64,000 nt of DNA from Acheta domesticus (Eukaryota; Arthropoda; Insecta; Orthoptera; Gryllidae), in assembly GCA_031308135.1 (NCBI GenBank), contig JAHLJT010009419.1:31400869-31464868 (forward strand). The letters are read 5' to 3'. Within the stretch, counting starts at the first letter, position 1. Each line of letters opens with the position of its first letter. A model generated the notes under the pieces. The model worked only from the letters and a program-made list of their open reading frames with translations, was not told the DNA's origin and ran no database searches. The position numbers and the translations under genes are program-made. Positions 1-64,000 of this stretch are shown here, piece by piece.

Positions 1-2050
1 TTTAAATATTTCATTTCATACTCCGAAACAATGAAATATCTAAAGATCTTCACTTTAAATGACCCTGAACAAAAACACTTGGCATTTAGAAGCTGTACAA
101 ACTCGGTTGTGATATTTAAAGTAAAATAGTCTATTAGTCCTTTAGTTATAATAAAATAAATAAAATCTTACATTTTGTAAAACTTTTACTTAATAAATAT
201 CACATTCGAAAAATAACGTTAGCAAAACAAATGTAAATTTCATTTTTGTTTTCCTCAGCGGTACGTATCAACAGCTGCAATGCTCATCGTCGCTGCTACA
301 GATATTTGTGGAGTTAATTGTTCTAAAATAAATTCTTTTTTCTCAAAACTACTCAATTCATCTCAAATAGCGAGAAAAAAATAACTATGAGACCACACAC
401 TCAAGAAAAGCATTTCCAAGAATGAGCTCTCCTAGCTCTTTGAAAGAACTCTTCTAGCAACCGAAAACATCTATGGACGCTACATTTCCCGCTTGCAGAA
501 AATCGACTGACTGAAAGTAACCAATGGAATGAGGTTTACATACAAACATGCATCCAGTTAAACATTACGTTATTTAACATACGCTCACGAATCAAGGAAA
601 ATCCTATAGTGTGTTTAATGCAACCCACTCAATTAATTTACTAGATTGGTTGACTTTAGATATAGCGAATTTGGGTAATCTGCATGATTTAGAGGCACAA
701 TTCAAATATTTGAGGAGTCATGCTATGCACAAAATGTTCTGTACTCGTGGCAACATTATTACGATATTTAATACTGGAGTGAATTAGGATATTATTTTTA
801 TTTTAGTAATTAAGGAATGTATACGTAATGTAACGTTTGCGGATATAAACGCATTTGGGCATATGATCGGGTGGGTACAGGCGAACTCGAGAGTTCGTGG
901 CCGTCAGCAAAAATGTATCGCAATCAGCTTTTTAGACAGGAAAAGGGAGTAATTCTATATATTGTGAAAATTGAAATAATTTTATTTATATTCCCCCTCT
1001 GCTTCTTCACGTTGCCCCGCTCCACCTCACCTGCTCCCTCAGTTATTTCCCACCCTACCACTCCCCGTTCTGTCACGCCCCGTCCCTTGCAATCCTCACC
1101 ACACAGCCCGTGCCGCTGTTCTACAATACAGGTATACAGATATGCTTTGCGAATTTCATTAAACCAAATTTTGGAGAAAAACATAATGATAGAATTTGGA
1201 GATAAAAGTATTCTCTTCAAATATTTCAAGTAAATAAGTATTTATGTAAAAGATACATTAATGTAAAAGAAAATTGGATTATTGCTTGAAAAACTTTGCA
1301 AGACGCTCAGAGATACATTATTTATACATCATAAGGTTATTATGAGTTTTCAAAATACTGCTACAGTTCTCTTACATTTGTAATAATGCATCTGGTTGCC
1401 ATGTAGTATAAGGTAATCCTTGTGGAGTAATAATCTGAGAGCATTAAAATACCTCTTCATTTATAAAGACTTCATTTATAAATATATTAATGAAGACCAC
1501 TTTAATAGACATATAGTTCGTATTTGCAATCATTAAACAAATATTCATTTTTAAAATCAAAGTAATAAAAGAATTTTCAAAATATGTGTAAACTGTAAAA
1601 ATATTTTTTCCTATATTATGGAAAATTTTCGCAACTTGTAAGTGGAAAAGATCACAGCTGAAGAAATAAATAATAAATTATTAGATGAAATGACACAACT
1701 CATAAATGCTTCTCACCGTGTTATAATATTTATGGAAAGTAATCGCAATATTATTTTTACTAGAGCTCTTAGAAATAAATTATATTTAAAATACAGGTTA
1801 CATATGAATATTCTTTTTTTCACTGGGACACCATTCAGCTACACGCAATTTCAAATGTTCCATTGGAGAGCTATGTAAACAAGTGTAACCACGGGATTAC
1901 CCTATTTAATCAAATCAATTCAGTAAATATCATAAATGTTCGATAATTGTTCTGCTTTCCAATGTATAGCAGACTTTAGCGTTCTTCGCTAATCATGCTT
2001 CTACTGTGAAAATGAATGGGAATCCAATTTATAAGTTATAACTCTAATAC
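1..2050. other. AT-rich non-coding stretch
   Basis: AT-rich sequence with only short open frames and no recognisable protein, RNA or repeat. A short C-rich patch lies near 1010-1110. One open frame of 78 codons begins at 1642, but its protein resembles nothing I recognise and its composition matches the surrounding AT-rich DNA. Confidence 0.5.
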
Positions 2051-2090
2051 AAGGATTGATAATGTTTTCAGCCGTTGATCATTTATTTTC

Positions 2091-2108
2091 CACACACACA
2101 CACACACA
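2091..2108. repeat. (CA)n microsatellite
   Basis: A CA dinucleotide run of about nine units next to a GC-rich island. It is an ordinary short microsatellite. Confidence 0.9.
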
Positions 2109-2129
2109 AGAGCAAATACTGAGGAATGA

Positions 2130-2480
2130 ATACGTTAAGCTCCGCGCGTGCCTGGAATTCATCAAGAGCTCTCGAAGGCTTGGATTTCCGAGGCGCGCGT
2201 GCTGGGTAAAGTTCAGAGGTCGCACGCGTCGCCTGCCTGCCCTGCGCGCGCAGAGGCCGCGGCGCGGTGCGACCCGCAATTAGCCTATCGGCGCGGGAGG
2301 GCGCGAGGGCGCGCGGGAGAGCAACAGAGGGCACGAGAGGGCGCGGGCAGGGGAGTGGGGGTAGATTGGACGAGGTCGGCTTTGGTAGGAAGGGCACGAG
2401 GCGTGCCGGAGGCTGATCGAGGGAGGGCTGGTGTAGAAGGGGTGGGTGTCCAGGCGGATGCTGGCATGTGCGGGTTGATG
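2130..2480. other. CpG-rich island 1
   Basis: A sharp rise in GC and CpG (many GCGCGC and GGCGCG blocks) over about 350 bp against an AT-rich background. Overlapping open frames occur on both strands but are low-complexity Arg/Ala/Pro/Gly-rich readings, as expected where stop codons are rare. It grades directly into the TG-rich tandem array to its right. It could be an unmethylated regulatory island; no promoter motif decides this. Confidence 0.5.
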
Positions 2481-2930
2481 TGGGCATGTGTGTAGTGGAG
2501 TTGGCGGGTGTAGGCTTGGATGGGCATCTGTGATCAGGTGTGGGTAGGTGACGAGTGTGGTCATGCGTGGCCAGATGAGGGCGTGTATGGGCAGATTTTC
2601 ATCAGCTCACACATGCCCACAAGTGTGGAAAAATGTGAGCAAGTGTGGCAGGTGTGAGCAAGTGAGGACAGGCGTGGGCGAGTTTGGGAAAGCATGGTCA
2701 GGTGTGGGCCACTCTGGGTGGGCAAGGGTGGCAAGTGTGGGCAAGTGTAGGCAAGAGTGGGCAGGTGTGGACAGATGTTGGCAAGTGTAGGTAGTTGTGG
2801 CAAAGAGTGGGTAAGTGTGAGTAAGTATGGATGAGTGTGGGCGGGTGTGGGTAAGTGTGAGTTCGTGTGGGTTGGTGTGGTTAAGTGTAGACTGTGGGTA
2901 AGTGTGTAGTGAAATGTGCAATAGTGGTTG
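2440..2930. repeat. Degenerate GTGTGGGCAA minisatellite (about 12 bp)
   Basis: A loosely repeated unit close to GTGTGGGCAAGT runs for about 490 bp, with variants that add TG or swap GGCAA for AGCAA. The plus strand is G/T-rich and the minus strand C/A-rich, so the minus strand reads open as His/Thr/Leu/Pro-rich protein. Those frames are by-products of the repeat and are not supported as genes. Confidence 0.7.
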
Positions 2931-3081
2931 GACGTGGGCGAGCTCGGGCGATCGCGGACGTGCGTGGACATGTGTGAGCATACGTTACCGTCGGCATGCG
3001 TGAGCTGATGTGGGTGGGAGAAAATGTCAGCCATGGGTTCGAACAGGAGGGCTTAGTCAAACCTAGACTTGCGTGGCTTGT

Positions 3082-3250
3082 GCCCGGACAAGTGTGAGCA
3101 AGCGCGGATGAGTGTGAACAAGCGCAGATGAATGTGAGCAAGCTCGGATGAGTGTGAGCAAGCGCGAATGAGTGTGAGCAAGCGCGAATGAGTGTGAGCA
3201 AGCGCGGATGAGTGTGAGCAAGCGCGGTTGAGCGCGAGAGAACGTGAGTA
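3082..3250. repeat. 20-bp tandem repeat, about 8 copies
   Basis: The unit AGCGCGGATGAGTGTGAGCA repeats about eight times with a few substitutions, for example CGCGAAT for CGCGGAT. Because 20 is not a multiple of three, the repeat reads open in several frames, which explains the overlapping minus-strand frames here. It follows the related but more degenerate 12-bp array, as if both grew from one G/T-rich seed. Confidence 0.85.
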
Positions 3251-3259
3251 AAGATGGTG

Positions 3260-3490
3260 GGTGGGCGTGGGCGAGGGAGTGGGTGAAGCATGGGGCGCGC
3301 GTTGTCGATCCGAGTTGGACCTCCTGCGTCGCGACGTGACGCAACGTGTGCTACAGCTCCGATCGCCAATTAGCCTGTCGCAACGCCACCGCAGACCTGT
3401 TGGGGAGCGGACACCGGAAAATCGAAATGGAACCGCTGCTCTAGACGTAACTGAATGGCGTAAACGCAAGCTGTCTTCTCTAACGTGAGA
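3260..3490. other. GC-rich flank of the tandem arrays
   Basis: A short GC-rich segment right of the 20-bp array, ending abruptly at AT-rich DNA near 3495. A 75-codon plus frame lies here, but its product resembles no family I know and it has no splice or promoter context. Confidence 0.35.
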
Positions 3491-3494
3491 GCGT

Positions 3495-4540
3495 CGCATT
3501 AAAAAAATCGTGTTCTAGCGTTGTTGCCGTAGGAGAAATGCGTCTTTCCACATGGTTTAATTGATATAATTGATGATAATTATACGGATGTAATATTCAC
3601 ATTAATGTAATGTGGGTTTACTTTTCATAAATTTATAACACGCGAAAATAATTCCGTTTATAACAATTCAATAATTGAAGAAAAAATATTTTAGAATCCT
3701 TTAAAAATATTATTTCACTTTGACGTTTATAATTCAAACACTAGGAAAACTAATTGAATATATGAAAGACATGTCAAAATCACATCGCAAAATTATGTAA
3801 ACATGAAGAACTGACAAAAATCAATGACCATTCTAGTACGGTATCCTTTAAAAAAAGTGAATATTTTTCTTTCTTATTCTAAGGGATAAATTAGAATAAA
3901 TAATGACAAACCGCGTAAGCTGTAACAACACCGAACAACATTAACACTGACTGAGGGCTCGTATTCCGATGACATGTCATCTTTTTATTGGTGCATTCTA
4001 TAATTAATAATGTAAATGTATGAAAATTGTACATGAATGTTTATTACGATATATAGGAGACAGAAATGTATAGTTATTAGTCTATTTTTTGTAATTTTTC
4101 AATTTGTAGGACATTTTCTGGAACTTTGCGTCATTTTAAGCATTTTTTCCTTTTCGTGTTTTCTGTTAGTGAATGTATCAAGGTTTTTTTTGTATTATCA
4201 GTTAATGACAAAGTTCACAATTGCAGTAGACTCGGTTTTTGAACACTGAAGATCAGACGGATCTCCCCTCTTAACACTGACGGATGGACGATCGGAGCTA
4301 AGGATTACATTTCCTCCTAAAATAAAGACTTAATATTAAATGTAATTATTTAAAAAATGTATTTGAAGTTGTAAAATTAATTAGATAAATAAACATATTC
4401 ATACAAAATTTTTAGTATGTTTTAAATAATTTGGTAATTTTGCCCTAATTTTTAAGTCATTTTATAAGTCGTATTCTTCTTACTTTTATGTCATTTTATA
4501 GATCATTTTCGAAGACCTTTAGTTCATCAGGATCCGAGGC
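3495..4540. other. AT-rich non-coding stretch
   Basis: AT-rich with no repeat, RNA or protein signature that I can see. A 70-codon open frame near 4037 is strongly Phe/Ile/Leu-rich, which is the reading expected of T-rich DNA. Confidence 0.5.
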
Positions 4541-4639
4541 CTGCTGATAAGGAACGCCGACGAGCGTGCGGGCAGAGGAGCAAATTGCTGGAAGGGAAGA
4601 GGAGGTGGACAAGCGCCAGGTCACCGGGGAGGAGCTGCT

Positions 4640-4726
<87 letters not shown>

Positions 4727-4970
4727 CGCGCGCGCGGCCGCGACCTCGCAATCAAGCGCGCCCGTTATTACGCAGGCGCCGGGCGCTCTTCTGCGCTGAT
4801 GGAGAACCGATAACGAGGCCGTGATGGCCGCGCTGCGCTGCACCCGCCCTCCACGCTCGAGGCGGCCTCCTCACGCCCCCTCTTTCGTCCCATCCCCGCC
4901 CACCCATCCCCGCCCCTTTCGTGCCCCCCACACTTACGTGTTCCTACAGCTCTTGCTTGCCTGCCCCGTC
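4540..4970. other. CpG-rich island 2, built around a CGG repeat
   Basis: A GC island of about 430 bp. The left part holds a perfect CGG run; the right part is C-rich on the plus strand. Frames through it give poly-Ala on either strand or poly-Arg, so codon content cannot support a gene. It ends at AT-rich DNA near 4980. Confidence 0.55.
4645..4724. repeat. Perfect (CGG)n trinucleotide run, about 26 units
   Basis: About 79 bp of uninterrupted CGG starts just after CTGAGCA and ends at GCGAGCGCG. Lack of interruptions suggests recent expansion or slippage. It sits in a CpG-rich island, the same context as the expandable human CGG repeats. Reading frame alone would give a 25-residue Ala tract, but no host protein is evident. 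Confidence 0.95.
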
Positions 4971-5936
4971 TCCGTTGTTTTTGTCATAAGTGTTAATTTT
5001 GGTGAATTAGTTACTTTTCCACTTACGTTGGCGTGCACAGCCTCAAAGAATAAGGCGGGCCAACTTCATGTTTGGCCTCCACTAGGTTTCCTTTTCCATT
5101 AATTTTTTTATTAAGTATAATATATTTTACTAGTAAATAAATAAAACAATCCCCAAGAAAAACTAAATTTTAACTTTTATGATACAATTAATAAATTCTA
5201 TGCTCAATTATACACTGGGTTGCTAGAGTTTTTGGAGAGCTTCTTTCCCCAAAGTAGAGTATGACTTCCCCAAATATCAGCTTAAAAGGGAAAAAATCAG
5301 TTGTTCATATTTATAGATATAAAATGTTTTACTACATGAGGCTCGATATTCCTTTCAAAATGTTTAGGGCCTATGAGCACTCACATTATTTATTATGTGA
5401 GTGATATTCAATCGAAATGGTCTATATCACCTTGTCTCTAATTGTCTAGGCTCAGGGTAAAATATTTTACTTATTTCTAGCTATTGGCCTCTGTGTTTGA
5501 GTTTCGCTTCTCAAGACTTTGCCTCCCTCATTCGAACAACGTCATATCGTCTTCTCACTTCCCTGTTCTTTCAATGACATCCCTGCTGGTTTCGCTGTCG
5601 GTTTTAAAATGGGTCGTCTATTGCCTCTCGTGCTCTCATAATTCATTATTCAAACAAAATTACGAGTATTTAAATTATCTTTGCGTACACATATGTGGTT
5701 TTTAATGTCATTATATTTAATTTTGAGGAAGAATTTCGGCGCCTTCTCTACGCCAGAGTTTCTCAGCCTTCCGCCGCCTCTTCCCTTCCTTCCCTCTTCT
5801 GACTCCATGCTTTGCTTTTCTGAAAATATTATCTGCAATTTTTCTGTAGTTACCGCTCAAATTGTATTTTCATTGACTCTCCAATGCTCTCATTATTCAT
5901 TGCATGCAATCTATTATTAATTTACAATGCGCGAAC

Positions 5937-5990
5937 GAAAACTATGCAGCCTCCCGCCATGTGAGAGATGTGTGTGATTTTCTTAGATAT
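5937..5990 (+). repeat. Fragment matching the 30.7-kb dispersed repeat
   Basis: The stretch GAAAACTATGC ... CCATGTGAGAGATGTGTG aligns with GAAAACTACGC ... ACTATGTGAGAGGTGTC near 30748-30795. The match is about 40-50 bp, so it is probably a small piece of the same interspersed family. Confidence 0.4.
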
Positions 5991-6034
5991 TCAGGACCTC
6001 AGGATAAATCCAAAAATAATTGAAGTTTAGATTT

Positions 6035-6082
6035 TGACTGATACTGATACTGACTACTGATACTGATACTGATATTGATATT
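6035..6082. repeat. (ACTGAT)n microsatellite
   Basis: A hexamer repeat, with one unit shortened and one TGATATT variant. Confidence 0.85.
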
Positions 6083-6959
6083 TTTAATTGTGTTATTCCA
6101 CTTATCGTATTGAGCGAACCGACTAACTTCTCATACAGAGTTCTCAAAACTCAGCGAAGTCATGTGCCTGCGAGTCTGCAAGAAAGAGGCCGCCCTCTTA
6201 ATATTTGCGATTCACTTGTTGCTTTATAGAACGGCAATATTATTTATATTTTGGTGTGGAAAGAATTGTTGTACAGCGAATCGATACTATATTGTGTTAT
6301 TGAAATATTCACAATACAATTCATGTTATTGCAGTACTGACTGTTTGTATTGAAATATTTGATTTATTGGTGTGTTATGAAAGCATCTTATTTGTTGTTT
6401 TTGAGTTGTTGTGAAATCAACACTTTCGGAAAATCATTTTATATTGTTTTGTTCAGCAACATTTTTACTTTTGTAGGCATCTGGTCAAAATTATTTTAAA
6501 ATACCTCAATTATCTGGACGCAGTTCTTAGACCTCTCCTTTTGAATCATTGTGAGGACGACGGAAGTGATCTCAACATTCTCAAAACGAAAAATAATACG
6601 GTCTTATATTAATCTAAGCTTACTATACTTCAAAGCAGAGAATGTTTTCATTCCAAAGAAGGCCAAGTTCTGAACTTTTATCTTCCTAGTGAAGCTATTA
6701 CTCATTAATCTTTTACGATACGTATCCTAAAATTCCAAAAAAATTCTTAGGTCACTGCTTTTTACTGATAAAGTCTCAGCATTTTTTACGACCTTCGTTT
6801 TACACTAATGCCATTTTTCTGTTTCCCGTTCCTATAAGACAATCATGTTGCTCCTCCACCCAAGCTCTTTCATCTATTAGGTCAGTACTCTTCAATAGCC
6901 CTTGTTATTCCTTTTCCGACCTCCTCCATCTTCGCACCCTTCTACATCAGCTTATCGTG

Positions 6960-7560
6960 TTGCTCTCCACTGTCTCCTTCCCATCCCATTGGCCCGCGCT
7001 CTTCCGCCGGCATCGGACGCCTCGCTCCGCCCTTCCGCCTCCCCGCCCCCTCCCCGGCCCCTCCCCGCCATCGCCTCGCCGCCGCCCCGCTGCCACCCCG
7101 CCACCGAGGCCGACGTCCCCTCCTTGCCGCCACCGCCCCCTCCCCGTCCCCCGCTCCGCCGCCCCCGGCCGGCGCCCCCGCCCCGCCACCCCCGCTCCGC
7201 CGCCCCCGCCCCGCCGCCCCCGCCCCGCCGCCCCCTCCCCGCCGGCCCCGCCCCATCGCTTCCCTTCCGAGGCCCGCATTAAGGGCCCGATCGTGCTTTG
7301 GAAAACAGTACGAGCCGCGTATAACCCCGGCCGAGGGCCGCGCCGGGCCGGGCTGGGCGGGCCCCGCGAAAACAAGCCTCTTCTTTAACCTTAGTATCTC
7401 GGAGAGCGGTTTCGCTGGACCGTTAAAAGCGGCTCCTGGGTAAAGAGAGCAGGCCCCGGGGCGGAGTGGTAATAACCTCCAAGAGAGAGAACGCAGGCGG
7501 GGGCGGGGGCGGGGGCGGGGGCGAACCGGAGAGAGCGCACTGAGGCGGCAGGCTTGCTTC
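6960..7560. other. CpG-rich island 3, strongly C-rich on the plus strand
   Basis: From about 6990 to 7260 the plus strand is almost all C/G with runs of CCGCCCC, giving Pro/Ala/Arg-rich open frames on both strands. The reverse strand carries dense G-runs able to form G-quadruplexes. A second half (7300-7560) is mixed GC. No coding signature survives the composition bias. Confidence 0.55.
7496..7524 (+). repeat. (GGGGGC)n hexanucleotide run
   Basis: Four to five GGGGGC units, a strong G-quadruplex candidate on the plus strand at the right edge of island 3. Confidence 0.85.
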
Positions 7561-7569
7561 TGTGAGGAA

Positions 7570-8180
7570 GAAGAACATCAGCGCAGCGGCAGCCGAAACA
7601 TCCGCCTTGAAAAAGGACTCAAAACTTTTAGACGAAGGACACACTAATATGCAAACTTCTATTGAACCATACATAAATGTCCTTTGAGTTACATTTCTGC
7701 TAGATGTTGTTTCTTGTCTTGTGAGGACTTAAAGAGCCCTACTTTCACAAAAAACAAATAGCTGACCGTGCTTACGAAACACATTCATTGATGCATTTGG
7801 TTAAGTAGAAATGTGATAAATACGAACTGCGAATATGTTTATATATAATATTTTACCACCACATTGATTTTTGTAGTTATTATTACTCTCACTGGCCCGT
7901 TAACTTTGACCATGTCGGTTTATCGGCCAGTTAATAAATAAAATAATACTTTTAGAGTATTTACGACACTTAATATTAAAATTATTTTTTTTAATTTTTA
8001 AATTGGTACCTTAAGCAATACCTAATTATAATTGAATTTATTTTGCATTGCACTCGTTTTTTTGAGAATTTTTTGAATTAATTCTAAAACCTATGTTTTT
8101 TATTAAGTACAAGAACCCACACCCCTTTTCTTACTCCGATATTTTGTTCTCTTTATTTCTAATAATTCTTCCTGTCTCTT
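7570..8180. other. AT-rich non-coding stretch
   Basis: No repeat, RNA or coding signal that I can recognise between the two GC islands. Confidence 0.5.
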
Positions 8181-9000
8181 GCAGTCCTTTATTACTCTCT
8201 CAGCAAATTGCAAACCGCACTACCTCCGACTTGTAATTCTGCCCACACAATACTTCTCTCAGAAGCAAAAGAACTCCGCGTTCTTTGTGAGGCCCGGTCT
8301 AATCATCATCGTCAACATCACGGGTCACAGGATACCTTCCAGCGACGTCGCCAACGAGGTGGGTAACTTCGGCGACGACGCTAGCAGCGGAAGCGGCTGG
8401 CCCGAGTGGTTCTCGTTTCCGCCGCGGGCGCCGTTAGCGTCACTGCTGCGCCATTATCTTCCCTAAAAAATTAAAGTAGTGCTCGCTAGAGCTGTTTAAA
8501 ATTTATTAGCCTCGCGTTCGCGAACCCGGTGCGGTGCAGTGCGGCCTTTCGCTATGCTACGCGACGCGGGCACGTCGGGCAGAGGCAGGGGACCCGGGGC
8601 TATCTCATCAAGACGGTGCCGCGCGGCGACAAGTTTTCCGCGTTGGTTTTCCAGGAGGGCCCTCTTGATAAGACGTCCCCGCTCGGGTCGCTCGACCAAC
8701 TCCTGACGGGGGCGGGGGCGGGCTCGGAGCGAGAAAGGAAAGGGGTCGGAACCGACATGGAGCTGGAGATGGATGGAAGCCGGGCAGAGAGAGAGAGAGA
8801 GAGGAAGAGGGAGAGGGAATGGAATGCAGAGGAGTGCGAGGAGCAGAGAAGTGGATGGTGAGCGCAGTGAAGGAGTGAAAGTGTTGTAGAGACAAGGTGG
8901 TGACGATACTGAAGTGTTGGCGGGGTGGGTATACGGCAAAAGGACGGATGGACGGCAAAAGGCGGACGCGACGTGGAAGCTAGGAGGTGTTGCCAAATTT

Positions 9001-9410
9001 GGACCGAGACGCGGCCGAGACGCGGCCGAGACGCGGCCGAGACGCGGCCGAGACGCGGCCGAGACGCGGCCGAGACGCGGCCTTGACGCGGCCGAGACGC
9101 GGCCTTGACGCGGCCTTGACGCGGCCGAGACGCGGCCGAGACGCGGCCGAGACGCGGCCGAGACGCGGCCGAGACGCGGCCGAGACGCGGCCGAGACGCG
9201 GGCGAGACAGGGCCGAGACGCGGCCGAGACGCGGCCGAGACGGGGCCGAGACGGGGCCGAGACGGGGCCGAGACGGGGCCGAGACGGGACCCAGACGGGA
9301 CCGAGACGGGGCCGAGACGGGACCCAGACGGGACCGAGACGGGGCCGAGACGGGACCGAGACGGGGCCGAGACGGGGCCAAGAAAGGGGCCGAGAAAGGG
9401 GCCGATACGA
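9001..9410. repeat. 11-bp minisatellite (GAGACGCGGCC)n, about 37 copies
   Basis: Unit GAGACGCGGCC repeated about 37 times. Variants are ordered along the array: GCGGCC units dominate the left half, with four or so TTGACGCGGCC units near 9080-9120, and GGGGCC or GGGACC units dominate the right half. This is typical of local array growth by unequal exchange. As 11 is not a multiple of three and no unit contains a stop, long frames are open on both strands, translating as an 11-residue repeat such as RPRRGRDAAET. Confidence 0.95.
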
Positions 9411-9624
9411 GGCAGAGACGGAGATGAGGCGGGACGAGGTGGGTAGGGTTCCCGAGCGGGGCAGAAGAGAGGACGAATTAGGGGCGAGGCGGGGACGGCA
9501 CGGGGACGGAGCGCTGTGGAAGCGGAACTGAGGCGGAATACGGCGAAGTAGGGCAGATCGGGGACGTAGACGGTTGTTGGCGTAGGAGGTACAGAGACGA
9601 GGTGGCGGGGGACGGGAGCTCTGT

Positions 9625-9730
9625 CGGCGAGATAAAAGGCGGGCGGGCGCAGGAGAGCGCGCCGAGGCGGCCCCGGGCGCTTCTTAAGAAACGAGAACTT
9701 TTGTCTACTTCGTGTCCTCTCTGGCAGCGA
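9625..9730 (+). promoter_or_regulatory. Weak candidate TATA-type promoter
   Basis: GATAAAAGG lies near 9630 inside a CpG-rich block, followed about 80 bp later by a pyrimidine-rich CTTTTGTCTACTTCGTGTCC stretch. No clear initiator sits 30 bp downstream and no ORF with recognised homology follows. Confidence 0.15.
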
Positions 9731-9949
9731 CGTGTGCCGCCGCCGCCGCCGCCGCCCGCTTTGCATGGGGCCCCGAGACGACTTTCGCCTCGCGCGGCGC
9801 CGTCTCAGATGGAGATAAGCGTCTTCGCCTGCGACTTCTCGGAGGAGGATGCGGCCCAGGGGCATTGTCGCTGAGGTACGGGGCATGTGGGAGACAGGCA
9901 CCGAGGAGACTGCACGAAATTTTTAGAACACAGGGAGGGCAGTCATGAC

Positions 9950-10700
9950 AAAAACTATCTGTATATTTGGGAAAATGGCTTTAAATATTTGTATGTGTAT
10001 TCTGAAAACGTCTAAGAAATGGGTGTCATACGTTTAATATTTGTACAAAGAAAAATTTCCATTTATAATAGAGAATCAAGTGAAACTATGAAATGCAATC
10101 ATGAAGGACAATAAATAAAAATTTAATTTTAAGATTTGTCAATAATTTTTCAAATTTAGAAATATTCCATATTTTTACCATCTATTCAGTTTTAAATAAA
10201 CTGGTGTAGTTACACATTTTGCTTTTATAATTTTTTTAAAAATCCCATTCAAACTGTTATTAATAGAATGTATTTTTTCTGCGACTACCTCATAAAAAAT
10301 GGGTTTCGCAATAAAAATAGGAAATTTTATGTATTATTTTCATTAAAAATCCTGATGTGCTTTGTCAACTCTAAATATTAGTAACATGAACAATTCAATG
10401 CAACTGACAATTTCCATACAAACTCTGTCGTACGCTTTCGAACTACTGTTCACTTTAAAAGTATTTTTATTGAAACTTCTCGATTATTCGAATCATTGAT
10501 GGCGAAATGAGAATTTGTGCCAATGGAAGTAGAAGAATAAGAAATTGGTTTTAAAAAGTAATTAAATTCTGTGGTTATATAAAATATGTCCCTATTATAA
10601 ATAATATCTAATTATATTTTAATATAAAAAATGTAATCAGTATGCAGGCAAAGGATGAAGGAGTCAGTCGTTTTTGCAGCAAACAAATGAATAACTGTAA
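9950..10700. other. AT-rich non-coding stretch
   Basis: AT-rich and featureless to my reading. Confidence 0.5.
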
Positions 10701-10706
10701 ATGTTT

Positions 10707-10800
10707 ACTTACACAGTACTTTGGTTCTTTAACGCCAACAAAAGTTCTTCATATTCACATTACTCACCTGCAACAAAAAACGTACAATTAGTTATTACAT
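10707..10800 (-). promoter_or_regulatory. Candidate recursive-splice (ratchet) site 1 with RS-exon
   Basis: Read on the minus strand: a CTAAT branch-point-like motif near 10789-10793, then a pyrimidine tract (TTTTTTGTTGCAG) ending at 10768, followed without a gap by a strong donor GTGAGTAATG starting at 10767. A second donor GTAAGT (10712 down to 10707) follows 55 bp later. The acceptor joined to a donor is the definition of a zero-length exon used in recursive splicing, and the second donor would define a 55-bp RS-exon. Translating from the junction gives an in-frame stop, so inclusion would probably not yield coding sequence. What is seen: the motif order and spacing. What is inferred: its use in vivo. 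Confidence 0.6.
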
Positions 10801-10819
10801 AGGGATCAACTTGTACCTA

Positions 10820-11510
10820 AATATTGAATATACCATTGTCCAAAGCATCAGACAATGCAATATGTACGCAGATCACTATGAGGGTACAAAATGTAAACTC
10901 ATACTCAACGTCAACAAACCATCTAGGATGATTCAGTGCCCCTCGTTCAGCAGAGAGGGGCAACAACACTAGATGTATATGTTTACAAACAAAAGTTCTC
11001 ATTCTCAGATGTATCCAATCTGACCCACTGGACAGAGACTTTTAGAGATCTGTGTAGATTTGTTGAAAAAACTATATATGCTCAAAACTTGTTCTAGATA
11101 TTAAACTCTCTACGCCATCTAAACCAGAGAGAATGGAGGCTATCAGCTTCTTGTCTGACCACAACGACGTTTGTTAAATCACGTTGGAAAAGGTGTCGCT
11201 CGAGCTTTGTAACGCATTGTATGTTCCTTTGTCATTCAACCAAAACTGTCCAGAACTGCTAGCATCTAGAATTAAAGAGCTTATTTACAAGTGCCATAAA
11301 TGCATTTGCGTTTGTTTTCGAGTTTTACGTATCAAAGTATTCTTTGCTATCTTGATGCCAAATTTTGTGGTAAAAGATTGCATCCATGCAATGATAAATG
11401 GCACTCGCAAATCTTTCAGTAACTATATGAATGTGAGTAATAAACCTTCCTGAAAATTGTTTCATTAATTTTTGATCGATTGACTGACTGTTTAATGCTT
11501 TCGGGAACGT
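10820..11510. other. Non-coding stretch of mixed composition
   Basis: No protein, RNA or repeat signature that I recognise. Open frames of up to 89 codons are present but give unfamiliar, low-information products. Confidence 0.4.
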
Positions 11511-11514
11511 TCAC

Positions 11515-11905
11515 TGCTATGATAATTAGTCCCATTAGTGTAGTGAATGCGATTTGTATGGAGGCGGTGGTGTTTCTATCCTGCTAGCTGATATCCAGTG
11601 CCGACCTACATGTCGGCTTGCTAGCCTACTCCAGGTATCTCCCCATCCGAAACAAGCTCTAAGCTCCGGTCTGGTCTTACAATATATGTGAAGTGCAGGT
11701 AAGTGAGTGTATGTGTGTGTATAAGGGGAGGATAGGACAAGGGAAAGAAGGATCGTGCCCGTTGGCCCATTTGTTATGATATTACTCCGTGATTCGTCAG
11801 ATATTGATCGTAAAAATCATGGAAAACTACCGATCAGAGAAACCGACTGCTAGGATTCTCCTCCACACAGCGACTGAATTCGACCCAGCACGGCGACGAA
11901 ATAGT
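11515..11905 (-). repeat. SINE family A, copy 1 (body and 3' part)
   Basis: On the minus strand it matches the other family A copies in order: GTGGAGGAGAATCCTAGC, a GATCGGTAGTTTTCC block, CCTTGTCCTATCCTCCCC, GGAGCTTAGAGCTTG, GGGGAGATACCTGG and a GTAGGTCGGC block. The tRNA-like head is not clear here. A CAGGTAAGTGAG match on the plus strand inside this copy is part of the repeat, not a splice site. Confidence 0.75.
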
Positions 11906-11999
11906 ACTTCTCACTCGACAAGTACACAGGCCATAGAATGTCTGCGTTCCCAGAGCATCAACTCCCGAATACGCGTACATTCGCCTTCCCCCTCAATAT

Positions 12000-13150
12000 G
12001 CACGCTAAAACCTTCTCTGATAATTACGTAGCATCAGTCCGTTATCTGCTTCAATTACAATTCAATATTAATTCTATAATGCAACTGGCGTGATCCAGAA
12101 TTTAATATAATACGTGAAATAAAATAGAATGCCCGCATTACGTGAAGTGAATGTAAAATGATTTTACAATGCGTATCACAAATTCAAAGCTACATGCGGG
12201 TTTGTCATGCTTAAAGCTCCTACAATAAACTGCGGGAAACGTTCCCTCATAAATTTAATTTTCACTGTTTTCCTTACTCATAAATACAGAGAGACAAAAA
12301 ATAGTGATTTAATGACAACACAAAAACAAAGGAATAAACAAGCACGTAATAAATTTCAAGTTTGGCGTCGGTGCAAACGCGGAGTGTACGGATGGCCAGC
12401 CATTGCATTCGTTTACTCTCCGGTGACTGCAGTTCGTGTCAAATTAATTATATATAATCAAATGTAATAAATTTAAATAATTTATTGTGTTGCTTATACT
12501 ACAATTGCATTATCTCTCATGAGGTATTAAAACAATATAATTTAACTGAAAATATGAAAATTCGTTGTAGTTAACCATCTAAGCAAAACATGGGCGTCCG
12601 AGGTTCCAGGTAAATTCATTTTATTGCATTTCGAAATTTAGTATAATGATAGTGTCGTTTCCATGACTTTTCTTCTTAGTTCTTACAAATTCATCGTATA
12701 TTTGCCGGAATGACAAATAACATTACAGTCCGAATAATTAACAATAATATTTGTACGAGAGCAATTCATGGAATAGACCTCCAAGATCCATAATATTTCC
12801 GTTACATCAACAACGCACGTCGCCTTTTCACGAACACGTATCACTGACATGCCCTCTCCTATTCTCTCGCGGCTGCCGCTATTTGGGGATGCTGTTTGGT
12901 TTGTTAGGGTTTAAATAGATTAAAAAAGGTTTCGCGTACAGACGGGAAACGGCGATTCTCTGTAATAAAGCTCTGCTCTGTTCAGAAAAGCTTATCGAAA
13001 CAAAAAGAAAAGTTTAAAGCATAAGTAAAGCAAAATTAACAATAGAAGTCTGTATGTGTTGGTATCAGTACGGGTAAAATATTGCGATATGAGGGTTGTT
13101 ACATGTCTGAAGAAAGCACCAGCACCACGTACTTTCTCGCATTGTTTGTA
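12000..13150. other. AT-rich non-coding stretch
   Basis: No recognisable gene or repeat. An 86-codon plus frame near 12207 resembles nothing I know. Confidence 0.45.
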
Positions 13151-13158
13151 AAGGTTAC

Positions 13159-13161
<3 letters not shown>

Positions 13162-13220
<59 letters not shown>
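13162..13220. repeat. (AT)n microsatellite, left side of an insertion
   Basis: Nearly 60 bp of pure AT dinucleotides, immediately followed by the TGTGACG end of an LTR-like element. A second (AT)n tract begins exactly at the other end of that element, so this was probably one tract split by the insertion. Confidence 0.9.
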
Positions 13221-13223
<3 letters not shown>

Positions 13224-14344
13224 GACGTACCGACTGCTCGGGGTTAATCGTGACTTACCCGTGAAGTGGCACGGTACAATAAATTTGTTTGTTTCAGGCA
13301 GGGCTCGGGATCTTTTTCGCGAATGTGGACCCTGGGATGTTCGGGGTACTATAAATACGTACAGTTTATTATACAACGACAGTTTGATGTTTATTCATCT
13401 AATATCACTATTACACTTTCGAACACTGATCCCCTATGCAATGATTACTATGTTTTGGTACCAAAACTTAATACCTTCAATGCTAGCATCATACCTGTTA
13501 CCACCTGAGTCACGTCGCTTCGTTGGGGCCCGGCGTCGATGGTGGCGGCGGCTTCGGCTCCCGTCGCGTGGTCCCGGAGCCGTTCGGCCCCCAGCCGGAG
13601 ATGAGTAGGCAAGTGTTCGCCCCTCACGCTGCTCCACGCGTATCTTCTACACTAGTGCATCTAATTAACTTATGCTTGTCCTGACAGTCTGAACTCCAGA
13701 TTTGGGTTGTAACTGATTATGCTAAACACGTTACACTATATTACTCTCTGAATCACCGGTGAAATATCGGTAACCTATACCCACGTGTTCTTGTTCTCCT
13801 CACGCGTCATCATACAGTTTCATTATGGAAAGTTCCTATACACTGAAAACCCGTCAGACACTGCTTGATCGGTCTCACAAATGATCACTGGTTCAGTCAC
13901 TGTCTTGTGCACTACACATTCTATCTTTCCCCAAAACCTACGTTCGCGATGCATGTGCTCACGCTACAGGCGGGTTTCACACTCTTCGGTTTACCATACA
14001 CTCTATCCGTTGACTTCCCAATGCTGTTCGGTCTGCATCACACTTCTTTAACGGTCCGAAATGTAATACTATGCAAGTCTATTAAGTTATTCAGCACTTA
14101 GGGGTACTTTTCCCCAAATAACTCGCACCGCTCGCGCACCACCTCCGTCCGCTAGCGTGGCTTCCGCTCGTCTCTCCTTCTCAACCGACTTCTCGCTGTC
14201 CTCCCCTCGTGTCTCACGCTCCACGTGACGCCCCCCTTCCCCTCCGTGTTGCCATGCTGCCTAGTTATGCTCGCGCCGTTTGTATGTTCTCTGGTTGTTT
14301 AAGTTGAAATGTATCGCGTTTCTATTTAGAGGCGCGGTGCGTTT

Positions 14345-14346
<2 letters not shown>
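13221..14346 (+). mobile_element. LTR-like element (possible solo LTR), about 1.13 kb
   Basis: The segment begins TGTGACGTACC and ends GTGCGTTTCA, i.e. TG...CA as in LTRs, and is flanked directly by (AT)n on both sides, which hides any target-site duplication. Inside the left part, TATAAATA (13350) lies 31 bp before a CAGTTT initiator, the spacing of an arthropod TATA promoter and of a U3/R boundary. A GC-rich patch lies at 13520-13600. There is no coding sequence of gag or pol. Without a second copy I cannot prove it is an LTR; a non-autonomous DNA element is the alternative. Confidence 0.45.
13350..13386 (+). promoter_or_regulatory. TATA + initiator core promoter candidate
   Basis: TATAAATA at 13350-13357 and C-A-G-T-T-T with its A at 13381: a spacing of 31 bp matches arthropod core promoters. 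It sits within the LTR-like element and would drive transcription rightward from 13381. Confidence 0.45.

Positions 14347-14382
<36 letters not shown>
14347..14382. repeat. (AT)n microsatellite, right side of the LTR-like element
   Basis: Pure AT dinucleotides directly abutting the TTTCA end of the element; partner of the tract at 13162-13220. Confidence 0.9.
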
Positions 14383-14386
<4 letters not shown>

Positions 14387-14394
14387 TGATCTTG

Positions 14395-14510
14395 CAAAAG
14401 TGTTCCCAGATCATAGAAATGTTTTGCTTACTTGGGAATCGAACTCGGATTCTTAGGTTTTGCTGGTATTCACTTATGCGCTACTTCAAACCACCTAAGT
14501 TGTTATATGA
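14395..14510 (-). repeat. tRNA-like sequence (SINE head or tRNA pseudogene)
   Basis: On the minus strand GAGTTCGATTCCC fits a tRNA T-arm/B box, preceded by GTAGCGCATAAGTG, which fits an A box, about 40 bp upstream. The cloverleaf is not clean and no poly-T terminator follows closely, so a SINE head or tRNA relic is more likely than a working tRNA gene. Confidence 0.4.
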
Positions 14511-14949
14511 AACTTCCGACGCTTCAAAAAAACTTGACCGGCAATTTTCAAAACCTTAGAGAGTTTAATGAAATTAGAACCTAAAGATCTGATTTTGAAG
14601 AACGTTTTATGAAGCGAACAATCAACAAGCATTTTATGAAGAGAACAATTCATGACTGTAGGTTGAATTACGCATTGCAATAAACCAAATAATGCGACAT
14701 TAGAAAACATCGTATTGTTCATTGTAAAAAGGGTAACTTTTGCAGTTTTTCAAATATATTAAATATATTTCTGACCTGTACCATTTTTCTTACTTTTTAA
14801 TAAATTTTTGCGAGTCTGAAATAATTGTTTGCGTTAAAATTATTTCATTTTTTAATTTTTTATCGTCAGAAACATTGCTAAAATTGTGTGACACATAAGG
14901 GTGAAGTACCCTCTGTGCCCGTTTTCTTGAGCATAGGAATCCACACGCT

Positions 14950-15065
14950 GGTCTATTTATGATATTGCATTCACTTTGCACTCAGCAGCAATCAGAAACG
15001 ATGGCCGTGAGCGGTGAAAATGGAACGGTCTGCGCGACTAGTTCCGAAACAGGTACGATTAGTGA
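14950..15065 (+). repeat. Duplicated segment, copy 1
   Basis: GCATTCACTT ... CAGCAG ... GGCGTGAGCG-like block ... TCCGAAACAGGTA matches the same order of blocks at 15874-15985, with many substitutions. The two copies flank SINE copies 2 and 3. Confidence 0.5.
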
Positions 15066-15240
15066 TTGATTATTTGATGATTCCGGGTAAGTAAGCTGAT
15101 AAGGTGATTATTCTCGTAAATGTAGAAAATATGTCTGATGTATAAGGGTAAGTATGGGGTATCGAGCCAACGTATGAGGGTTTCGTTGAAGTTGGCGGTT
15201 TTTTCATCCCTGCTGGAACGTGAGATCCGACGACACCCTA

Positions 15241-15560
15241 CACTTCTGATTTATTCTGCATTTGTGTGTGTGTGTGTGTGTGTGTGTAAGAGGTGAGGAT
15301 AGGACAAAGAAAAAGAAGGGAATGTTGCGCGCGGTCTTAGGTGCTTTGGCATGTCTGGTGTTGATCGTAGAAACCACGGAAAACTATTGATCAGAGCAGC
15401 GGGTCGCTAGAGTACTCCTCCAGACAGCGACCTAGCTGTCAAGTCAGTTTTGAAAATGCTGCCATCGCCGGGGCTTGAACCTAGGATCTGACAGTCAGCA
15501 GCACTGCAGTGACATCTGCTTATGCCGTGAGCCACCTCTCTCGGTTCACACTCACTTCTG
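15241..15560 (-). repeat. SINE family A, copy 2 (with tRNA-derived head)
   Basis: The minus strand starts with a tRNA-like head: GGTGGCTCACGGC fits an A box and GGTTCAAGCCCCGG a B box about 50 bp later. The body follows: TCGCTGTCTGGAGGAG, GATCAATAGTTTTCCGTGG, TTTGTCCTATCCTCACC, and a (CA)n run at 15264-15288 on the opposite strand. It lacks the far 3' part seen in copies 1, 4 and 5. The head shows the family is tRNA-derived. Confidence 0.8.
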
Positions 15561-15589
15561 AGGGGATTTCACCTTGTAGGTACCTCCGC

Positions 15590-15800
15590 CAGCGGTACGT
15601 GCACGTGTGTGTGTGAGAAAGGGGAGAGAATGGGACAAGGATGAGGGACGGAGGATGGGCTCACTCCGTGCACCACTTGTTACAGTACTGCCCCGGCCTA
15701 GTATTGATCAGAGAAATCGCTAAAATTAGCGATCAGAGCAGCCGCCGGCTAGAATTCTCCTCCAGACAGCGCCTGCATTTGACCCAGCGCGCGAGATGTA
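15590..15800 (-). repeat. SINE family A, copy 3 (partial, nearly tandem with copy 2)
   Basis: Minus-strand blocks GCTGTCTGGAGGAGAATTC, CTGATCGCTAATTTTAGC and CTTGTCCCATTCTCTCCCC match the family body. Its head and 3' end are missing. It has the same orientation as copy 2 and lies only about 30 bp away. Confidence 0.7.
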
Positions 15801-16250
15801 AACTTCAGTCCCAGCTGCGCTCCGAGCTGACCACTTCCGCACAGGCCGCCCCCGAAGCGAAGAAGAGCGAGAGATCTAATAGCGCATTCACTTCGCAGCC
15901 AGCAGTTAACCGAGGAACGACAGGCGTGAGCGACGACGTCGGCGCGGGCAGCGCAACGAGCTCGGAAACAGGTAGTACGTTCGGGGGCAGCGGGAGGCAA
16001 AGCAGCCATAGAAGGCAGAAGCGGCGAGCGCCGCCCCGCGCCGGGCGTGAGCGGTTGGCTTAACGAGGCGAACACCGTCACCTGCGGGCGGGAGATGAAC
16101 GGCCGGAGCACGCGTTGCCTCCCGGTCGCCCAATCGCCCCGCCCCGCCCCTCCACGCCCCGCCCATCGACCATCGCCCGCAGGCCCGCGCCGCCGGTCGC
16201 TCTCCGATCGCCCCAGCACGCGCCGCCTCGTTACCCTAATTGCCGGTTAA
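15730..16250. other. CpG-rich island 5
   Basis: A GC/CpG-rich block overlapping the end of SINE copy 3 and the second duplicated segment, ending near a CATATAAAC motif at 16256. Overlapping open frames of up to 156 codons exist on both strands, with no family resemblance. Confidence 0.5.
15874..15985 (+). repeat. Duplicated segment, copy 2
   Basis: Aligns block by block with 14950-15065 (GCATTCACTTCGCAG ... GGCGTGAGCG ... CTCGGAAACAGGTA). Copy 2 is much richer in CpG than copy 1, which fits CpG decay in copy 1, outside the island, with retention inside it. Confidence 0.5.
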
Positions 16251-16259
16251 GTTCCATAT

Positions 16260-19200
16260 AAACTGCCGAGCGCGTGGAAATAATGATTTTAAATATCAAT
16301 TACCGCGAAATTAGACTTACAGATTGGGCGTTGGGTGATTTACCGGATTCATTATAAATGCTAGGGCTACGAATTGTACGCAAATGCGCGCCACCGTAGG
16401 CAGTGAAGCTGTGCCAGGTTGCATCGAATAGGTGGGAAAGAACTATGACATTGAAGCCTGCGATGAATCCATCCATTTTTTATGAGACGTAAGCGTGCGT
16501 TATTCTTATATTCATATTAAAAATAATATTGATATGAGAGGTGTCAAACTTCTCTCTCATAATTGGTTAACACTGGGACCATTTGTATATATTATTGATA
16601 TTTAAAAACTCAGTGTAAATCAAATAGTAACTAATAAATTTCTGTTTTAAATTAAGAAGTGTTCATTTTACGCGACAGTGACATTTTCCCACGACAGAAT
16701 CAAAACAAATTATAATGTTCTGCCAAATTATTATACTGTCTACGAAAATATATTGTTTGAATTTTGTTCAAAAGAAAAATATTTTAGATAAAACTTTTAC
16801 ATTTTTATACACATTATATTAATATTATTATTTTAACGTTCATATATTTTTATTACCATATTATAGATATTTTCTAATAATCTTCCAGGATAAAATCTAT
16901 TTCTTAAACTCCAATTTACTTTAAAATACTAATTTTTGTGAAATCACTCTGCCCAGCAACAATCCTTCTTGGCATTCTTGAAACGGATTTTGTTCTTGAT
17001 TCTTCCTAGCAAGGACATTCCGAAGTCTTATTTACTCTTTATAAACTAATATTCTTACTGGAAAACTCTTCTTTTTTTCTAAAGTGTACTGAAGGTCCAG
17101 GTCTATTCACTTTTGAAGTTTTAGAACACACTAATCTCTTACAATGTATTTTACAGTTCTAAGAAAAGATAACTCAATAATCCGCACGTCACCACGTTAA
17201 AATTGAAAGTTTATCTTTTAAAGATGGATTTTCTTGCAATGGGTTTAATAATATGGCAGATCACTGTGTATATATTAGTACTATTTCTAGCATATTTAAA
17301 GACCGAGTTTAAAGTTACTATATCTTTGGTGAGAGTTGAAAGCAATAAAAATGCAGAATTCATTTTACTCCGTCAACAGTGGTCACTAATCTTTAGGGAC
17401 TAAATAATTTAAAAAAATATATTCTGCATGCAAATCATGTCAGGTGGAAATTAATTGGCTCTCATTAACACACACTAGATTTTACTATTGCATACTCTTG
17501 TATTGTATAGTTATGCGTAACGTAGAGTTGGAAAAATTGGTTTTTGAATTGAAAATCAACACCATTTTTTTCTTATTTGAATTAATGTTTTTATTTACAA
17601 ATTACTAGGTGCGATGCATTATATCTTATTGGCCCAACAAAAACAATCCCGTGCGCTTCTCAGGTTCCTATTGGTCATGATATCTTGCATTCTCTCTTGT
17701 CGCCCAATAACTGATGATCGCCACGATCCCACGCAATACCGCAAAAAGTACTGAATTTAACTTTTTTCGCCTCACGCTTTCGTTAAAATATTAATTAAAA
17801 AAAGCAATCACGTCTTTTGTACGTTTTTTAAACCTCTATGAAAACCATGGTGTAGCAAAGAGTGTATTAAACCAGCCAAAGCATACATAACAGAATTGCG
17901 GTTTTAACCAACCGTTAATAACGTATTCAGTATAAGTAGTTTCATACGCTTCATGACGAGAGAAATATTAATTTTACATCATTGCCAGGGCTGAACATTA
18001 AAACTCTTCTAAAAGAACTGTTTATTAACAGCACTTGACGTCGCCATGTGTCGCTGCACACCATGACGGCCCCATGCCGTAATCCTCTTAAGATTTTAAT
18101 AACCAGCCAGTTTCTTTTAGAAGATTTTTTGCAGTGTGCTGTAAAGTGAAACTCGCTGAAAATAAACGACGCCCAAAGAGGCAGAGATGAATGTAAAGCA
18201 GTCTGTTAAAAAATCGGCTGGCAAGGCGGGCGTCACTAAGTGGGAGGGAGAAGTGCGGAGAGAGACTGGGCACGTTTGGATAGGGAAACACTGCAAGTTG
18301 CTGGGCGGTCAGAGCACGTTGAAAGACGAAACATAAACGACACAAACAGCAAGAGAACGAGACAGAGAAAGGGGTGAGAGGGATGACGAAAACAAAATGT
18401 GGCAAAAATGCTGATTGTGAAATATATAGTCAGAGAAGAAGGGAATTTCAATTACGGGAGTATAGTTTCATTAGAAATTAATAAACTTATGGTGAAAAGT
18501 TATGACTCACAGGGTTCATGGGCTGCAGCATCATCTTCAACTAAAATTTTGAATAATTACGGTTATGATTAAAACTTTGTAATAATCATTACTATTAGAA
18601 GTGCTGTACAGACTTTGAGAATTACTTACTCCAAAGTTCACGAATAATGATGTGATACTGCACTTACACCGTCAGCAATAACTTAAAACGCGTTTATCTC
18701 AAAACTTGATTTGTGAATTGTGCCAAATTGAAACCCATTAATCAATACAGACAGAAGGAATATGAGTAGTAGTATAATAATATTCCTGCATTAACAGAAA
18801 GAGCATATTCCGGAGGATTAGTAGTATGCTGTCGTATACAAATAGTTATCAATAACGAAACAGCAGGAAAAAGAGTAACGGTTAGATCAGGTGAACTATA
18901 AAAAGCAAATAAAAGTCTGAAGGATGGAAAATAAAGGTACAATAGTAAACCTTTTAAGAAGAGGTATGTATATAACAAGAAATTTCACTGGCATGAAAGA
19001 TAGGAGAACGAAATAAGAACGAAAGAAAGGAGGCGTGAAGTAGGAACGAAGAATGAGAAGACATCTCTACGTAAACTGGGTTCTGTGACGAGAAATCTGG
19101 CTTTCGGATGAAATCCCCACACAAAGGTTCAAGTTCGGGTTCGTAGCTCGAATGAATCAGGTAGAAGCAAACCCACCACCGCTACCAAAGCACCAAAGAT

Positions 19201-19300
19201 TGCACGGATGAGGAAGAAAGAACAGGGGGCTGTACGTCCCAGCAACCATGAAATAAAACACGCTCTAAGCGGGAGGAACAGGGGAAAAGGGGCGTACTGA
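16260..19300. other. AT-rich non-coding stretch, 3 kb
   Basis: AT-rich, without recognised repeats, RNA genes or coding. Several short open frames occur by chance. A CTATAAAAAG match near 18897 has no supporting context. Confidence 0.5.
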
Positions 19301-19720
19301 AAAAAAAGGGCCCGGCGGCTAGGAGAGGACGAGGACGCACGGGGTTGGGTAGACATCACCGGGAGGGGTGGGGTGAGGCGGGAGGGGGGAAGGCAGCGGC
19401 GGATATTAAAAGCCGCGGCGCGGCGGTGGCAGCTGCAGCCCGGAGACTTACGCCTTCGTCCCCGTCCCCCTCCCCGTCCCCGTCCCCGCCCTCGCCCTCG
19501 CCCCCGCCCCCGCCTCGGCCACGGCCTAATGTAGTGCGTCGTATATCCCGAGCGCGGCCGCGCGGCAACTTCCTCCCACCCTTCCCTCCTCCCCTCCTTT
19601 CCACCACCCGCACCGTCCCCGCTCTTCCGCGCAACGACGGCCCTCGCTAAAGGCCGCGTGGGGGGCTCTGCCTTGCAGCCGTCCAACGCTCCCACTCGCG
19701 CAGACCTCAAGCGCCTGTGA
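19300..19720. other. CpG-rich island 6
   Basis: A GC-rich block with a C-rich run of CGTCCC/CGCCCC units at 19455-19515. On the minus strand GGC|GTAAGTCTCC (near 19449) resembles a splice donor in a CpG island, so an alternative first exon is conceivable; the minus open frame across it is Arg/Gly-rich and not recognisable. Confidence 0.45.
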
Positions 19721-19996
19721 GATGCATTCCGCCTCACGCGGACTTCGTTGTAGAGGTGGCGCTCTGTCACGTTCAATTTCATCAAACGGCGTTCCACTAC
19801 GCCCTGATTCGTGGTTCATCTTCGTGCGTCACTTCGGGTGTGTCTTGCGACTCGAAACACGCACAGATTTATTATGTTTGTATGAATGAATATAAAACGA
19901 AACCAATATGTAACCTATTGAGATATTTGGGTGACCAATCAAATACACGAAAAATGTATTGTTTTTACTCTAATTTTCTCAAATAAACATTCATTC

Positions 19997-20150
19997 ACAA
20001 AGAATGTGACACTGTTGTTATCTGTTATCAATGTTTTATTTACAGTTGAAAGATCTTTTTCGATAGCTTAGCTATCATCATCAGAGCTATCTTACAGCCT
20101 CTGAACGGAAAACGAAGTTCTGACGAAGACAACATCAGTGTCACATTCGT
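19997..20150 (-). mobile_element. 147-bp inverted-repeat module with hammerhead-like core
   Basis: GAATGTGACACTGTTGTT at 20002-20019 is repeated in inverted form at about 20129-20148 (one two-base insertion), so the ends form a terminal stem of about 18 bp. The middle of the minus strand carries the hammerhead-type motif described separately. No coding sequence. The layout fits a short non-autonomous element (MITE-like, or a ribozyme-bearing retroelement fragment). Confidence 0.55.
20041..20095 (-). ncRNA. Hammerhead-ribozyme-like motif (type I layout)
   Basis: On the minus strand: CTGATGA (20084 to 20078), one extra T, then a perfect 6-bp stem GATAGC/GCTATC with a TAA loop, then GAAA, a tiny AAA/TTT stem with GATC loop, and TTC, which would supply the cleavage site after C at 20048. 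The flanking strands can pair as stem I with one mismatch and one G-U. Very short stem III in this position is known from hammerheads in Penelope-like elements. The extra T between CTGATGA and stem II departs from the consensus and may make this copy weak or dead. Confidence 0.45.
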
Positions 20151-20559
20151 TATTAAAAAAAGTATCTACATTACAACAGTTATATTATATTCATTCACAA
20201 TATTAATCTCCATAAGATTCACCATAATGCTTTTCACATTAACGTATTTTATGAACACAATTGCTTTTCGTCTTTTCTTCTCTTTCCCCTATCGTTTGTT
20301 TCGATGTTACGAATTTAAAAATTGGGGTCATATCTTCATAACATGCTCGCAATTCTTAATACATAAAGAAACAATCGATTATCAAAGCTTGTTGTTTATA
20401 CGTCACACAACCAGAAGAAAAAGATGAAAGCGTCTCCACATTTATCAATATTTGATTCCAATTTATCCAGCGCATTCAGAAAACAGCATAAGAGCGCCTG
20501 AAATGGAACATTAGAGGCACTTTCCTAGAAAGAAAACGTATAAAATGGCCAGCGAATGC

Positions 20560-20870
20560 TTTTGAGACAGCCCGCCTGAAACCTAAAACTCGGCCAGGCA
20601 GCGCGAGGGCGGCCGCCGGAATGTTCTTCCTTCCGAGAGAAAACAAACGAGAAAAATCTCGCTGGAGGCAACTCCGAGCGTCCGAACGCGTTTCTGCACT
20701 CGGCCGCGGAGACAGGGGCGCGAACGTGGGCGGCGGCAGCGGAGGCGGTGGCGGGGACACGGGGCAGGGAGCATTCCTTCCCGGCCGAGGTTGGAAGTGC
20801 TGCGCGCTGCTCGCCTGCCTGCGCTCCCGCCCACGCCCGCACCCCCTCGTGCCACCGCTGTTTCCGTCGT
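20560..20870. other. CpG-rich island 7
   Basis: GC-rich with GGCGGCGGC runs. Open frames on both strands are Arg/Ala-rich. It ends where SINE copy 4 begins. Confidence 0.5.
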
Positions 20871-21415
20871 ATGCGCCTGGTAGTTATCTCTTCTACCTCG
20901 CAGTCCCTCTGTCCGGGAGGTCCTGGGGTTCGAGTCCTTAAGGTGGCAGGATTTTCGACTCTAGCCAGATAGCTAGGTCGAATTCTGTCGCTGTCTGGAG
21001 GAGAATTCTAGCGGCCGGCTACTATGATCGGTGGTTTTCCGTGGTTTCTCCAATTAACACCAGGCGAGAAAGCCATCGAAGATACGGAGCCACGGACCGC
21101 CCGCATTCTTTACTTCCTCTTCCTTGCCCTATCCTCGCCAATTAATTACACACACAACAGCATGCACTACACTACTACACATCTTGGGAGCTTAGAACTT
21201 GTCCCGGATGGGGCAGTGCCTCGCAGGAGGAGATACCTGGTAAGGGGAAACTCCGCTAGCCGACGGTAGGTCGGCGCCGGATCTTACCATTTAGTGGTGG
21301 AAGATCACCGCCACATCCCGAGCGAAAAACATGCACCACACTCACGGAACTAATAACCTTAGAAGTTGACGCACACGGATAACAATAAATCAATATCAAT
21401 CAATCTACTACCTTC
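20870..21415 (+). repeat. SINE family A, copy 4 (near full length)
   Basis: The most complete copy. A tRNA-like head carries a B box GGTTCGAGTCC at 20926-20940. The body follows in order: TCGCTGTCTGGAGGAG, GGCCGGCTACTATGATCGG, GGTTTTCCGTGG, CTTGCCCTATCCTCGCC, GGGAGCTTAGAACTTGTCCC, GGAGATACCTGG, GTAGGTCGGCGCCGG and ACCATTTAGTGG. It ends in an AATCAATATCAATCAATC tail. About 540 bp is long for a SINE, with a distinct 3' half that also occurs alone. Confidence 0.85.
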
Positions 21416-21524
21416 GCCACCGCTTCCAGCTCTACGCGATCGCCGTTTCCACCACCATCCCCAACATCATCACCCGCCCCTCCGCCGACGCAAAGTCAGT
21501 TCGATTCAATAAAATTCAATGGTA

Positions 21525-21845
21525 TCTTATTTTACATGACGACACTCAAACAGCTCGTCCGCTGACCAGACAAATTTTGCTACGCTCCTTTCGCCATCCA
21601 GTAGAGATAGACGGTATTTCCATGGCGACGAAATATGCTATTTTAATTTAGCTTAGAGGTTTCTTTTAGTATTGCGGATATGTTACATGCAGAAAATCTA
21701 CAACGTGGAACAGGCAGCTTTACTTCCCTCTCAAACGAACTTTTTGCCCGTAAAAATACACTATTTTAATCGGAGTTGAACTAGCAAACTTGGATATAAC
21801 ACTCCCATAAGCTGTTGCACCACGGAAGTTGCCTCTACTACACAG
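21525..21845 (-). repeat. SINE family B, copy 1
   Basis: Shares a series of blocks with 54797-55135: GACCAGACAAATTTTGCTAC, CGACGAAATATG, TTTAGCTTAGAGG, GCAGAAAATCTAC, ACAGGCAGCTTTACTTCCC. On the minus strand the head carries a degenerate B box TAGTTCAACTCC. A tRNA-derived SINE unrelated in its body to family A. Confidence 0.7.
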
Positions 21846-21959
21846 TTACCGACTTCTTCTTTACCGACTCCACCTCGTTCATCCCCGACTCCAACGTCAA
21901 CTCCATTTCCGTCTGAAACCCTGCCATCGCCACCGCCACCGACCGTCGCTCCCTCCGTC

Positions 21960-22340
21960 ACATATACCTCGCAGCTCCACTGCCCTGCCTCTACCGCCGC
22001 CCCGCGGTCACGTGCGGCGGATACGCCCGCTGCCAGGGATTCCCCGGGTTTAAGGGGCAAGGTAGTGCAGCATTCCTGCGGCGGCGGAGGCGACTTGCGC
22101 GGAACGTGCCGGGGCGCGCTCGTCGTGGTCCGCCCCTCCACGTCTCCACCCCGCCTCCGGCGCCGCTGTGGTTCCAGCGGACGTCGCGCGGGCGCGCCCT
22201 CCGCAACCCGCGAGGGGAATCCCCGACAGGACGAGATTCGTCGCGATTCGTCGTGAGAAGTTTCGTGCGGGGAGTTGACGAGAAAAGATCCAATCCCTCC
22301 GAGACGCGAGTGGAATAATGGAATCGGCACTATAAAAGAG
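21960..22340 (+). promoter_or_regulatory. CpG-rich island 8 with a downstream TATA box
   Basis: A GC-rich block (21960-22260) is followed by a canonical TATAAAAG at 22331-22338. Transcription would start near 22360, but no clear initiator or recognisable exon follows, and open frames inside the island run both ways. A chance TATAAAAG in AT-rich DNA cannot be excluded. Confidence 0.25.
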
Positions 22341-22349
22341 AAGAGTGAT

Positions 22350-22820
22350 TTAAACGTACACACGTATAAATTAGGGCAAATATTCGCTTTGAGCCATTCA
22401 GTGCAGTTTGAGAATATCTATGTATTTTTGTAAAAGAGCGTCGATTACTGTTACTTTAATAAAAAATATTAATAAATGCATCAAAATTATCTGTTCAATT
22501 TAGAAATAGTGACAAAAAATTCAAATTCAGCTAAAGTTTTAACATTGCTATCAGTATAAAAGACAATGACCTAAATGTAGAAGCGAACATTTCTAATTTT
22601 ATATTATTACAAAGAGTAGGTTTATAGTTCAGTTTTAACACTCAAATAAACCTTTCTGCGTAAAATCTAGCATCAGCTTAAACCTTGAGCTATGACGTTA
22701 GGAAGAATTTAGAAATGCACCCTAAATATTAAATTCATCTAACATACAGTAAACCATCTACTTAGTGAAGCCAATTCCGACCAAAAAACATGTCAACAAA
22801 CACTACATTACCGTAATATA
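22350..22820. other. AT-rich non-coding stretch
   Basis: No gene, RNA or repeat visible. Confidence 0.5.
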
Positions 22821-22837
22821 CATTTCTCGCACGCACG

Positions 22838-22842
<5 letters not shown>

Positions 22843-22895
<53 letters not shown>
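22843..22895. repeat. (CA)n microsatellite
   Basis: About 26 CA units preceded by a CGCA-rich start. Confidence 0.95.
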
Positions 22896-22898
<3 letters not shown>

Positions 22899-22979
22899 CT
22901 CTCATTTTCATTTCACAAATTTGCCTCTCGCTTTGCCGAGCAAAAGATCTCGCCAAACGTAACTTCCAACATTCCAGGA

Positions 22980-23470
22980 TAAACACGCGGCGGCGCGACG
23001 TAGGAATTAAATTGCGCTCGAGCACACACCAGTGCAATTCTTGCAGCACATCCGGCCCGCACACCGCCACACGCCCCGCCCCGCGGCCCCCCCCCCCCGC
23101 GCCCCACGCCCCGCCCCGCGGGCCCCCCCCGCGCCCCACGCCCCGCCCCACGCCCCGCCCCACGCCCCCCCGCGCCCGCACTGCACCGCGCTGCGCGCCC
23201 CGCACCCTGCCCCCCGCCGCGCCCCAACCCGCACCGCGCACCGCACCCCGTACCGCCCTGCGTCCTCCCACGCCCCTTCCCGCCCTGCACCACCCTCTCC
23301 CCGCCCCGCGCTCCGCCCCGCCCCGCGCCCCGCCCCGCGCCCCGCCCCGCGCCCCGCCCCGCGTCCCGCCCCGCGTCCCGCCCCGCGTCCCGTCCCGCGT
23401 CCCGCCCCGCGTCCCGCCCCGCGTCCCGCCCCGCGCCCCGCGTGGCGAATAATACTGCGTCTCCAAGCAC
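22980..23470. repeat. CpG-rich island 9: C-rich array of CGCCCCGCGTCC-like 12-mers
   Basis: An almost pure C/G tract on the plus strand. From 23290 to 23440 it is a clear 12-bp tandem repeat (CGCCCCGCGTCC or CGCCCCGCGCCC); the left half is a degenerate form with long C runs at 23090-23135. Because 12 is a multiple of three, each frame gives a short peptide repeat (for example RGAGRDAG on the minus strand). The long frames are artefacts of this. Confidence 0.85.
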
Positions 23471-23479
23471 AGTCCAAGT

Positions 23480-25040
23480 GCCGCGAAGTGTTCCGTCATT
23501 TTGTCTTTTCCACGAGGTAGCGATAAGCTGCGAGAGGCGGTGAGGGTGATGGAAACGACAGATGTGACGGTAACGGTAATGGTGAGGATGTCGGTCTCCC
23601 TCGCTATTCGCGTGGATTCGCTCTCCTTCGAATGTTTATATATGGTGACACTCCGTCTCTGAAGCGACGTAGAATGTCCTAAGTTTTAGTTCGGATGGCA
23701 GTGGGTTTTTGACACCAGCGAAGTATCTGCGGAGGGCAATGGCTGTTTTGCGACCTAGCAATGAAATGTAAAATGGCGGCGATGGTTGCGAAGGTTATCC
23801 GCCATTGCGATTCGAGCGAATTCTCTCTCGTTTTGAATATTTTATACGGTTCTGACCCAGTCTTCAAACCTTCGTAGATATATTATTGTTTATTACGAAG
23901 CCAGTCCACATGCTTTACGTCATTACCTGTAAAGGATTACGGATTGCGTGGGAATGTAAATGTGAAGATAAAATAAAGAATGATTATTGCATTGAAGCAT
24001 TAATATAATGAAAGGCACGGGAAATTGGAGAATCCCTGTCATGAATCCTGGCTATGAATTCTTGCTATGTATCCGCTTTCTCTTCCACTATTTCCGTAAG
24101 GATCGTCGGGGAATTGAACCATTGTGACAGCGGTGGGAGGCGAGTGATCTGGTTTCTTCTCCAAAATTCGTCCAATCTTTACAGCCAGGCGTGGTCCCAA
24201 GTTGAGGACCTGACGGTGACGGGCTGTTGACGCCAGCTAAGTTGCTGAGCTGAACGATGCCATTGCCGCTTGTGTATCAGTGGCTTGCACTTTTTTCTCT
24301 ACGTGAATTGTTTCTCCTTCTTTCAAATAATTCATACGCAGTCAGACATTGTATATGAAGCGCTGTAAAAAGGTGCATCCTATGTGTACGTTCCGATCGC
24401 GGATGATTTTCCACACCAAATAAGTAGTTAAGTGGGACAATGCAAACTGGCTAAAAGTTCTGGAGACTGAATGGCCTCTCGACCCGATCGACCGTATTCA
24501 CGTTCCCAACGTTTTAATTCCAGGTGGATCGCGGGTCAGAATCTCTCCGGTCCATATTCCATAGAATATGTGCGATCATTTCTTCTCTATTCCGTCTGCA
24601 TTATCATTCTTAGAAATATACATGGACGAATCCCCCATCCTCACACAGTCCATCCCCCACGACCTAGAAAAAACAGCAGTACTGCTTGTGCACGGATATG
24701 AAGTAAAGGTTCAAATCCAGTTTTGGTATCTCACAAAAAAAACGATCCAATTGCTGATGAGTTTCTTCAGATATAACATCCATTCGTCCAAACCATGCAG
24801 TAGGAATAGAGGAATTATTTTCTACTCTCTGAATGATTTAACTCGTCCTCATACTCTCTTTCGCGATTTCTGCACATCATTTACCCATACGTCGTTTTAC
24901 ACACCTCCCTAATTTCGTCGCTTTCCTCTGTCAGGTTTGGCATTTCCCTCTATCCACCTCAACCAACCCAGACCCTTCCACATCCGCTCCTTTATCACGC
25001 CCTCCATTTTCCACATGAACAAACTTCGCCACCAATTCCA
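23480..25040. other. Mixed non-coding stretch
   Basis: Moderate GC with no recognisable coding. At 24690-24730 the plus strand has GGTTCAAATCC, a perfect tRNA B box, with a poor A box upstream (CAGTACTG); this may mark a SINE head but I could not match a second copy. Confidence 0.4.
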
Positions 25041-25049
25041 CCTTGGTCG

Positions 25050-25340
25050 CCCATTGTCTGTCACCGGAGCCGTCACCACGCTTTGACTCTCGCAATCCTC
25101 GTTCCAGTAGCAGCTCGCTCGTACGCACGCGTGCACCCGCGCGTGTGTGTGTTAATAAGAAAAACAATTTCGCGCGCTCGGAGCAAACAGCACTGCACCA
25201 CCCCGAGCGCGCACGGCGCGGGCGAGGGAGAGGAAGGAACAGGGAGGTGGAGCGTCAAGGAAGTCGTAAAGCTTCGCTACGCTCCAAGCAACGCAAGTGG
25301 CGCTTGTGGCGGGGAGCAAATGGAAATGTCAAATGCCGGA
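25050..25340. other. CpG-rich island 10
   Basis: GC-rich with CGCGTGTGTG and GGCGCGGGCG runs. No coding signature. TATAAATG at 25352 on its right edge is a weak TATA-like match. Confidence 0.4.
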
Positions 25341-25479
25341 GCCTTCTTCGTATAAATGTTTGTGTTATGCACCGGCTCCAGCAGCACGTGACTACTGCAA
25401 ACCGCGCAGATAAGAACGCAGAGTTGGCGAGGTCTTCACTAAGTATTTTAGCCGGTAGTGAATATCGTATGTGATACTA

Positions 25480-26422
25480 GAGAGGTCGATAGTGTCGGCG
25501 TGTGGAGAAATCTTGCAAGAGTTTGTACAGTTTCTGCGATTCTCATAATTTGAGATCTATCGTTAATAAAAAAATGTCAATGTACGTTTCCACGAAATAA
25601 TAATTTCAACAACATGATTTTTGTCACTCGAATAAAGTGTGCTTTTATTTTATTTACATTTTCAAACTTCTTTACAAATTGTAGTTCATATCAACCAAAA
25701 AATTACATACAAATACAATACGAATAAGAATATAATTTATTTACAGATGAATAATTAAAGGTCAGGAATAAGACAATGGAACGTATTGAAACACTGTTCA
25801 TGTCACTTTTTTGTCACCAATGACTACATTACTGTACAAATTAATCATAGTGCCGTGGTCAATGAAAAATAATCATAATCCATATAAATTGCAATTATAT
25901 CTCAATTTTGACGGATATTTTTGTGAATAGAATATAAAATTCAACATTGATACTGCTTTCAAACGAAAAGTGAAACAAATATCTGAGTTACCATTAGGAA
26001 AACAGAAAAGTAACTATTAATAATTAGTTTTAATTAATGACTTAATTAATGAATTAAGTAATAATTAATTTTAATTAAAAGAAATATTCAATTTTGAATT
26101 TATTGCAAACAATACATTTAATAATTTAAGAATAGAAAGTACGTACTATACCCACATTAATGAATGATACGTTGATACAAAATCTTTGTTGTTCAAATTT
26201 ATTCCGAAATCTTTAGCACAATAATAATTAAAAAGAGACATATTAATGTAACAAGAAAACAATAAGCATATGTATATTATAAAAATTAACTCTGTAACTT
26301 GCCTCAGTCTCTAAAAATGTTTCAACTAGCTGATAAAATTAAATATAATATTTTATTATCAACATCTATGATCATAAAATGCATCTATATTATTAATGTT
26401 GTTGTATCATTTTTCTTTCCAA

Positions 26423-26463
<41 letters not shown>

Positions 26464-27260
26464 CATAATTATTATTCAGATGAAATGAATTAGCAAAGAT
26501 GAACGGTACGTTACCATTAACACCCGTTCAGTGAAATGTAAACAGCAGTACAATTTACCCAGCGATTTGAAGTGATGGGAGAAATAATATCCGAGATAAT
26601 GAAGGTTATTAACCTCCATTTCAAATGCCAAGTACACCGTTCGATCGACGGAAGCGTTAACCGCACGCATGGGTTACACCCGCAGTGCGTGTGTGCAACA
26701 CGCAGACCAGAAATGCAAATAATTTCGAATGCGCTTGAAAACAGATGTACGGGCAATGATCGAGTTTTCCGACTACAGTAGGCAGCTATGTTGAATGTAT
26801 GGTTAATTAACCATGCCGACAAATTCTCAGATGAGAACCAACTGAATGAATTCAATGACCTGAAAATCAATTTCATTCCATACATAGTAAGTAAAGTGTT
26901 CACTGTTTGCTCCTTCAATTCAGATTTTTAAATTTTTTTCTGTTTAAAGGAAAAAAGGGTGTAGGTAGTATTTTGTATGTATGGCATTTTCTTCATTTCA
27001 CAGTATTGACTGAAAGTTTTAACTGATTTTCAGACTTGAATACTATTGCATGTGCCTTGAATCTCCAGAGAGATGCAGGGAATATTTTGCTGCTTTAACA
27101 TATTATTTTGAAATGCGCCAGTTTCTTTAGGACTTCATAAAATTCTATTCAAAAATATTAAAGTCGTGTTCCCTTGGAGAATGTTTTCAATTATCTCCTT
27201 TATATAATACTCTAAAGAAATATGACGTTTCTGAGCCAATTAAAATTTGGACCAATAATA
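25480..27260. other. AT-rich non-coding stretch
   Basis: Strongly AT-rich, including TTAATTAA-type low-complexity DNA at 26020-26110 and an (ATT)n run at 26428-26461. No gene visible. Confidence 0.5.
26428..26461. repeat. (ATT)n microsatellite
   Basis: Eleven or so ATT units. Confidence 0.95.
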
Positions 27261-27266
27261 CTCTGA

Positions 27267-27645
27267 GGTCTGTTAGGAAAGTACCCTTTTTTAGTTTTTT
27301 GGGGGGCGGGGACGCGATGGATTCGCGTCAAGTGCGCTTGCGTGAGCCGACCTCAAACCTTCGTGGGCATGTGTGAACCTTTTCCTGTATGTCGATTGCG
27401 TCTGTTGCTGGCAGACAGCATTTGAGTGACGGTAGAGTGTAATGCACTCGTCGCTTTTTCATTGCTCGGCGGAGCAAGAGCAACTTCGTATTGAAGTTTC
27501 ACAGGACATCTTGGACTCCTGAAACAGTAACCCCGACTTCATGAATTCGGTTCTTGAAGTCAAGACGTCCTGTGGGACTTCTATTTTGGTCGCTACAGAG
27601 TTATGGGCTTCTTCTTGGCTACTAAATGATGTAAACGCTAAACTG
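27267..27645 (+). pseudogene. Decayed mariner-type transposon (5' end plus transposase scrap)
   Basis: GGTCTGTTAGGAAAGTACC at 27267 resembles a mariner terminal repeat, and the next 190 bp resemble the untranslated leader of mariner-family elements. From 27481 the plus strand reads QLRIEVSQDILDS, a stop, then NSNPDFMNSVL, which resembles the mariner transposase segment just before the catalytic TGDE motif (family pattern: cQDLL...(N)DPDFLNSVitGDE). The N-terminal half is deleted, the D residues are absent, and no right terminal repeat is seen before the (AT)n tract. It cannot encode an active enzyme. Confidence 0.55.
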
Positions 27646-27656
27646 GAAGTAAGCAT

Positions 27657-27663
<7 letters not shown>

Positions 27664-27698
<35 letters not shown>
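27664..27698. repeat. (AT)n microsatellite, left side of the foldback element
   Basis: Pure AT run that stops exactly at the TGAAACG end of the palindromic element. Confidence 0.9.
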
Positions 27699-27700
<2 letters not shown>

Positions 27701-29934
27701 AAACGAATTGTTATCACTCACGTAATAACAATGCGTTCTGGCGCATGTTAGGAATTTGAATTGCGCGACAGCAGCCAGCACACCACGGAATCGGGTGCGA
27801 GGAACCGGTCGGTTCGCGAGAAGCACCACAGCGGCCACGAGGCGCGACAGTAGCCGGGAGAATGTCCTGGGGTGCGGACGTGGAGTGGCGGAGAGAAGTT
27901 CATAGAGTACTGATGTGCGAAGGGTGGCGGAAAGTTAGTCATCGGGTGAAGACGGGCGAAGCGATACGGACTGTTAATCGGAGAGAGGAATGCACGTAAG
28001 TGTTGCGCCACAGAACTGGGAAGGTGTTGGGTTGAGGAAATTGAGTGACGAATGTGGAAGTGCAGTTTAAGGAGTGAAACAAGACGAAGCGGCCATAAGA
28101 TCGTAGTGGAATATAGCCTGCAGTGAATGATATCCACGTGGTGTGAATGGAATTAGGAGAAGAAACGGAACAGTACATATCCGCAATCGACCTGACTAAT
28201 GGTAAATTAGGTGAACAGTCGACGATAATTAATGCCAAAGTGAAAATCCGCAGGCGGATGCAGTAGCAACGTTTTAGAAACGTTAGAAGCACTACAACGG
28301 CCGAGAGTGGGATGAGAGCCGGCTACGGTGGCGGAGGGTTCCCCGGTCTTCCGAACGCGGCCGAAGGCAACGAACATCCCCGAAGGGCAAGGCGGCGGAC
28401 GACGCGTCGGCAGGCAGCGGATGGAACAAGCGACCAGGGCGGCATCACAGGACTCCCTCCCCCTCGCCGGCTCCCCGGCGGTACGAAGAGGCCAGAACGC
28501 GGCAGTGCGGCGCCCGGCGCCGGCTCCCCGGCGGAGGAGTGAGCAGATGGAGACGCTATTCAGGTTGGAGTGTCACGGGTAGAACGGCGGGAAGAGTAGG
28601 GAGGGAAGGTAGTTAGCCCTTGGAGAACGTTGATTTTGTGTCGAGGTTTTTCCCCAAATATAGTTAAGCATAGGAGGGAACAGAAAGAATTCCAGTATAA
28701 ACGTTAAAGGCAACCAATTTGTAAAATAATTATTTGTGTAATAAAAGGAAAATTCTGTTAATCACAATTTCCAGTGTACGCATGATTGTCGTGGATTGAC
28801 TCTGCACAAAATTAAGAAGAGAGAAATAGAGATATAAGGGACAGGGATTCTTGTCCGGGAATGGGCTCCGGCTTTAATCATGCATACACTAGAAACTGTG
28901 ATTAAAAAAATTTTCCTTTTTATTACACAAATAGCTATTTTACAAATAGTTGGCCTTTAACGTTTACGTTGGCATTCCTTCTATTCCCTATCCTATGCTT
29001 AACTAAATTTGAAAAAGAAAACCTCGATACAAAATCAATGCTCTCCAAGGGCTCACTGTTTTCCCTCCCTACCATTCCCGCCGTTCTACCCGTGACACTC
29101 CAACCTGAATAGCGTCTCCAACCGCTCACTCCTTCGCTGGCGAGCCGGCGCCGGGCGCCGCACTGCTGCGTTCTGGCCTCTTCGTACCGCCGGGGAGCCG
29201 GTGGAGGGGAAGGGGGTCCTGCGAGGTCGCCCTGGTCGCTTGTTTCATACGCTGCTTGTCGACGCGTCGTCCGCCGCCGGGCCCTTCGGGGATCTTCGTT
29301 GGCTTCGGCCGCGTTCGGGAGACCGGAGGCCCCTCCGCCACCGTGGCCTGCTCTCACCCCACTCTCGGCCGTTGTCGTGCTCCTAACGTTTCTAAAACGT
29401 TGCTACTGCATTCGCCTGCGGATTTTCACTTCGGCATTAATTATCGTCGACTGTTCACCTAATTTATCATTAGTCAGGCCGATTGCAGATATGGACTGTT
29501 CCGTTTCTTCTCCTAATTCCATTCACACCACGTGGATATCATTCAATTCAGGCTATACTCCACTACGATCTGATGGCCGCTTCGTCTTGTTTCACTCCTT
29601 AAACTGCACTTCCACATTCGTCACTCAATTTCCTTAACCAACACCTTCCCAGTTCAGTGGCGCAACACTTACGCGCATTCCTTTCTCCGATTAACAGTCT
29701 GTATCGCTTCACCCGTCTTCGTCCGATGATTAATTTGCCGCCACCCTTCGCACGTCCGAACTCTATCAACTTTTATTCCCCACTGTCGGGCCTCATGGCC
29801 GCTGTGGTGCTTCTCGCGAACCGACTCCGGTTCCTCGCACCCGACTCCGTGTTGCGCTGGCCGGTGCCGCGCAGTTCAAATGATTCATATTCGTCAGAAC
29901 GCATTGTTATCACGTGAGTGATAACAATTCGTTT

Positions 29935-29936
<2 letters not shown>
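27699..29936. mobile_element. 2.24-kb foldback (palindromic) element with ~1.07-kb arms
   Basis: The left arm (27699-28787) and right arm (28876-29936) are inverted copies with roughly 90% identity by eye, separated by an 88-bp loop. Both ends read TGAAACGAATTGTTATCAC inward, followed by a sub-terminal dyad (GTTATCAC...GTGATAAC), and both abut (AT)n DNA, so the element probably inserted in an AT tract. Each arm contains a GC-rich block with an open frame of similar sequence (starting MRAGYGGGG or MRAGHGGGG) and an AATAAAAGG motif near its inner end. No transposase is present. Possible identities: a Foldback/Galileo-like element, or two inverted copies of one LTR-like unit. If transcribed through, the RNA would fold into a perfect-like hairpin of about 1 kb. 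Confidence 0.8.
28312..28542 (+). other. Open frame repeated in both foldback arms (not called as a gene)
   Basis: A 76-codon frame starting MRAGYGGGG in the left arm has a counterpart on the minus strand of the right arm (29357 down to 28935, MRAGHGGGG). The shared N-terminal 60 or so residues diverge later by frameshift. Repetition follows from the inverted duplication and the content is Arg/Gly/Pro-rich, so coding is doubtful, though a shared ancestral element protein is possible. Confidence 0.2.
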
Positions 29937-29974
<38 letters not shown>

Positions 29975-29998
29975 ACACATATATATATATATATGTAT

Positions 29999-30057
<59 letters not shown>
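29937..30057. repeat. Compound (AT)n/(AC)n/(GT)n microsatellite
   Basis: Alternating AT runs broken by GTATACAC and ending in (TG)n; right flank of the foldback element. The stretch is itself self-complementary. Confidence 0.9.
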
Positions 30058-30058
<1 letters not shown>

Positions 30059-30059
30059 C

Positions 30060-30745
30060 TATCATCAACTTCACGTTGGCCATATGCAAAAATATTGTGC
30101 TAAAATTGTTTGCATCGCGCAACATATTTGTAATTTAAACTAGGACACTTCTTGTTAAATATATGTTAATCCTGACTTCAACCATACATTTTATTTCACT
30201 TTTTTGATGGTTTTGCACGTATTGATTGTTTCTAAGTAGGCCAGAAAGTGGAATGTTACAGTACCAGATACCACAATGAATTCTTATATCCACTTAGGAA
30301 TCAAGGTTAATTTTCCAAATACTTAGATACTACCAACTCTGCTCTTTGCAACAATCGTATTTACACTAAACAATCATAGTTACACTATATGCAAATATAT
30401 AAAATAGTAGCATAAGATAATCATTTGCGACGATAACAAAATCCCTTTCATTAACTGCAATAATATTTTGAAGCTTTTATGGACAGAACTTAGGGAATCT
30501 AATAAGTATTCTAAAAATAATCAATAACTACCTTAACATTACTTATATTTTTATACACAAAACGCCATTTGTATTCATTCTAATAATTTTCCTCAGATAT
30601 GTTGGGATATTAATAGTTTCAATGCTTTATTAGATTTTTCCACTTTACTTAAAAAAACACGTTTTTTTCTTATCTTCCAAACTCTTCAGAACACTTTAAT
30701 CTACATTGCATATTTCCAATTCACACAGAAATTAAAAGAAAACTA
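30060..30745. other. AT-rich non-coding stretch
   Basis: Nothing recognised. Confidence 0.5.
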
Positions 30746-31012
30746 CGCCGCCTCCGACTATGTGAGAGGTGTCTAATGTTTTGTTAAGCAAAATGAAATT
30801 ACTTTTAGTATATGTGACTTACACTATTTTTTTAGACAGACTTACCGACTTTCATTTTATTTTAATTCAAGTAGGCAAACGGCTGATGCATAAAGATCAG
30901 TAGTAGCTGATACGGTCACGCGAAAGTACACTTTTTAGTTTTCTCTGTTGCATTCACAATTTTATCCGAACGGTTAAACATCGTCTCACTTTTCGCATTA
31001 GTGCTTAAAATT
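30745..31012 (+). repeat. Dispersed repeat family C, copy 1
   Basis: The 225 bp from 30788 align with 36274-36488: GCAAAATGAA, TTTAGACAGACTTAC, CATTTTATTTTAATTCA, AGATCAGTAGTAGCTGAT, CGAAAGTA and GCATTAGTGCT appear in the same order. The upstream 45 bp also match 5937-5990. The family is unidentified; no coding or tRNA promoter is visible. Confidence 0.65.
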
Positions 31013-31319
31013 GAACTCTTAGCATGAAAAATTGAACTCTCTATGTATGCCATGAAAGAAACGTTTTTACCACTAACGGTCTAAAAAATAAGTTATTCAA
31101 AATGTAATTATTTCTGTCTTCACTATCCAGCGCCAGGTTAGAACAAACAAACATGCAAGATCTGCAGGCATCAACATAATCCTTTACTGTGTTGGCCCAG
31201 ATGGGTACAACTGTTTATTCACAATTATTTTGAAGAATATTTTGTTTAAACACAGCTCGCTCAAGATAATACATTTTAATATTACGAACTTTCTTGTAAT
31301 ACAAAAAAAGTAAAGCGTG

Positions 31320-31560
31320 TAGCCCGAAATGGTGGGCGGGGCCATCCTGTTAGCGCGAGAGTCCGCTCGGCTCGACCACCTGCACTCCACGTGATGGCGA
31401 GCCCCTGCCCCTATTCTCCGCGCCCAATTAGCTTGCTCTCCACTCTCTCCGGCGCTCTGCGGACCCCAGGCCGCTTCCGGGCGCTGGCCCCGAGGAGCCA
31501 TCCACGGCACGTGCCAGCTGCGACGCCATCGCCCTGGCGCAGAGAGAGCTTTTTCTTTCT
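31320..31560. other. CpG-rich island 11, left flank of the satellite array
   Basis: GC-rich sequence containing a CTCCACGTGATGG E-box-like site, leading straight into the first unit of the 164-bp array. No coding signature. Confidence 0.4.
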
Positions 31561-32290
31561 GGAGGTCGCCATAATATGACGGTCAGCATAAGGTCACATC
31601 AGAATATTAAAAAAATAGCTTTCTCTTCTTACGAAATATTTGTAAGGCAACAATGTAAAAACAAATACGGCGCGTGGCAGCTGCGACGCCATCGCCCTGG
31701 CGCAGCGAGCCTTTTCTTTCCGGAGGTCGCCATAACATGACGGACAGTATAAGGTCACATCAGAATATTTAAAAAATAACATAACTTTCTCTTCTTACGA
31801 AGTATTTGTAAGGCGACAATGTAAAAACAAATACGGCACGTGGCAGCTGCGACGCCATCGCCCTGGCGCAGCGAGCCTTTTCTTTCTGGAGGTCGCCATA
31901 ATATGACGGTCAGCATAAGGTCGCATGAGAATATTAAAAAAAATAGCTTTCTCTTCTTACGAAGTATTCGTAAGGCGAGAAAGTAAAAATAAATACGATA
32001 CGTGGCAGCTGCGTCGCCATCGCCCTGGCGCAGCAAGCTTTTTCTTTCTGGAGGTCGCCATAACATGACGGTCAGCATAAGGTCGCATGAGAATATTTAA
32101 AAAAACATAACTTTCTCTTCTTATGAAGTATTTGTAAGGCGACAACATAAAAACAAATACGGCACGAGGCAGGTGAGACGGCATCGACTTGGCGCAGTGA
32201 GGCTTTTTTGGCCGGAGATCGAGTTAATATGATGGTCAGCAAATACAGTCGCATTCGCTTATTTAAAAAAATGTTAAATAAACACAATGG
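31495..32290. repeat. Satellite-like tandem array, five units of about 164 bp
   Basis: The block CAGCTGCGACGCCATCGCCC begins at 31515, 31678, 31844 and 32006, with a degenerate form at 32170, giving spacings of 163, 166, 162 and 164 bp. Each unit has a GC-rich part (often with a CACGTGGCAGCTG double E-box and the imperfect dyad CGCCATCGCCCTGGCG) and an AT-rich part with an imperfect dyad centred on CTTACGAAGTATTCGTAAG. The last unit is the most diverged, as at array edges. Related single copy near 35330-35395. Confidence 0.9.
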
Positions 32291-32324
32291 TTTTCCAAAA
32301 GGAACTCCTACGGATTTTGTGAGG

Positions 32325-32412
32325 TACTAGTACTTTAGTGTACTTTATTAATGCAAGTACTTTAGTGTACTGCATTTGGTTGCCCTGTGCGGCGTTTGGT
32401 TGCCCTGTGAAC
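32325..32412 (+). repeat. Short tandem duplications
   Basis: GTACTTTAGTGTACT occurs twice about 27 bp apart, followed by two copies of GTTTGGTTGCCCTGTG-like sequence about 20 bp apart. Slippage-type local duplications. Confidence 0.8.
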
Positions 32413-32419
32413 TTACTTG

Positions 32420-34560
32420 GAATGCCTGCTGCTAGTACTTGTAATTGGATGATGTGTTTTGGATGCGTGCTGTATATATCTACAATATCTAATTTTCCTA
32501 TTTAATTCTTTTATCTACACTAAACTAATTTTACCACTGCGTGGATGACTTATTAAGTCTCAACCTTGACAGATTTAACAATTTATCAACATTTTCACTG
32601 CTCAATATCGGCGTTTATATTTAAGCAGTAGTGACACCAGCATCCGGGATAATGTGGGAACTAAATTATGAGTAATAGAAATCTGCGTATTCCTATGTTT
32701 CTTGGAGCGTTTTAAGGGATCCTACAACTAGTATTTACTACCTACAATTTAATGTTCTATCGTCCAGGTATTTTTTCATTTATTTTTTAGTGAAATTCTC
32801 AAATTCATTTTTACCATTTATATAGCTACATATCTCCATGTAAACAGTTTTAACATAAGTAAATTACTTCCATTTACATCATACTTACTTCGAATATTAT
32901 CATTTTGGCAGAATCTTTTTTTAACTAAGTTTTTCTAACGCTTAAACATAACTTATTTTTTTATCGCACCAATTCTGATTCTCTTTCTCTCCAAACAGTA
33001 ATAACAACTCCAGTTGTCAAGGAGACAAAGTCTTGTGTATAGTTATATTTCCAGAATTTTATAGGATAACTGAAAATTATATTGTGCCAATTAATACTGT
33101 GAAGGTGTGATACAGTTTGAAAGTTTGGTATTTTCTTGCAACAATGCTTTTTGGAATACTTTGTTAATTGATAAATATTCATGTTGATTCACTTTAATCT
33201 AGCCATATCTCCACAAAAATTCTGATAAAAGCTACGAGATACATAAAACTTATTTCCAAAATAAATATTATCTAGTGGTTTGTATTTGAAGAAATTCATT
33301 AAACTTATCTGTAACAAACATGTGCTAAAAGTGCTTATAAGTTCATTTCAATAAAATGAAATACTTTGAAATGATTTGAATAATTTTTATAGTACGTATG
33401 CTATTTGTCAAAAAAACTAAATCTTATAATTTGTTGTATGTAATCCTATATCTGTAAAACGTATTCTTTTTTTTCGCCTCGGGGAATTTTTGCCCGTAGC
33501 CAGCAAAACGTATTTCGGGAAAAGAAAACTTATTTCGGCCATACAATTGTTCACAACATACATTGTTGGAACAGTACAGTGCAGCTGTTTATTGCAGCTG
33601 CTTATTGTTGCGTAGACGTTTTTGTGTAATTGAGAAGTTTTAAAACGTTTAATATCAGTTTACAAGCCCATATAATATAACAACTAAGGTGAATGTACAC
33701 ACATTTTTCCAACCATGTTTCAACTATTTAGTGATTTTATTAATGAATTATGAATAACATCACACACATTACATTAAAACTGACCAATTTTCCCAAAAAT
33801 AATATTCTTGTATAATGTTTTCTGTTGATAATTCGAAATTAAATATATTAACACTTTTTGTATTTAAAATGTGTTACCAAAACAAGATCGGTATTTCTAG
33901 GGTTAACATTGAGAAAATATTGCTTACATTTTTCAAGTGCATCGTTCATTTGGATAATATGTACTTTTCAAACAATAACTGATAAATTACTTTTTTATGA
34001 ATTATGACTGTTTTGATAATGTTTTAAACGTTAACCAACTCAACAAACATTTTACTCCGAGTGGCTTCACGTTCGGTTTTTGTATGGATGTCACAAAAAT
34101 TATTCTGTAGTAAGGCAGAGATTCATAGGTCCAAGAAACACATTTCTTAATGTTTAAAAGACACGTAGGAAAGTAACAACTTTATTATTTACTTTTTCAC
34201 TTTACCTTTAATATTTGGCTATATTAGCGCTATTACTTACATTAGTTGCACTTCAGTCTACCTGCCGTCTTGTATCCCACTTCGGATTAGTTGAACTAAC
34301 AGACATACTATTTTTTTTTTTTTGGTTTTGCGAGAAAAAGTAAATAGCGTTTGTCATCGTTGCAGTCGTTGTCAAAACGCCGCTGTTTTTCTTTCTTCCT
34401 CGAATGAAGCCATCATGCGTATTAAGCGCCGAGGCGGCGTACATTCCATGCATTGTGGAGCCCAACTAAACTGCCTCAATTGTCAAGTTTGTAGATTTTT
34501 GGAGTGTTAGGGAAGAAACGGACAGACTGGATGTGACATGGAGGGGTTCAGTGTGGGGTG
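32420..34560. other. AT-rich non-coding stretch
   Basis: AT-rich with no recognised gene, RNA or repeat; a poly-T run lies at 34311-34324. Confidence 0.5.
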
Positions 34561-34599
34561 GGGATCAGCGCGGCGCAGCAAACTCAACTAATGGTACTA

Positions 34600-35410
34600 C
34601 AACAAAACTTACTTTTTCGCATAATTTATAAATTTGATATTTTCGAAAATAAGACCCAAGTTCAATGAAAATGGAATCCGCATCATTCTTTTATTATTCC
34701 TTATTCTATTCATGAAAAAAGTTAAAGAAAATAATTGGAGCGTTTTTGAGAAAAATTGTTTATTTTTTCCATTGTCCACATTTCGCGCCAAATTACACGA
34801 AAATTACTTCGAAAAAATGAACATATGTTAAAGAACATAATTCATTAACGAAAAGATCTCTATCTTGAATGTTATAATTGTAGAAAGACGCCCCAAAAAG
34901 TCCTCTTTCGCGATTTTAAAAAAAAGGGATTTCAATGAACATGAGATCTATGCCATTCTCTTAGTCGTCCTAAACGCTATCTAAAGACAAACTTTGATCA
35001 AAAAATTTGGTGTCATTTTTTAGAAAAAGAAAATGTTTCTGAGGCTCCATGTAACGTACCCATAAAAATCAAAATATTTGTTTGAATCTCCCAAAAAGTT
35101 CATTCAGATTGATTGGGGAATATCAATCTTGAAGAAAATCGGCTGAACGGTGTAGGCGCGAGCATTGACTTCAGAAGGACAGACAGACATTTTGCCGTCA
35201 ATCATAAAATATGGATTCAGGGTACACCACGGGTTTTTGTTTCTATATTTAACAATAGGATTTATCCACTTTTCTTGATCAGGTCTCGACAATGAGAAAT
35301 TTTCTGCCGAAAATTCGCCGTTTACCGGCGCACATAACTTTTTCTTCTTACAAAGTTCCTTCGTAAGAGCGAGAAAGTAACAAGCGGCAGCGGTGTCTAC
35401 AGAACGAGCG
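34600..35410 (+). repeat. Likely transposon-derived remnant
   Basis: GAAAATCGGCTGAACGGTGT followed shortly by GGACAGACAGACATTTTG resembles a motif I know from repeat remnants in many insect genomes. Inside, 34665-34700 and 34930-34970 look like diverged copies (TTCAATGAA...GCATCATTCT against TTCAATGAA...GCCATTCTC). At 35330-35395 the sequence matches the AT-rich dyad part of the 164-bp satellite. The family is not identified and the ends are uncertain. Confidence 0.35.
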
Positions 35411-36273
35411 CGCAGCGGTGCGAACAGTTCCGAAAATGTGCTGTCGAAACCACCCGGGTTATTTCCGTGTGGGAATTTGTATTTCAAACGAAAAACATTG
35501 AGAGTAAGCGAAATGAATTTAAGAAAGGCGTGTGTTCAAGAAGACCCAGGCAAGGGGAATGTATGAGCAATAACACAGGTCGTCAAACCGCCGATCGCAA
35601 GATAGTAGTTGCTGGTGGGGATATTCTTTGTAGACCGGAGTGTCACGCTCAAGTGGTTTAGCCTGGAATTGCTCCATTGAGCTCAGAAAGATGAATCACA
35701 AAAATAGCTGCTTGTATACTCTCGCACAACTTATTTTGTGTCTCTCAGCTAATTGGTTGAGCTTGAGGCTATTTATTTGTACGTTTTGCATGTGTTCATT
35801 TGACATTTGCTAATATGGGTAGTTTGATGAACGTTCTTACTTTTGGCTTGGTTTTATTTGCTAGCTTACAGTAAGACTGTAGGTTTGCTCAGAAACGTCT
35901 TAAGTTTGGAGACCACTAAGCTATAGTAAAATAAATTTCAGCCTACTTTATGAATCAATTTCCCGCGATGTTTTCCATCTATTGTTAATAACACTTCTAA
36001 TATGATATTTTTTCTTTGACCGGCAAAGTGTTGATCTAAAATATATGTATTTATTATCCCGATCCATTGTGTTAGTCAGGGGCTGCTGGGTGACTATGGC
36101 TGCTCACGGGTTTTCGTGCGAAAAAACAAATCTGTTTGAAATTCGACGCACCGCGTCACTTGCTAAGTGCAAATGCTGTTATTTATTATACAAGTGGTAA
36201 AAGCGACATTTTATTTTGCGAGTAGAGAAGCTTGCAACACGAGGCCAGCAGACCGACTGGCGCAATTCTACGA

Positions 36274-36488
36274 GCAAAATAAAACATCTTTTTGTATATG
36301 TTTCATTATACTATTTTTAGACAGCCTTACAATTTTTCCATTTTATTTTAATTCAGGTATACAAATGACACATTGAGATCAGTAATAGCTGATGAACTCA
36401 CACGAAAGTATTTTGTTTTCTTTGTGACATTCACAGTTTTATCTGAACACTTTATCATCATCTCGTTCAGCATTAGTGCTAAAAATAC
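36274..36488 (+). repeat. Dispersed repeat family C, copy 2
   Basis: Aligns over about 215 bp with 30788-31012 (see blocks listed there). It runs directly into the LINE-like fragment, which copy 1 lacks, so the two were probably joined by chance or by insertion. Confidence 0.65.
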
Positions 36489-36690
36489 CAATCATCAGCT
36501 TCATAAAGAACTCAGCCTAGAACCCATTGAACATCACATCACATACCTAGCCACTGACTTCTACCATTTTTTACCCCAAATCCCTTCCCTTGCAACCTTC
36601 AGACTCACAATAAATCCTAACCACACCAAAAAAAACAACAAACAAACAGATATCCCTACAACATATTCTTGAAAACCTTCTCCGAATTCG
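36478..36690 (+). pseudogene. LINE ORF2 C-terminal remnant (Jockey-like)
   Basis: The plus frame reads NHQLHKELSLEPI then EHHITYLATDFYHFLPQ. This resembles the tail of the reverse-transcriptase ORF of Jockey-type non-LTR elements, which commonly ends in a pattern like LHxDL.(L/I)..I...I..LA..FY..L. Only about 60 residues remain; the polymerase domain is absent and the frame stops at 36672. An A-rich stretch follows at 36625-36645. A weakly similar A-rich piece near 61728-61795 may be another relic. Confidence 0.45.
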
Positions 36691-36699
36691 AACCAGAAT

Positions 36700-38170
36700 A
36701 GAGGACCGAAAAGGGCATCCTCACCCTTATGTTAGATTTAAGAGTTAGAAGTAAGTTTTGAATATAAGTTATCATATAGGCCTTCAAACATATGTAAAAG
36801 TAGAAATTATACTGAACTATGTACAACCAACATAAATCAATAAAAAACAAAAGTGCTAAAAATCAAACTTGCAGCACGGCACGCACGCCCTGGACGAACA
36901 GCTTTTACTAGTGGCTACCTAAGAATACTGTTTTGTTCTTCCCGTGACGCATGGCACCGCGCCCGGACTGTGTCTACCGCTATTCCACCTGGCGTGGATC
37001 TGCGGTGGAGAGTGAACACGGACGGACTTCTGGTGGCGCCGTAAGAGCGCACGTGAACCTCTTCGGCGCGGAATAGGAGGGGCGCTGGCCCGACCCTTTA
37101 CCCGAAATGGAATTCTCGTGTCCGATGGCACTCTCTAGCAGAGAAGGAAGGAGTAGCTCTTTGGTGCAACTGGGCGTGATTTCTGCTTCCTTACGCTGAA
37201 GGTGGTTTTAGCAGAGTAAAGGTACAAAGAGTGTGATTTTCATTATTATTGTTATTGTCTAGTTCTAAGTACATTTGTAAAATTCTAATATCTATATCTT
37301 TACATTCTCTTCTACATCAATTGCATTCAAAATCATTACAATTTATTTGCCATTGTTATTTGTGATTGCCACTGACAAATAAACGTATTAAAACGTATTT
37401 TGCAACACCTCAAAATTATAGCACGTAGTCACATTAACTCTCCGAACACTTAAATACTTATGCGGTAAAGGGGGAAATACCAGTTTTAATTGTAATAAAG
37501 TGGGTAATATTAGTTTTCTCGAAAACTGCGCAAAATGTTTGTGTCTAAACATATCAACTAATTCAGCATTCACATCTATTATCCAGTCTTTTCTCTTCCG
37601 AACACATTTTTAAGGAAGCTCTACCCACTATTATAGTATTTGTGGTACAACTTTCCTAATGCCTGAAAATGTGGTTAGCGAAACAAACACCGAAACCAAA
37701 AAGAATATATGTATCAGCAGCGGAAAACACGAAACGGGAATGACTTAATTTAATTCCGGCTTTTCGCAACTATGCGATTAATAGATTACATTGGAAACAT
37801 TTATACTGGATGTCATTATTGAATGTAAATCTTCTAATAACCCGCGTTGTGATTGGGTACGATTTTTTCATTAATGAGTGGAAAACTGTGGAGGGTTTTC
37901 AAATCAATATAGACTAAAGTGAATTTTACAACTAATCTAAATGAACTATTTTTAAAACGATGTAGAAAAATAATTTAACTCTCGTAAGTGGGGCCAATGA
38001 CAATTTTTGTACATTGCTAACCACAATTTGTATTACTCATATGAACGATGCTATCACACTGGTGCAATATAAGGATAAAGAAGAGATAACCCAGAAAGAC
38101 GGAAGTTTCTCAGACCCTAATCGCAACATCCTGTTCAACTCTAACAGCTCTCGAAAACTTCCAAATGCAA
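36700..38170. other. Mixed non-coding stretch
   Basis: Mostly AT-rich, with a moderately GC-rich patch at 36870-37140. No recognised gene or repeat. Confidence 0.45.
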
Positions 38171-38179
38171 CATCCTGAA

Positions 38180-38480
38180 CCGTCCCCTCGGCGCGCATGT
38201 CGTTCTACGAGACGTTAGTCCCGTAGCTTCTCGCACTGCTTCCCATCAGCCCAATCTGAGGGAGGAGGGTTGCCCACACCTACTTAAAGTAATGAATATG
38301 CTCGCGCGAAGTGTCTCAACGTGGCGTGGCGTGGTGGGGTGTGGGTGTCTCCAGACGCAGTGGAGGACTTGCCAAGCCGCTCACGAACACCGCCCGGACG
38401 AGGGAAGGGGCGGCGAGCGAACTGGTCTTCCAGATGTTACGATCTCGGCAGCCGCGCGACGGATAGGCCTCGACTTTCTT
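38180..38480. other. Moderately GC-rich block
   Basis: GC-rich with GTGGCGTGGCGTGG-type repetition near 38320. Three overlapping short open frames, none recognisable. Confidence 0.35.
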
Positions 38481-38539
38481 TCCACTACAGGGTGTCACCT
38501 ATGATCGGGGTTTTGTAGTACGGAGGAGATCTATTTTTT

Positions 38540-39140
38540 GCGTATTGTCTTAGTCGTCGTGTAAAATACGTTACCAGAGAAGAAAAAGATATGAGGGGTT
38601 ATTGAATTGGGAGAACGTACAGAGATTAATACAAAAGGTCTTATTATCAAACATCTTATTAGATGTTTACTTTGGTTGTGAATAATTAATTAATTATTGG
38701 ACACAACATAATATAATAAAAGATAAGTATATTAAATATTTTTGTAACTTCTGGTTTCCTCCTTTTAATGGCGCCACCGATATGTCTACACGCTACCGAA
38801 GAACAATCTCTGTAACACAAGTGCGACTAAAATAGAGCTCAGTTAGGCTTGTTCGTTCAGTGAATTGCGGTTAACTGCCATGATAAGTACTGACAAACTG
38901 ATTCCATGTCAACGAAAACTTTTTAAAATACAAAACAGCTAAATCGTGGGCAATATAGTTCTCAGATGCTTACTGCTAAGATATCGCAAAGGATTTGTAC
39001 GAAATTTTGTACCAATTTTATAGTGCATGTGGACTAGTCAGTCGCTCAGGATGAATGTCAGGGTGCAACATTAAACATACCAGCATGTTGGCGATACAAG
39101 GTCATTAGGTGATGTACGAGTCGTGAAAAGTTTCACATCT
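38540..39140. other. AT-rich non-coding stretch
   Basis: Nothing recognised. Confidence 0.5.
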
Positions 39141-39149
39141 TTTCTAAAA

Positions 39150-39580
39150 AGGCAGAATTGCTTTTGAGGTTCACCGCGCGAGGGGATGATTCCCCTATTT
39201 GTCGCCAGAGGCCAGGTAGCGTCGGCGTAGCCGTCACAAGGAAGCAGCGGCTTATTGCAGAAGACACTTCCCTTCCCCGTCTGGGAGCGGCTAGGACAGT
39301 GTTGTCAAGGTCCATGCAATGGGCGGAATTCCGTGGCACGAGTGCCACGACGAAATCGCCCCTTCACGCAGTTCGTCACCCCACCACCAGAGACAACGCC
39401 ATCCCTATTGTAAAACGGTGGGGTTACTAATAGTTTCCTTTCCCGACGCTAGTTGCGCGGAATAGCTCGTGGCATGCTAAGGAGTCACGACGCGTGCCAC
39501 TGCCGCTAGTAGAAGACCTTGACACCACTGGTCTAGGCGAAGGAGTCCAGCGCCGGACGGGAGCTATGAATGGCGTGGCA
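39150..39580. other. GC-moderate block left of the MITE hairpin
   Basis: About 430 bp of raised GC with overlapping frames on both strands (90 codons plus, 71 minus) that resemble no known protein. Contains local dyads such as GTGGCACGAGTGCCAC near 39333. Confidence 0.35.
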
Positions 39581-39591
39581 TACTTCGATCT

Positions 39592-39753
39592 TTTTTAACG
39601 TGGCATCTCAAGGTCACGCACGAAAAAGGGAGAGGGAAGGCAGACTCCAATAGAGTGCCGTTAAAGTGAGAGCTGTAGTGACGTTGCAGCACCCTATTGG
39701 AGTCTCTTTCCCCTCCATTTTTCGTGCGGGTCCTTAAGACGCCAAGTTAAAAA
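39592..39753. mobile_element. MITE-like hairpin, about 162 bp
   Basis: The left arm 39592-39660 and right arm about 39688-39753 are inverted copies (TTTTTAACGTGGCATCT... against the complement of ...AGACGCCAAGTTAAAAA), about 80% matched, around a loop of under 30 bp. Both arms include a CACGCACGAAAAA/TTTTTCGTGCGGG pair and an ACTCCAATAG core. No coding. The structure fits a short palindromic MITE; an RNA copy would form a long hairpin. Confidence 0.75.
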
Positions 39754-40124
39754 CTCGAAGTATAGGCAGCACGCCTGGTCACTTGATAAGCTTTGAGCTA
39801 CATTGGAAGTCCAGATTACTCTAACAGTTTGGAACGTAGTAGTAGATAGTTTATACGAACAGAATTGTATTGAGTAGAACGACCTGGCTATGAACACATA
39901 TTTCTATGGAATTGTGAATAAATGTCAATGTTGTTGAGCGCTGCATTTCATTCCGTTATAGTTTGATACACAACTGTTTTAGAAGAAACGTTTGTTACAA
40001 TTGAAATTAAATTGTTTAAGTATATTCGCAATCCTATTCGACATACAGACATTTTTATACAGTGTACCTTCTAAGTCATAGCATTTCATACCTCAGTCAG
40101 AGTACCCTAACAAACGGGCCGCGG

Positions 40125-40445
40125 GCCGCGGACCGCGCGTGATCTTTTCTGTCCCTTCCTTGTCCTATCCTCACCTCTTACACACACTAACATATACTAC
40201 ACTACCACAAATGCCGGGAGACCGGTCGGGAGCTTAGAGCTTGTCCCGACTGGGGCGGTGCCCCGCGGTGGAAGATATCTAGTTGGTGTAAACCCCGCTA
40301 GCCGTCGGAAGGTCGGCGCCGGATCTCACCATTTAGCGGGAGAAGACCACCATCACCTCCCGAGAAAAATGCACTACACTTACGGGAATAATGAACTTAG
40401 AGTTGACGTGTCCGGAATCAGTAACAATCAATCAATATTCCTAAC
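40125..40445 (+). repeat. SINE family A, copy 5 (3' half only)
   Basis: Begins at CCTTGTCCTATCCTCACC and continues through GGAGCTTAGAGCTTGTCCC, GCTAGCCGTCGGAAGGTCGG, CACCATTTAGCGGGAGAAG and an AATCAATCAAT tail. It lacks the tRNA head, i.e. it is a 5'-truncated copy, as expected from incomplete reverse transcription. Confidence 0.85.
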
Positions 40446-40459
40446 AATATAGGTGTGTT

Positions 40460-42000
40460 GGAAATTCGACACCGTTGAAACTCAATCTTTCGGAGCACCC
40501 AGTCATCAATGGTAGGAAGGCAATGGCAGCGCTGCCCCTAAGCCACTCCAGCCGATGTGAGGTTCGAAACTGGGTAACAAATCAAATTCAACGCAATAAC
40601 TGGACGAAAATAGCTTAAAAGTTTGTAGAAAACCGAGCAGAAGTTCGGGAACATCCTGTACATGGCGGCGGGCATTGCCGGCCTCCCCTTCTGAGTAGCC
40701 CTCCTCCCTTCTTTCGGCTTCACCGCCGCGACGCGGGTGCACCGCTTCCGCGTGAAGCTGGCTAATTTTTCAGGCACAATCTTCTTCCAACTTTGCGCGC
40801 TTTACGAGTGCTATTAAACTCGAACTTTATTAACAAGTAAAACTTATCTCTTTTTAAATTCTCCTCTTTGAAGACGGCGGCGCCTGGAGGTTCGCTCCGA
40901 GTCCTGTCAAGGCTTCAAGGCTGCTCGTGCCGGCGCTTCTTGCATCAGCTGCAGAAGAACTCCGACGGCAGTGCAAGGGGCACGGTGAACGTAGGGGAAG
41001 ATGCATTACGAAAATCGTATCGCGTAAAATAGGAGATAAAACGGAAGGGTTATCACATAAATTTTACTTTAGAGAGAACGTGGAGAAACACATCGTCTTA
41101 ACATACGTATTTGGCCCCATTATAATGAAACATAAAATGATGAAACACGGTGTTCTTTTTGAGACGTAACTAAGATAATCAATGAGTGGATTGTTCCAAA
41201 AATTCGTCTACCAACCTATGCAAAATATATATTATTTAGTCAGGGGCAATTTTTAAAATTAAGACCATATTAACGCGTGTAAATGAATTCGTTACTTCGA
41301 TTCACTTCTGAACGTTTAAATAACTACTATTTTTTCTACTTTCAAACTTAATGTCACATTATTTAGTATTACGCCTAAATTTAAAATAGTTCCAATCTGA
41401 TAAACTCAAACACAGAAATACGATTTAATAACCTACAGTCTTAAGGATAATAAATCAACTATCCCTTCGTAATATTATTAATGGAAAATGAGGAAAAATG
41501 AATATAAAGATTTAAGGGAAAAATAGTTTGGACAATAAAAATAAATGTTACTCTTGCAAAATTATTTTTAAATTAAACATAATAACTGCATACTCAATAG
41601 CTTAACTTATTCACAGCCTTTATTTTTAAACGACGAGGTTTGGATTTCATTCAATCTAACATAAAATAAAATGTATCCCTTCCATTTTTTTGAAATTATG
41701 CACCTGAACTCAACAATTTATCTACAATCCGAATGTAAATAAATGTTGGAAATTCATTATTCGTGTACTTTCCAATGAAGAAGTTAGCTCTAATAAATCG
41801 TACTAATTCAGAAGGAATAAAAAAGCACTTTTATTATTTCCTCGTGTCTTAGAAACATTGAATTCTGCAAATCAAAAGCCTCTCTGCTCCTAAGGCGTAT
41901 TTCTTCACAACTCTGACATCTCTCTCGAGCAGTGCAATGAAACCCTTAAACATGAACACGTTTAATACCGACCCGTCAAACAGAGCAGCCTTACACCTGT
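40460..42000. other. Mixed non-coding stretch
   Basis: A GC-moderate patch at 40500-41000 is followed by 1 kb of AT-rich DNA. Short open frames only; nothing recognised. Confidence 0.45.
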
Positions 42001-42139
42001 CTGCTTGGGGCGACAGGCCGATTGAAGACCACCATCATCACCTCTCCGGTCCCGCCCCACCCCTCCCTTCCCTTCCATATAACCACTTCTCATTACTACC
42101 GAACCGAGCCAAGTTTCAAAGTCGAACCGAGCAGAAAAG

Positions 42140-42259
42140 GCGTGCTTTTATTGGTTTTCGCCAGAGAACGCCTTGGACGGGGTGGCCGGGGTGGCAACGG
42201 CGCCGACGAGCCAAATGCCGGAAGCTTCTTGACGAATCACAAGTAGGATGTCGGCTGCA

Positions 42260-42290
<31 letters not shown>

Positions 42291-42490
42291 CGGTGGCGCG
42301 AGACGACGCGTCCCGGGCGTCTGTAATTTCACTTCCTTTGTTCGTCGTCCTCGGCAGAAGCTTCATTAAGGCTCGCGGCGGCGGCGGCGCAGCTCTTAGT
42401 GGGGTGACGCGGCTCCTTCCGCGAGGCCATAGCGATGGGATGCGGCGGCCGTAAGGTAATGAGGTCGGAGGAGGTGGGAGGACGGGGGAC
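42140..42490. other. CpG-rich island 12 with a (CGG)n run
   Basis: GC-rich, with about ten CGG units at 42259-42289 and a shorter GGCGGCGGC at 42375. Both strands give Ala- or Arg-runs in open frames of 68-129 codons, so coding is not supported. Confidence 0.5.
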
Positions 42491-42769
42491 GAGCGTGGGC
42501 AGGAGGTAAGAGGACAGAGATGCGGTGCAGAACGAATGATGGATTATTTCGGTTTCCGGACGCGTCCATTGCTATGGTAATTGGTCCCGTAAGAGTAGTA
42601 CATGTTTTATCATGGGAAGTGACGATGTTTCCCTCCCCCTACTAGACGACGAGGCACCGACTTTTTCGTTTGGGTTTTGTTGGTTCTGTTGGTTTGTTAG
42701 GATTTTGTCCATCCAATTATCCTCCATGGACCCGACGAGACAAGCTCCCAGCTGGCATCCCAACATGTG

Positions 42770-43045
42770 GGGAAGTGTAACGTGTGAAAGTGTCAGAGTG
42801 TAAGTGAGGGATGAGGATAGGGTAGAGAAGAGTAAGAACGATGGCACACGGTTCGTGGCCGGCCCGTTTGTTAGAGTACTGCTCCGGTATTCGCCTGGTG
42901 TTGATCGCAGAAACCCAGAAAAACGAGCAATCAGATCCGAGCAGCTGGCCACTAGAATTCTTCTCCAGAGAGTGGCTTAACTTGACCTAGCTTTGGAGCT
43001 GGTGTCGAACCCAAAGACCTTCCGTTTCGACACTACAGTAACATG
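42770..43045 (-). repeat. SINE family A, copy 6 (head and 5' half)
   Basis: On the minus strand a B box GGGTTCGACACC (near 43003-43014) is followed by the family body (CTCTCTGGAGAAGAATTC, GGTGTTGATCGCAG on the opposite strand, CCCTATCCTCATCCC). The 3' half is absent. Confidence 0.7.
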
Positions 43046-43049
43046 GCAG

Positions 43050-44180
43050 TACAGTGTACATGAAAGTGCTGAAGGAGTGGCACATCGCACGAAAGACTCA
43101 GAGAATTCTTGCTAAGTAATTAGAAAATAATGCAAAAAAAAGAACTTGCGCAATAAATGAAGCACATCGACCAATAGCAATTAAATAAATTCTATGAAAA
43201 TTGAAAACAAACTGATAATACGATTCGAAAGTGAGGTGAAAACTGTAGCGGAACCTCCTTTTCATCTCCTTTGTAATCAGCATGCATACATGGAACGGAA
43301 AGCACGAGTATGACGATAGTACCAATAGCAAAACGGTAGACAACATAGTTTCAACTGTAAAGTATCTAAAATCCAAACAAAAAGAATGGAAAGTAATTTC
43401 AATACGGCTATTTGGCAAATAGAATTTAAAAAATAGAAACGGAACCGAAACATGAGAAACTTAAATAACATCTAGTTGAAACAGAAGTAATTAAATCACA
43501 AACCTTTCATGAAAAAATGAGCAGCTTGAATTGAAGCAACAGTTACGCTTTCAAAAACTGGGATAACACATCACTTTGGTTATGGTTAAGTCGGGTGTAT
43601 AATTAACTACAAAATGTGTTAATGTATGTTTTCCTCAAATGGAGACGAATATACATGCAATAATTTAAGCAATACATCCAAAGTCTGTTGATTAGAAGCA
43701 AGAATGAGCAAAATGGGCACTTTTAAAAAATATTCTGTCCGTTTATCACCAACATCTACAATATCTTCAGTATTGAAAGTGTTGACAAGCAGTGTTTTGT
43801 AAAATAAAATGAATTAAAGAGAGCAAATATTCCAGTTAAAAGAGAAAAACGAAATGTACCTAATGTAAAATTTTGGCGTTTCTGTAATTACCCAATCCAC
43901 ACTGAATAGAACGTCAATTGACAAGAGGTGTGTTCGCGGACTGTAAGTGCGCGGTTCGCTACAGGCTTCTTTGGACAGCCAATATCTATTAAGCTCAACT
44001 AATGAGCTCTGCTCTCCCGATAGTCTAAAGCACACATCTTTGCGATCACATTAAACGATGCGGAACACCCAAGTAACAAGAACAGCTAAGATTGAAGGGG
44101 GATGAGAATAGTAACAGGAATGAAAATGACCAGCAATAACCACAATGCCGCTGATCTGATGACGCCGACAGAATGAGGGC
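43050..44180. other. AT-rich non-coding stretch
   Basis: Nothing recognised. Confidence 0.5.
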
Positions 44181-44279
44181 GTCAAAGTACGTTACACCGG
44201 CGAGGAATGGGAACCCTTGAGGACTGCGACTGCAGCAAAACGCGACATTAGCAACTGCCACTTCACCCAGCTTTTTGTA

Positions 44280-44830
44280 CTCACGAGCTCATTTTCGCCT
44301 CCAGAACCGCAATTGGCAGTTCGAAATCCCCCTCCCCCCCGGCCGCCACGACATTTTCTGTCATCCTTCAGTCCACTGCGCCTCCCCCTCCACACCCAAG
44401 CTCTTCTTGCTCCACCTCCACTCTGTGCCACCCCGATCCTACCTGCCCCTACCCCGCGCGGTCCCCCCTCCATCTCTCTCCGCCCCCCCCCTCCCTGTCA
44501 CTCCTCCGGAAGCGACTCTCATTCCCGTCCCTGTCCTAGAGCACGGGGTTTCCGCGAACGCCTACTGTGGAGGCAGATAGCTCGGCGGTGGCCCGAAACG
44601 TAATTACGACACGACGCCTTTGCCCGGACCACCGCCCCCACCCGCGTCATAGACCCCGCCGCCCCCGCTCTTGCTCCTTTCCCTTCCGACCGCCTCTCAC
44701 GGCAGAGCCGACGGCGCTCCCGGCGAAAGAACTTCGCCGCGGAGTTGTTCTTGGGGGAGGAGGTAGGCTACGCGAGAGAACAGGAGCCCCGGGCTATCGG
44801 GGCCAAAGAGAACGGGGAAGTGCAACCTGA
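44280..44830. other. CpG-rich island 13, C-rich on the plus strand
   Basis: C-rich with CCTCCCC runs to 44510 and mixed CpG-rich DNA after. Three overlapping open frames, all Pro/Ser/Arg-rich. No recognisable exon. Confidence 0.45.
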
Positions 44831-44939
44831 TCACCGCAGTGTGTTACAGGAACCTCTATTGGTTTCGAGATTGGATGGTTATCAAATGCGAGAGCTTATC
44901 TCTATTTTTGCGAGAAGAACAATTTGACGCACGTTGAGA

Positions 44940-46550
44940 ATGTTTTTTTACGTTTTACGACAAAGTGGATTCACGTGTTGAGTAGATGAAGCAGTTCTTG
45001 TAGATTTGAGTACTTCATCCGATATTTATGATGTACGATATTATCGTAATCATGGGATTTTATTTCATAAGGTTTCTTATTTTGTATTATTAGTATCTCG
45101 ATTTCATAGTATAGAATTGCTAAGAAAGAAAATTGCTTCCCTTACAATTTAAAATATTTTAAACGTGATTTCATGCAACTTTTACAAACTTACATTCGTC
45201 AACCTAAATAAAGGTAAAGAACTATTTGATGTTTGTACTTCATTGAATTATTTACTTTGTGTAACTTATTTTATGCTTTCGAATGTAAAAATATATCATT
45301 TGTGTACTGGGATCTCATTTTTTTCTATTTTTCAAACACCCCATCTTGAGTTTTTTCTTCATTGCAAACGTGGTTTTGTATAATTATGTTTTTAATTTCG
45401 TATCACGAATGCTCAAAAGTTGTTGGGGAGGGCGGTCTCCAACACTACAAAAGACTTCCTCTCACAATGTGAATCTATGTTAATCACTGTCTTGATAAAA
45501 AGATAAACAATTTCTTAACACTTCTGTAACTGTTATTTGTTCATACTTACACCCCATTCCTGATTCCTTAAAGATCATATATCCCATTCCTGATATGTAA
45601 ATGCAGTCTGAGACTAATAAACAGCTCCCTTCATGTTTAGTTAAACTAAACACATTTTCTTTTAAAGCTCTGAATTTGGCTTTCACCAACGTCTAACACT
45701 GTTCTGAGATTCCTTGAAATTAAATTTACACTAACGTCCTTACATCATCCACTTTATATTTACGTACTTATTTGTGAGATATACTAATATTCTGTTTCTA
45801 CTACCAAATGTACTTAATTTTTTTTTAAATTTCTGAATGCTGTTATAACTTTCAGTTTGTGCGATTACATTGGTATTTTTTGTTACCTTGCTAACTTTGA
45901 AATCTCTTTCTCAATACAAAACAGTGACTAAATTTTAAATTTTCTTTCTATACTCAAGAAAGGTATTGAATATAAACAAAAAACTTTCATGTATAACTCT
46001 TTTCTAAGAAACAATAGTTCAGTTAAAATATGAAAATGTAAATTGTAACTAAACACTAAAGTCAAATAAGCGTACAAAAATAAATAACATGACGTAATTA
46101 TAACAATGTCATCTTTATTCTCTAAGTATATGAAATTCATGAAATGTGACGAAGCAAAACCGCGACTCAGAAACAAACGCACAAAATAGCTGTCAAAAAA
46201 AAATTCCCATTACGAAGCACTTTACGTTATGAATTTCTACGAAAATGAGACCACCCATGTGACAACGGGGCGTATAAAGCACCAGAAGCGTCTCTCGCAA
46301 TATATATGAGACATATCATAAAGGCCAACGGCGGAATTTGAATTTGTAATGACTTCGGCGTAATAAAACGAGGAACGAAATAACGTCTACATCCTTGCGT
46401 GTACACGCCTCTTCCAAATTTATAGTGCCCTTCCTTCCACCAAGGCGGACGCGAGTAAGCGCGTGAGATACGCAATTTCACGCTACGTCTGGGCCGCGTT
46501 CTAGTTCGGATAAGAACGCCTCCTTCTATTTTACAGCGTTATTCCTATTC
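44940..46550. other. AT-rich non-coding stretch
   Basis: Nothing recognised. Confidence 0.5.
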
Positions 46551-46559
46551 AGCACTAGC

Positions 46560-46870
46560 TATCAGGAAGGGAAAGGAAGGAGGTCGGGAGGCGGGGAAGC
46601 GTAAATACATAGATAAACGAGCGAACGAGCGAAGGCCGGGTCGCCCGCCGCGAGAACACGCCGAAGAAGAAAAAGGAACGAACCGCCGCCGCCACCGCCT
46701 GAGAAAATACGGCGACCTAAAGAACTTTCCCGAGCCGAGAAGGCAGCGGTGGCGGCGGTCGGAGGGGGAACGCGAGGGGTTGGGGGGGGATGCGTAGGGT
46801 ACGAGACTGGGAGGTTTAGTTGAGGGAAACGCCGCAAAGGAGGCCAGGTCGTGGCGGAGAATGTGACGTA
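46560..46870. other. GC-rich island 14
   Basis: Purine-rich on the plus strand with GCCGCCGCCACCGCC and GGTGGCGGCGG runs facing one another (46685-46760), which can pair as a loose hairpin. No coding signature. Confidence 0.4.
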
Positions 46871-46899
46871 CTTGTAAAGGGGGTGCAAGATGATGGAAC

Positions 46900-48170
46900 G
46901 ATATTGTAAAGGCAGATTAACGGAAGGTAAAGAACGCTTGCCATATTGCTATAAGTTGTTTCTTTGGAAGTCAAATATTGAATATTAGAATATATTCCAA
47001 CCATCAAATTCTACAAACGACCATTTCGGCGAATTCTGTTGATACCGAAAGAAAAGGAAGGAGTAAAAAGTCATGTCGTTTCTTGGACGATTTCAGCAAT
47101 CGAGTTTCATTCATAAAATGTTATGACATTTTAAAATAGTAATTGCAAACATTCCGCCCTTTTGAAACAATTGTTTTAATAGTAAAAATATCTTCATGGT
47201 AAATCCCAACTTTGAATGTTTCTGGAAGTTCGTGTTACGGAGTGAGGATACATTCCATAACTGTAATAGAACATTCAAGAAGATCTTATTTTATAGGGTA
47301 TGACAAAAATACCAGGCATCTTGCAAAGGTCATTAAAACAAAGTTTTAAGATACTAGCATGAATATTGTTTTAATTATGCACATGTGTTGCAGCGTAACG
47401 TGTACTGTGGGTTCCAGTGAGCTCCTTCTCCCTTAATGTTAAAAAGTACAAAATTCTAAATGATTTGTCTTAAATCTGTTTGGTGCATTTCAGGGGGGAT
47501 AACTATTTATACAGCAGTAACAATGGACCTAAGTGGGTTTTGTATCCATTGATTCGTATATTATGTTTCAAAAGTGTCATATTTTATTTATTGTATCACA
47601 TAAGTGTGTCTCGGAATAAATGTCTAGAGCATGTGGACGAATGTTTTTTCGCAGAACATATGGTGATAAACCTGAAACGAAGATATACGTCTGATATTTC
47701 CTGGTAATCAATATATCCTGATAGGTACACGAAATCTCTTTGACAGTGTCAGTTCAGAATGGATTCCTGCTCATCAGGATCAAATATCACGTCTTCAACT
47801 ACCTTATACGAGATTTCTCACTTCAATGATTAGGAACATTTTTATTTTCGACATACATGTCATGAAAGTTTGTTACGTTTATTCTGAGTGATTCTGTAAA
47901 GAAGAGATGAGATCCATTTCACAAATAACATTACGAAATATCTTTTCGTATCCTACGTTGGTCATTTAAACCTTGAAAGAAAGAGTAACAATGTGTACTG
48001 TTGTTGGGATAATCAAAATTCAGAATACTCTCAAAGATACAGAGTCCGGTCCGTACTTGTTTTCAATCAGATGTAACGATGCCGTTTACGAATCAGATCA
48101 ATTTAATAGAACTGTTAAGTTATCTATTCTGACGCAAAAGGTTTGTGCCAATTATTAGCACATAATTCAT
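46900..48170. other. AT-rich non-coding stretch
   Basis: Nothing recognised. Confidence 0.5.
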
Positions 48171-48189
48171 TATATTCCACAAATGTCCC

Positions 48190-48830
48190 ACGCAGATTGA
48201 ATGATGGGATTCCGAGGGATCGGTTGGGGAGGTGAAGGACGCACGCAAGCGAGTAAATATTGAAGAACGGAGGCATCCGATGATTCAGCGCTGCAGCCCG
48301 CGTGACATGACGGGCGGATGGGCCGGAGTGCCGGCGTTGGCAGGAACACGGCAGCTTCCTGACGCGCAGGAAGCAACGCACTGCCGCCGGCGGGGATGCG
48401 GGGCGGAGCAGGACAGCGCGGGGCGGGGCGGGGACGAGGGCAGCGGAAGTTCAATGCGATGTCACCTGAATTAGGCATCCGCGGGCGAAGTGACGCCTTG
48501 ACAGGCGCAGCAACGGAACCGTTTTAGCGGCGGAGCTGAGCGGGACGCGCAGCGAGGCGGGGCGGGGATGGGACGGGCGGGGCGAGGTACGGTGGGAAGC
48601 TGAGCGCGGGAAGAGGGCGGGGGGCGTGGCGGGGTGGCGAACGCGTGACAGCGACGCCGCGTAGCCCAGCGGCGGCGGCGGCAGCAGCGCGCTCCGCGGC
48701 CGCCGCAAAAAGCTCGCGAGCTCACAGCGCCACGCCCACCCGCGCTGCCACTCAGCGCCTCAATTAAAGATGCGCGCGACACCGCGCCGCGCCGGTCCAC
48801 GTGCTCCCTTTGGGCGCCGTCACTCACGGG
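48190..48830. other. CpG-rich island 15
   Basis: About 640 bp of dense CpG, including GGGGCGGGGCGGGG runs (48420-48435, 48555-48585) that resemble GC boxes. Open frames on the minus strand reach 118 codons but are Arg/Pro/Ser/Ala-rich with no family resemblance. One of the longest CpG-dense blocks, so a reasonable place to look for an alternative promoter. Confidence 0.5.
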
Positions 48831-49440
48831 CTAAGCGACTTTGACAGTCAGAAATGATATCTCTGCACGGGATGCGATATTCTCTTCGTGCATAAATAAA
48901 ACTCAGGTTTTTTAAAAATAAGGTTTTTTTTTCTTTTTTTGCTTTCCGAGGCGTATTGTCCCGCGGAAAGACAATGAAGGAGAGCAAAAATGAAACAAAG
49001 GGAGCTTGCAGGGGAAGCTTTACGTTAATTTCGCGCCACATTCACAATTCACAAGATAATGAGGATTCTCGTTTATTGTTTTAATTGGAAACAACAAACT
49101 TTCTGTAGAGTGATAATATTCAATAAGTTCATACGAGAATTAATAAATTATATAATTTAATAATATTAAAGGTGATGTACATTAGTTGTAGTGTTTGTAG
49201 AAAATGATTTGACTGAATAAAAATAACTGTGATCGATGAGTTTTAACAGAGTTAGAAAAATAGGAAAATACTGTCATATTATTATGAAGTTTTTAAGTAA
49301 ATTTGCCCAAATTAGTAATGTCATCAATATTTTGTTCTCAACTGTTTTCTGATGTGAGAATTTGGAACGAACTCACTTAGCAAAACTCATTTACTTACAA
49401 ACAGAACATTTTTATGAAGGTTCGTTCGTACAACAAATAG

Positions 49441-49540
49441 TTTGGTTTGCCTCAATTACGGTGACAGTTACAGGTACAGTTAGTGACGGAACAGTGACAG
49501 TTATGGTCACAGTCTTATTGGTTTACCTCAATTACGGTGA
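49441..49540 (+). repeat. Short direct repeat (24 bp, spacing 76)
   Basis: TTGGTTTGCCTCAATTACGG at 49442 and TTGGTTTACCTCAATTACGG at 49518, separated by GACAGT-rich sequence. A small local duplication. Confidence 0.85.
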
Positions 49541-49559
49541 ACGTTCCTTTTAAATGTAA

Positions 49560-50760
49560 TCCATCTACTTAAAAATATTTTACTGCAGAATATCACTTTG
49601 TTCAATAATAAAATGTTGTCACTCTCTTGAGCTGAATCTACTCCACACAAGACTCATTTTTTTGTTTCGAATAATGTCAGCGTTCCAAAATTGAAAACAT
49701 CGTCACAAAAATTTCTGAATATATCTATTTATTTATTTACCCAAATGAATTTGATGCAAATTAATAAATACAACATTAATTCAAATAATTTCTGAAATAC
49801 ATTATGCATATAATATAAATTTCCTAAAGCAATAGGTCTTTATTTAATTGACGATAAGTAATTAGTATTGAGAAACGATGTTCCTTTAAGAGAGTTGAAA
49901 ATCAACTGGAATCGCGGCGGTCTCTGCCAGCTTTGCCTTGGAGTGTGCCCTGCTCCCCTCATTTTATTGCTCCCTGGAATGAACTCTAATTACTTTGTTT
50001 CTTACCAAAACGAGCGAAAAAAAGAGCGCCTCGCATTCCAAGAAAGCGCGTTCAATTTGCCTACCCTTTTTTTATTTGCCATTTCTCTGCAGGGAAGAAC
50101 CTGCAAGTAATAGCATTTTAGAATAATTGTCTCGTGATTTTCTCTCAAGGGAATAAAAAATAGCTAGCAAAGCTGAGATTTGAAAGTGTTGAATAGGGAA
50201 CGTCGCCTCTTTTGAATGTGACTGCAAATTTCTTTAGGAACACTTTTCATTCAAAGGCTGAAGACGAAGAGGACAATGGTAGAAGTCACTTGTTTAAGCG
50301 CCCAATGCCGGAATGTCAGGCGAAACAAATAACGGTGATTTTAAGTTCGCTGGTGTGGAAAGGACTGGGATGACGTGAAGGGAACTTGCGAGAGGGAAAA
50401 AGGGACATCGAGTGATATACTAGTTTGAGAAAGAAAAAGTAGTTGACACAGTTGGATAAAAAAAATGGCCAACTTGATGGTAACAAAAGGCTACAAGAAA
50501 TAGAACACTATTTATCAACCGATTGGGAGAACATGTTGATTTTTTGTGAGTTCAAGAAACTGAAAAACTTTTTTGAATGTCTCCGTTAGTATTGACTTTT
50601 GTGATTAATGTTCATTGATCAAATCACAAATGCAAAGATTTTGAAAACGATGTTATCCAAAAAGCTTTATTGGGCATATTTTAAAAATAATAATTAAATC
50701 TGTCGGTTAATTTCTGAAATTTAGTTGTATAAATTAAAAAAAAGATTTTGGGAAATAACA
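49560..50760. other. AT-rich non-coding stretch
   Basis: Nothing recognised apart from short open frames. Confidence 0.5.
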
Positions 50761-50767
50761 AATTTGT

Positions 50768-50860
50768 ACTTACGAAGGTTACTGCTACATCAGTTCGTAT
50801 TTCTCGCTTTACTCACCTGAAAAATAAAATATTCGGTATGTAATGATTGAATTCGTCAAT
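50768..50860 (-). promoter_or_regulatory. Candidate recursive-splice (ratchet) site 2 with RS-exon
   Basis: Read on the minus strand: TATTTTATTTTTCAG ends at 50817 and is followed without a gap by the donor GTGAGTAAAG from 50816. A second donor, GTAAGT (50773 down to 50768), lies 43 bp later. This matches site 1 in strand, motif order and donor sequence (GTGAGTAA in both). The possible branch point is less clear here (a TTGAC-like motif upstream). The 43-bp RS-exon contains an in-frame TGA when read from the junction. Confidence 0.6.
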
Positions 50861-50869
50861 AATGTGTCT

Positions 50870-51340
50870 AATAATATGAGTGAAAATTTAATGTTTTATT
50901 TAAATATAATTTGAACATGAGGCTTTAAATAAACATACTATATTTTCAATCAACTACAGAACATAAATAAGCGATATTAATTTGAATTTCGAAGAAAACA
51001 TCTTTAGAGCTATATTCTTGAGGATATTGACGTATTTGAATTACTACGTAAAATGCTAAAACACTTTTCTAAAAATGTTTCAAATTATTGTTCGTAATCT
51101 GCCACTGATAACAAAGAACTTACTATTTAGTAAATAGTATTTATATTTTAAGTATATTTACGGTTGTTTCCATATGTACAATTCCATTTCTACCAACTAT
51201 ATTGAAAAAACAACATTCTGCATTAGTGTGTCCTGACGGAAATGATCCAAAGTTAATAAAATAACATAAATAACATAACATAATTTCGATATATCATTTC
51301 TATTCGACACGTTGGGAAATTCGCCCCAGTAAACCACATT
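50870..51340. other. AT-rich non-coding stretch
   Basis: Nothing recognised. Confidence 0.5.
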
Positions 51341-51600
51341 TTAAAGATTTGGCTCTGCTAGGAAAACCAGACGCAGAGCGCTGCGACCCGGCCCAGAAGT
51401 CCGCGTGTGCGGAAATAACGTGGTAAGCTCACGCTGTCATGGCTCCCTGGCCAAAGCCTACTGAACATCAGACCTACGCGCTCATCGGCGTAGTCTGAAG
51501 AAGTAGGAATGGATCCCACCTTGTGAGACGGTGTGACTTGAATGATAAGACATTGGGATTCTCGTCCACTACAATAAGTTCATCGTGTAATCAATTACAT
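51340..51600 (-). repeat. Possible tRNA-derived SINE (single copy seen)
   Basis: A sharply bounded GC-moderate insert in AT-rich DNA. On the minus strand its start has TAGTGGACGAG (A-box-like) and GGGATCCATTCC (B-box-like) about 40 bp apart, followed by a 170-bp body. I found no second copy in the window, so this is tentative. Confidence 0.3.
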
Positions 51601-51609
51601 ATTTCCTGA

Positions 51610-52920
51610 ATGAAAATAATATTACCACACTTCTGATGATACCGCACTTTAAAAAATGAATTAAAACAAGAAATAGCATGTTAAATTGTATGACTCCGTA
51701 TAAATGAATAAAAGAGCTATATCCATGTTCTATCTATAATGGTTGAATCAGGCACAAACTACTATTAACAAGAAAAATTTCACGAGTCAGACACTTTTGT
51801 GATTTTTCTTGTAAGAAGATTTATTATCACATATTGAAATTAAGTTAACAAACATATAGATTACCTTAGTGAAGAATATACTTCTGTCAAGAACTAGAGA
51901 GTTCCTTACTTTTCTTTTTGTTACCACTTCCAATCTTTTGTTTTTTACTTATCATTATAGAATAACTGTTCACAATAATCTTACAAATCGTAGAACATAC
52001 ACCATTAAAATTACCAATATGATTGTAATTGTAACGAGCAATGCCCATTTCACTTAAATCTTTTACTACCATATTAACATAAGGAGAACATACATGTTGC
52101 AGAAGAGCAAGATTGTTCGAGCACTGTATGAAATCTTCATAGTAATTTTTAACAATAGTTTCAAACACGTACATGTAACTTTTACAGCATGTAAGGTTGA
52201 TCTCTTAAAATCCCTTTGTCTATCTCTATAAATAGTGAATAATAGACACTCTGTATAGATTTCATTTTCTTAGGAGGTTCAACATTCAATTAATGTTTGG
52301 TTTCACTAATAATAGTTGGAAAAGCATCTGGAAAGATATAGGCTGACATGTGAGATACGGATTTTTCTATCTTTGCCTTTCCATTTGTCTTCCCGAACTA
52401 TCATTTCAACTGGAAAATGTGTAATGCACACACGAACATTTTCAGTAAACTGGAAATGTTCCCTGTGAATTCTTTTTATGCAGTGCTTTCGACATTCTTC
52501 ATCCCGAGTATACCTAAATTAGATCACGTAAGGGGACTGATAATTATAATTGCATCGAGGCACAGAACATCTTAACGATATTTTGATTGCTTAAAAGAAC
52601 AAATACACGGAATTTTTATTATAAAAATTGTGTGTATTAAATATAATGTCAGTTATATGTAGGCATATATTCCACGAAAAACAACACAAGTGTATACAAA
52701 ACCTAGAAATTACATAACTTAAGTAAGTATTATCAATGAAAATGCATGCTTTTTGCAATTTGATAAGCTCCAGAAATGTTCATGAAGCAAGAAAATAGAG
52801 CAATATCGCACAAACAATCCACTATTGTATTTCTTCTTCATTCAGAATGCATAGAAATATTCAAATCAACACTCTAAAGATGTGCGCAGCCGGAATCTAT
52901 CTCAAACGCACCGTCTGCAG
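51610..52920. other. AT-rich non-coding stretch
   Basis: Nothing recognised. Confidence 0.5.
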
Positions 52921-52949
52921 TTGGTCACGTGGCTTTAGACAGCGCAGAC

Positions 52950-52992
52950 CTGATATATAGGCGGCAGTGCGATGGCCTGAGATGACAGTCGC
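52950..52992 (+). promoter_or_regulatory. Candidate TATA/initiator promoter
   Basis: TATATAG at 52954-52960 is followed 33 bp later by GACAGTC, with the putative start at A 52987, close to the arthropod TATA-initiator spacing. It lies in a small GC-raised island (52890-53110) in otherwise AT-rich DNA. No exon with known homology follows. Confidence 0.3.
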
Positions 52993-53367
52993 CGCAACCA
53001 CCGCCGTCGCTGTCGTTGTCAGCTGCTGGCGCTCCTCGTGAGCGAACGACGAACCTCTGGATTCTTTCGATCGCCAACGGCATCAAGAGGCTGTAGCTTC
53101 TTCGCACATGAAGACTGTAGTGCTCCCTTGGATGCCCGTCACAGAGTAATTTGGATGAAATAGTTCCGTTATATTGTTACATTCATGTACATGGGGTAGT
53201 CAATCTTGCGTTTCGTCAAATCCGCCTAGTAATTTTGAAATTCATCAATAAAATCCCAATTCCATATCAAAAACGGTACTTTCAATTCTGCATGTAAAAT
53301 TGTGCCTGTGAAAATGAGTAATTATGCTGATGTATTAATTCATACTACGATGAAGAATTAACCCATT

Positions 53368-53407
53368 TTCTTCTTCTTCTTCTTCTTCTTCTTCTTCTTC
53401 TTCTTCT
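53368..53407. repeat. (TTC)n microsatellite
   Basis: Thirteen or so TTC units, pyrimidine-only on the plus strand. Confidence 0.95.
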
Positions 53408-53409
53408 CA

Positions 53410-54530
53410 ATAAATATGTTCCAAAACAGAGCGCATGCATGCACTGTGGTTTTACGTTTCATTTACCTCTTTGTAATATCTCAGATTTATTACGGGTGTC
53501 AATATTTCATTTCTCTTTCTTCCTATGTATCATTTTTCTTCTATTATATCCAATCAGTTATTAGAGAAATTTATTTATAACATTTATGTCTAAACTAGGA
53601 TGATTATCTTTTATTTTGCATTAAAAGAATACACTCTAAAAATTCTCATAAGAACGTTTTCATTCGTTTTCATTTATCAGTTTTATTATTTGCCATTTGT
53701 CTTCACAGACATGTGTCCATACTCTACAAATTTTTAGTTTCCTACTTTATAATGTTCTGTGTCTCAGATTTGTGACTTATTACACGTCAAACGTATTTGG
53801 TAACTCCTCACTTTTCCATTAGATACAATAACATTCCAAATTCCATATTTTTTATGTATATTCTACGCTGCATCACCTGTTTATAGCTTTCATGCTAGTT
53901 ATTGATAATCTTCGTATTAATGATTCAAGTCCATTTACATTCATTTAGGTAATTACAGCTATTTATTTAAGTTTATTCAAATTAAATTTTAAGTCGTCAT
54001 CAAAATGCTAATATAAAGTTCGTTATTTAGTACAGCAAATTGTTTCTGAAAATTGTGATCCAGAAATAGAAGTACGTTGTATTTCGTTTCACGTATCAAA
54101 ACTATTGTTTCAAGGAATAAAATGAGTACATTATCCTTGCCTGAAAAATATAGATTTTCCAGATTCAAAGTCCTGACATAAAGTACGCTAATATATCAAA
54201 TTAACACATTTACACTCCTCAAATTTGTCTAACATGCTGTTGTTAGGCAATGAAGGCGAGAATTTTAATTCAAAGCTCTTTCCATGCCGTAAGATCTAGA
54301 AATCTTTTGCCCCAAAATATTGGGTGTGACATAACTTTCGTACATTGCAGATTTCAGAAAAATCTTAGATCACTTTGCTCTAATCCGTTGCATTTATAAG
54401 TAGCGCATGTAGATGTTCTCGCATCAGTCCAGAGAAAAACCTCGATTACAGGTGAATATTACAGAGTCTTCGGAATTGTGTACGTTAAGTCAGCGGGTTA
54501 AGAAGATGTTAAAGATAGGTGATTTCATGT
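53410..54530. other. AT-rich non-coding stretch
   Basis: Nothing recognised. Confidence 0.5.
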
Positions 54531-54544
54531 TTTGTTTCCGAGGA

Positions 54545-54796
54545 AAATTTAACCGCGGGATCTGGAGGAGAATTATAGCGGCCAGATGCTTAGATCAGTA
54601 GCTTTCGGTTGTGTCTTCGGTCAATACTAGGTAAATGCAAGAGCAGTACCCTGATAACGGACCACTTACCACGCGCAATCTTTCCTTCCCCTTCCTTGTC
54701 CTGTCCTCACTCCTTACACACCTACCAGGAGACCGGTCAGGAGCTTACAGCTTGTCCCGGCTAGGGCGGTTCCCCGCTGGTGGAGATACCTTTTAT
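54545..54796 (+). repeat. SINE family A, copy 7 (truncated at its 3' side)
   Basis: GATCTGGAGGAGAATTATAGCGG, CTTCCTTGTCCTGTCCTCAC, GGAGCTTACAGCTTGTCCC and GGTGGAGATACC match the family in order. It stops at GAGATACCT, where SINE family B begins. Confidence 0.8.
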
Positions 54797-55135
54797 TTTA
54801 GATACTTTAGATTGTACGTGGCGCGACTCGGGCCATCAGGCCCGCTCTTCCGTCTGACCACACAAATTTCGCTACACTCCTTTCAACCTCTAGCGAGGAA
54901 AGAAGGTATTATCTCGGGCAACGAAATACGTGATTTGAATTTAGCTCAGAGGCTTATTTTAGGCTTGAGGATATTTCGCATGCAGTAAATCTACTACATA
55001 GGACAGCCGGCTTTACTTCCCCTCCGAAGGATTTCCCCCCCTTAAAAATCCACAGCTTTCATCGGGTTTGAACCCACAAATTCGAGCACAACAACCCGAT
55101 AGAGTAACGGTTATACCACCAAAGCCACAAAAACG
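54797..55135 (-). repeat. SINE family B, copy 2 (with tRNA-like head)
   Basis: On the minus strand the head reads GGCTTTGGTGGTATAACCG, an A-box-bearing tRNA-like start, and GGGTTCAAACCCGATG, a good B box, about 35 bp apart. The body matches 21525-21845 block by block. Its far end abuts the truncated family A copy, so one was probably inserted into the other. Confidence 0.75.
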
Positions 55136-55139
55136 TTGA

Positions 55140-55450
55140 TCGCAGCATGCAGTCGGTGTACTTCCATGCTAGATCCCTTGCCACGTGTCCCGCTGGCACA
55201 AGGCTCCGCGGCATCGCGTGCAAATCGCCCGCGCGGCGCGATGCAGCGCCGCTGCGTCTGACAACGAGAACGCGAGGCTCGCGCTGAGCGCTCCGTGCGC
55301 GCGCAAAAACGGCGCGGATTCGCTCGCCGAGCGATCGCCTGACGCGAGAGGAGATGCGAGGCTTAGATGGGAAGCGCACCCATATCGCCGCCTGTCACGG
55401 ATTAATATTTCTTTGCAAGGCGCGCTATCGCGGCCGGCTGCGATCTGATG
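55140..55450. other. CpG-rich island 16
   Basis: Dense CpG with many GCGCGC motifs. Open frames on both strands, unrecognised. Confidence 0.45.
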
Positions 55451-55459
55451 GTCGTTTGA

Positions 55460-56340
55460 AAGCTGTCTTCCACAAGAAACATTCGCTTGCTTTGCTTAGC
55501 GATGAAACAAAATCTCATTGATAGGTAAACGAGTAATATCTACATTGTCAGAAATTTACGAATTACTTTCATGAAATGCACCTTCAAAGAATTACCATGA
55601 ACGTATATTAAATTTGATTGAAAAATGTCCTTGATGGACTGGTGATTGTGAAAACATGAGATGAATGATGGCAGGGGAAATGGGAGAATACATTCAATCT
55701 ACACTGACTTTAACATTCGCTTTAAATTTAATGTACAAATATATTAAGCTCTTTGTAATGTACAAGGTTACATTAAGTTTTATGTACAATTTACTAATCT
55801 ACTTTAAATTTAATTGTATTTCTGACTGTGTAGCTAGTTCTTGATTGTTAGGGTTTTAATCACGGCATATGATTTTATTTGCAGTAACACATAGAGCTTT
55901 GGTTATGTGTAATCGGACGGGAGCAACGAATGTGATGAAAAGCAAAGGAACAGTGCGGAGCAAGGTCGACAGAGCCAGTCAGGCAAGCAAGCATAAATGT
56001 TATTCATACGGTTATAAACACAAAAATTGTACAACTGTTTCTAACAATCACAAGAAAATAAGTAGTTCAAAAACAACGGAAATTGTTTTCCAATGTTTCT
56101 GTGACGTATCGTAACGAAAGTTACGAAGTTCGTTTTGCATTAAATACCTCACACTCCCTTCCTAAAACACACTTTCCTGCTAGTGCATTTCGTAATTACA
56201 CACTTTTGAATTTTTTTGCATGAAGTCCCTAAACTTTTTTACATTATTTCAGAGTTTATGAATAATTTAACAACTCACATACATGCAAAATAAATATTTT
56301 ACGATAACAAAACGAGTGTTAAAAATGTGTGTTAAAATTT
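55460..56340. other. AT-rich non-coding stretch
   Basis: Nothing recognised. Confidence 0.5.
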
Positions 56341-56439
56341 TCACCTCCACTTGAAGACGCGAACGTTACTTGGCAATACACTCGCGCTCCACTCATTATC
56401 TCATGTCTTCGCAGGTGATGCAAGGCGCCTCATTATTAA

Positions 56440-56880
56440 CAAGCGACTCTTAAGAGAAGTGCGCGGCAACAGGCAACGACGCAGGAAGACACCGTTCCTC
56501 TCCCGAACTTCTCCCGAGCAAGAGGCCAACTTTCCCCCAGGCGCCGCTATTATTTACATTTTCCCCGCAGGTCCTTTCGCGTCGGAAGGCGCGGCGCGGG
56601 GCCGCGAAGAGAGTCGACCAGTTGGGAGGGGAGGGGAGTACGGCCTTGTAACTTGGAGCCGTCGTGGGGACACGCGTCCGACAAGGCCCTTAAAAGTTGC
56701 AGAGTGGTGTGGGGGAGGGCAGTGCACGGAGGCTCAAGACGAGGAGGGGAAACGGAAGAGGGGTGGGGAGGAAACCTCGAGGCGGGGAAGGGAGACGCAC
56801 GACGGTGCGATACCTGGAGTGGCAGAGTGGCCAGGGAAAGTCGTGGAGTAATAGGTGAAGTAGAAGTCGTGGAGTAGAAG
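56440..56880. other. CpG-rich island 17, grading into purine-rich DNA
   Basis: GC-rich with GGCGCGGCGCGGGGC near 56590. A CTCATGTCTTCGCAG|GTGATG sequence at 56400-56420 looks like a plus-strand splice acceptor, but nothing downstream supports an exon. The 166-codon plus frame is Arg/Gly/Glu-rich and unrecognised. Confidence 0.4.
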
Positions 56881-57470
56881 TAGGTGGTGTCGTAAGGAGA
56901 CGGGGGGGGGGGGCGCGGTGGAGAGAGGGTAGATGAGGAGACATGTGGAGTGTGGCGGAGAGATACAGGAAAACTGAGAAGTGGCAATCTCAAATGCAGA
57001 CAGACAAGAAAGGACGCGGGTAGATGTATTGATATACTGAGACTTACGTAAAGATGAGGGAAGACTATGGTAGATGTGAGTAAATACGGAGAGACACGTG
57101 AAGATGGAGGAAGACGCTGGGAAACACGAAGAGACCTGAAGTGAAGTGAGTATTTTAAAGGAAGACGTAGGGAGATACGAGGAGACGTGACGAGGTGCGA
57201 GGAGCTTCGTGGAGGTACGAGTGACGTGGGGAATTGTGGAGAGAAGTGGATAAAGGTAAAGAGGACATGTGATTAGAGAAGAAGAGATGACAGGAGACAT
57301 AGGGGAGCGAGGGGCAACATAGCGGGATGACGTAGCAAGATGCGAGAAGATGTGTCTAAACGAGGAGAGATGAAAGGAGACGTGGAAAGACAAGGGGGAA
57401 AGTGCGGAGATATGGGGAGACGTGAGGTAATGAGAGAGAGATGGGTCCGCATCTCCCTTCACACGTTCCC
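56850..57470. repeat. Degenerate purine-rich tract (GGAGACGTGA-like units)
   Basis: About 600 bp in which AGGAGACGTGA-like units recur with loose spacing. The minus strand reads open for 263 codons as a Ser/Leu/Pro/His-rich product, as expected from the composition. Confidence 0.65.
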
Positions 57471-57542
57471 CCTTGTTTTCCACGTCTCTTTTCATCTCTC
57501 CTCGTTTAGACACACCTTCTCGCATCTTGCTACGTCATCCCG
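57323..57542. repeat. Inverted repeat with 79-bp arms
   Basis: 57323-57401 and 57464-57542 are inverted copies: CGGGATGACGTAGCAAGATG on the left has its exact complement CATCTTGCTACGTCATCCCG, give or take one base, on the right, and the match continues for about 79 bp with three or so mismatches and a small indel. The loop is about 60 bp. High identity implies a recent origin. Confidence 0.85.
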
Positions 57543-57639
57543 TCGCGACGTGGGGAGACTCGAATGAGGAGACTGAAGAATACGCAGGGAGATTCAGGGG
57601 AAAACGCAGAAGATGTGAGGATACGAAGAAAAACTCCAC

Positions 57640-57990
57640 TGGCCAGAATTAGGCGCTACTCGCGAGTCGGCCTCCTGACACGAGGCGCGAGGTGGTCAGC
57701 GGTCAGCGGGTGGCGCGGCGCGGCGCTGCGTGGAAGGCTGCGGGTGGGCGGGGAGCGGCGGGCGAGCGAGGGCGGCGGTTGGCGGGAGGCGCGCCGGGGG
57801 TGGGGCAGCGGCCGCCGTAATTGGCGGGCGGGCGCGGCGGCGCAGCGACACGGGAAGCCTCTCTCGAAGGGCAGAAGACGCGCCGCCGCCGCCGCCCCCG
57901 CCGCTGCTACTCCTCCTGCTCCTACCGCTGCATCAGAAGGAAGCAAGAGCCCCCGGGGCGGCTCAGGTGTTTTATAGCCGCGCGTGAGTA
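57640..57990. other. CpG-rich island 18
   Basis: Dense CpG with GGCGCGGCGCGGCGC at 57710-57725 and CCGCCGCCGCCCCCGCCGC at 57883-57902. Three overlapping open frames, all low-complexity. Confidence 0.5.
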
Positions 57991-58009
57991 AACTGAAGAA
58001 TGGATTGAC

Positions 58010-58950
58010 AAACAAGGGAAGCCTAGCGATTTCAATCAGCGTCGTGCACAGTGCCTCCGGACGAGAATGTCTTTGAGTGGAAAATCAATTGAGTTCTAAG
58101 GATATAATATACTCTAGTATTTTAGAAATATTTGCGTACCACACGGCATATAGTTTGAAAGCAACCTCTAATACTAACAGATACATTCGTGTCAAGTTAT
58201 GGAAATTGATAATTGACAAAAGGCGTACCGATATTTCACCAACATGAACAAAATTATCTATTCCCCTTCACATTCTGCACATTTGCTCAAATAAACATGA
58301 AACCAAATTGATAATTTTGTAACCAAATATTTGTTTAAGCAGAAATCATGTCCCAATAAATAATACAGTATGATTCTACCATCATAACTAAAAGAATAAA
58401 CAGAGTATATATTTCAAAAGAATAATCTTATGTGCGTGATAAACGCTAAATATAACACTTACGAAATTACAATCACAAGAATGTGTAATTATAATATAAA
58501 AAAAACAAATACGAACGAGGCACTAACAATAGTATTAGTATTTTGAGGGATGACGTGGAAACTCTAGAAGAAGGAAAAGTTGTAATAAATATGTATGAAT
58601 ATGTATATTCAGAACATTAACATTTCAAATATTTTTATTAAAATTAGTAACTTACAGAAAAGAACAAATCGAAATAAAGGAACAACATTATAATTTTAAT
58701 GTAAAAAGTGCTCCAGTTTAGTATAAATATTCATAGAATAAATCTTCCTTATTGTTTACAATATTTCTCCAGTTTTCCATTATATTTCTGTTCAATAATT
58801 TCCACGTATCTCATATTTATTAGTGAGTTAATATGCAGCAATGCCTTACTTAACATTTTTCAAATATTCAGCCTTCTTCAAAACTGCATGTCCCACGCAA
58901 ATTGAAACTATTAGACTATATTTTTAGCTTCTAAGCTTCATTCCTTTTCT
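58010..58950. other. AT-rich non-coding stretch
   Basis: Nothing recognised. Confidence 0.5.
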
Positions 58951-58959
58951 TAATTTTCC

Positions 58960-59300
58960 CCACGGGGAGGTCCGCTTTCCTTCGCGATCGATGCCTTGCC
59001 ATTCCCACTTCTTGCCTCTCGCTGATTCGCATTTCCCTATTCTCCTCCCGTAAACTTTTGCGCCGGTGACGCCGCGCGCCGCCGCCGCGGCGCCTGTCAA
59101 TGCAGGCCGAGCGAAGGCGCCGGCAGGGGCGGAGGGAGCTGGGGTGGCAAAGGGGCTGCCAGCGGCCGTCTGGGAACTTACAGCTGTCGTGTGCGCGAGA
59201 GCTTCCCGTCACGATAGCCACTGCGAAAACACGCCCCACACCCTTTGCCGCTCACCCCATTCCGCCTCGCCTCGCCTCGCCTCGCCTCGCCTCGCCACGC
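58960..59300. other. CpG-rich island 19a
   Basis: CpG-rich DNA ending in a (CCTCG)n run of six or so units at 59267-59296. No coding signature. Confidence 0.5.
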
Positions 59301-59760
59301 TCCGGCCTGTTCTGCCTGCTAACTTGTTGCCCCTTCCTTCCCCGCTTTGCTCCGACTCCCCAGTTTTTTCCCTCTTTGCCTCACCTTTCCTCGCTTCGTC
59401 CCACTTCTTTTCGCCTCATTCAGCGCATCCCTCTTCTCTTACTTCCACCTTGCTCCATCCATCCTATCCGTTCCACCTCATCGCGCCCCTTCCTATCCCG
59501 TTCCACCTCATCACACCGATCCTTGCCAGTTTCACCTCACCCCTCCCCATCCTACTCCATTCCACATCATACCACCCCATTCTACCTCGTTCCACCTTAC
59601 CCCGCCCCATCCTATCCGGATCCACTTCTTCCCGCCCCATCGTACCCTGGTCCACATCACCCATCTCGTCCTTCCCGGCAAGGCCTTCTTTGCCCAGACT
59701 CACTTCCCGCCCCACCACTCCCCGCGGCATCCCGCCATACCTAGTCCCACCCGGCCCGTT
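59300..59760. repeat. Pyrimidine-rich tract with loose CCGTTCCACCTCATC-type repeats
   Basis: The plus strand is mostly C/T. From 59455 to 59660 loosely repeated units such as CGTTCCACCTCATC, CCATTCTACCTCGTTCCACC and CCCGCCCCATCCTATCC recur every 20-45 bp. Long open frames here (up to 272 codons) are Ser/Pro/His-rich readings of this composition, not supported genes. Confidence 0.65.
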
Positions 59761-60400
59761 CGCGTCCTCTCGCTCCCTTTCCTCGCTTCTCCTCTCGCTA
59801 CAGCGCCTTCGGCCTCAGCGTTGCGTAGTCACCCCCACGCGTGTCGCCCTCCCATCGCCGCCCGCGCTTCGCCAACGGTTTTGACAAGAGTTGGCTCTTA
59901 TCAGGAGATTACGCTGCTGCTCCCGCTACCTCTTCGGGCGTAGCGGCGCGGGGGCGGGGGCGGGGTGAAGTGGCGCGCGGAAAGAGTGCGGGAGGCGATG
60001 CGCCTCGTGCTGCCGAGTGGATGCCCGCGCGGCGCGGCGCGGCGCGGTGCGGTGCGGAAATGTCCTCGCGCAGGCGGTGGAACCCCAGATGGAGAGATGC
60101 GAGCGGGGCGGCGAGTGATTTGATGGCGGGAAGCCGCAAAATCGGCGGCGGCGGCAGAACCGATGGCGGGGGCGGCGGGGGCGGCGGGGGCGGCGGGGGC
60201 GGCGGGGGGCGGCGGGGGCGGCGGGGGCGGCGGGGGCGGCGGGGCGGCGGGGGCGGCGGGGGCGGCGGGGGCGGCGGGGGCGGCGGGGGCGGCGGGGCGG
60301 CGGGGGCGGCGGGGGCGGCGGGGCGGTGGGGGTGGCAGCGGCGGTGAGGGGCTCCCGGAGGAGAGAGCGCAGGGCGTGAAAGGTGCTGATGGACGGTAGC
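59690..60400. other. CpG-rich island 19b with a GGC/GGGGGC array
   Basis: Very GC-rich. The 60158-60330 core is a near-pure array of GGCGGGGGC units. Open frames on either strand give poly-Gly, poly-Pro or poly-Ala. Confidence 0.6.
60158..60330 (+). repeat. GGCGGGGGC tandem array (9 bp, with 7-8-bp variants)
   Basis: About 19 units of (GGC)GGGGGC. Where a unit drops one G the frame shifts, which switches the reading between poly-Gly and Ala/Gly. Dense four-G runs make it a strong G-quadruplex candidate. Confidence 0.9.
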
Positions 60401-60479
60401 GGAAGCATAGGACGTGAGGCAGCGATGGCATCTAGTCCCTGCGAAGTGAAGTGGCAAGAAATGAAGTGGAAGTGGAGAA

Positions 60480-61930
60480 CAGTAAGAGGGTTACAGACTT
60501 GAAATTAGATGTTAGCGATTGCAAAAATACCGTGCCAAAATAGTAATAAAGTAGAGTTTAAAAAAATTTAAAAAGATGTGAAATCAAATGGGGAAAATAA
60601 ATGTTCCTTATTGAATATGATAATACAAATGGTTCTAATAGGGCATTTAAGTGTAAATCATTAAATGATCTATCAGAAAGCAACGTGTCTCTCTTAACAC
60701 TTCTTCCTTCATTAAAATGTAAATGTGCGTCTCTACACAATTTCACAACTGATCATCCACACATTGTCACATTAACTCAGAACAAAAATGAAATGCATTC
60801 ATTATACAATAGTACATTTTGTCAATAGTCATCTAAAACGTTTGATTGTGAACATTGTGCATATGCATAGACCCACGCATGCTTTTTTTTGACAGCATGC
60901 CATCCGAATTCAGCAAAATCCCTGTCGGCGAAAGGGGTGGAAAATAGGATTTGACATTTGACGAGTCTCTCCCTCTATGGCTGCCAACAAACCGTAATTC
61001 ACTGACAAAAATTTCGTGAATTATTAACATTCAGACCATTCGTGTAATACAAGTTCCGTTGGAGGTACAATTTTATGATGATAATAACAATAATACGAAT
61101 AACAATAATGATAATAATAATAACTACAACATTGCTCTTTTGTAAACAGCCCAGATTTTACGCAAAGCATTGTAGAGGCAAAGAGTCCCTAGATCTGTTC
61201 CTTAGAACGCTAATTACAACTTGAAGTAGACTTTATAATCAACCGACTTATAAAACCTTTAGTCGCGAAGTAGGAATAATGAAAATAACAATAATAGTAA
61301 ATTATAACATAAGTATAATTTAACGTACGTTGATACGCTCAAAAAAATTAACATTTCTCAGATAATGAAATAGTTTTAATTATATTATACGACATTATCA
61401 AACATAGAATTTGGTGTTATAAAATGTCTATGTGCTATGAGTGTTCAAAAGTATCTAAAGTATTTAAGATGATAAAAGTCACAGGCGATGCTGTATACCA
61501 CAAATTGTTGAACAAATATTTATAAATCTCAGGGTTAGACATTAGCATAAGATACAGATATTGTATTTCAATTAACTCTCATGTGTCTTTCTACATTCTG
61601 AAAAGAAAATTCTCTTGCAAATTGTCACCGAAATCTTTTAATAATTTGTCACCTGTCGAACACTAAAATAGTAACGGCTTTGAAATTCCAATTATGTGCA
61701 TGACTTTTGCTGTCGTCTTTTACTGTCCAAATTACAAAAAAAAACATAACAAAAAAACTGATATCACTCCTTCTAGTACACTTCAAAAACCTTCAGCAGG
61801 CTAAAAACGCACGCCGAATGATATATTAAGGCTTCAAAACTTGCAAATCATTCACGTAAGGTGGATGAATCAACATAACACATTACATCACGAAAATACT
61901 TCCAAAATTTTGTGGAATTACGCTGGGGTA
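60480..61930. other. AT-rich non-coding stretch
   Basis: AT-rich; (AAT)n-like DNA at 61075-61130. A piece at 61728-61795 is weakly like the A-rich 3' side of the LINE remnant at 36.6 kb. Confidence 0.45.
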
Positions 61931-62640
61931 GAGAAGCTGTGTTCTGTATTAAGCACGGCGGAGAAACGCAAACCTCCCTCCGCAACGTCCAGAGTAGGCG
62001 GAGTAGTCTCATGTCCACAGACCGACCCTCGCGCGCGAAAATTACAAGAGGGCACTGAAATGACGATCGTCGGGCGACTCATCACGTGGGCAAACATCCA
62101 AGCCTTACTCCGCCACCCGCACGCCGCACTCGCCCCCGCCCCCTCGCCTCACCCTGACCAAAGTACGCTCTCCGTCCCGCCTTCGGTCACGCTCGGAACC
62201 CTCTCGTGATATTTCAGCACATTTACTACTCCTACGCAAATATTTTCTGTTTTTCTTTACGGTCCCTTATCAACACGCCCCAACGTTACATTTTCCTTTT
62301 TTCCATTAGCTACACTTTCTGGTACACTTATGAGGTTCACCAGTGGCCACCCTTCACCTATTCTACCATAATATTCAGTGAGATTTTTCCGTTTTGTACA
62401 ACCACTGTCTTTTTCATTAAATTGTATTCCAGCAACTGCTTTTTTATAATTATCATTTCCATTTCATAACTTATTAATTTTATTATTTGTAAAGATTTTA
62501 CTTTTTGTTTATCAACAAATTTTAATGAAAATCACATATTTTCGAATTTATTGGATATTCCATTTCATGATTCTTGTTCTCTTTTACCAACTCATTCCTC
62601 TTTTACAACAATGTTCCTACAACATGCGTTGTCTCCTCCT
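61930..62640. other. Mixed non-coding stretch
   Basis: Moderate GC to 62210, then AT-rich. Short open frames only. Confidence 0.4.
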
Positions 62641-62679
62641 GATTTCTTCGTTTCCGTCTTTGTCCACGTCTTCACCGGC

Positions 62680-62830
62680 CTGGTCATTGCAGTGGTATCG
62701 CCGGCGCGTGGAGAGTTGCGGGAGCGAGACGCGAGATTAAGGATGCAGGCAACCCAATTACGAGGGCTGCGGGTGGCCGTCGCGGGCAAACACCGCTCCG
62801 CGCCGAGGGCGTCCAGGGCAGTGGAGGCAA
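62680..62830. other. Small GC-rich block (island 20)
   Basis: About 150 bp of CpG-rich DNA leading into the purine tract; no recognised exon. Confidence 0.35.
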
Positions 62831-63660
62831 GGCCGGAAGATATGGGGGTGGAAGAGGAGAAGGATAAGAAGGCAACAGAGGTGGCGGAGGGAAAGCGGGA
62901 AGAGATAGAGGAGGAAGAGAAGGAGGACGAGAAGAAAGCGCCAAAGACAGAGGTAGAAGCAGATCCTGGGGAAAAGGCATAGAAATGTGAGGAGCAGGAG
63001 GAAACGAATTCGTAAAGCACGGCGGAAAGGGTGGAAGCAGAGAGGGAGCTGGAGATAGCGATGGAGGTAGAGAAACTGGCGGACACGTCAGATGAGTTGA
63101 ATGAGAAGGAGGCGGAAACATGGCAAGCAGAGGGAGAGAAAAAATATAAAGAAAAACAGAAGGTGAAAAAGACGGCAGTGACGACAATCAGGCCGAAGCA
63201 GGAGAGAGCAGCTTAGGAGGAGTCCGAGTCGTAAAGGGAATCGTATATGTAGGACAAGATTAAGAGGACAGGAACGGGGAGAGAGGGGTGAAGGTGCACG
63301 TGAAAGAACTGGAGGTGAAGAAGCAGGTAGGGTGAGGTGGAAGAGGAGGTGAAATGTGAGACACGCCAGGAGGAGGAGGAGGGAGAGTAGGAGGGAAGCT
63401 GAAGGAGGCGGAGGAGATGGAGGAAAATATAGATGTGGAGGAGATGGAGAAGGAAACGGAGGTAGAACTGCAGCAGGAGGAGGAAGAAGAGATATATGTG
63501 GAGATGGAGAACGAAAAGAAGGTAGTGCTGTAGGAGGAGGAGATGGAGGAAGAAATATATGTGGAGATAAGGAAAAGGCGGTAGAGCTGGAGGGGGAGGA
63601 GGGTGTGCCGTCAGGGTGGAAGGAGGCTGTAGGTAGGCAGCGCAGCGGCGGCGAGGGCTC
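62820..63660. repeat. Long purine-rich tract (GGAGGA/GAGGAGATG)
   Basis: About 840 bp in which the plus strand is mostly A and G, with loose GGAGGAGATGGAGAA-like units around 63410-63590. Plus frames read Glu/Lys/Gly-rich and minus frames Ser/Leu/Pro-rich (up to 266 codons); both are composition effects. Confidence 0.7.
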
Positions 63661-64000
63661 ACTGGCGAGACGCACGCCCCGGGGCCAGGCAAAATATTGA
63701 CAAACGGCGGGCGAAGCTCGCGCCCCGCCCCCTGGCTCGGCCTCGGCCCTCGAGTCCCACCGCGAAAAGATCTCCCGGCAGACGACGCGGCGCCTCGCGA
63801 CGCCTCGCGACGCCTCGCGACGCCTCGCCCGGCGACCTGCCCTCCCTCCGCGGGCGGGCGGGCGCGAACGCCCCGTGACAAATCGCATTAGCCCTTCGGG
63901 GGGCGGGGCGGGGGGGGGACGGCGCGGCGGGGACGGAGCGGCGCGCGTGCCAACAGCACGTGGAGGCCGCGCGGTACTTTTCCCACCTTCCCCCTTGCGG
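63640..64000. other. CpG-rich island 21 (runs off the right edge)
   Basis: Dense CpG with GGGCGGGGCGGGGGGGG near 63900 and GC-box-like runs. Includes a four-copy 10-mer array. It continues past the window, so its size and role cannot be judged. Confidence 0.5.
63787..63828. repeat. (CGCGACGCCT)n 10-bp tandem repeat
   Basis: About four units of CGCGACGCCT with no substitutions. Confidence 0.9.

Follow-up and report, generated by a model that had tools for sequence, protein, structure and literature searches.

Paired splice signals at two minus-strand sites

The window analysed here, a stretch of 64,000 nucleotides, carries on its minus strand two sites at which a T-rich splice acceptor directly abuts a strong donor, with a second, weaker donor following about 50 nt further on. 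By direct reading of the window, site 2 has the minus-strand sequence TATTTTATTTTTCAG|GTGAGTAAAG with its donor at 50816 or, in a longer reading, ...CCGAATATTTTATTTTTCAG|GTGAGTAAAGCG...TAACCTTC|GTAAGTAC. Site 1 lies 40 kb from it, with its donor at 10767, and reads TTGTACGTTTTTTGTTGCAG|GTGAGTAATG on the same strand. The parts of both sites, together with the segment that they would delimit, are given below.

50817..50836, minus strand: acceptor of site 2, a T-rich tract ending in CAG (CCGAATATTTTATTTTTCAG), read from the sequence
50809..50816, minus strand: junction (putative ratchet-point) donor of site 2, GTGAGTAA; its first base has plus-strand coordinate 50816
50774..50816, minus strand: candidate cryptic RS-exon of site 2, 43 nt, each of its three frames interrupted by a stop
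50768..50773, minus strand: RS-exon donor of site 2, GTAAGT in the context TTC|GTAAGT, 43 nt past the junction donor
10768..10787, minus strand: acceptor of site 1, TTGTACGTTTTTTGTTGCAG, read from the sequence
10760..10767, minus strand: junction (putative ratchet-point) donor of site 1, GTGAGTAA
10713..10767, minus strand: candidate cryptic RS-exon of site 1, 55 nt, each of its three frames interrupted by a stop
10707..10712, minus strand: RS-exon donor of site 1, GTAAGT in the context TGT|GTAAGT, 55 nt past the junction donor
10768..50816, minus strand: presumed recursive segment, about 40 kb long, that separates the two putative ratchet points

The letters and coordinates that the initial annotation had assigned to site 2, including the minus strand and the GTAAGT 43 nt downstream, proved correct. 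Its further statement that site 2 repeats the layout of site 1 holds for the order of the elements and for the strand; the spacing is similar (55 versus 43 nt) and not identical.

Both junction donors have the form CAG|GTGAGT, and only 3 of the 6888 GT dinucleotides on the two strands, both sites included, were as good or better. With a matrix of general frequencies the junction donors scored 12.85 bits, compared with 4.37 bits for the RS-exon donor of site 2 and 5.66 bits for that of site 1. The acceptors by themselves were good, not exceptional: 35 of the window's 6858 AG acceptors equalled or beat the score of the acceptor of site 2, and 37 that of site 1. What is rare at these sites is thus the near-perfect donor abutting an acceptor, and not the strength of the acceptor. 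A branch-point match, CTAAT, lies just upstream of the acceptor of site 1 (A at -21), while those at site 2 are weak, the best being TTGAC (A at -40) and ATTAC (A at -25). Neither of the cryptic exons has a length divisible by three, and neither was among the 25 best of 117 conventional acceptor-donor pairs in the window.

Frequency of the junction motif in real and randomised sequence

Similar to the approach taken in PMC6110457, a weight matrix for the joined acceptor and donor was scored at every position of both strands (~128,000 positions). The main matrix consisted of general, insect-like frequencies, and the sites were already known when the matrices were selected. With the main matrix the two sites ranked first and second over both strands, with joint scores of 0.913 and 0.903; the next best position scored 0.848, and no third junction of comparable joint score was present in the window on either strand. 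Sites scoring at least 0.903 were expected at 0.015 per window in 200 dinucleotide shuffles, at 0.016 in 3000 block permutations and at 0.015 in 730 windows generated by a fifth-order Markov model. None of these null windows (0 of 200, 0 of 3000 and 0 of 730, respectively; main matrix) contained two such sites.

The outcome depended on the cut-off. At the laxer value of 0.85, which is named for fly sites in PMC6110457 with a matrix that differs from the one used here, 1.07 and 1.04 sites were expected per null window and 2 were observed. Since the two sites are unremarkable at this level, the case rests on the height of their two scores. The initial annotation had argued that chance is less likely for the pair than for one site alone, and had named an equal rate of such sites in shuffled DNA as evidence against it. 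At the sites' own score no such rate was seen, but at 0.85, with about one site expected, an equal rate is nearly reached.

Three other matrices again placed the two sites first and second or tied for first. Expected numbers rose to 0.074, 0.16 and 0.22 per window with these matrices, so that across all four the chance expectation of a site as good is 0.015-0.22 per window; two equally good sites occurred in 0, 3 and 13 of 500 permutations, the last figure belonging to a 'weak donor' matrix. All these values somewhat overstate the surprise, because the matrices were chosen post hoc and because both window and motif had been picked by a motif-seeking reader, which amounts to uncounted multiple testing.

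The AG|GTRAGT core by itself was at chance level, with 3 found and 2.4 expected. The pattern YYYNCAGGTRAGT matched site 2 only (1 match versus 0.08 expected; 8 of 100 shuffles had one), and site 1 does not fit it. The minimal motif Y5+N0-4YAGGT, as given in PMC10156609, had 16 matches in the window, of which only the two sites have a GTRAG donor. On the minus strand, 3.3% of positions are followed by a GTRAGT at a distance of 25-80 nt, as both real sites are; among null sites scoring at least 0.903, one with a downstream GTRAGT was found in 3000 permuted windows and one in 730 Markov windows.

An AG|GTRAG scan of the window listed 9 sites. Those at 11699 (+), 15293 (+) and 40174 (-) were set aside as lying inside copies of a dispersed repeat, and those at 32173, 42506 (+), 59384, 1030 (-) as having only 2-4 pyrimidines of 14. 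A 17-letter junction pattern had matches in 49 viral contigs, which we took for chance matches.

Genes, repeats and composition of the surrounding sequence

A Pfam search at E 0.01 detected no domain on the minus strand, covered in all frames over the whole window, or in the plus-strand frames scanned, which comprised all frames at 1-15 and 49-64 kb, two of three at 34-49 kb, one of three at 15-30 kb and none at 30-34 kb. Inspection of the lists of open reading frames by eye revealed no recognisable gene. In a control on a read-through frame of E. coli DNA the same search found 7 families, which covered both plus-strand genes of that frame; among fragments, it recovered 4 of the 8 that were 40 residues long and the single one of 25 residues (1 of 1), the latter below Pfam's own cut-off. 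Given that whole genes were seen and 4 of 8 of the 40-residue pieces, short exons could be missed, and many short or poorly conserved exons would escape these searches. A PDB scan of the minus-strand frames from 19001 to 64000 returned only three weak matches (E 0.0026-0.0032) at about 23.26-23.47 kb, which sit over a G/R/A-rich array (the GC-rich array at 23052-23441). The window contained no Rfam family at gathering score and no tRNA.

To assess a repeat origin of the sites, the 1001-nt stretches centred on them were compared with the rest of the window, where neither had a match at E 0.01. A permissive search of the two stretches against each other gave 13 short matches, namely the 21-nt core (18 of 21 identical), one of 32 nt at E 0.010 and eleven others with E values of 0.12 or higher. 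With only short mutual matches and no wider match in the window, the possibility that the two sites are copies of one repeat or mobile element was rejected.

The window does contain a dispersed repeat in six copies (11479-11742, minus; 15275-15431, minus; 20954-21396, plus; 40125-40438, plus; 42758-43009, minus; 54561-54791, plus), which are 65-73% pairwise alike and have the core consensus TGTCCTATCCTC. Related fragments lie near 11.8, 15.7, 21.6 and 54.8-55.1 kb, and a search of viral contigs for exact copies of a 33-letter consensus of the repeat was negative. In a large foldback at 27661-29974, two arms of about 1.1 kb that are 87% complementary flank a centre of about 90 nt; the foldback includes a 174-aa open reading frame, for which no homolog was detected at E 0.001. 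Imperfect palindromes were observed at 57323-57542 (about 220 nt, 82%) and 39580-39763 (about 185 nt, 76% self-complementary). A tandem array at 31504-32207 has a 162-bp unit in about 4.3 copies with 88% matches, and the similarity reaches 32272. GC-rich simple arrays at 4645-4742, 9004-9420, 23052-23441 and 60143-60352, built of CGG, an 11-bp CCGAGACGCGG, CGCCC-like and GGCGGGGGC units, give rise to long low-complexity open reading frames.

At 43% G+C, the window has a CpG observed/expected ratio of 1.14, a value that fits an insect, for example a hymenopteran, better than a vertebrate. On this ground a vertebrate origin of the window is argued against.

GTRAGT is in excess in the window, with 67 occurrences versus 46 expected from dinucleotides and 0 of 100 shuffles reaching 67. 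After repeat masking, 38 were on the minus and 19 on the plus strand, a bias that ranks third of 966 comparable degenerate hexamers. We do not count this minus-strand excess as evidence for a sense transcript, because in Table 3 of PMC2773006 large insect introns have no sense-strand donor excess. Neither the excess nor the lean to the minus strand is predicted by the insect-intron counts published in that table.

Proposed recursive splicing and its alternatives

In Drosophila, ratchet points are described as an acceptor and a donor in tandem, with an RS-exon that is cryptic and about 50 nt long; the junction donor is generally the stronger of the two donors, and the content of the RS-exon is poorly conserved and generally out-of-frame (PMC8605326). 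The sites found here have an AG|GT-joined acceptor and donor above background, though as a pair not outstanding at 0.85, a downstream donor bounding a short RS-exon of about 50 nt (43 and 55 nt), and a junction donor stronger than the RS-exon donor (12.85 versus 5.66 and 4.37 bits). From these features we consider it probable (roughly 0.7) that both sites serve as intronic ratchet points in the recursive splicing of a gene on the minus strand whose intron would be very long. The ratchet-type reading of the initial annotation is thereby supported, by the abutting acceptor and donor, the RS-exon donor about 50 nt on and the shared strand. It gains further evidence from the ranking of the donors, from cryptic exons that are out of frame and contain stops, and from the finding that the sites are not repeat copies. 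The other part of that reading, one giant minus-strand intron spanning both sites, is only compatible with the data.

According to the mechanism that we propose, the cryptic exon of 43 nt (site 2) or 55 nt (site 1), bounded by the T-rich acceptor and GTAAGT, would be recognised first by splicing factors. Joining of the upstream exon to the acceptor would then put exonic sequence immediately in front of GTGAGTAA, by which a donor would be rebuilt. Being the stronger one, the rebuilt donor would beat the GTAAGT of the RS-exon and serve the next splicing step, by which the cryptic exon would be removed, and the mRNA would keep no trace of it. If transcription proceeds, as we infer, towards lower coordinates, use of site 2 would precede that of site 1, and the second step would remove the segment of about 40 kb from site 2 to site 1.

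Among the alternatives, the sites may represent two real exons on the minus strand, ordinary alternative ones of one or two genes and probably non-coding or poison exons, that happen to start with GTGAGT and carry a rival donor from their first base on. At each site the acceptor and the downstream GTAAGT do form a formal exon of 43 or 55 nt. Moreover, expressed RS-exons are described for Drosophila, e.g. the Ubx microexons, and inclusion does not always follow donor strength (PMC8605326). However, the stops in three frames and the lengths not divisible by three speak against coding exons, and the junction donors far outscore those of the exons, so that skipping is favoured. This explanation, which we regard as unlikely, also overlaps with the preferred one, as expressed RS-exons would still be a form of recursive splicing. 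Chance matches, i.e. two junctions that arose without selection in 64 kb of insect-like DNA and are unused, would account for a core motif at chance level, for about one site per null window at 0.85 and for acceptors that are not exceptional, and the general excess of GTRAGT (67 versus 46 expected) makes a downstream donor likelier by chance. Set against this are the 0.015-0.22 sites expected per window at the sites' own score, the lack of any null window with two of them under the main matrix, and the occurrence of both on the same strand with the same internal layout, and we hold a chance origin, too, to be rather improbable.

A further alternative accepts both sites as genuine ratchet points and assigns them to different introns or to different minus-strand genes. 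The 40-kb gap is large compared with the mean fly segment of 9.1 kb, and the exon search, which missed 4 of 8 conserved 40-residue controls, is blind to non-conserved exons. On the other side, no minus-strand frame contains a Pfam domain at E 0.01, and the PDB matches (minus strand, 19001-64000) are limited to the three weak ones over the G/R/A-rich array. We consider such a separation of the two sites very improbable.

Ratchet points thus remain the preferred reading, and as such the sites resemble those described in Drosophila (Ubx, kuz, Bx and others; PMC8605326, PMC6110457) in the T-rich acceptor abutting a GTRAGT donor with no exon between them, in the weaker second donor about 50 nt on, in the out-of-frame cryptic exon, and in the long stretch without recognisable exons. 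They differ in that the 40-kb spacing would be a long step relative to the mean segment of 9.1 kb reported in PMC6110457, and in that their acceptors are less outstanding than the very strong ones of fly recursive sites in the same source. A further difference is that use of the sites described here is predicted from sequence. The kind of site is already known, and these two would be further examples of it. For vertebrates, Sibley et al. in 2015 reportedly described RS-exons in long genes, with exon definition first and re-splicing from a rebuilt donor thereafter. This is the scheme proposed here, in a different type of genome, given that a CpG observed/expected ratio of 1.14 is unlike that of a vertebrate.

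If the sites are real, they would show, from the letters of the genome alone, on which strand an unannotated giant intron lies and roughly how far it extends. They would then also add another genome to Drosophila and mammals, in which the exon-defined model of recursive splicing was worked out. More tentatively, and with somewhat less than even confidence, we suggest that recursive splicing in its full exon-defined form operates in an insect-like genome outside the drosophilids, in a giant intron and in steps of about 40 kb. With the same reservation, this full form would combine a strong rebuilt donor with a weak RS-exon donor, and its steps would be several times the mean fly segment. A search of one collection of open-access papers on recursive splicing in Hymenoptera, Apis mellifera and Tribolium gave motif counts (PMC2773006) and, in the text covered, which included PMC8553928, no experimental demonstration in those insects.

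According to PMC2773006, such motifs (RP-sites) are enriched where introns are large in bee, beetle, mosquito, fruit fly and sea urchin. The same joint donor-acceptor motif is concerned, and in our window it is found on one strand only; the published counts refer to annotated introns, whereas the intron proposed here is inferred, and the RS-exon donor is an additional feature of the present sites. Table 2 of that paper gives, per 100 kb of large introns and of the complementary strand, respectively, 0.48 versus 0.12 RP-sites for bee, 0.81 versus 0.10 for beetle and 2.2 versus 0.10 for fruit fly. Assuming that both minus-strand sites pass the cut-off used there, a Poisson estimate made by hand from these rates favours a large minus-strand intron over background roughly 12-fold with the bee values and 120-fold with those of the fly.
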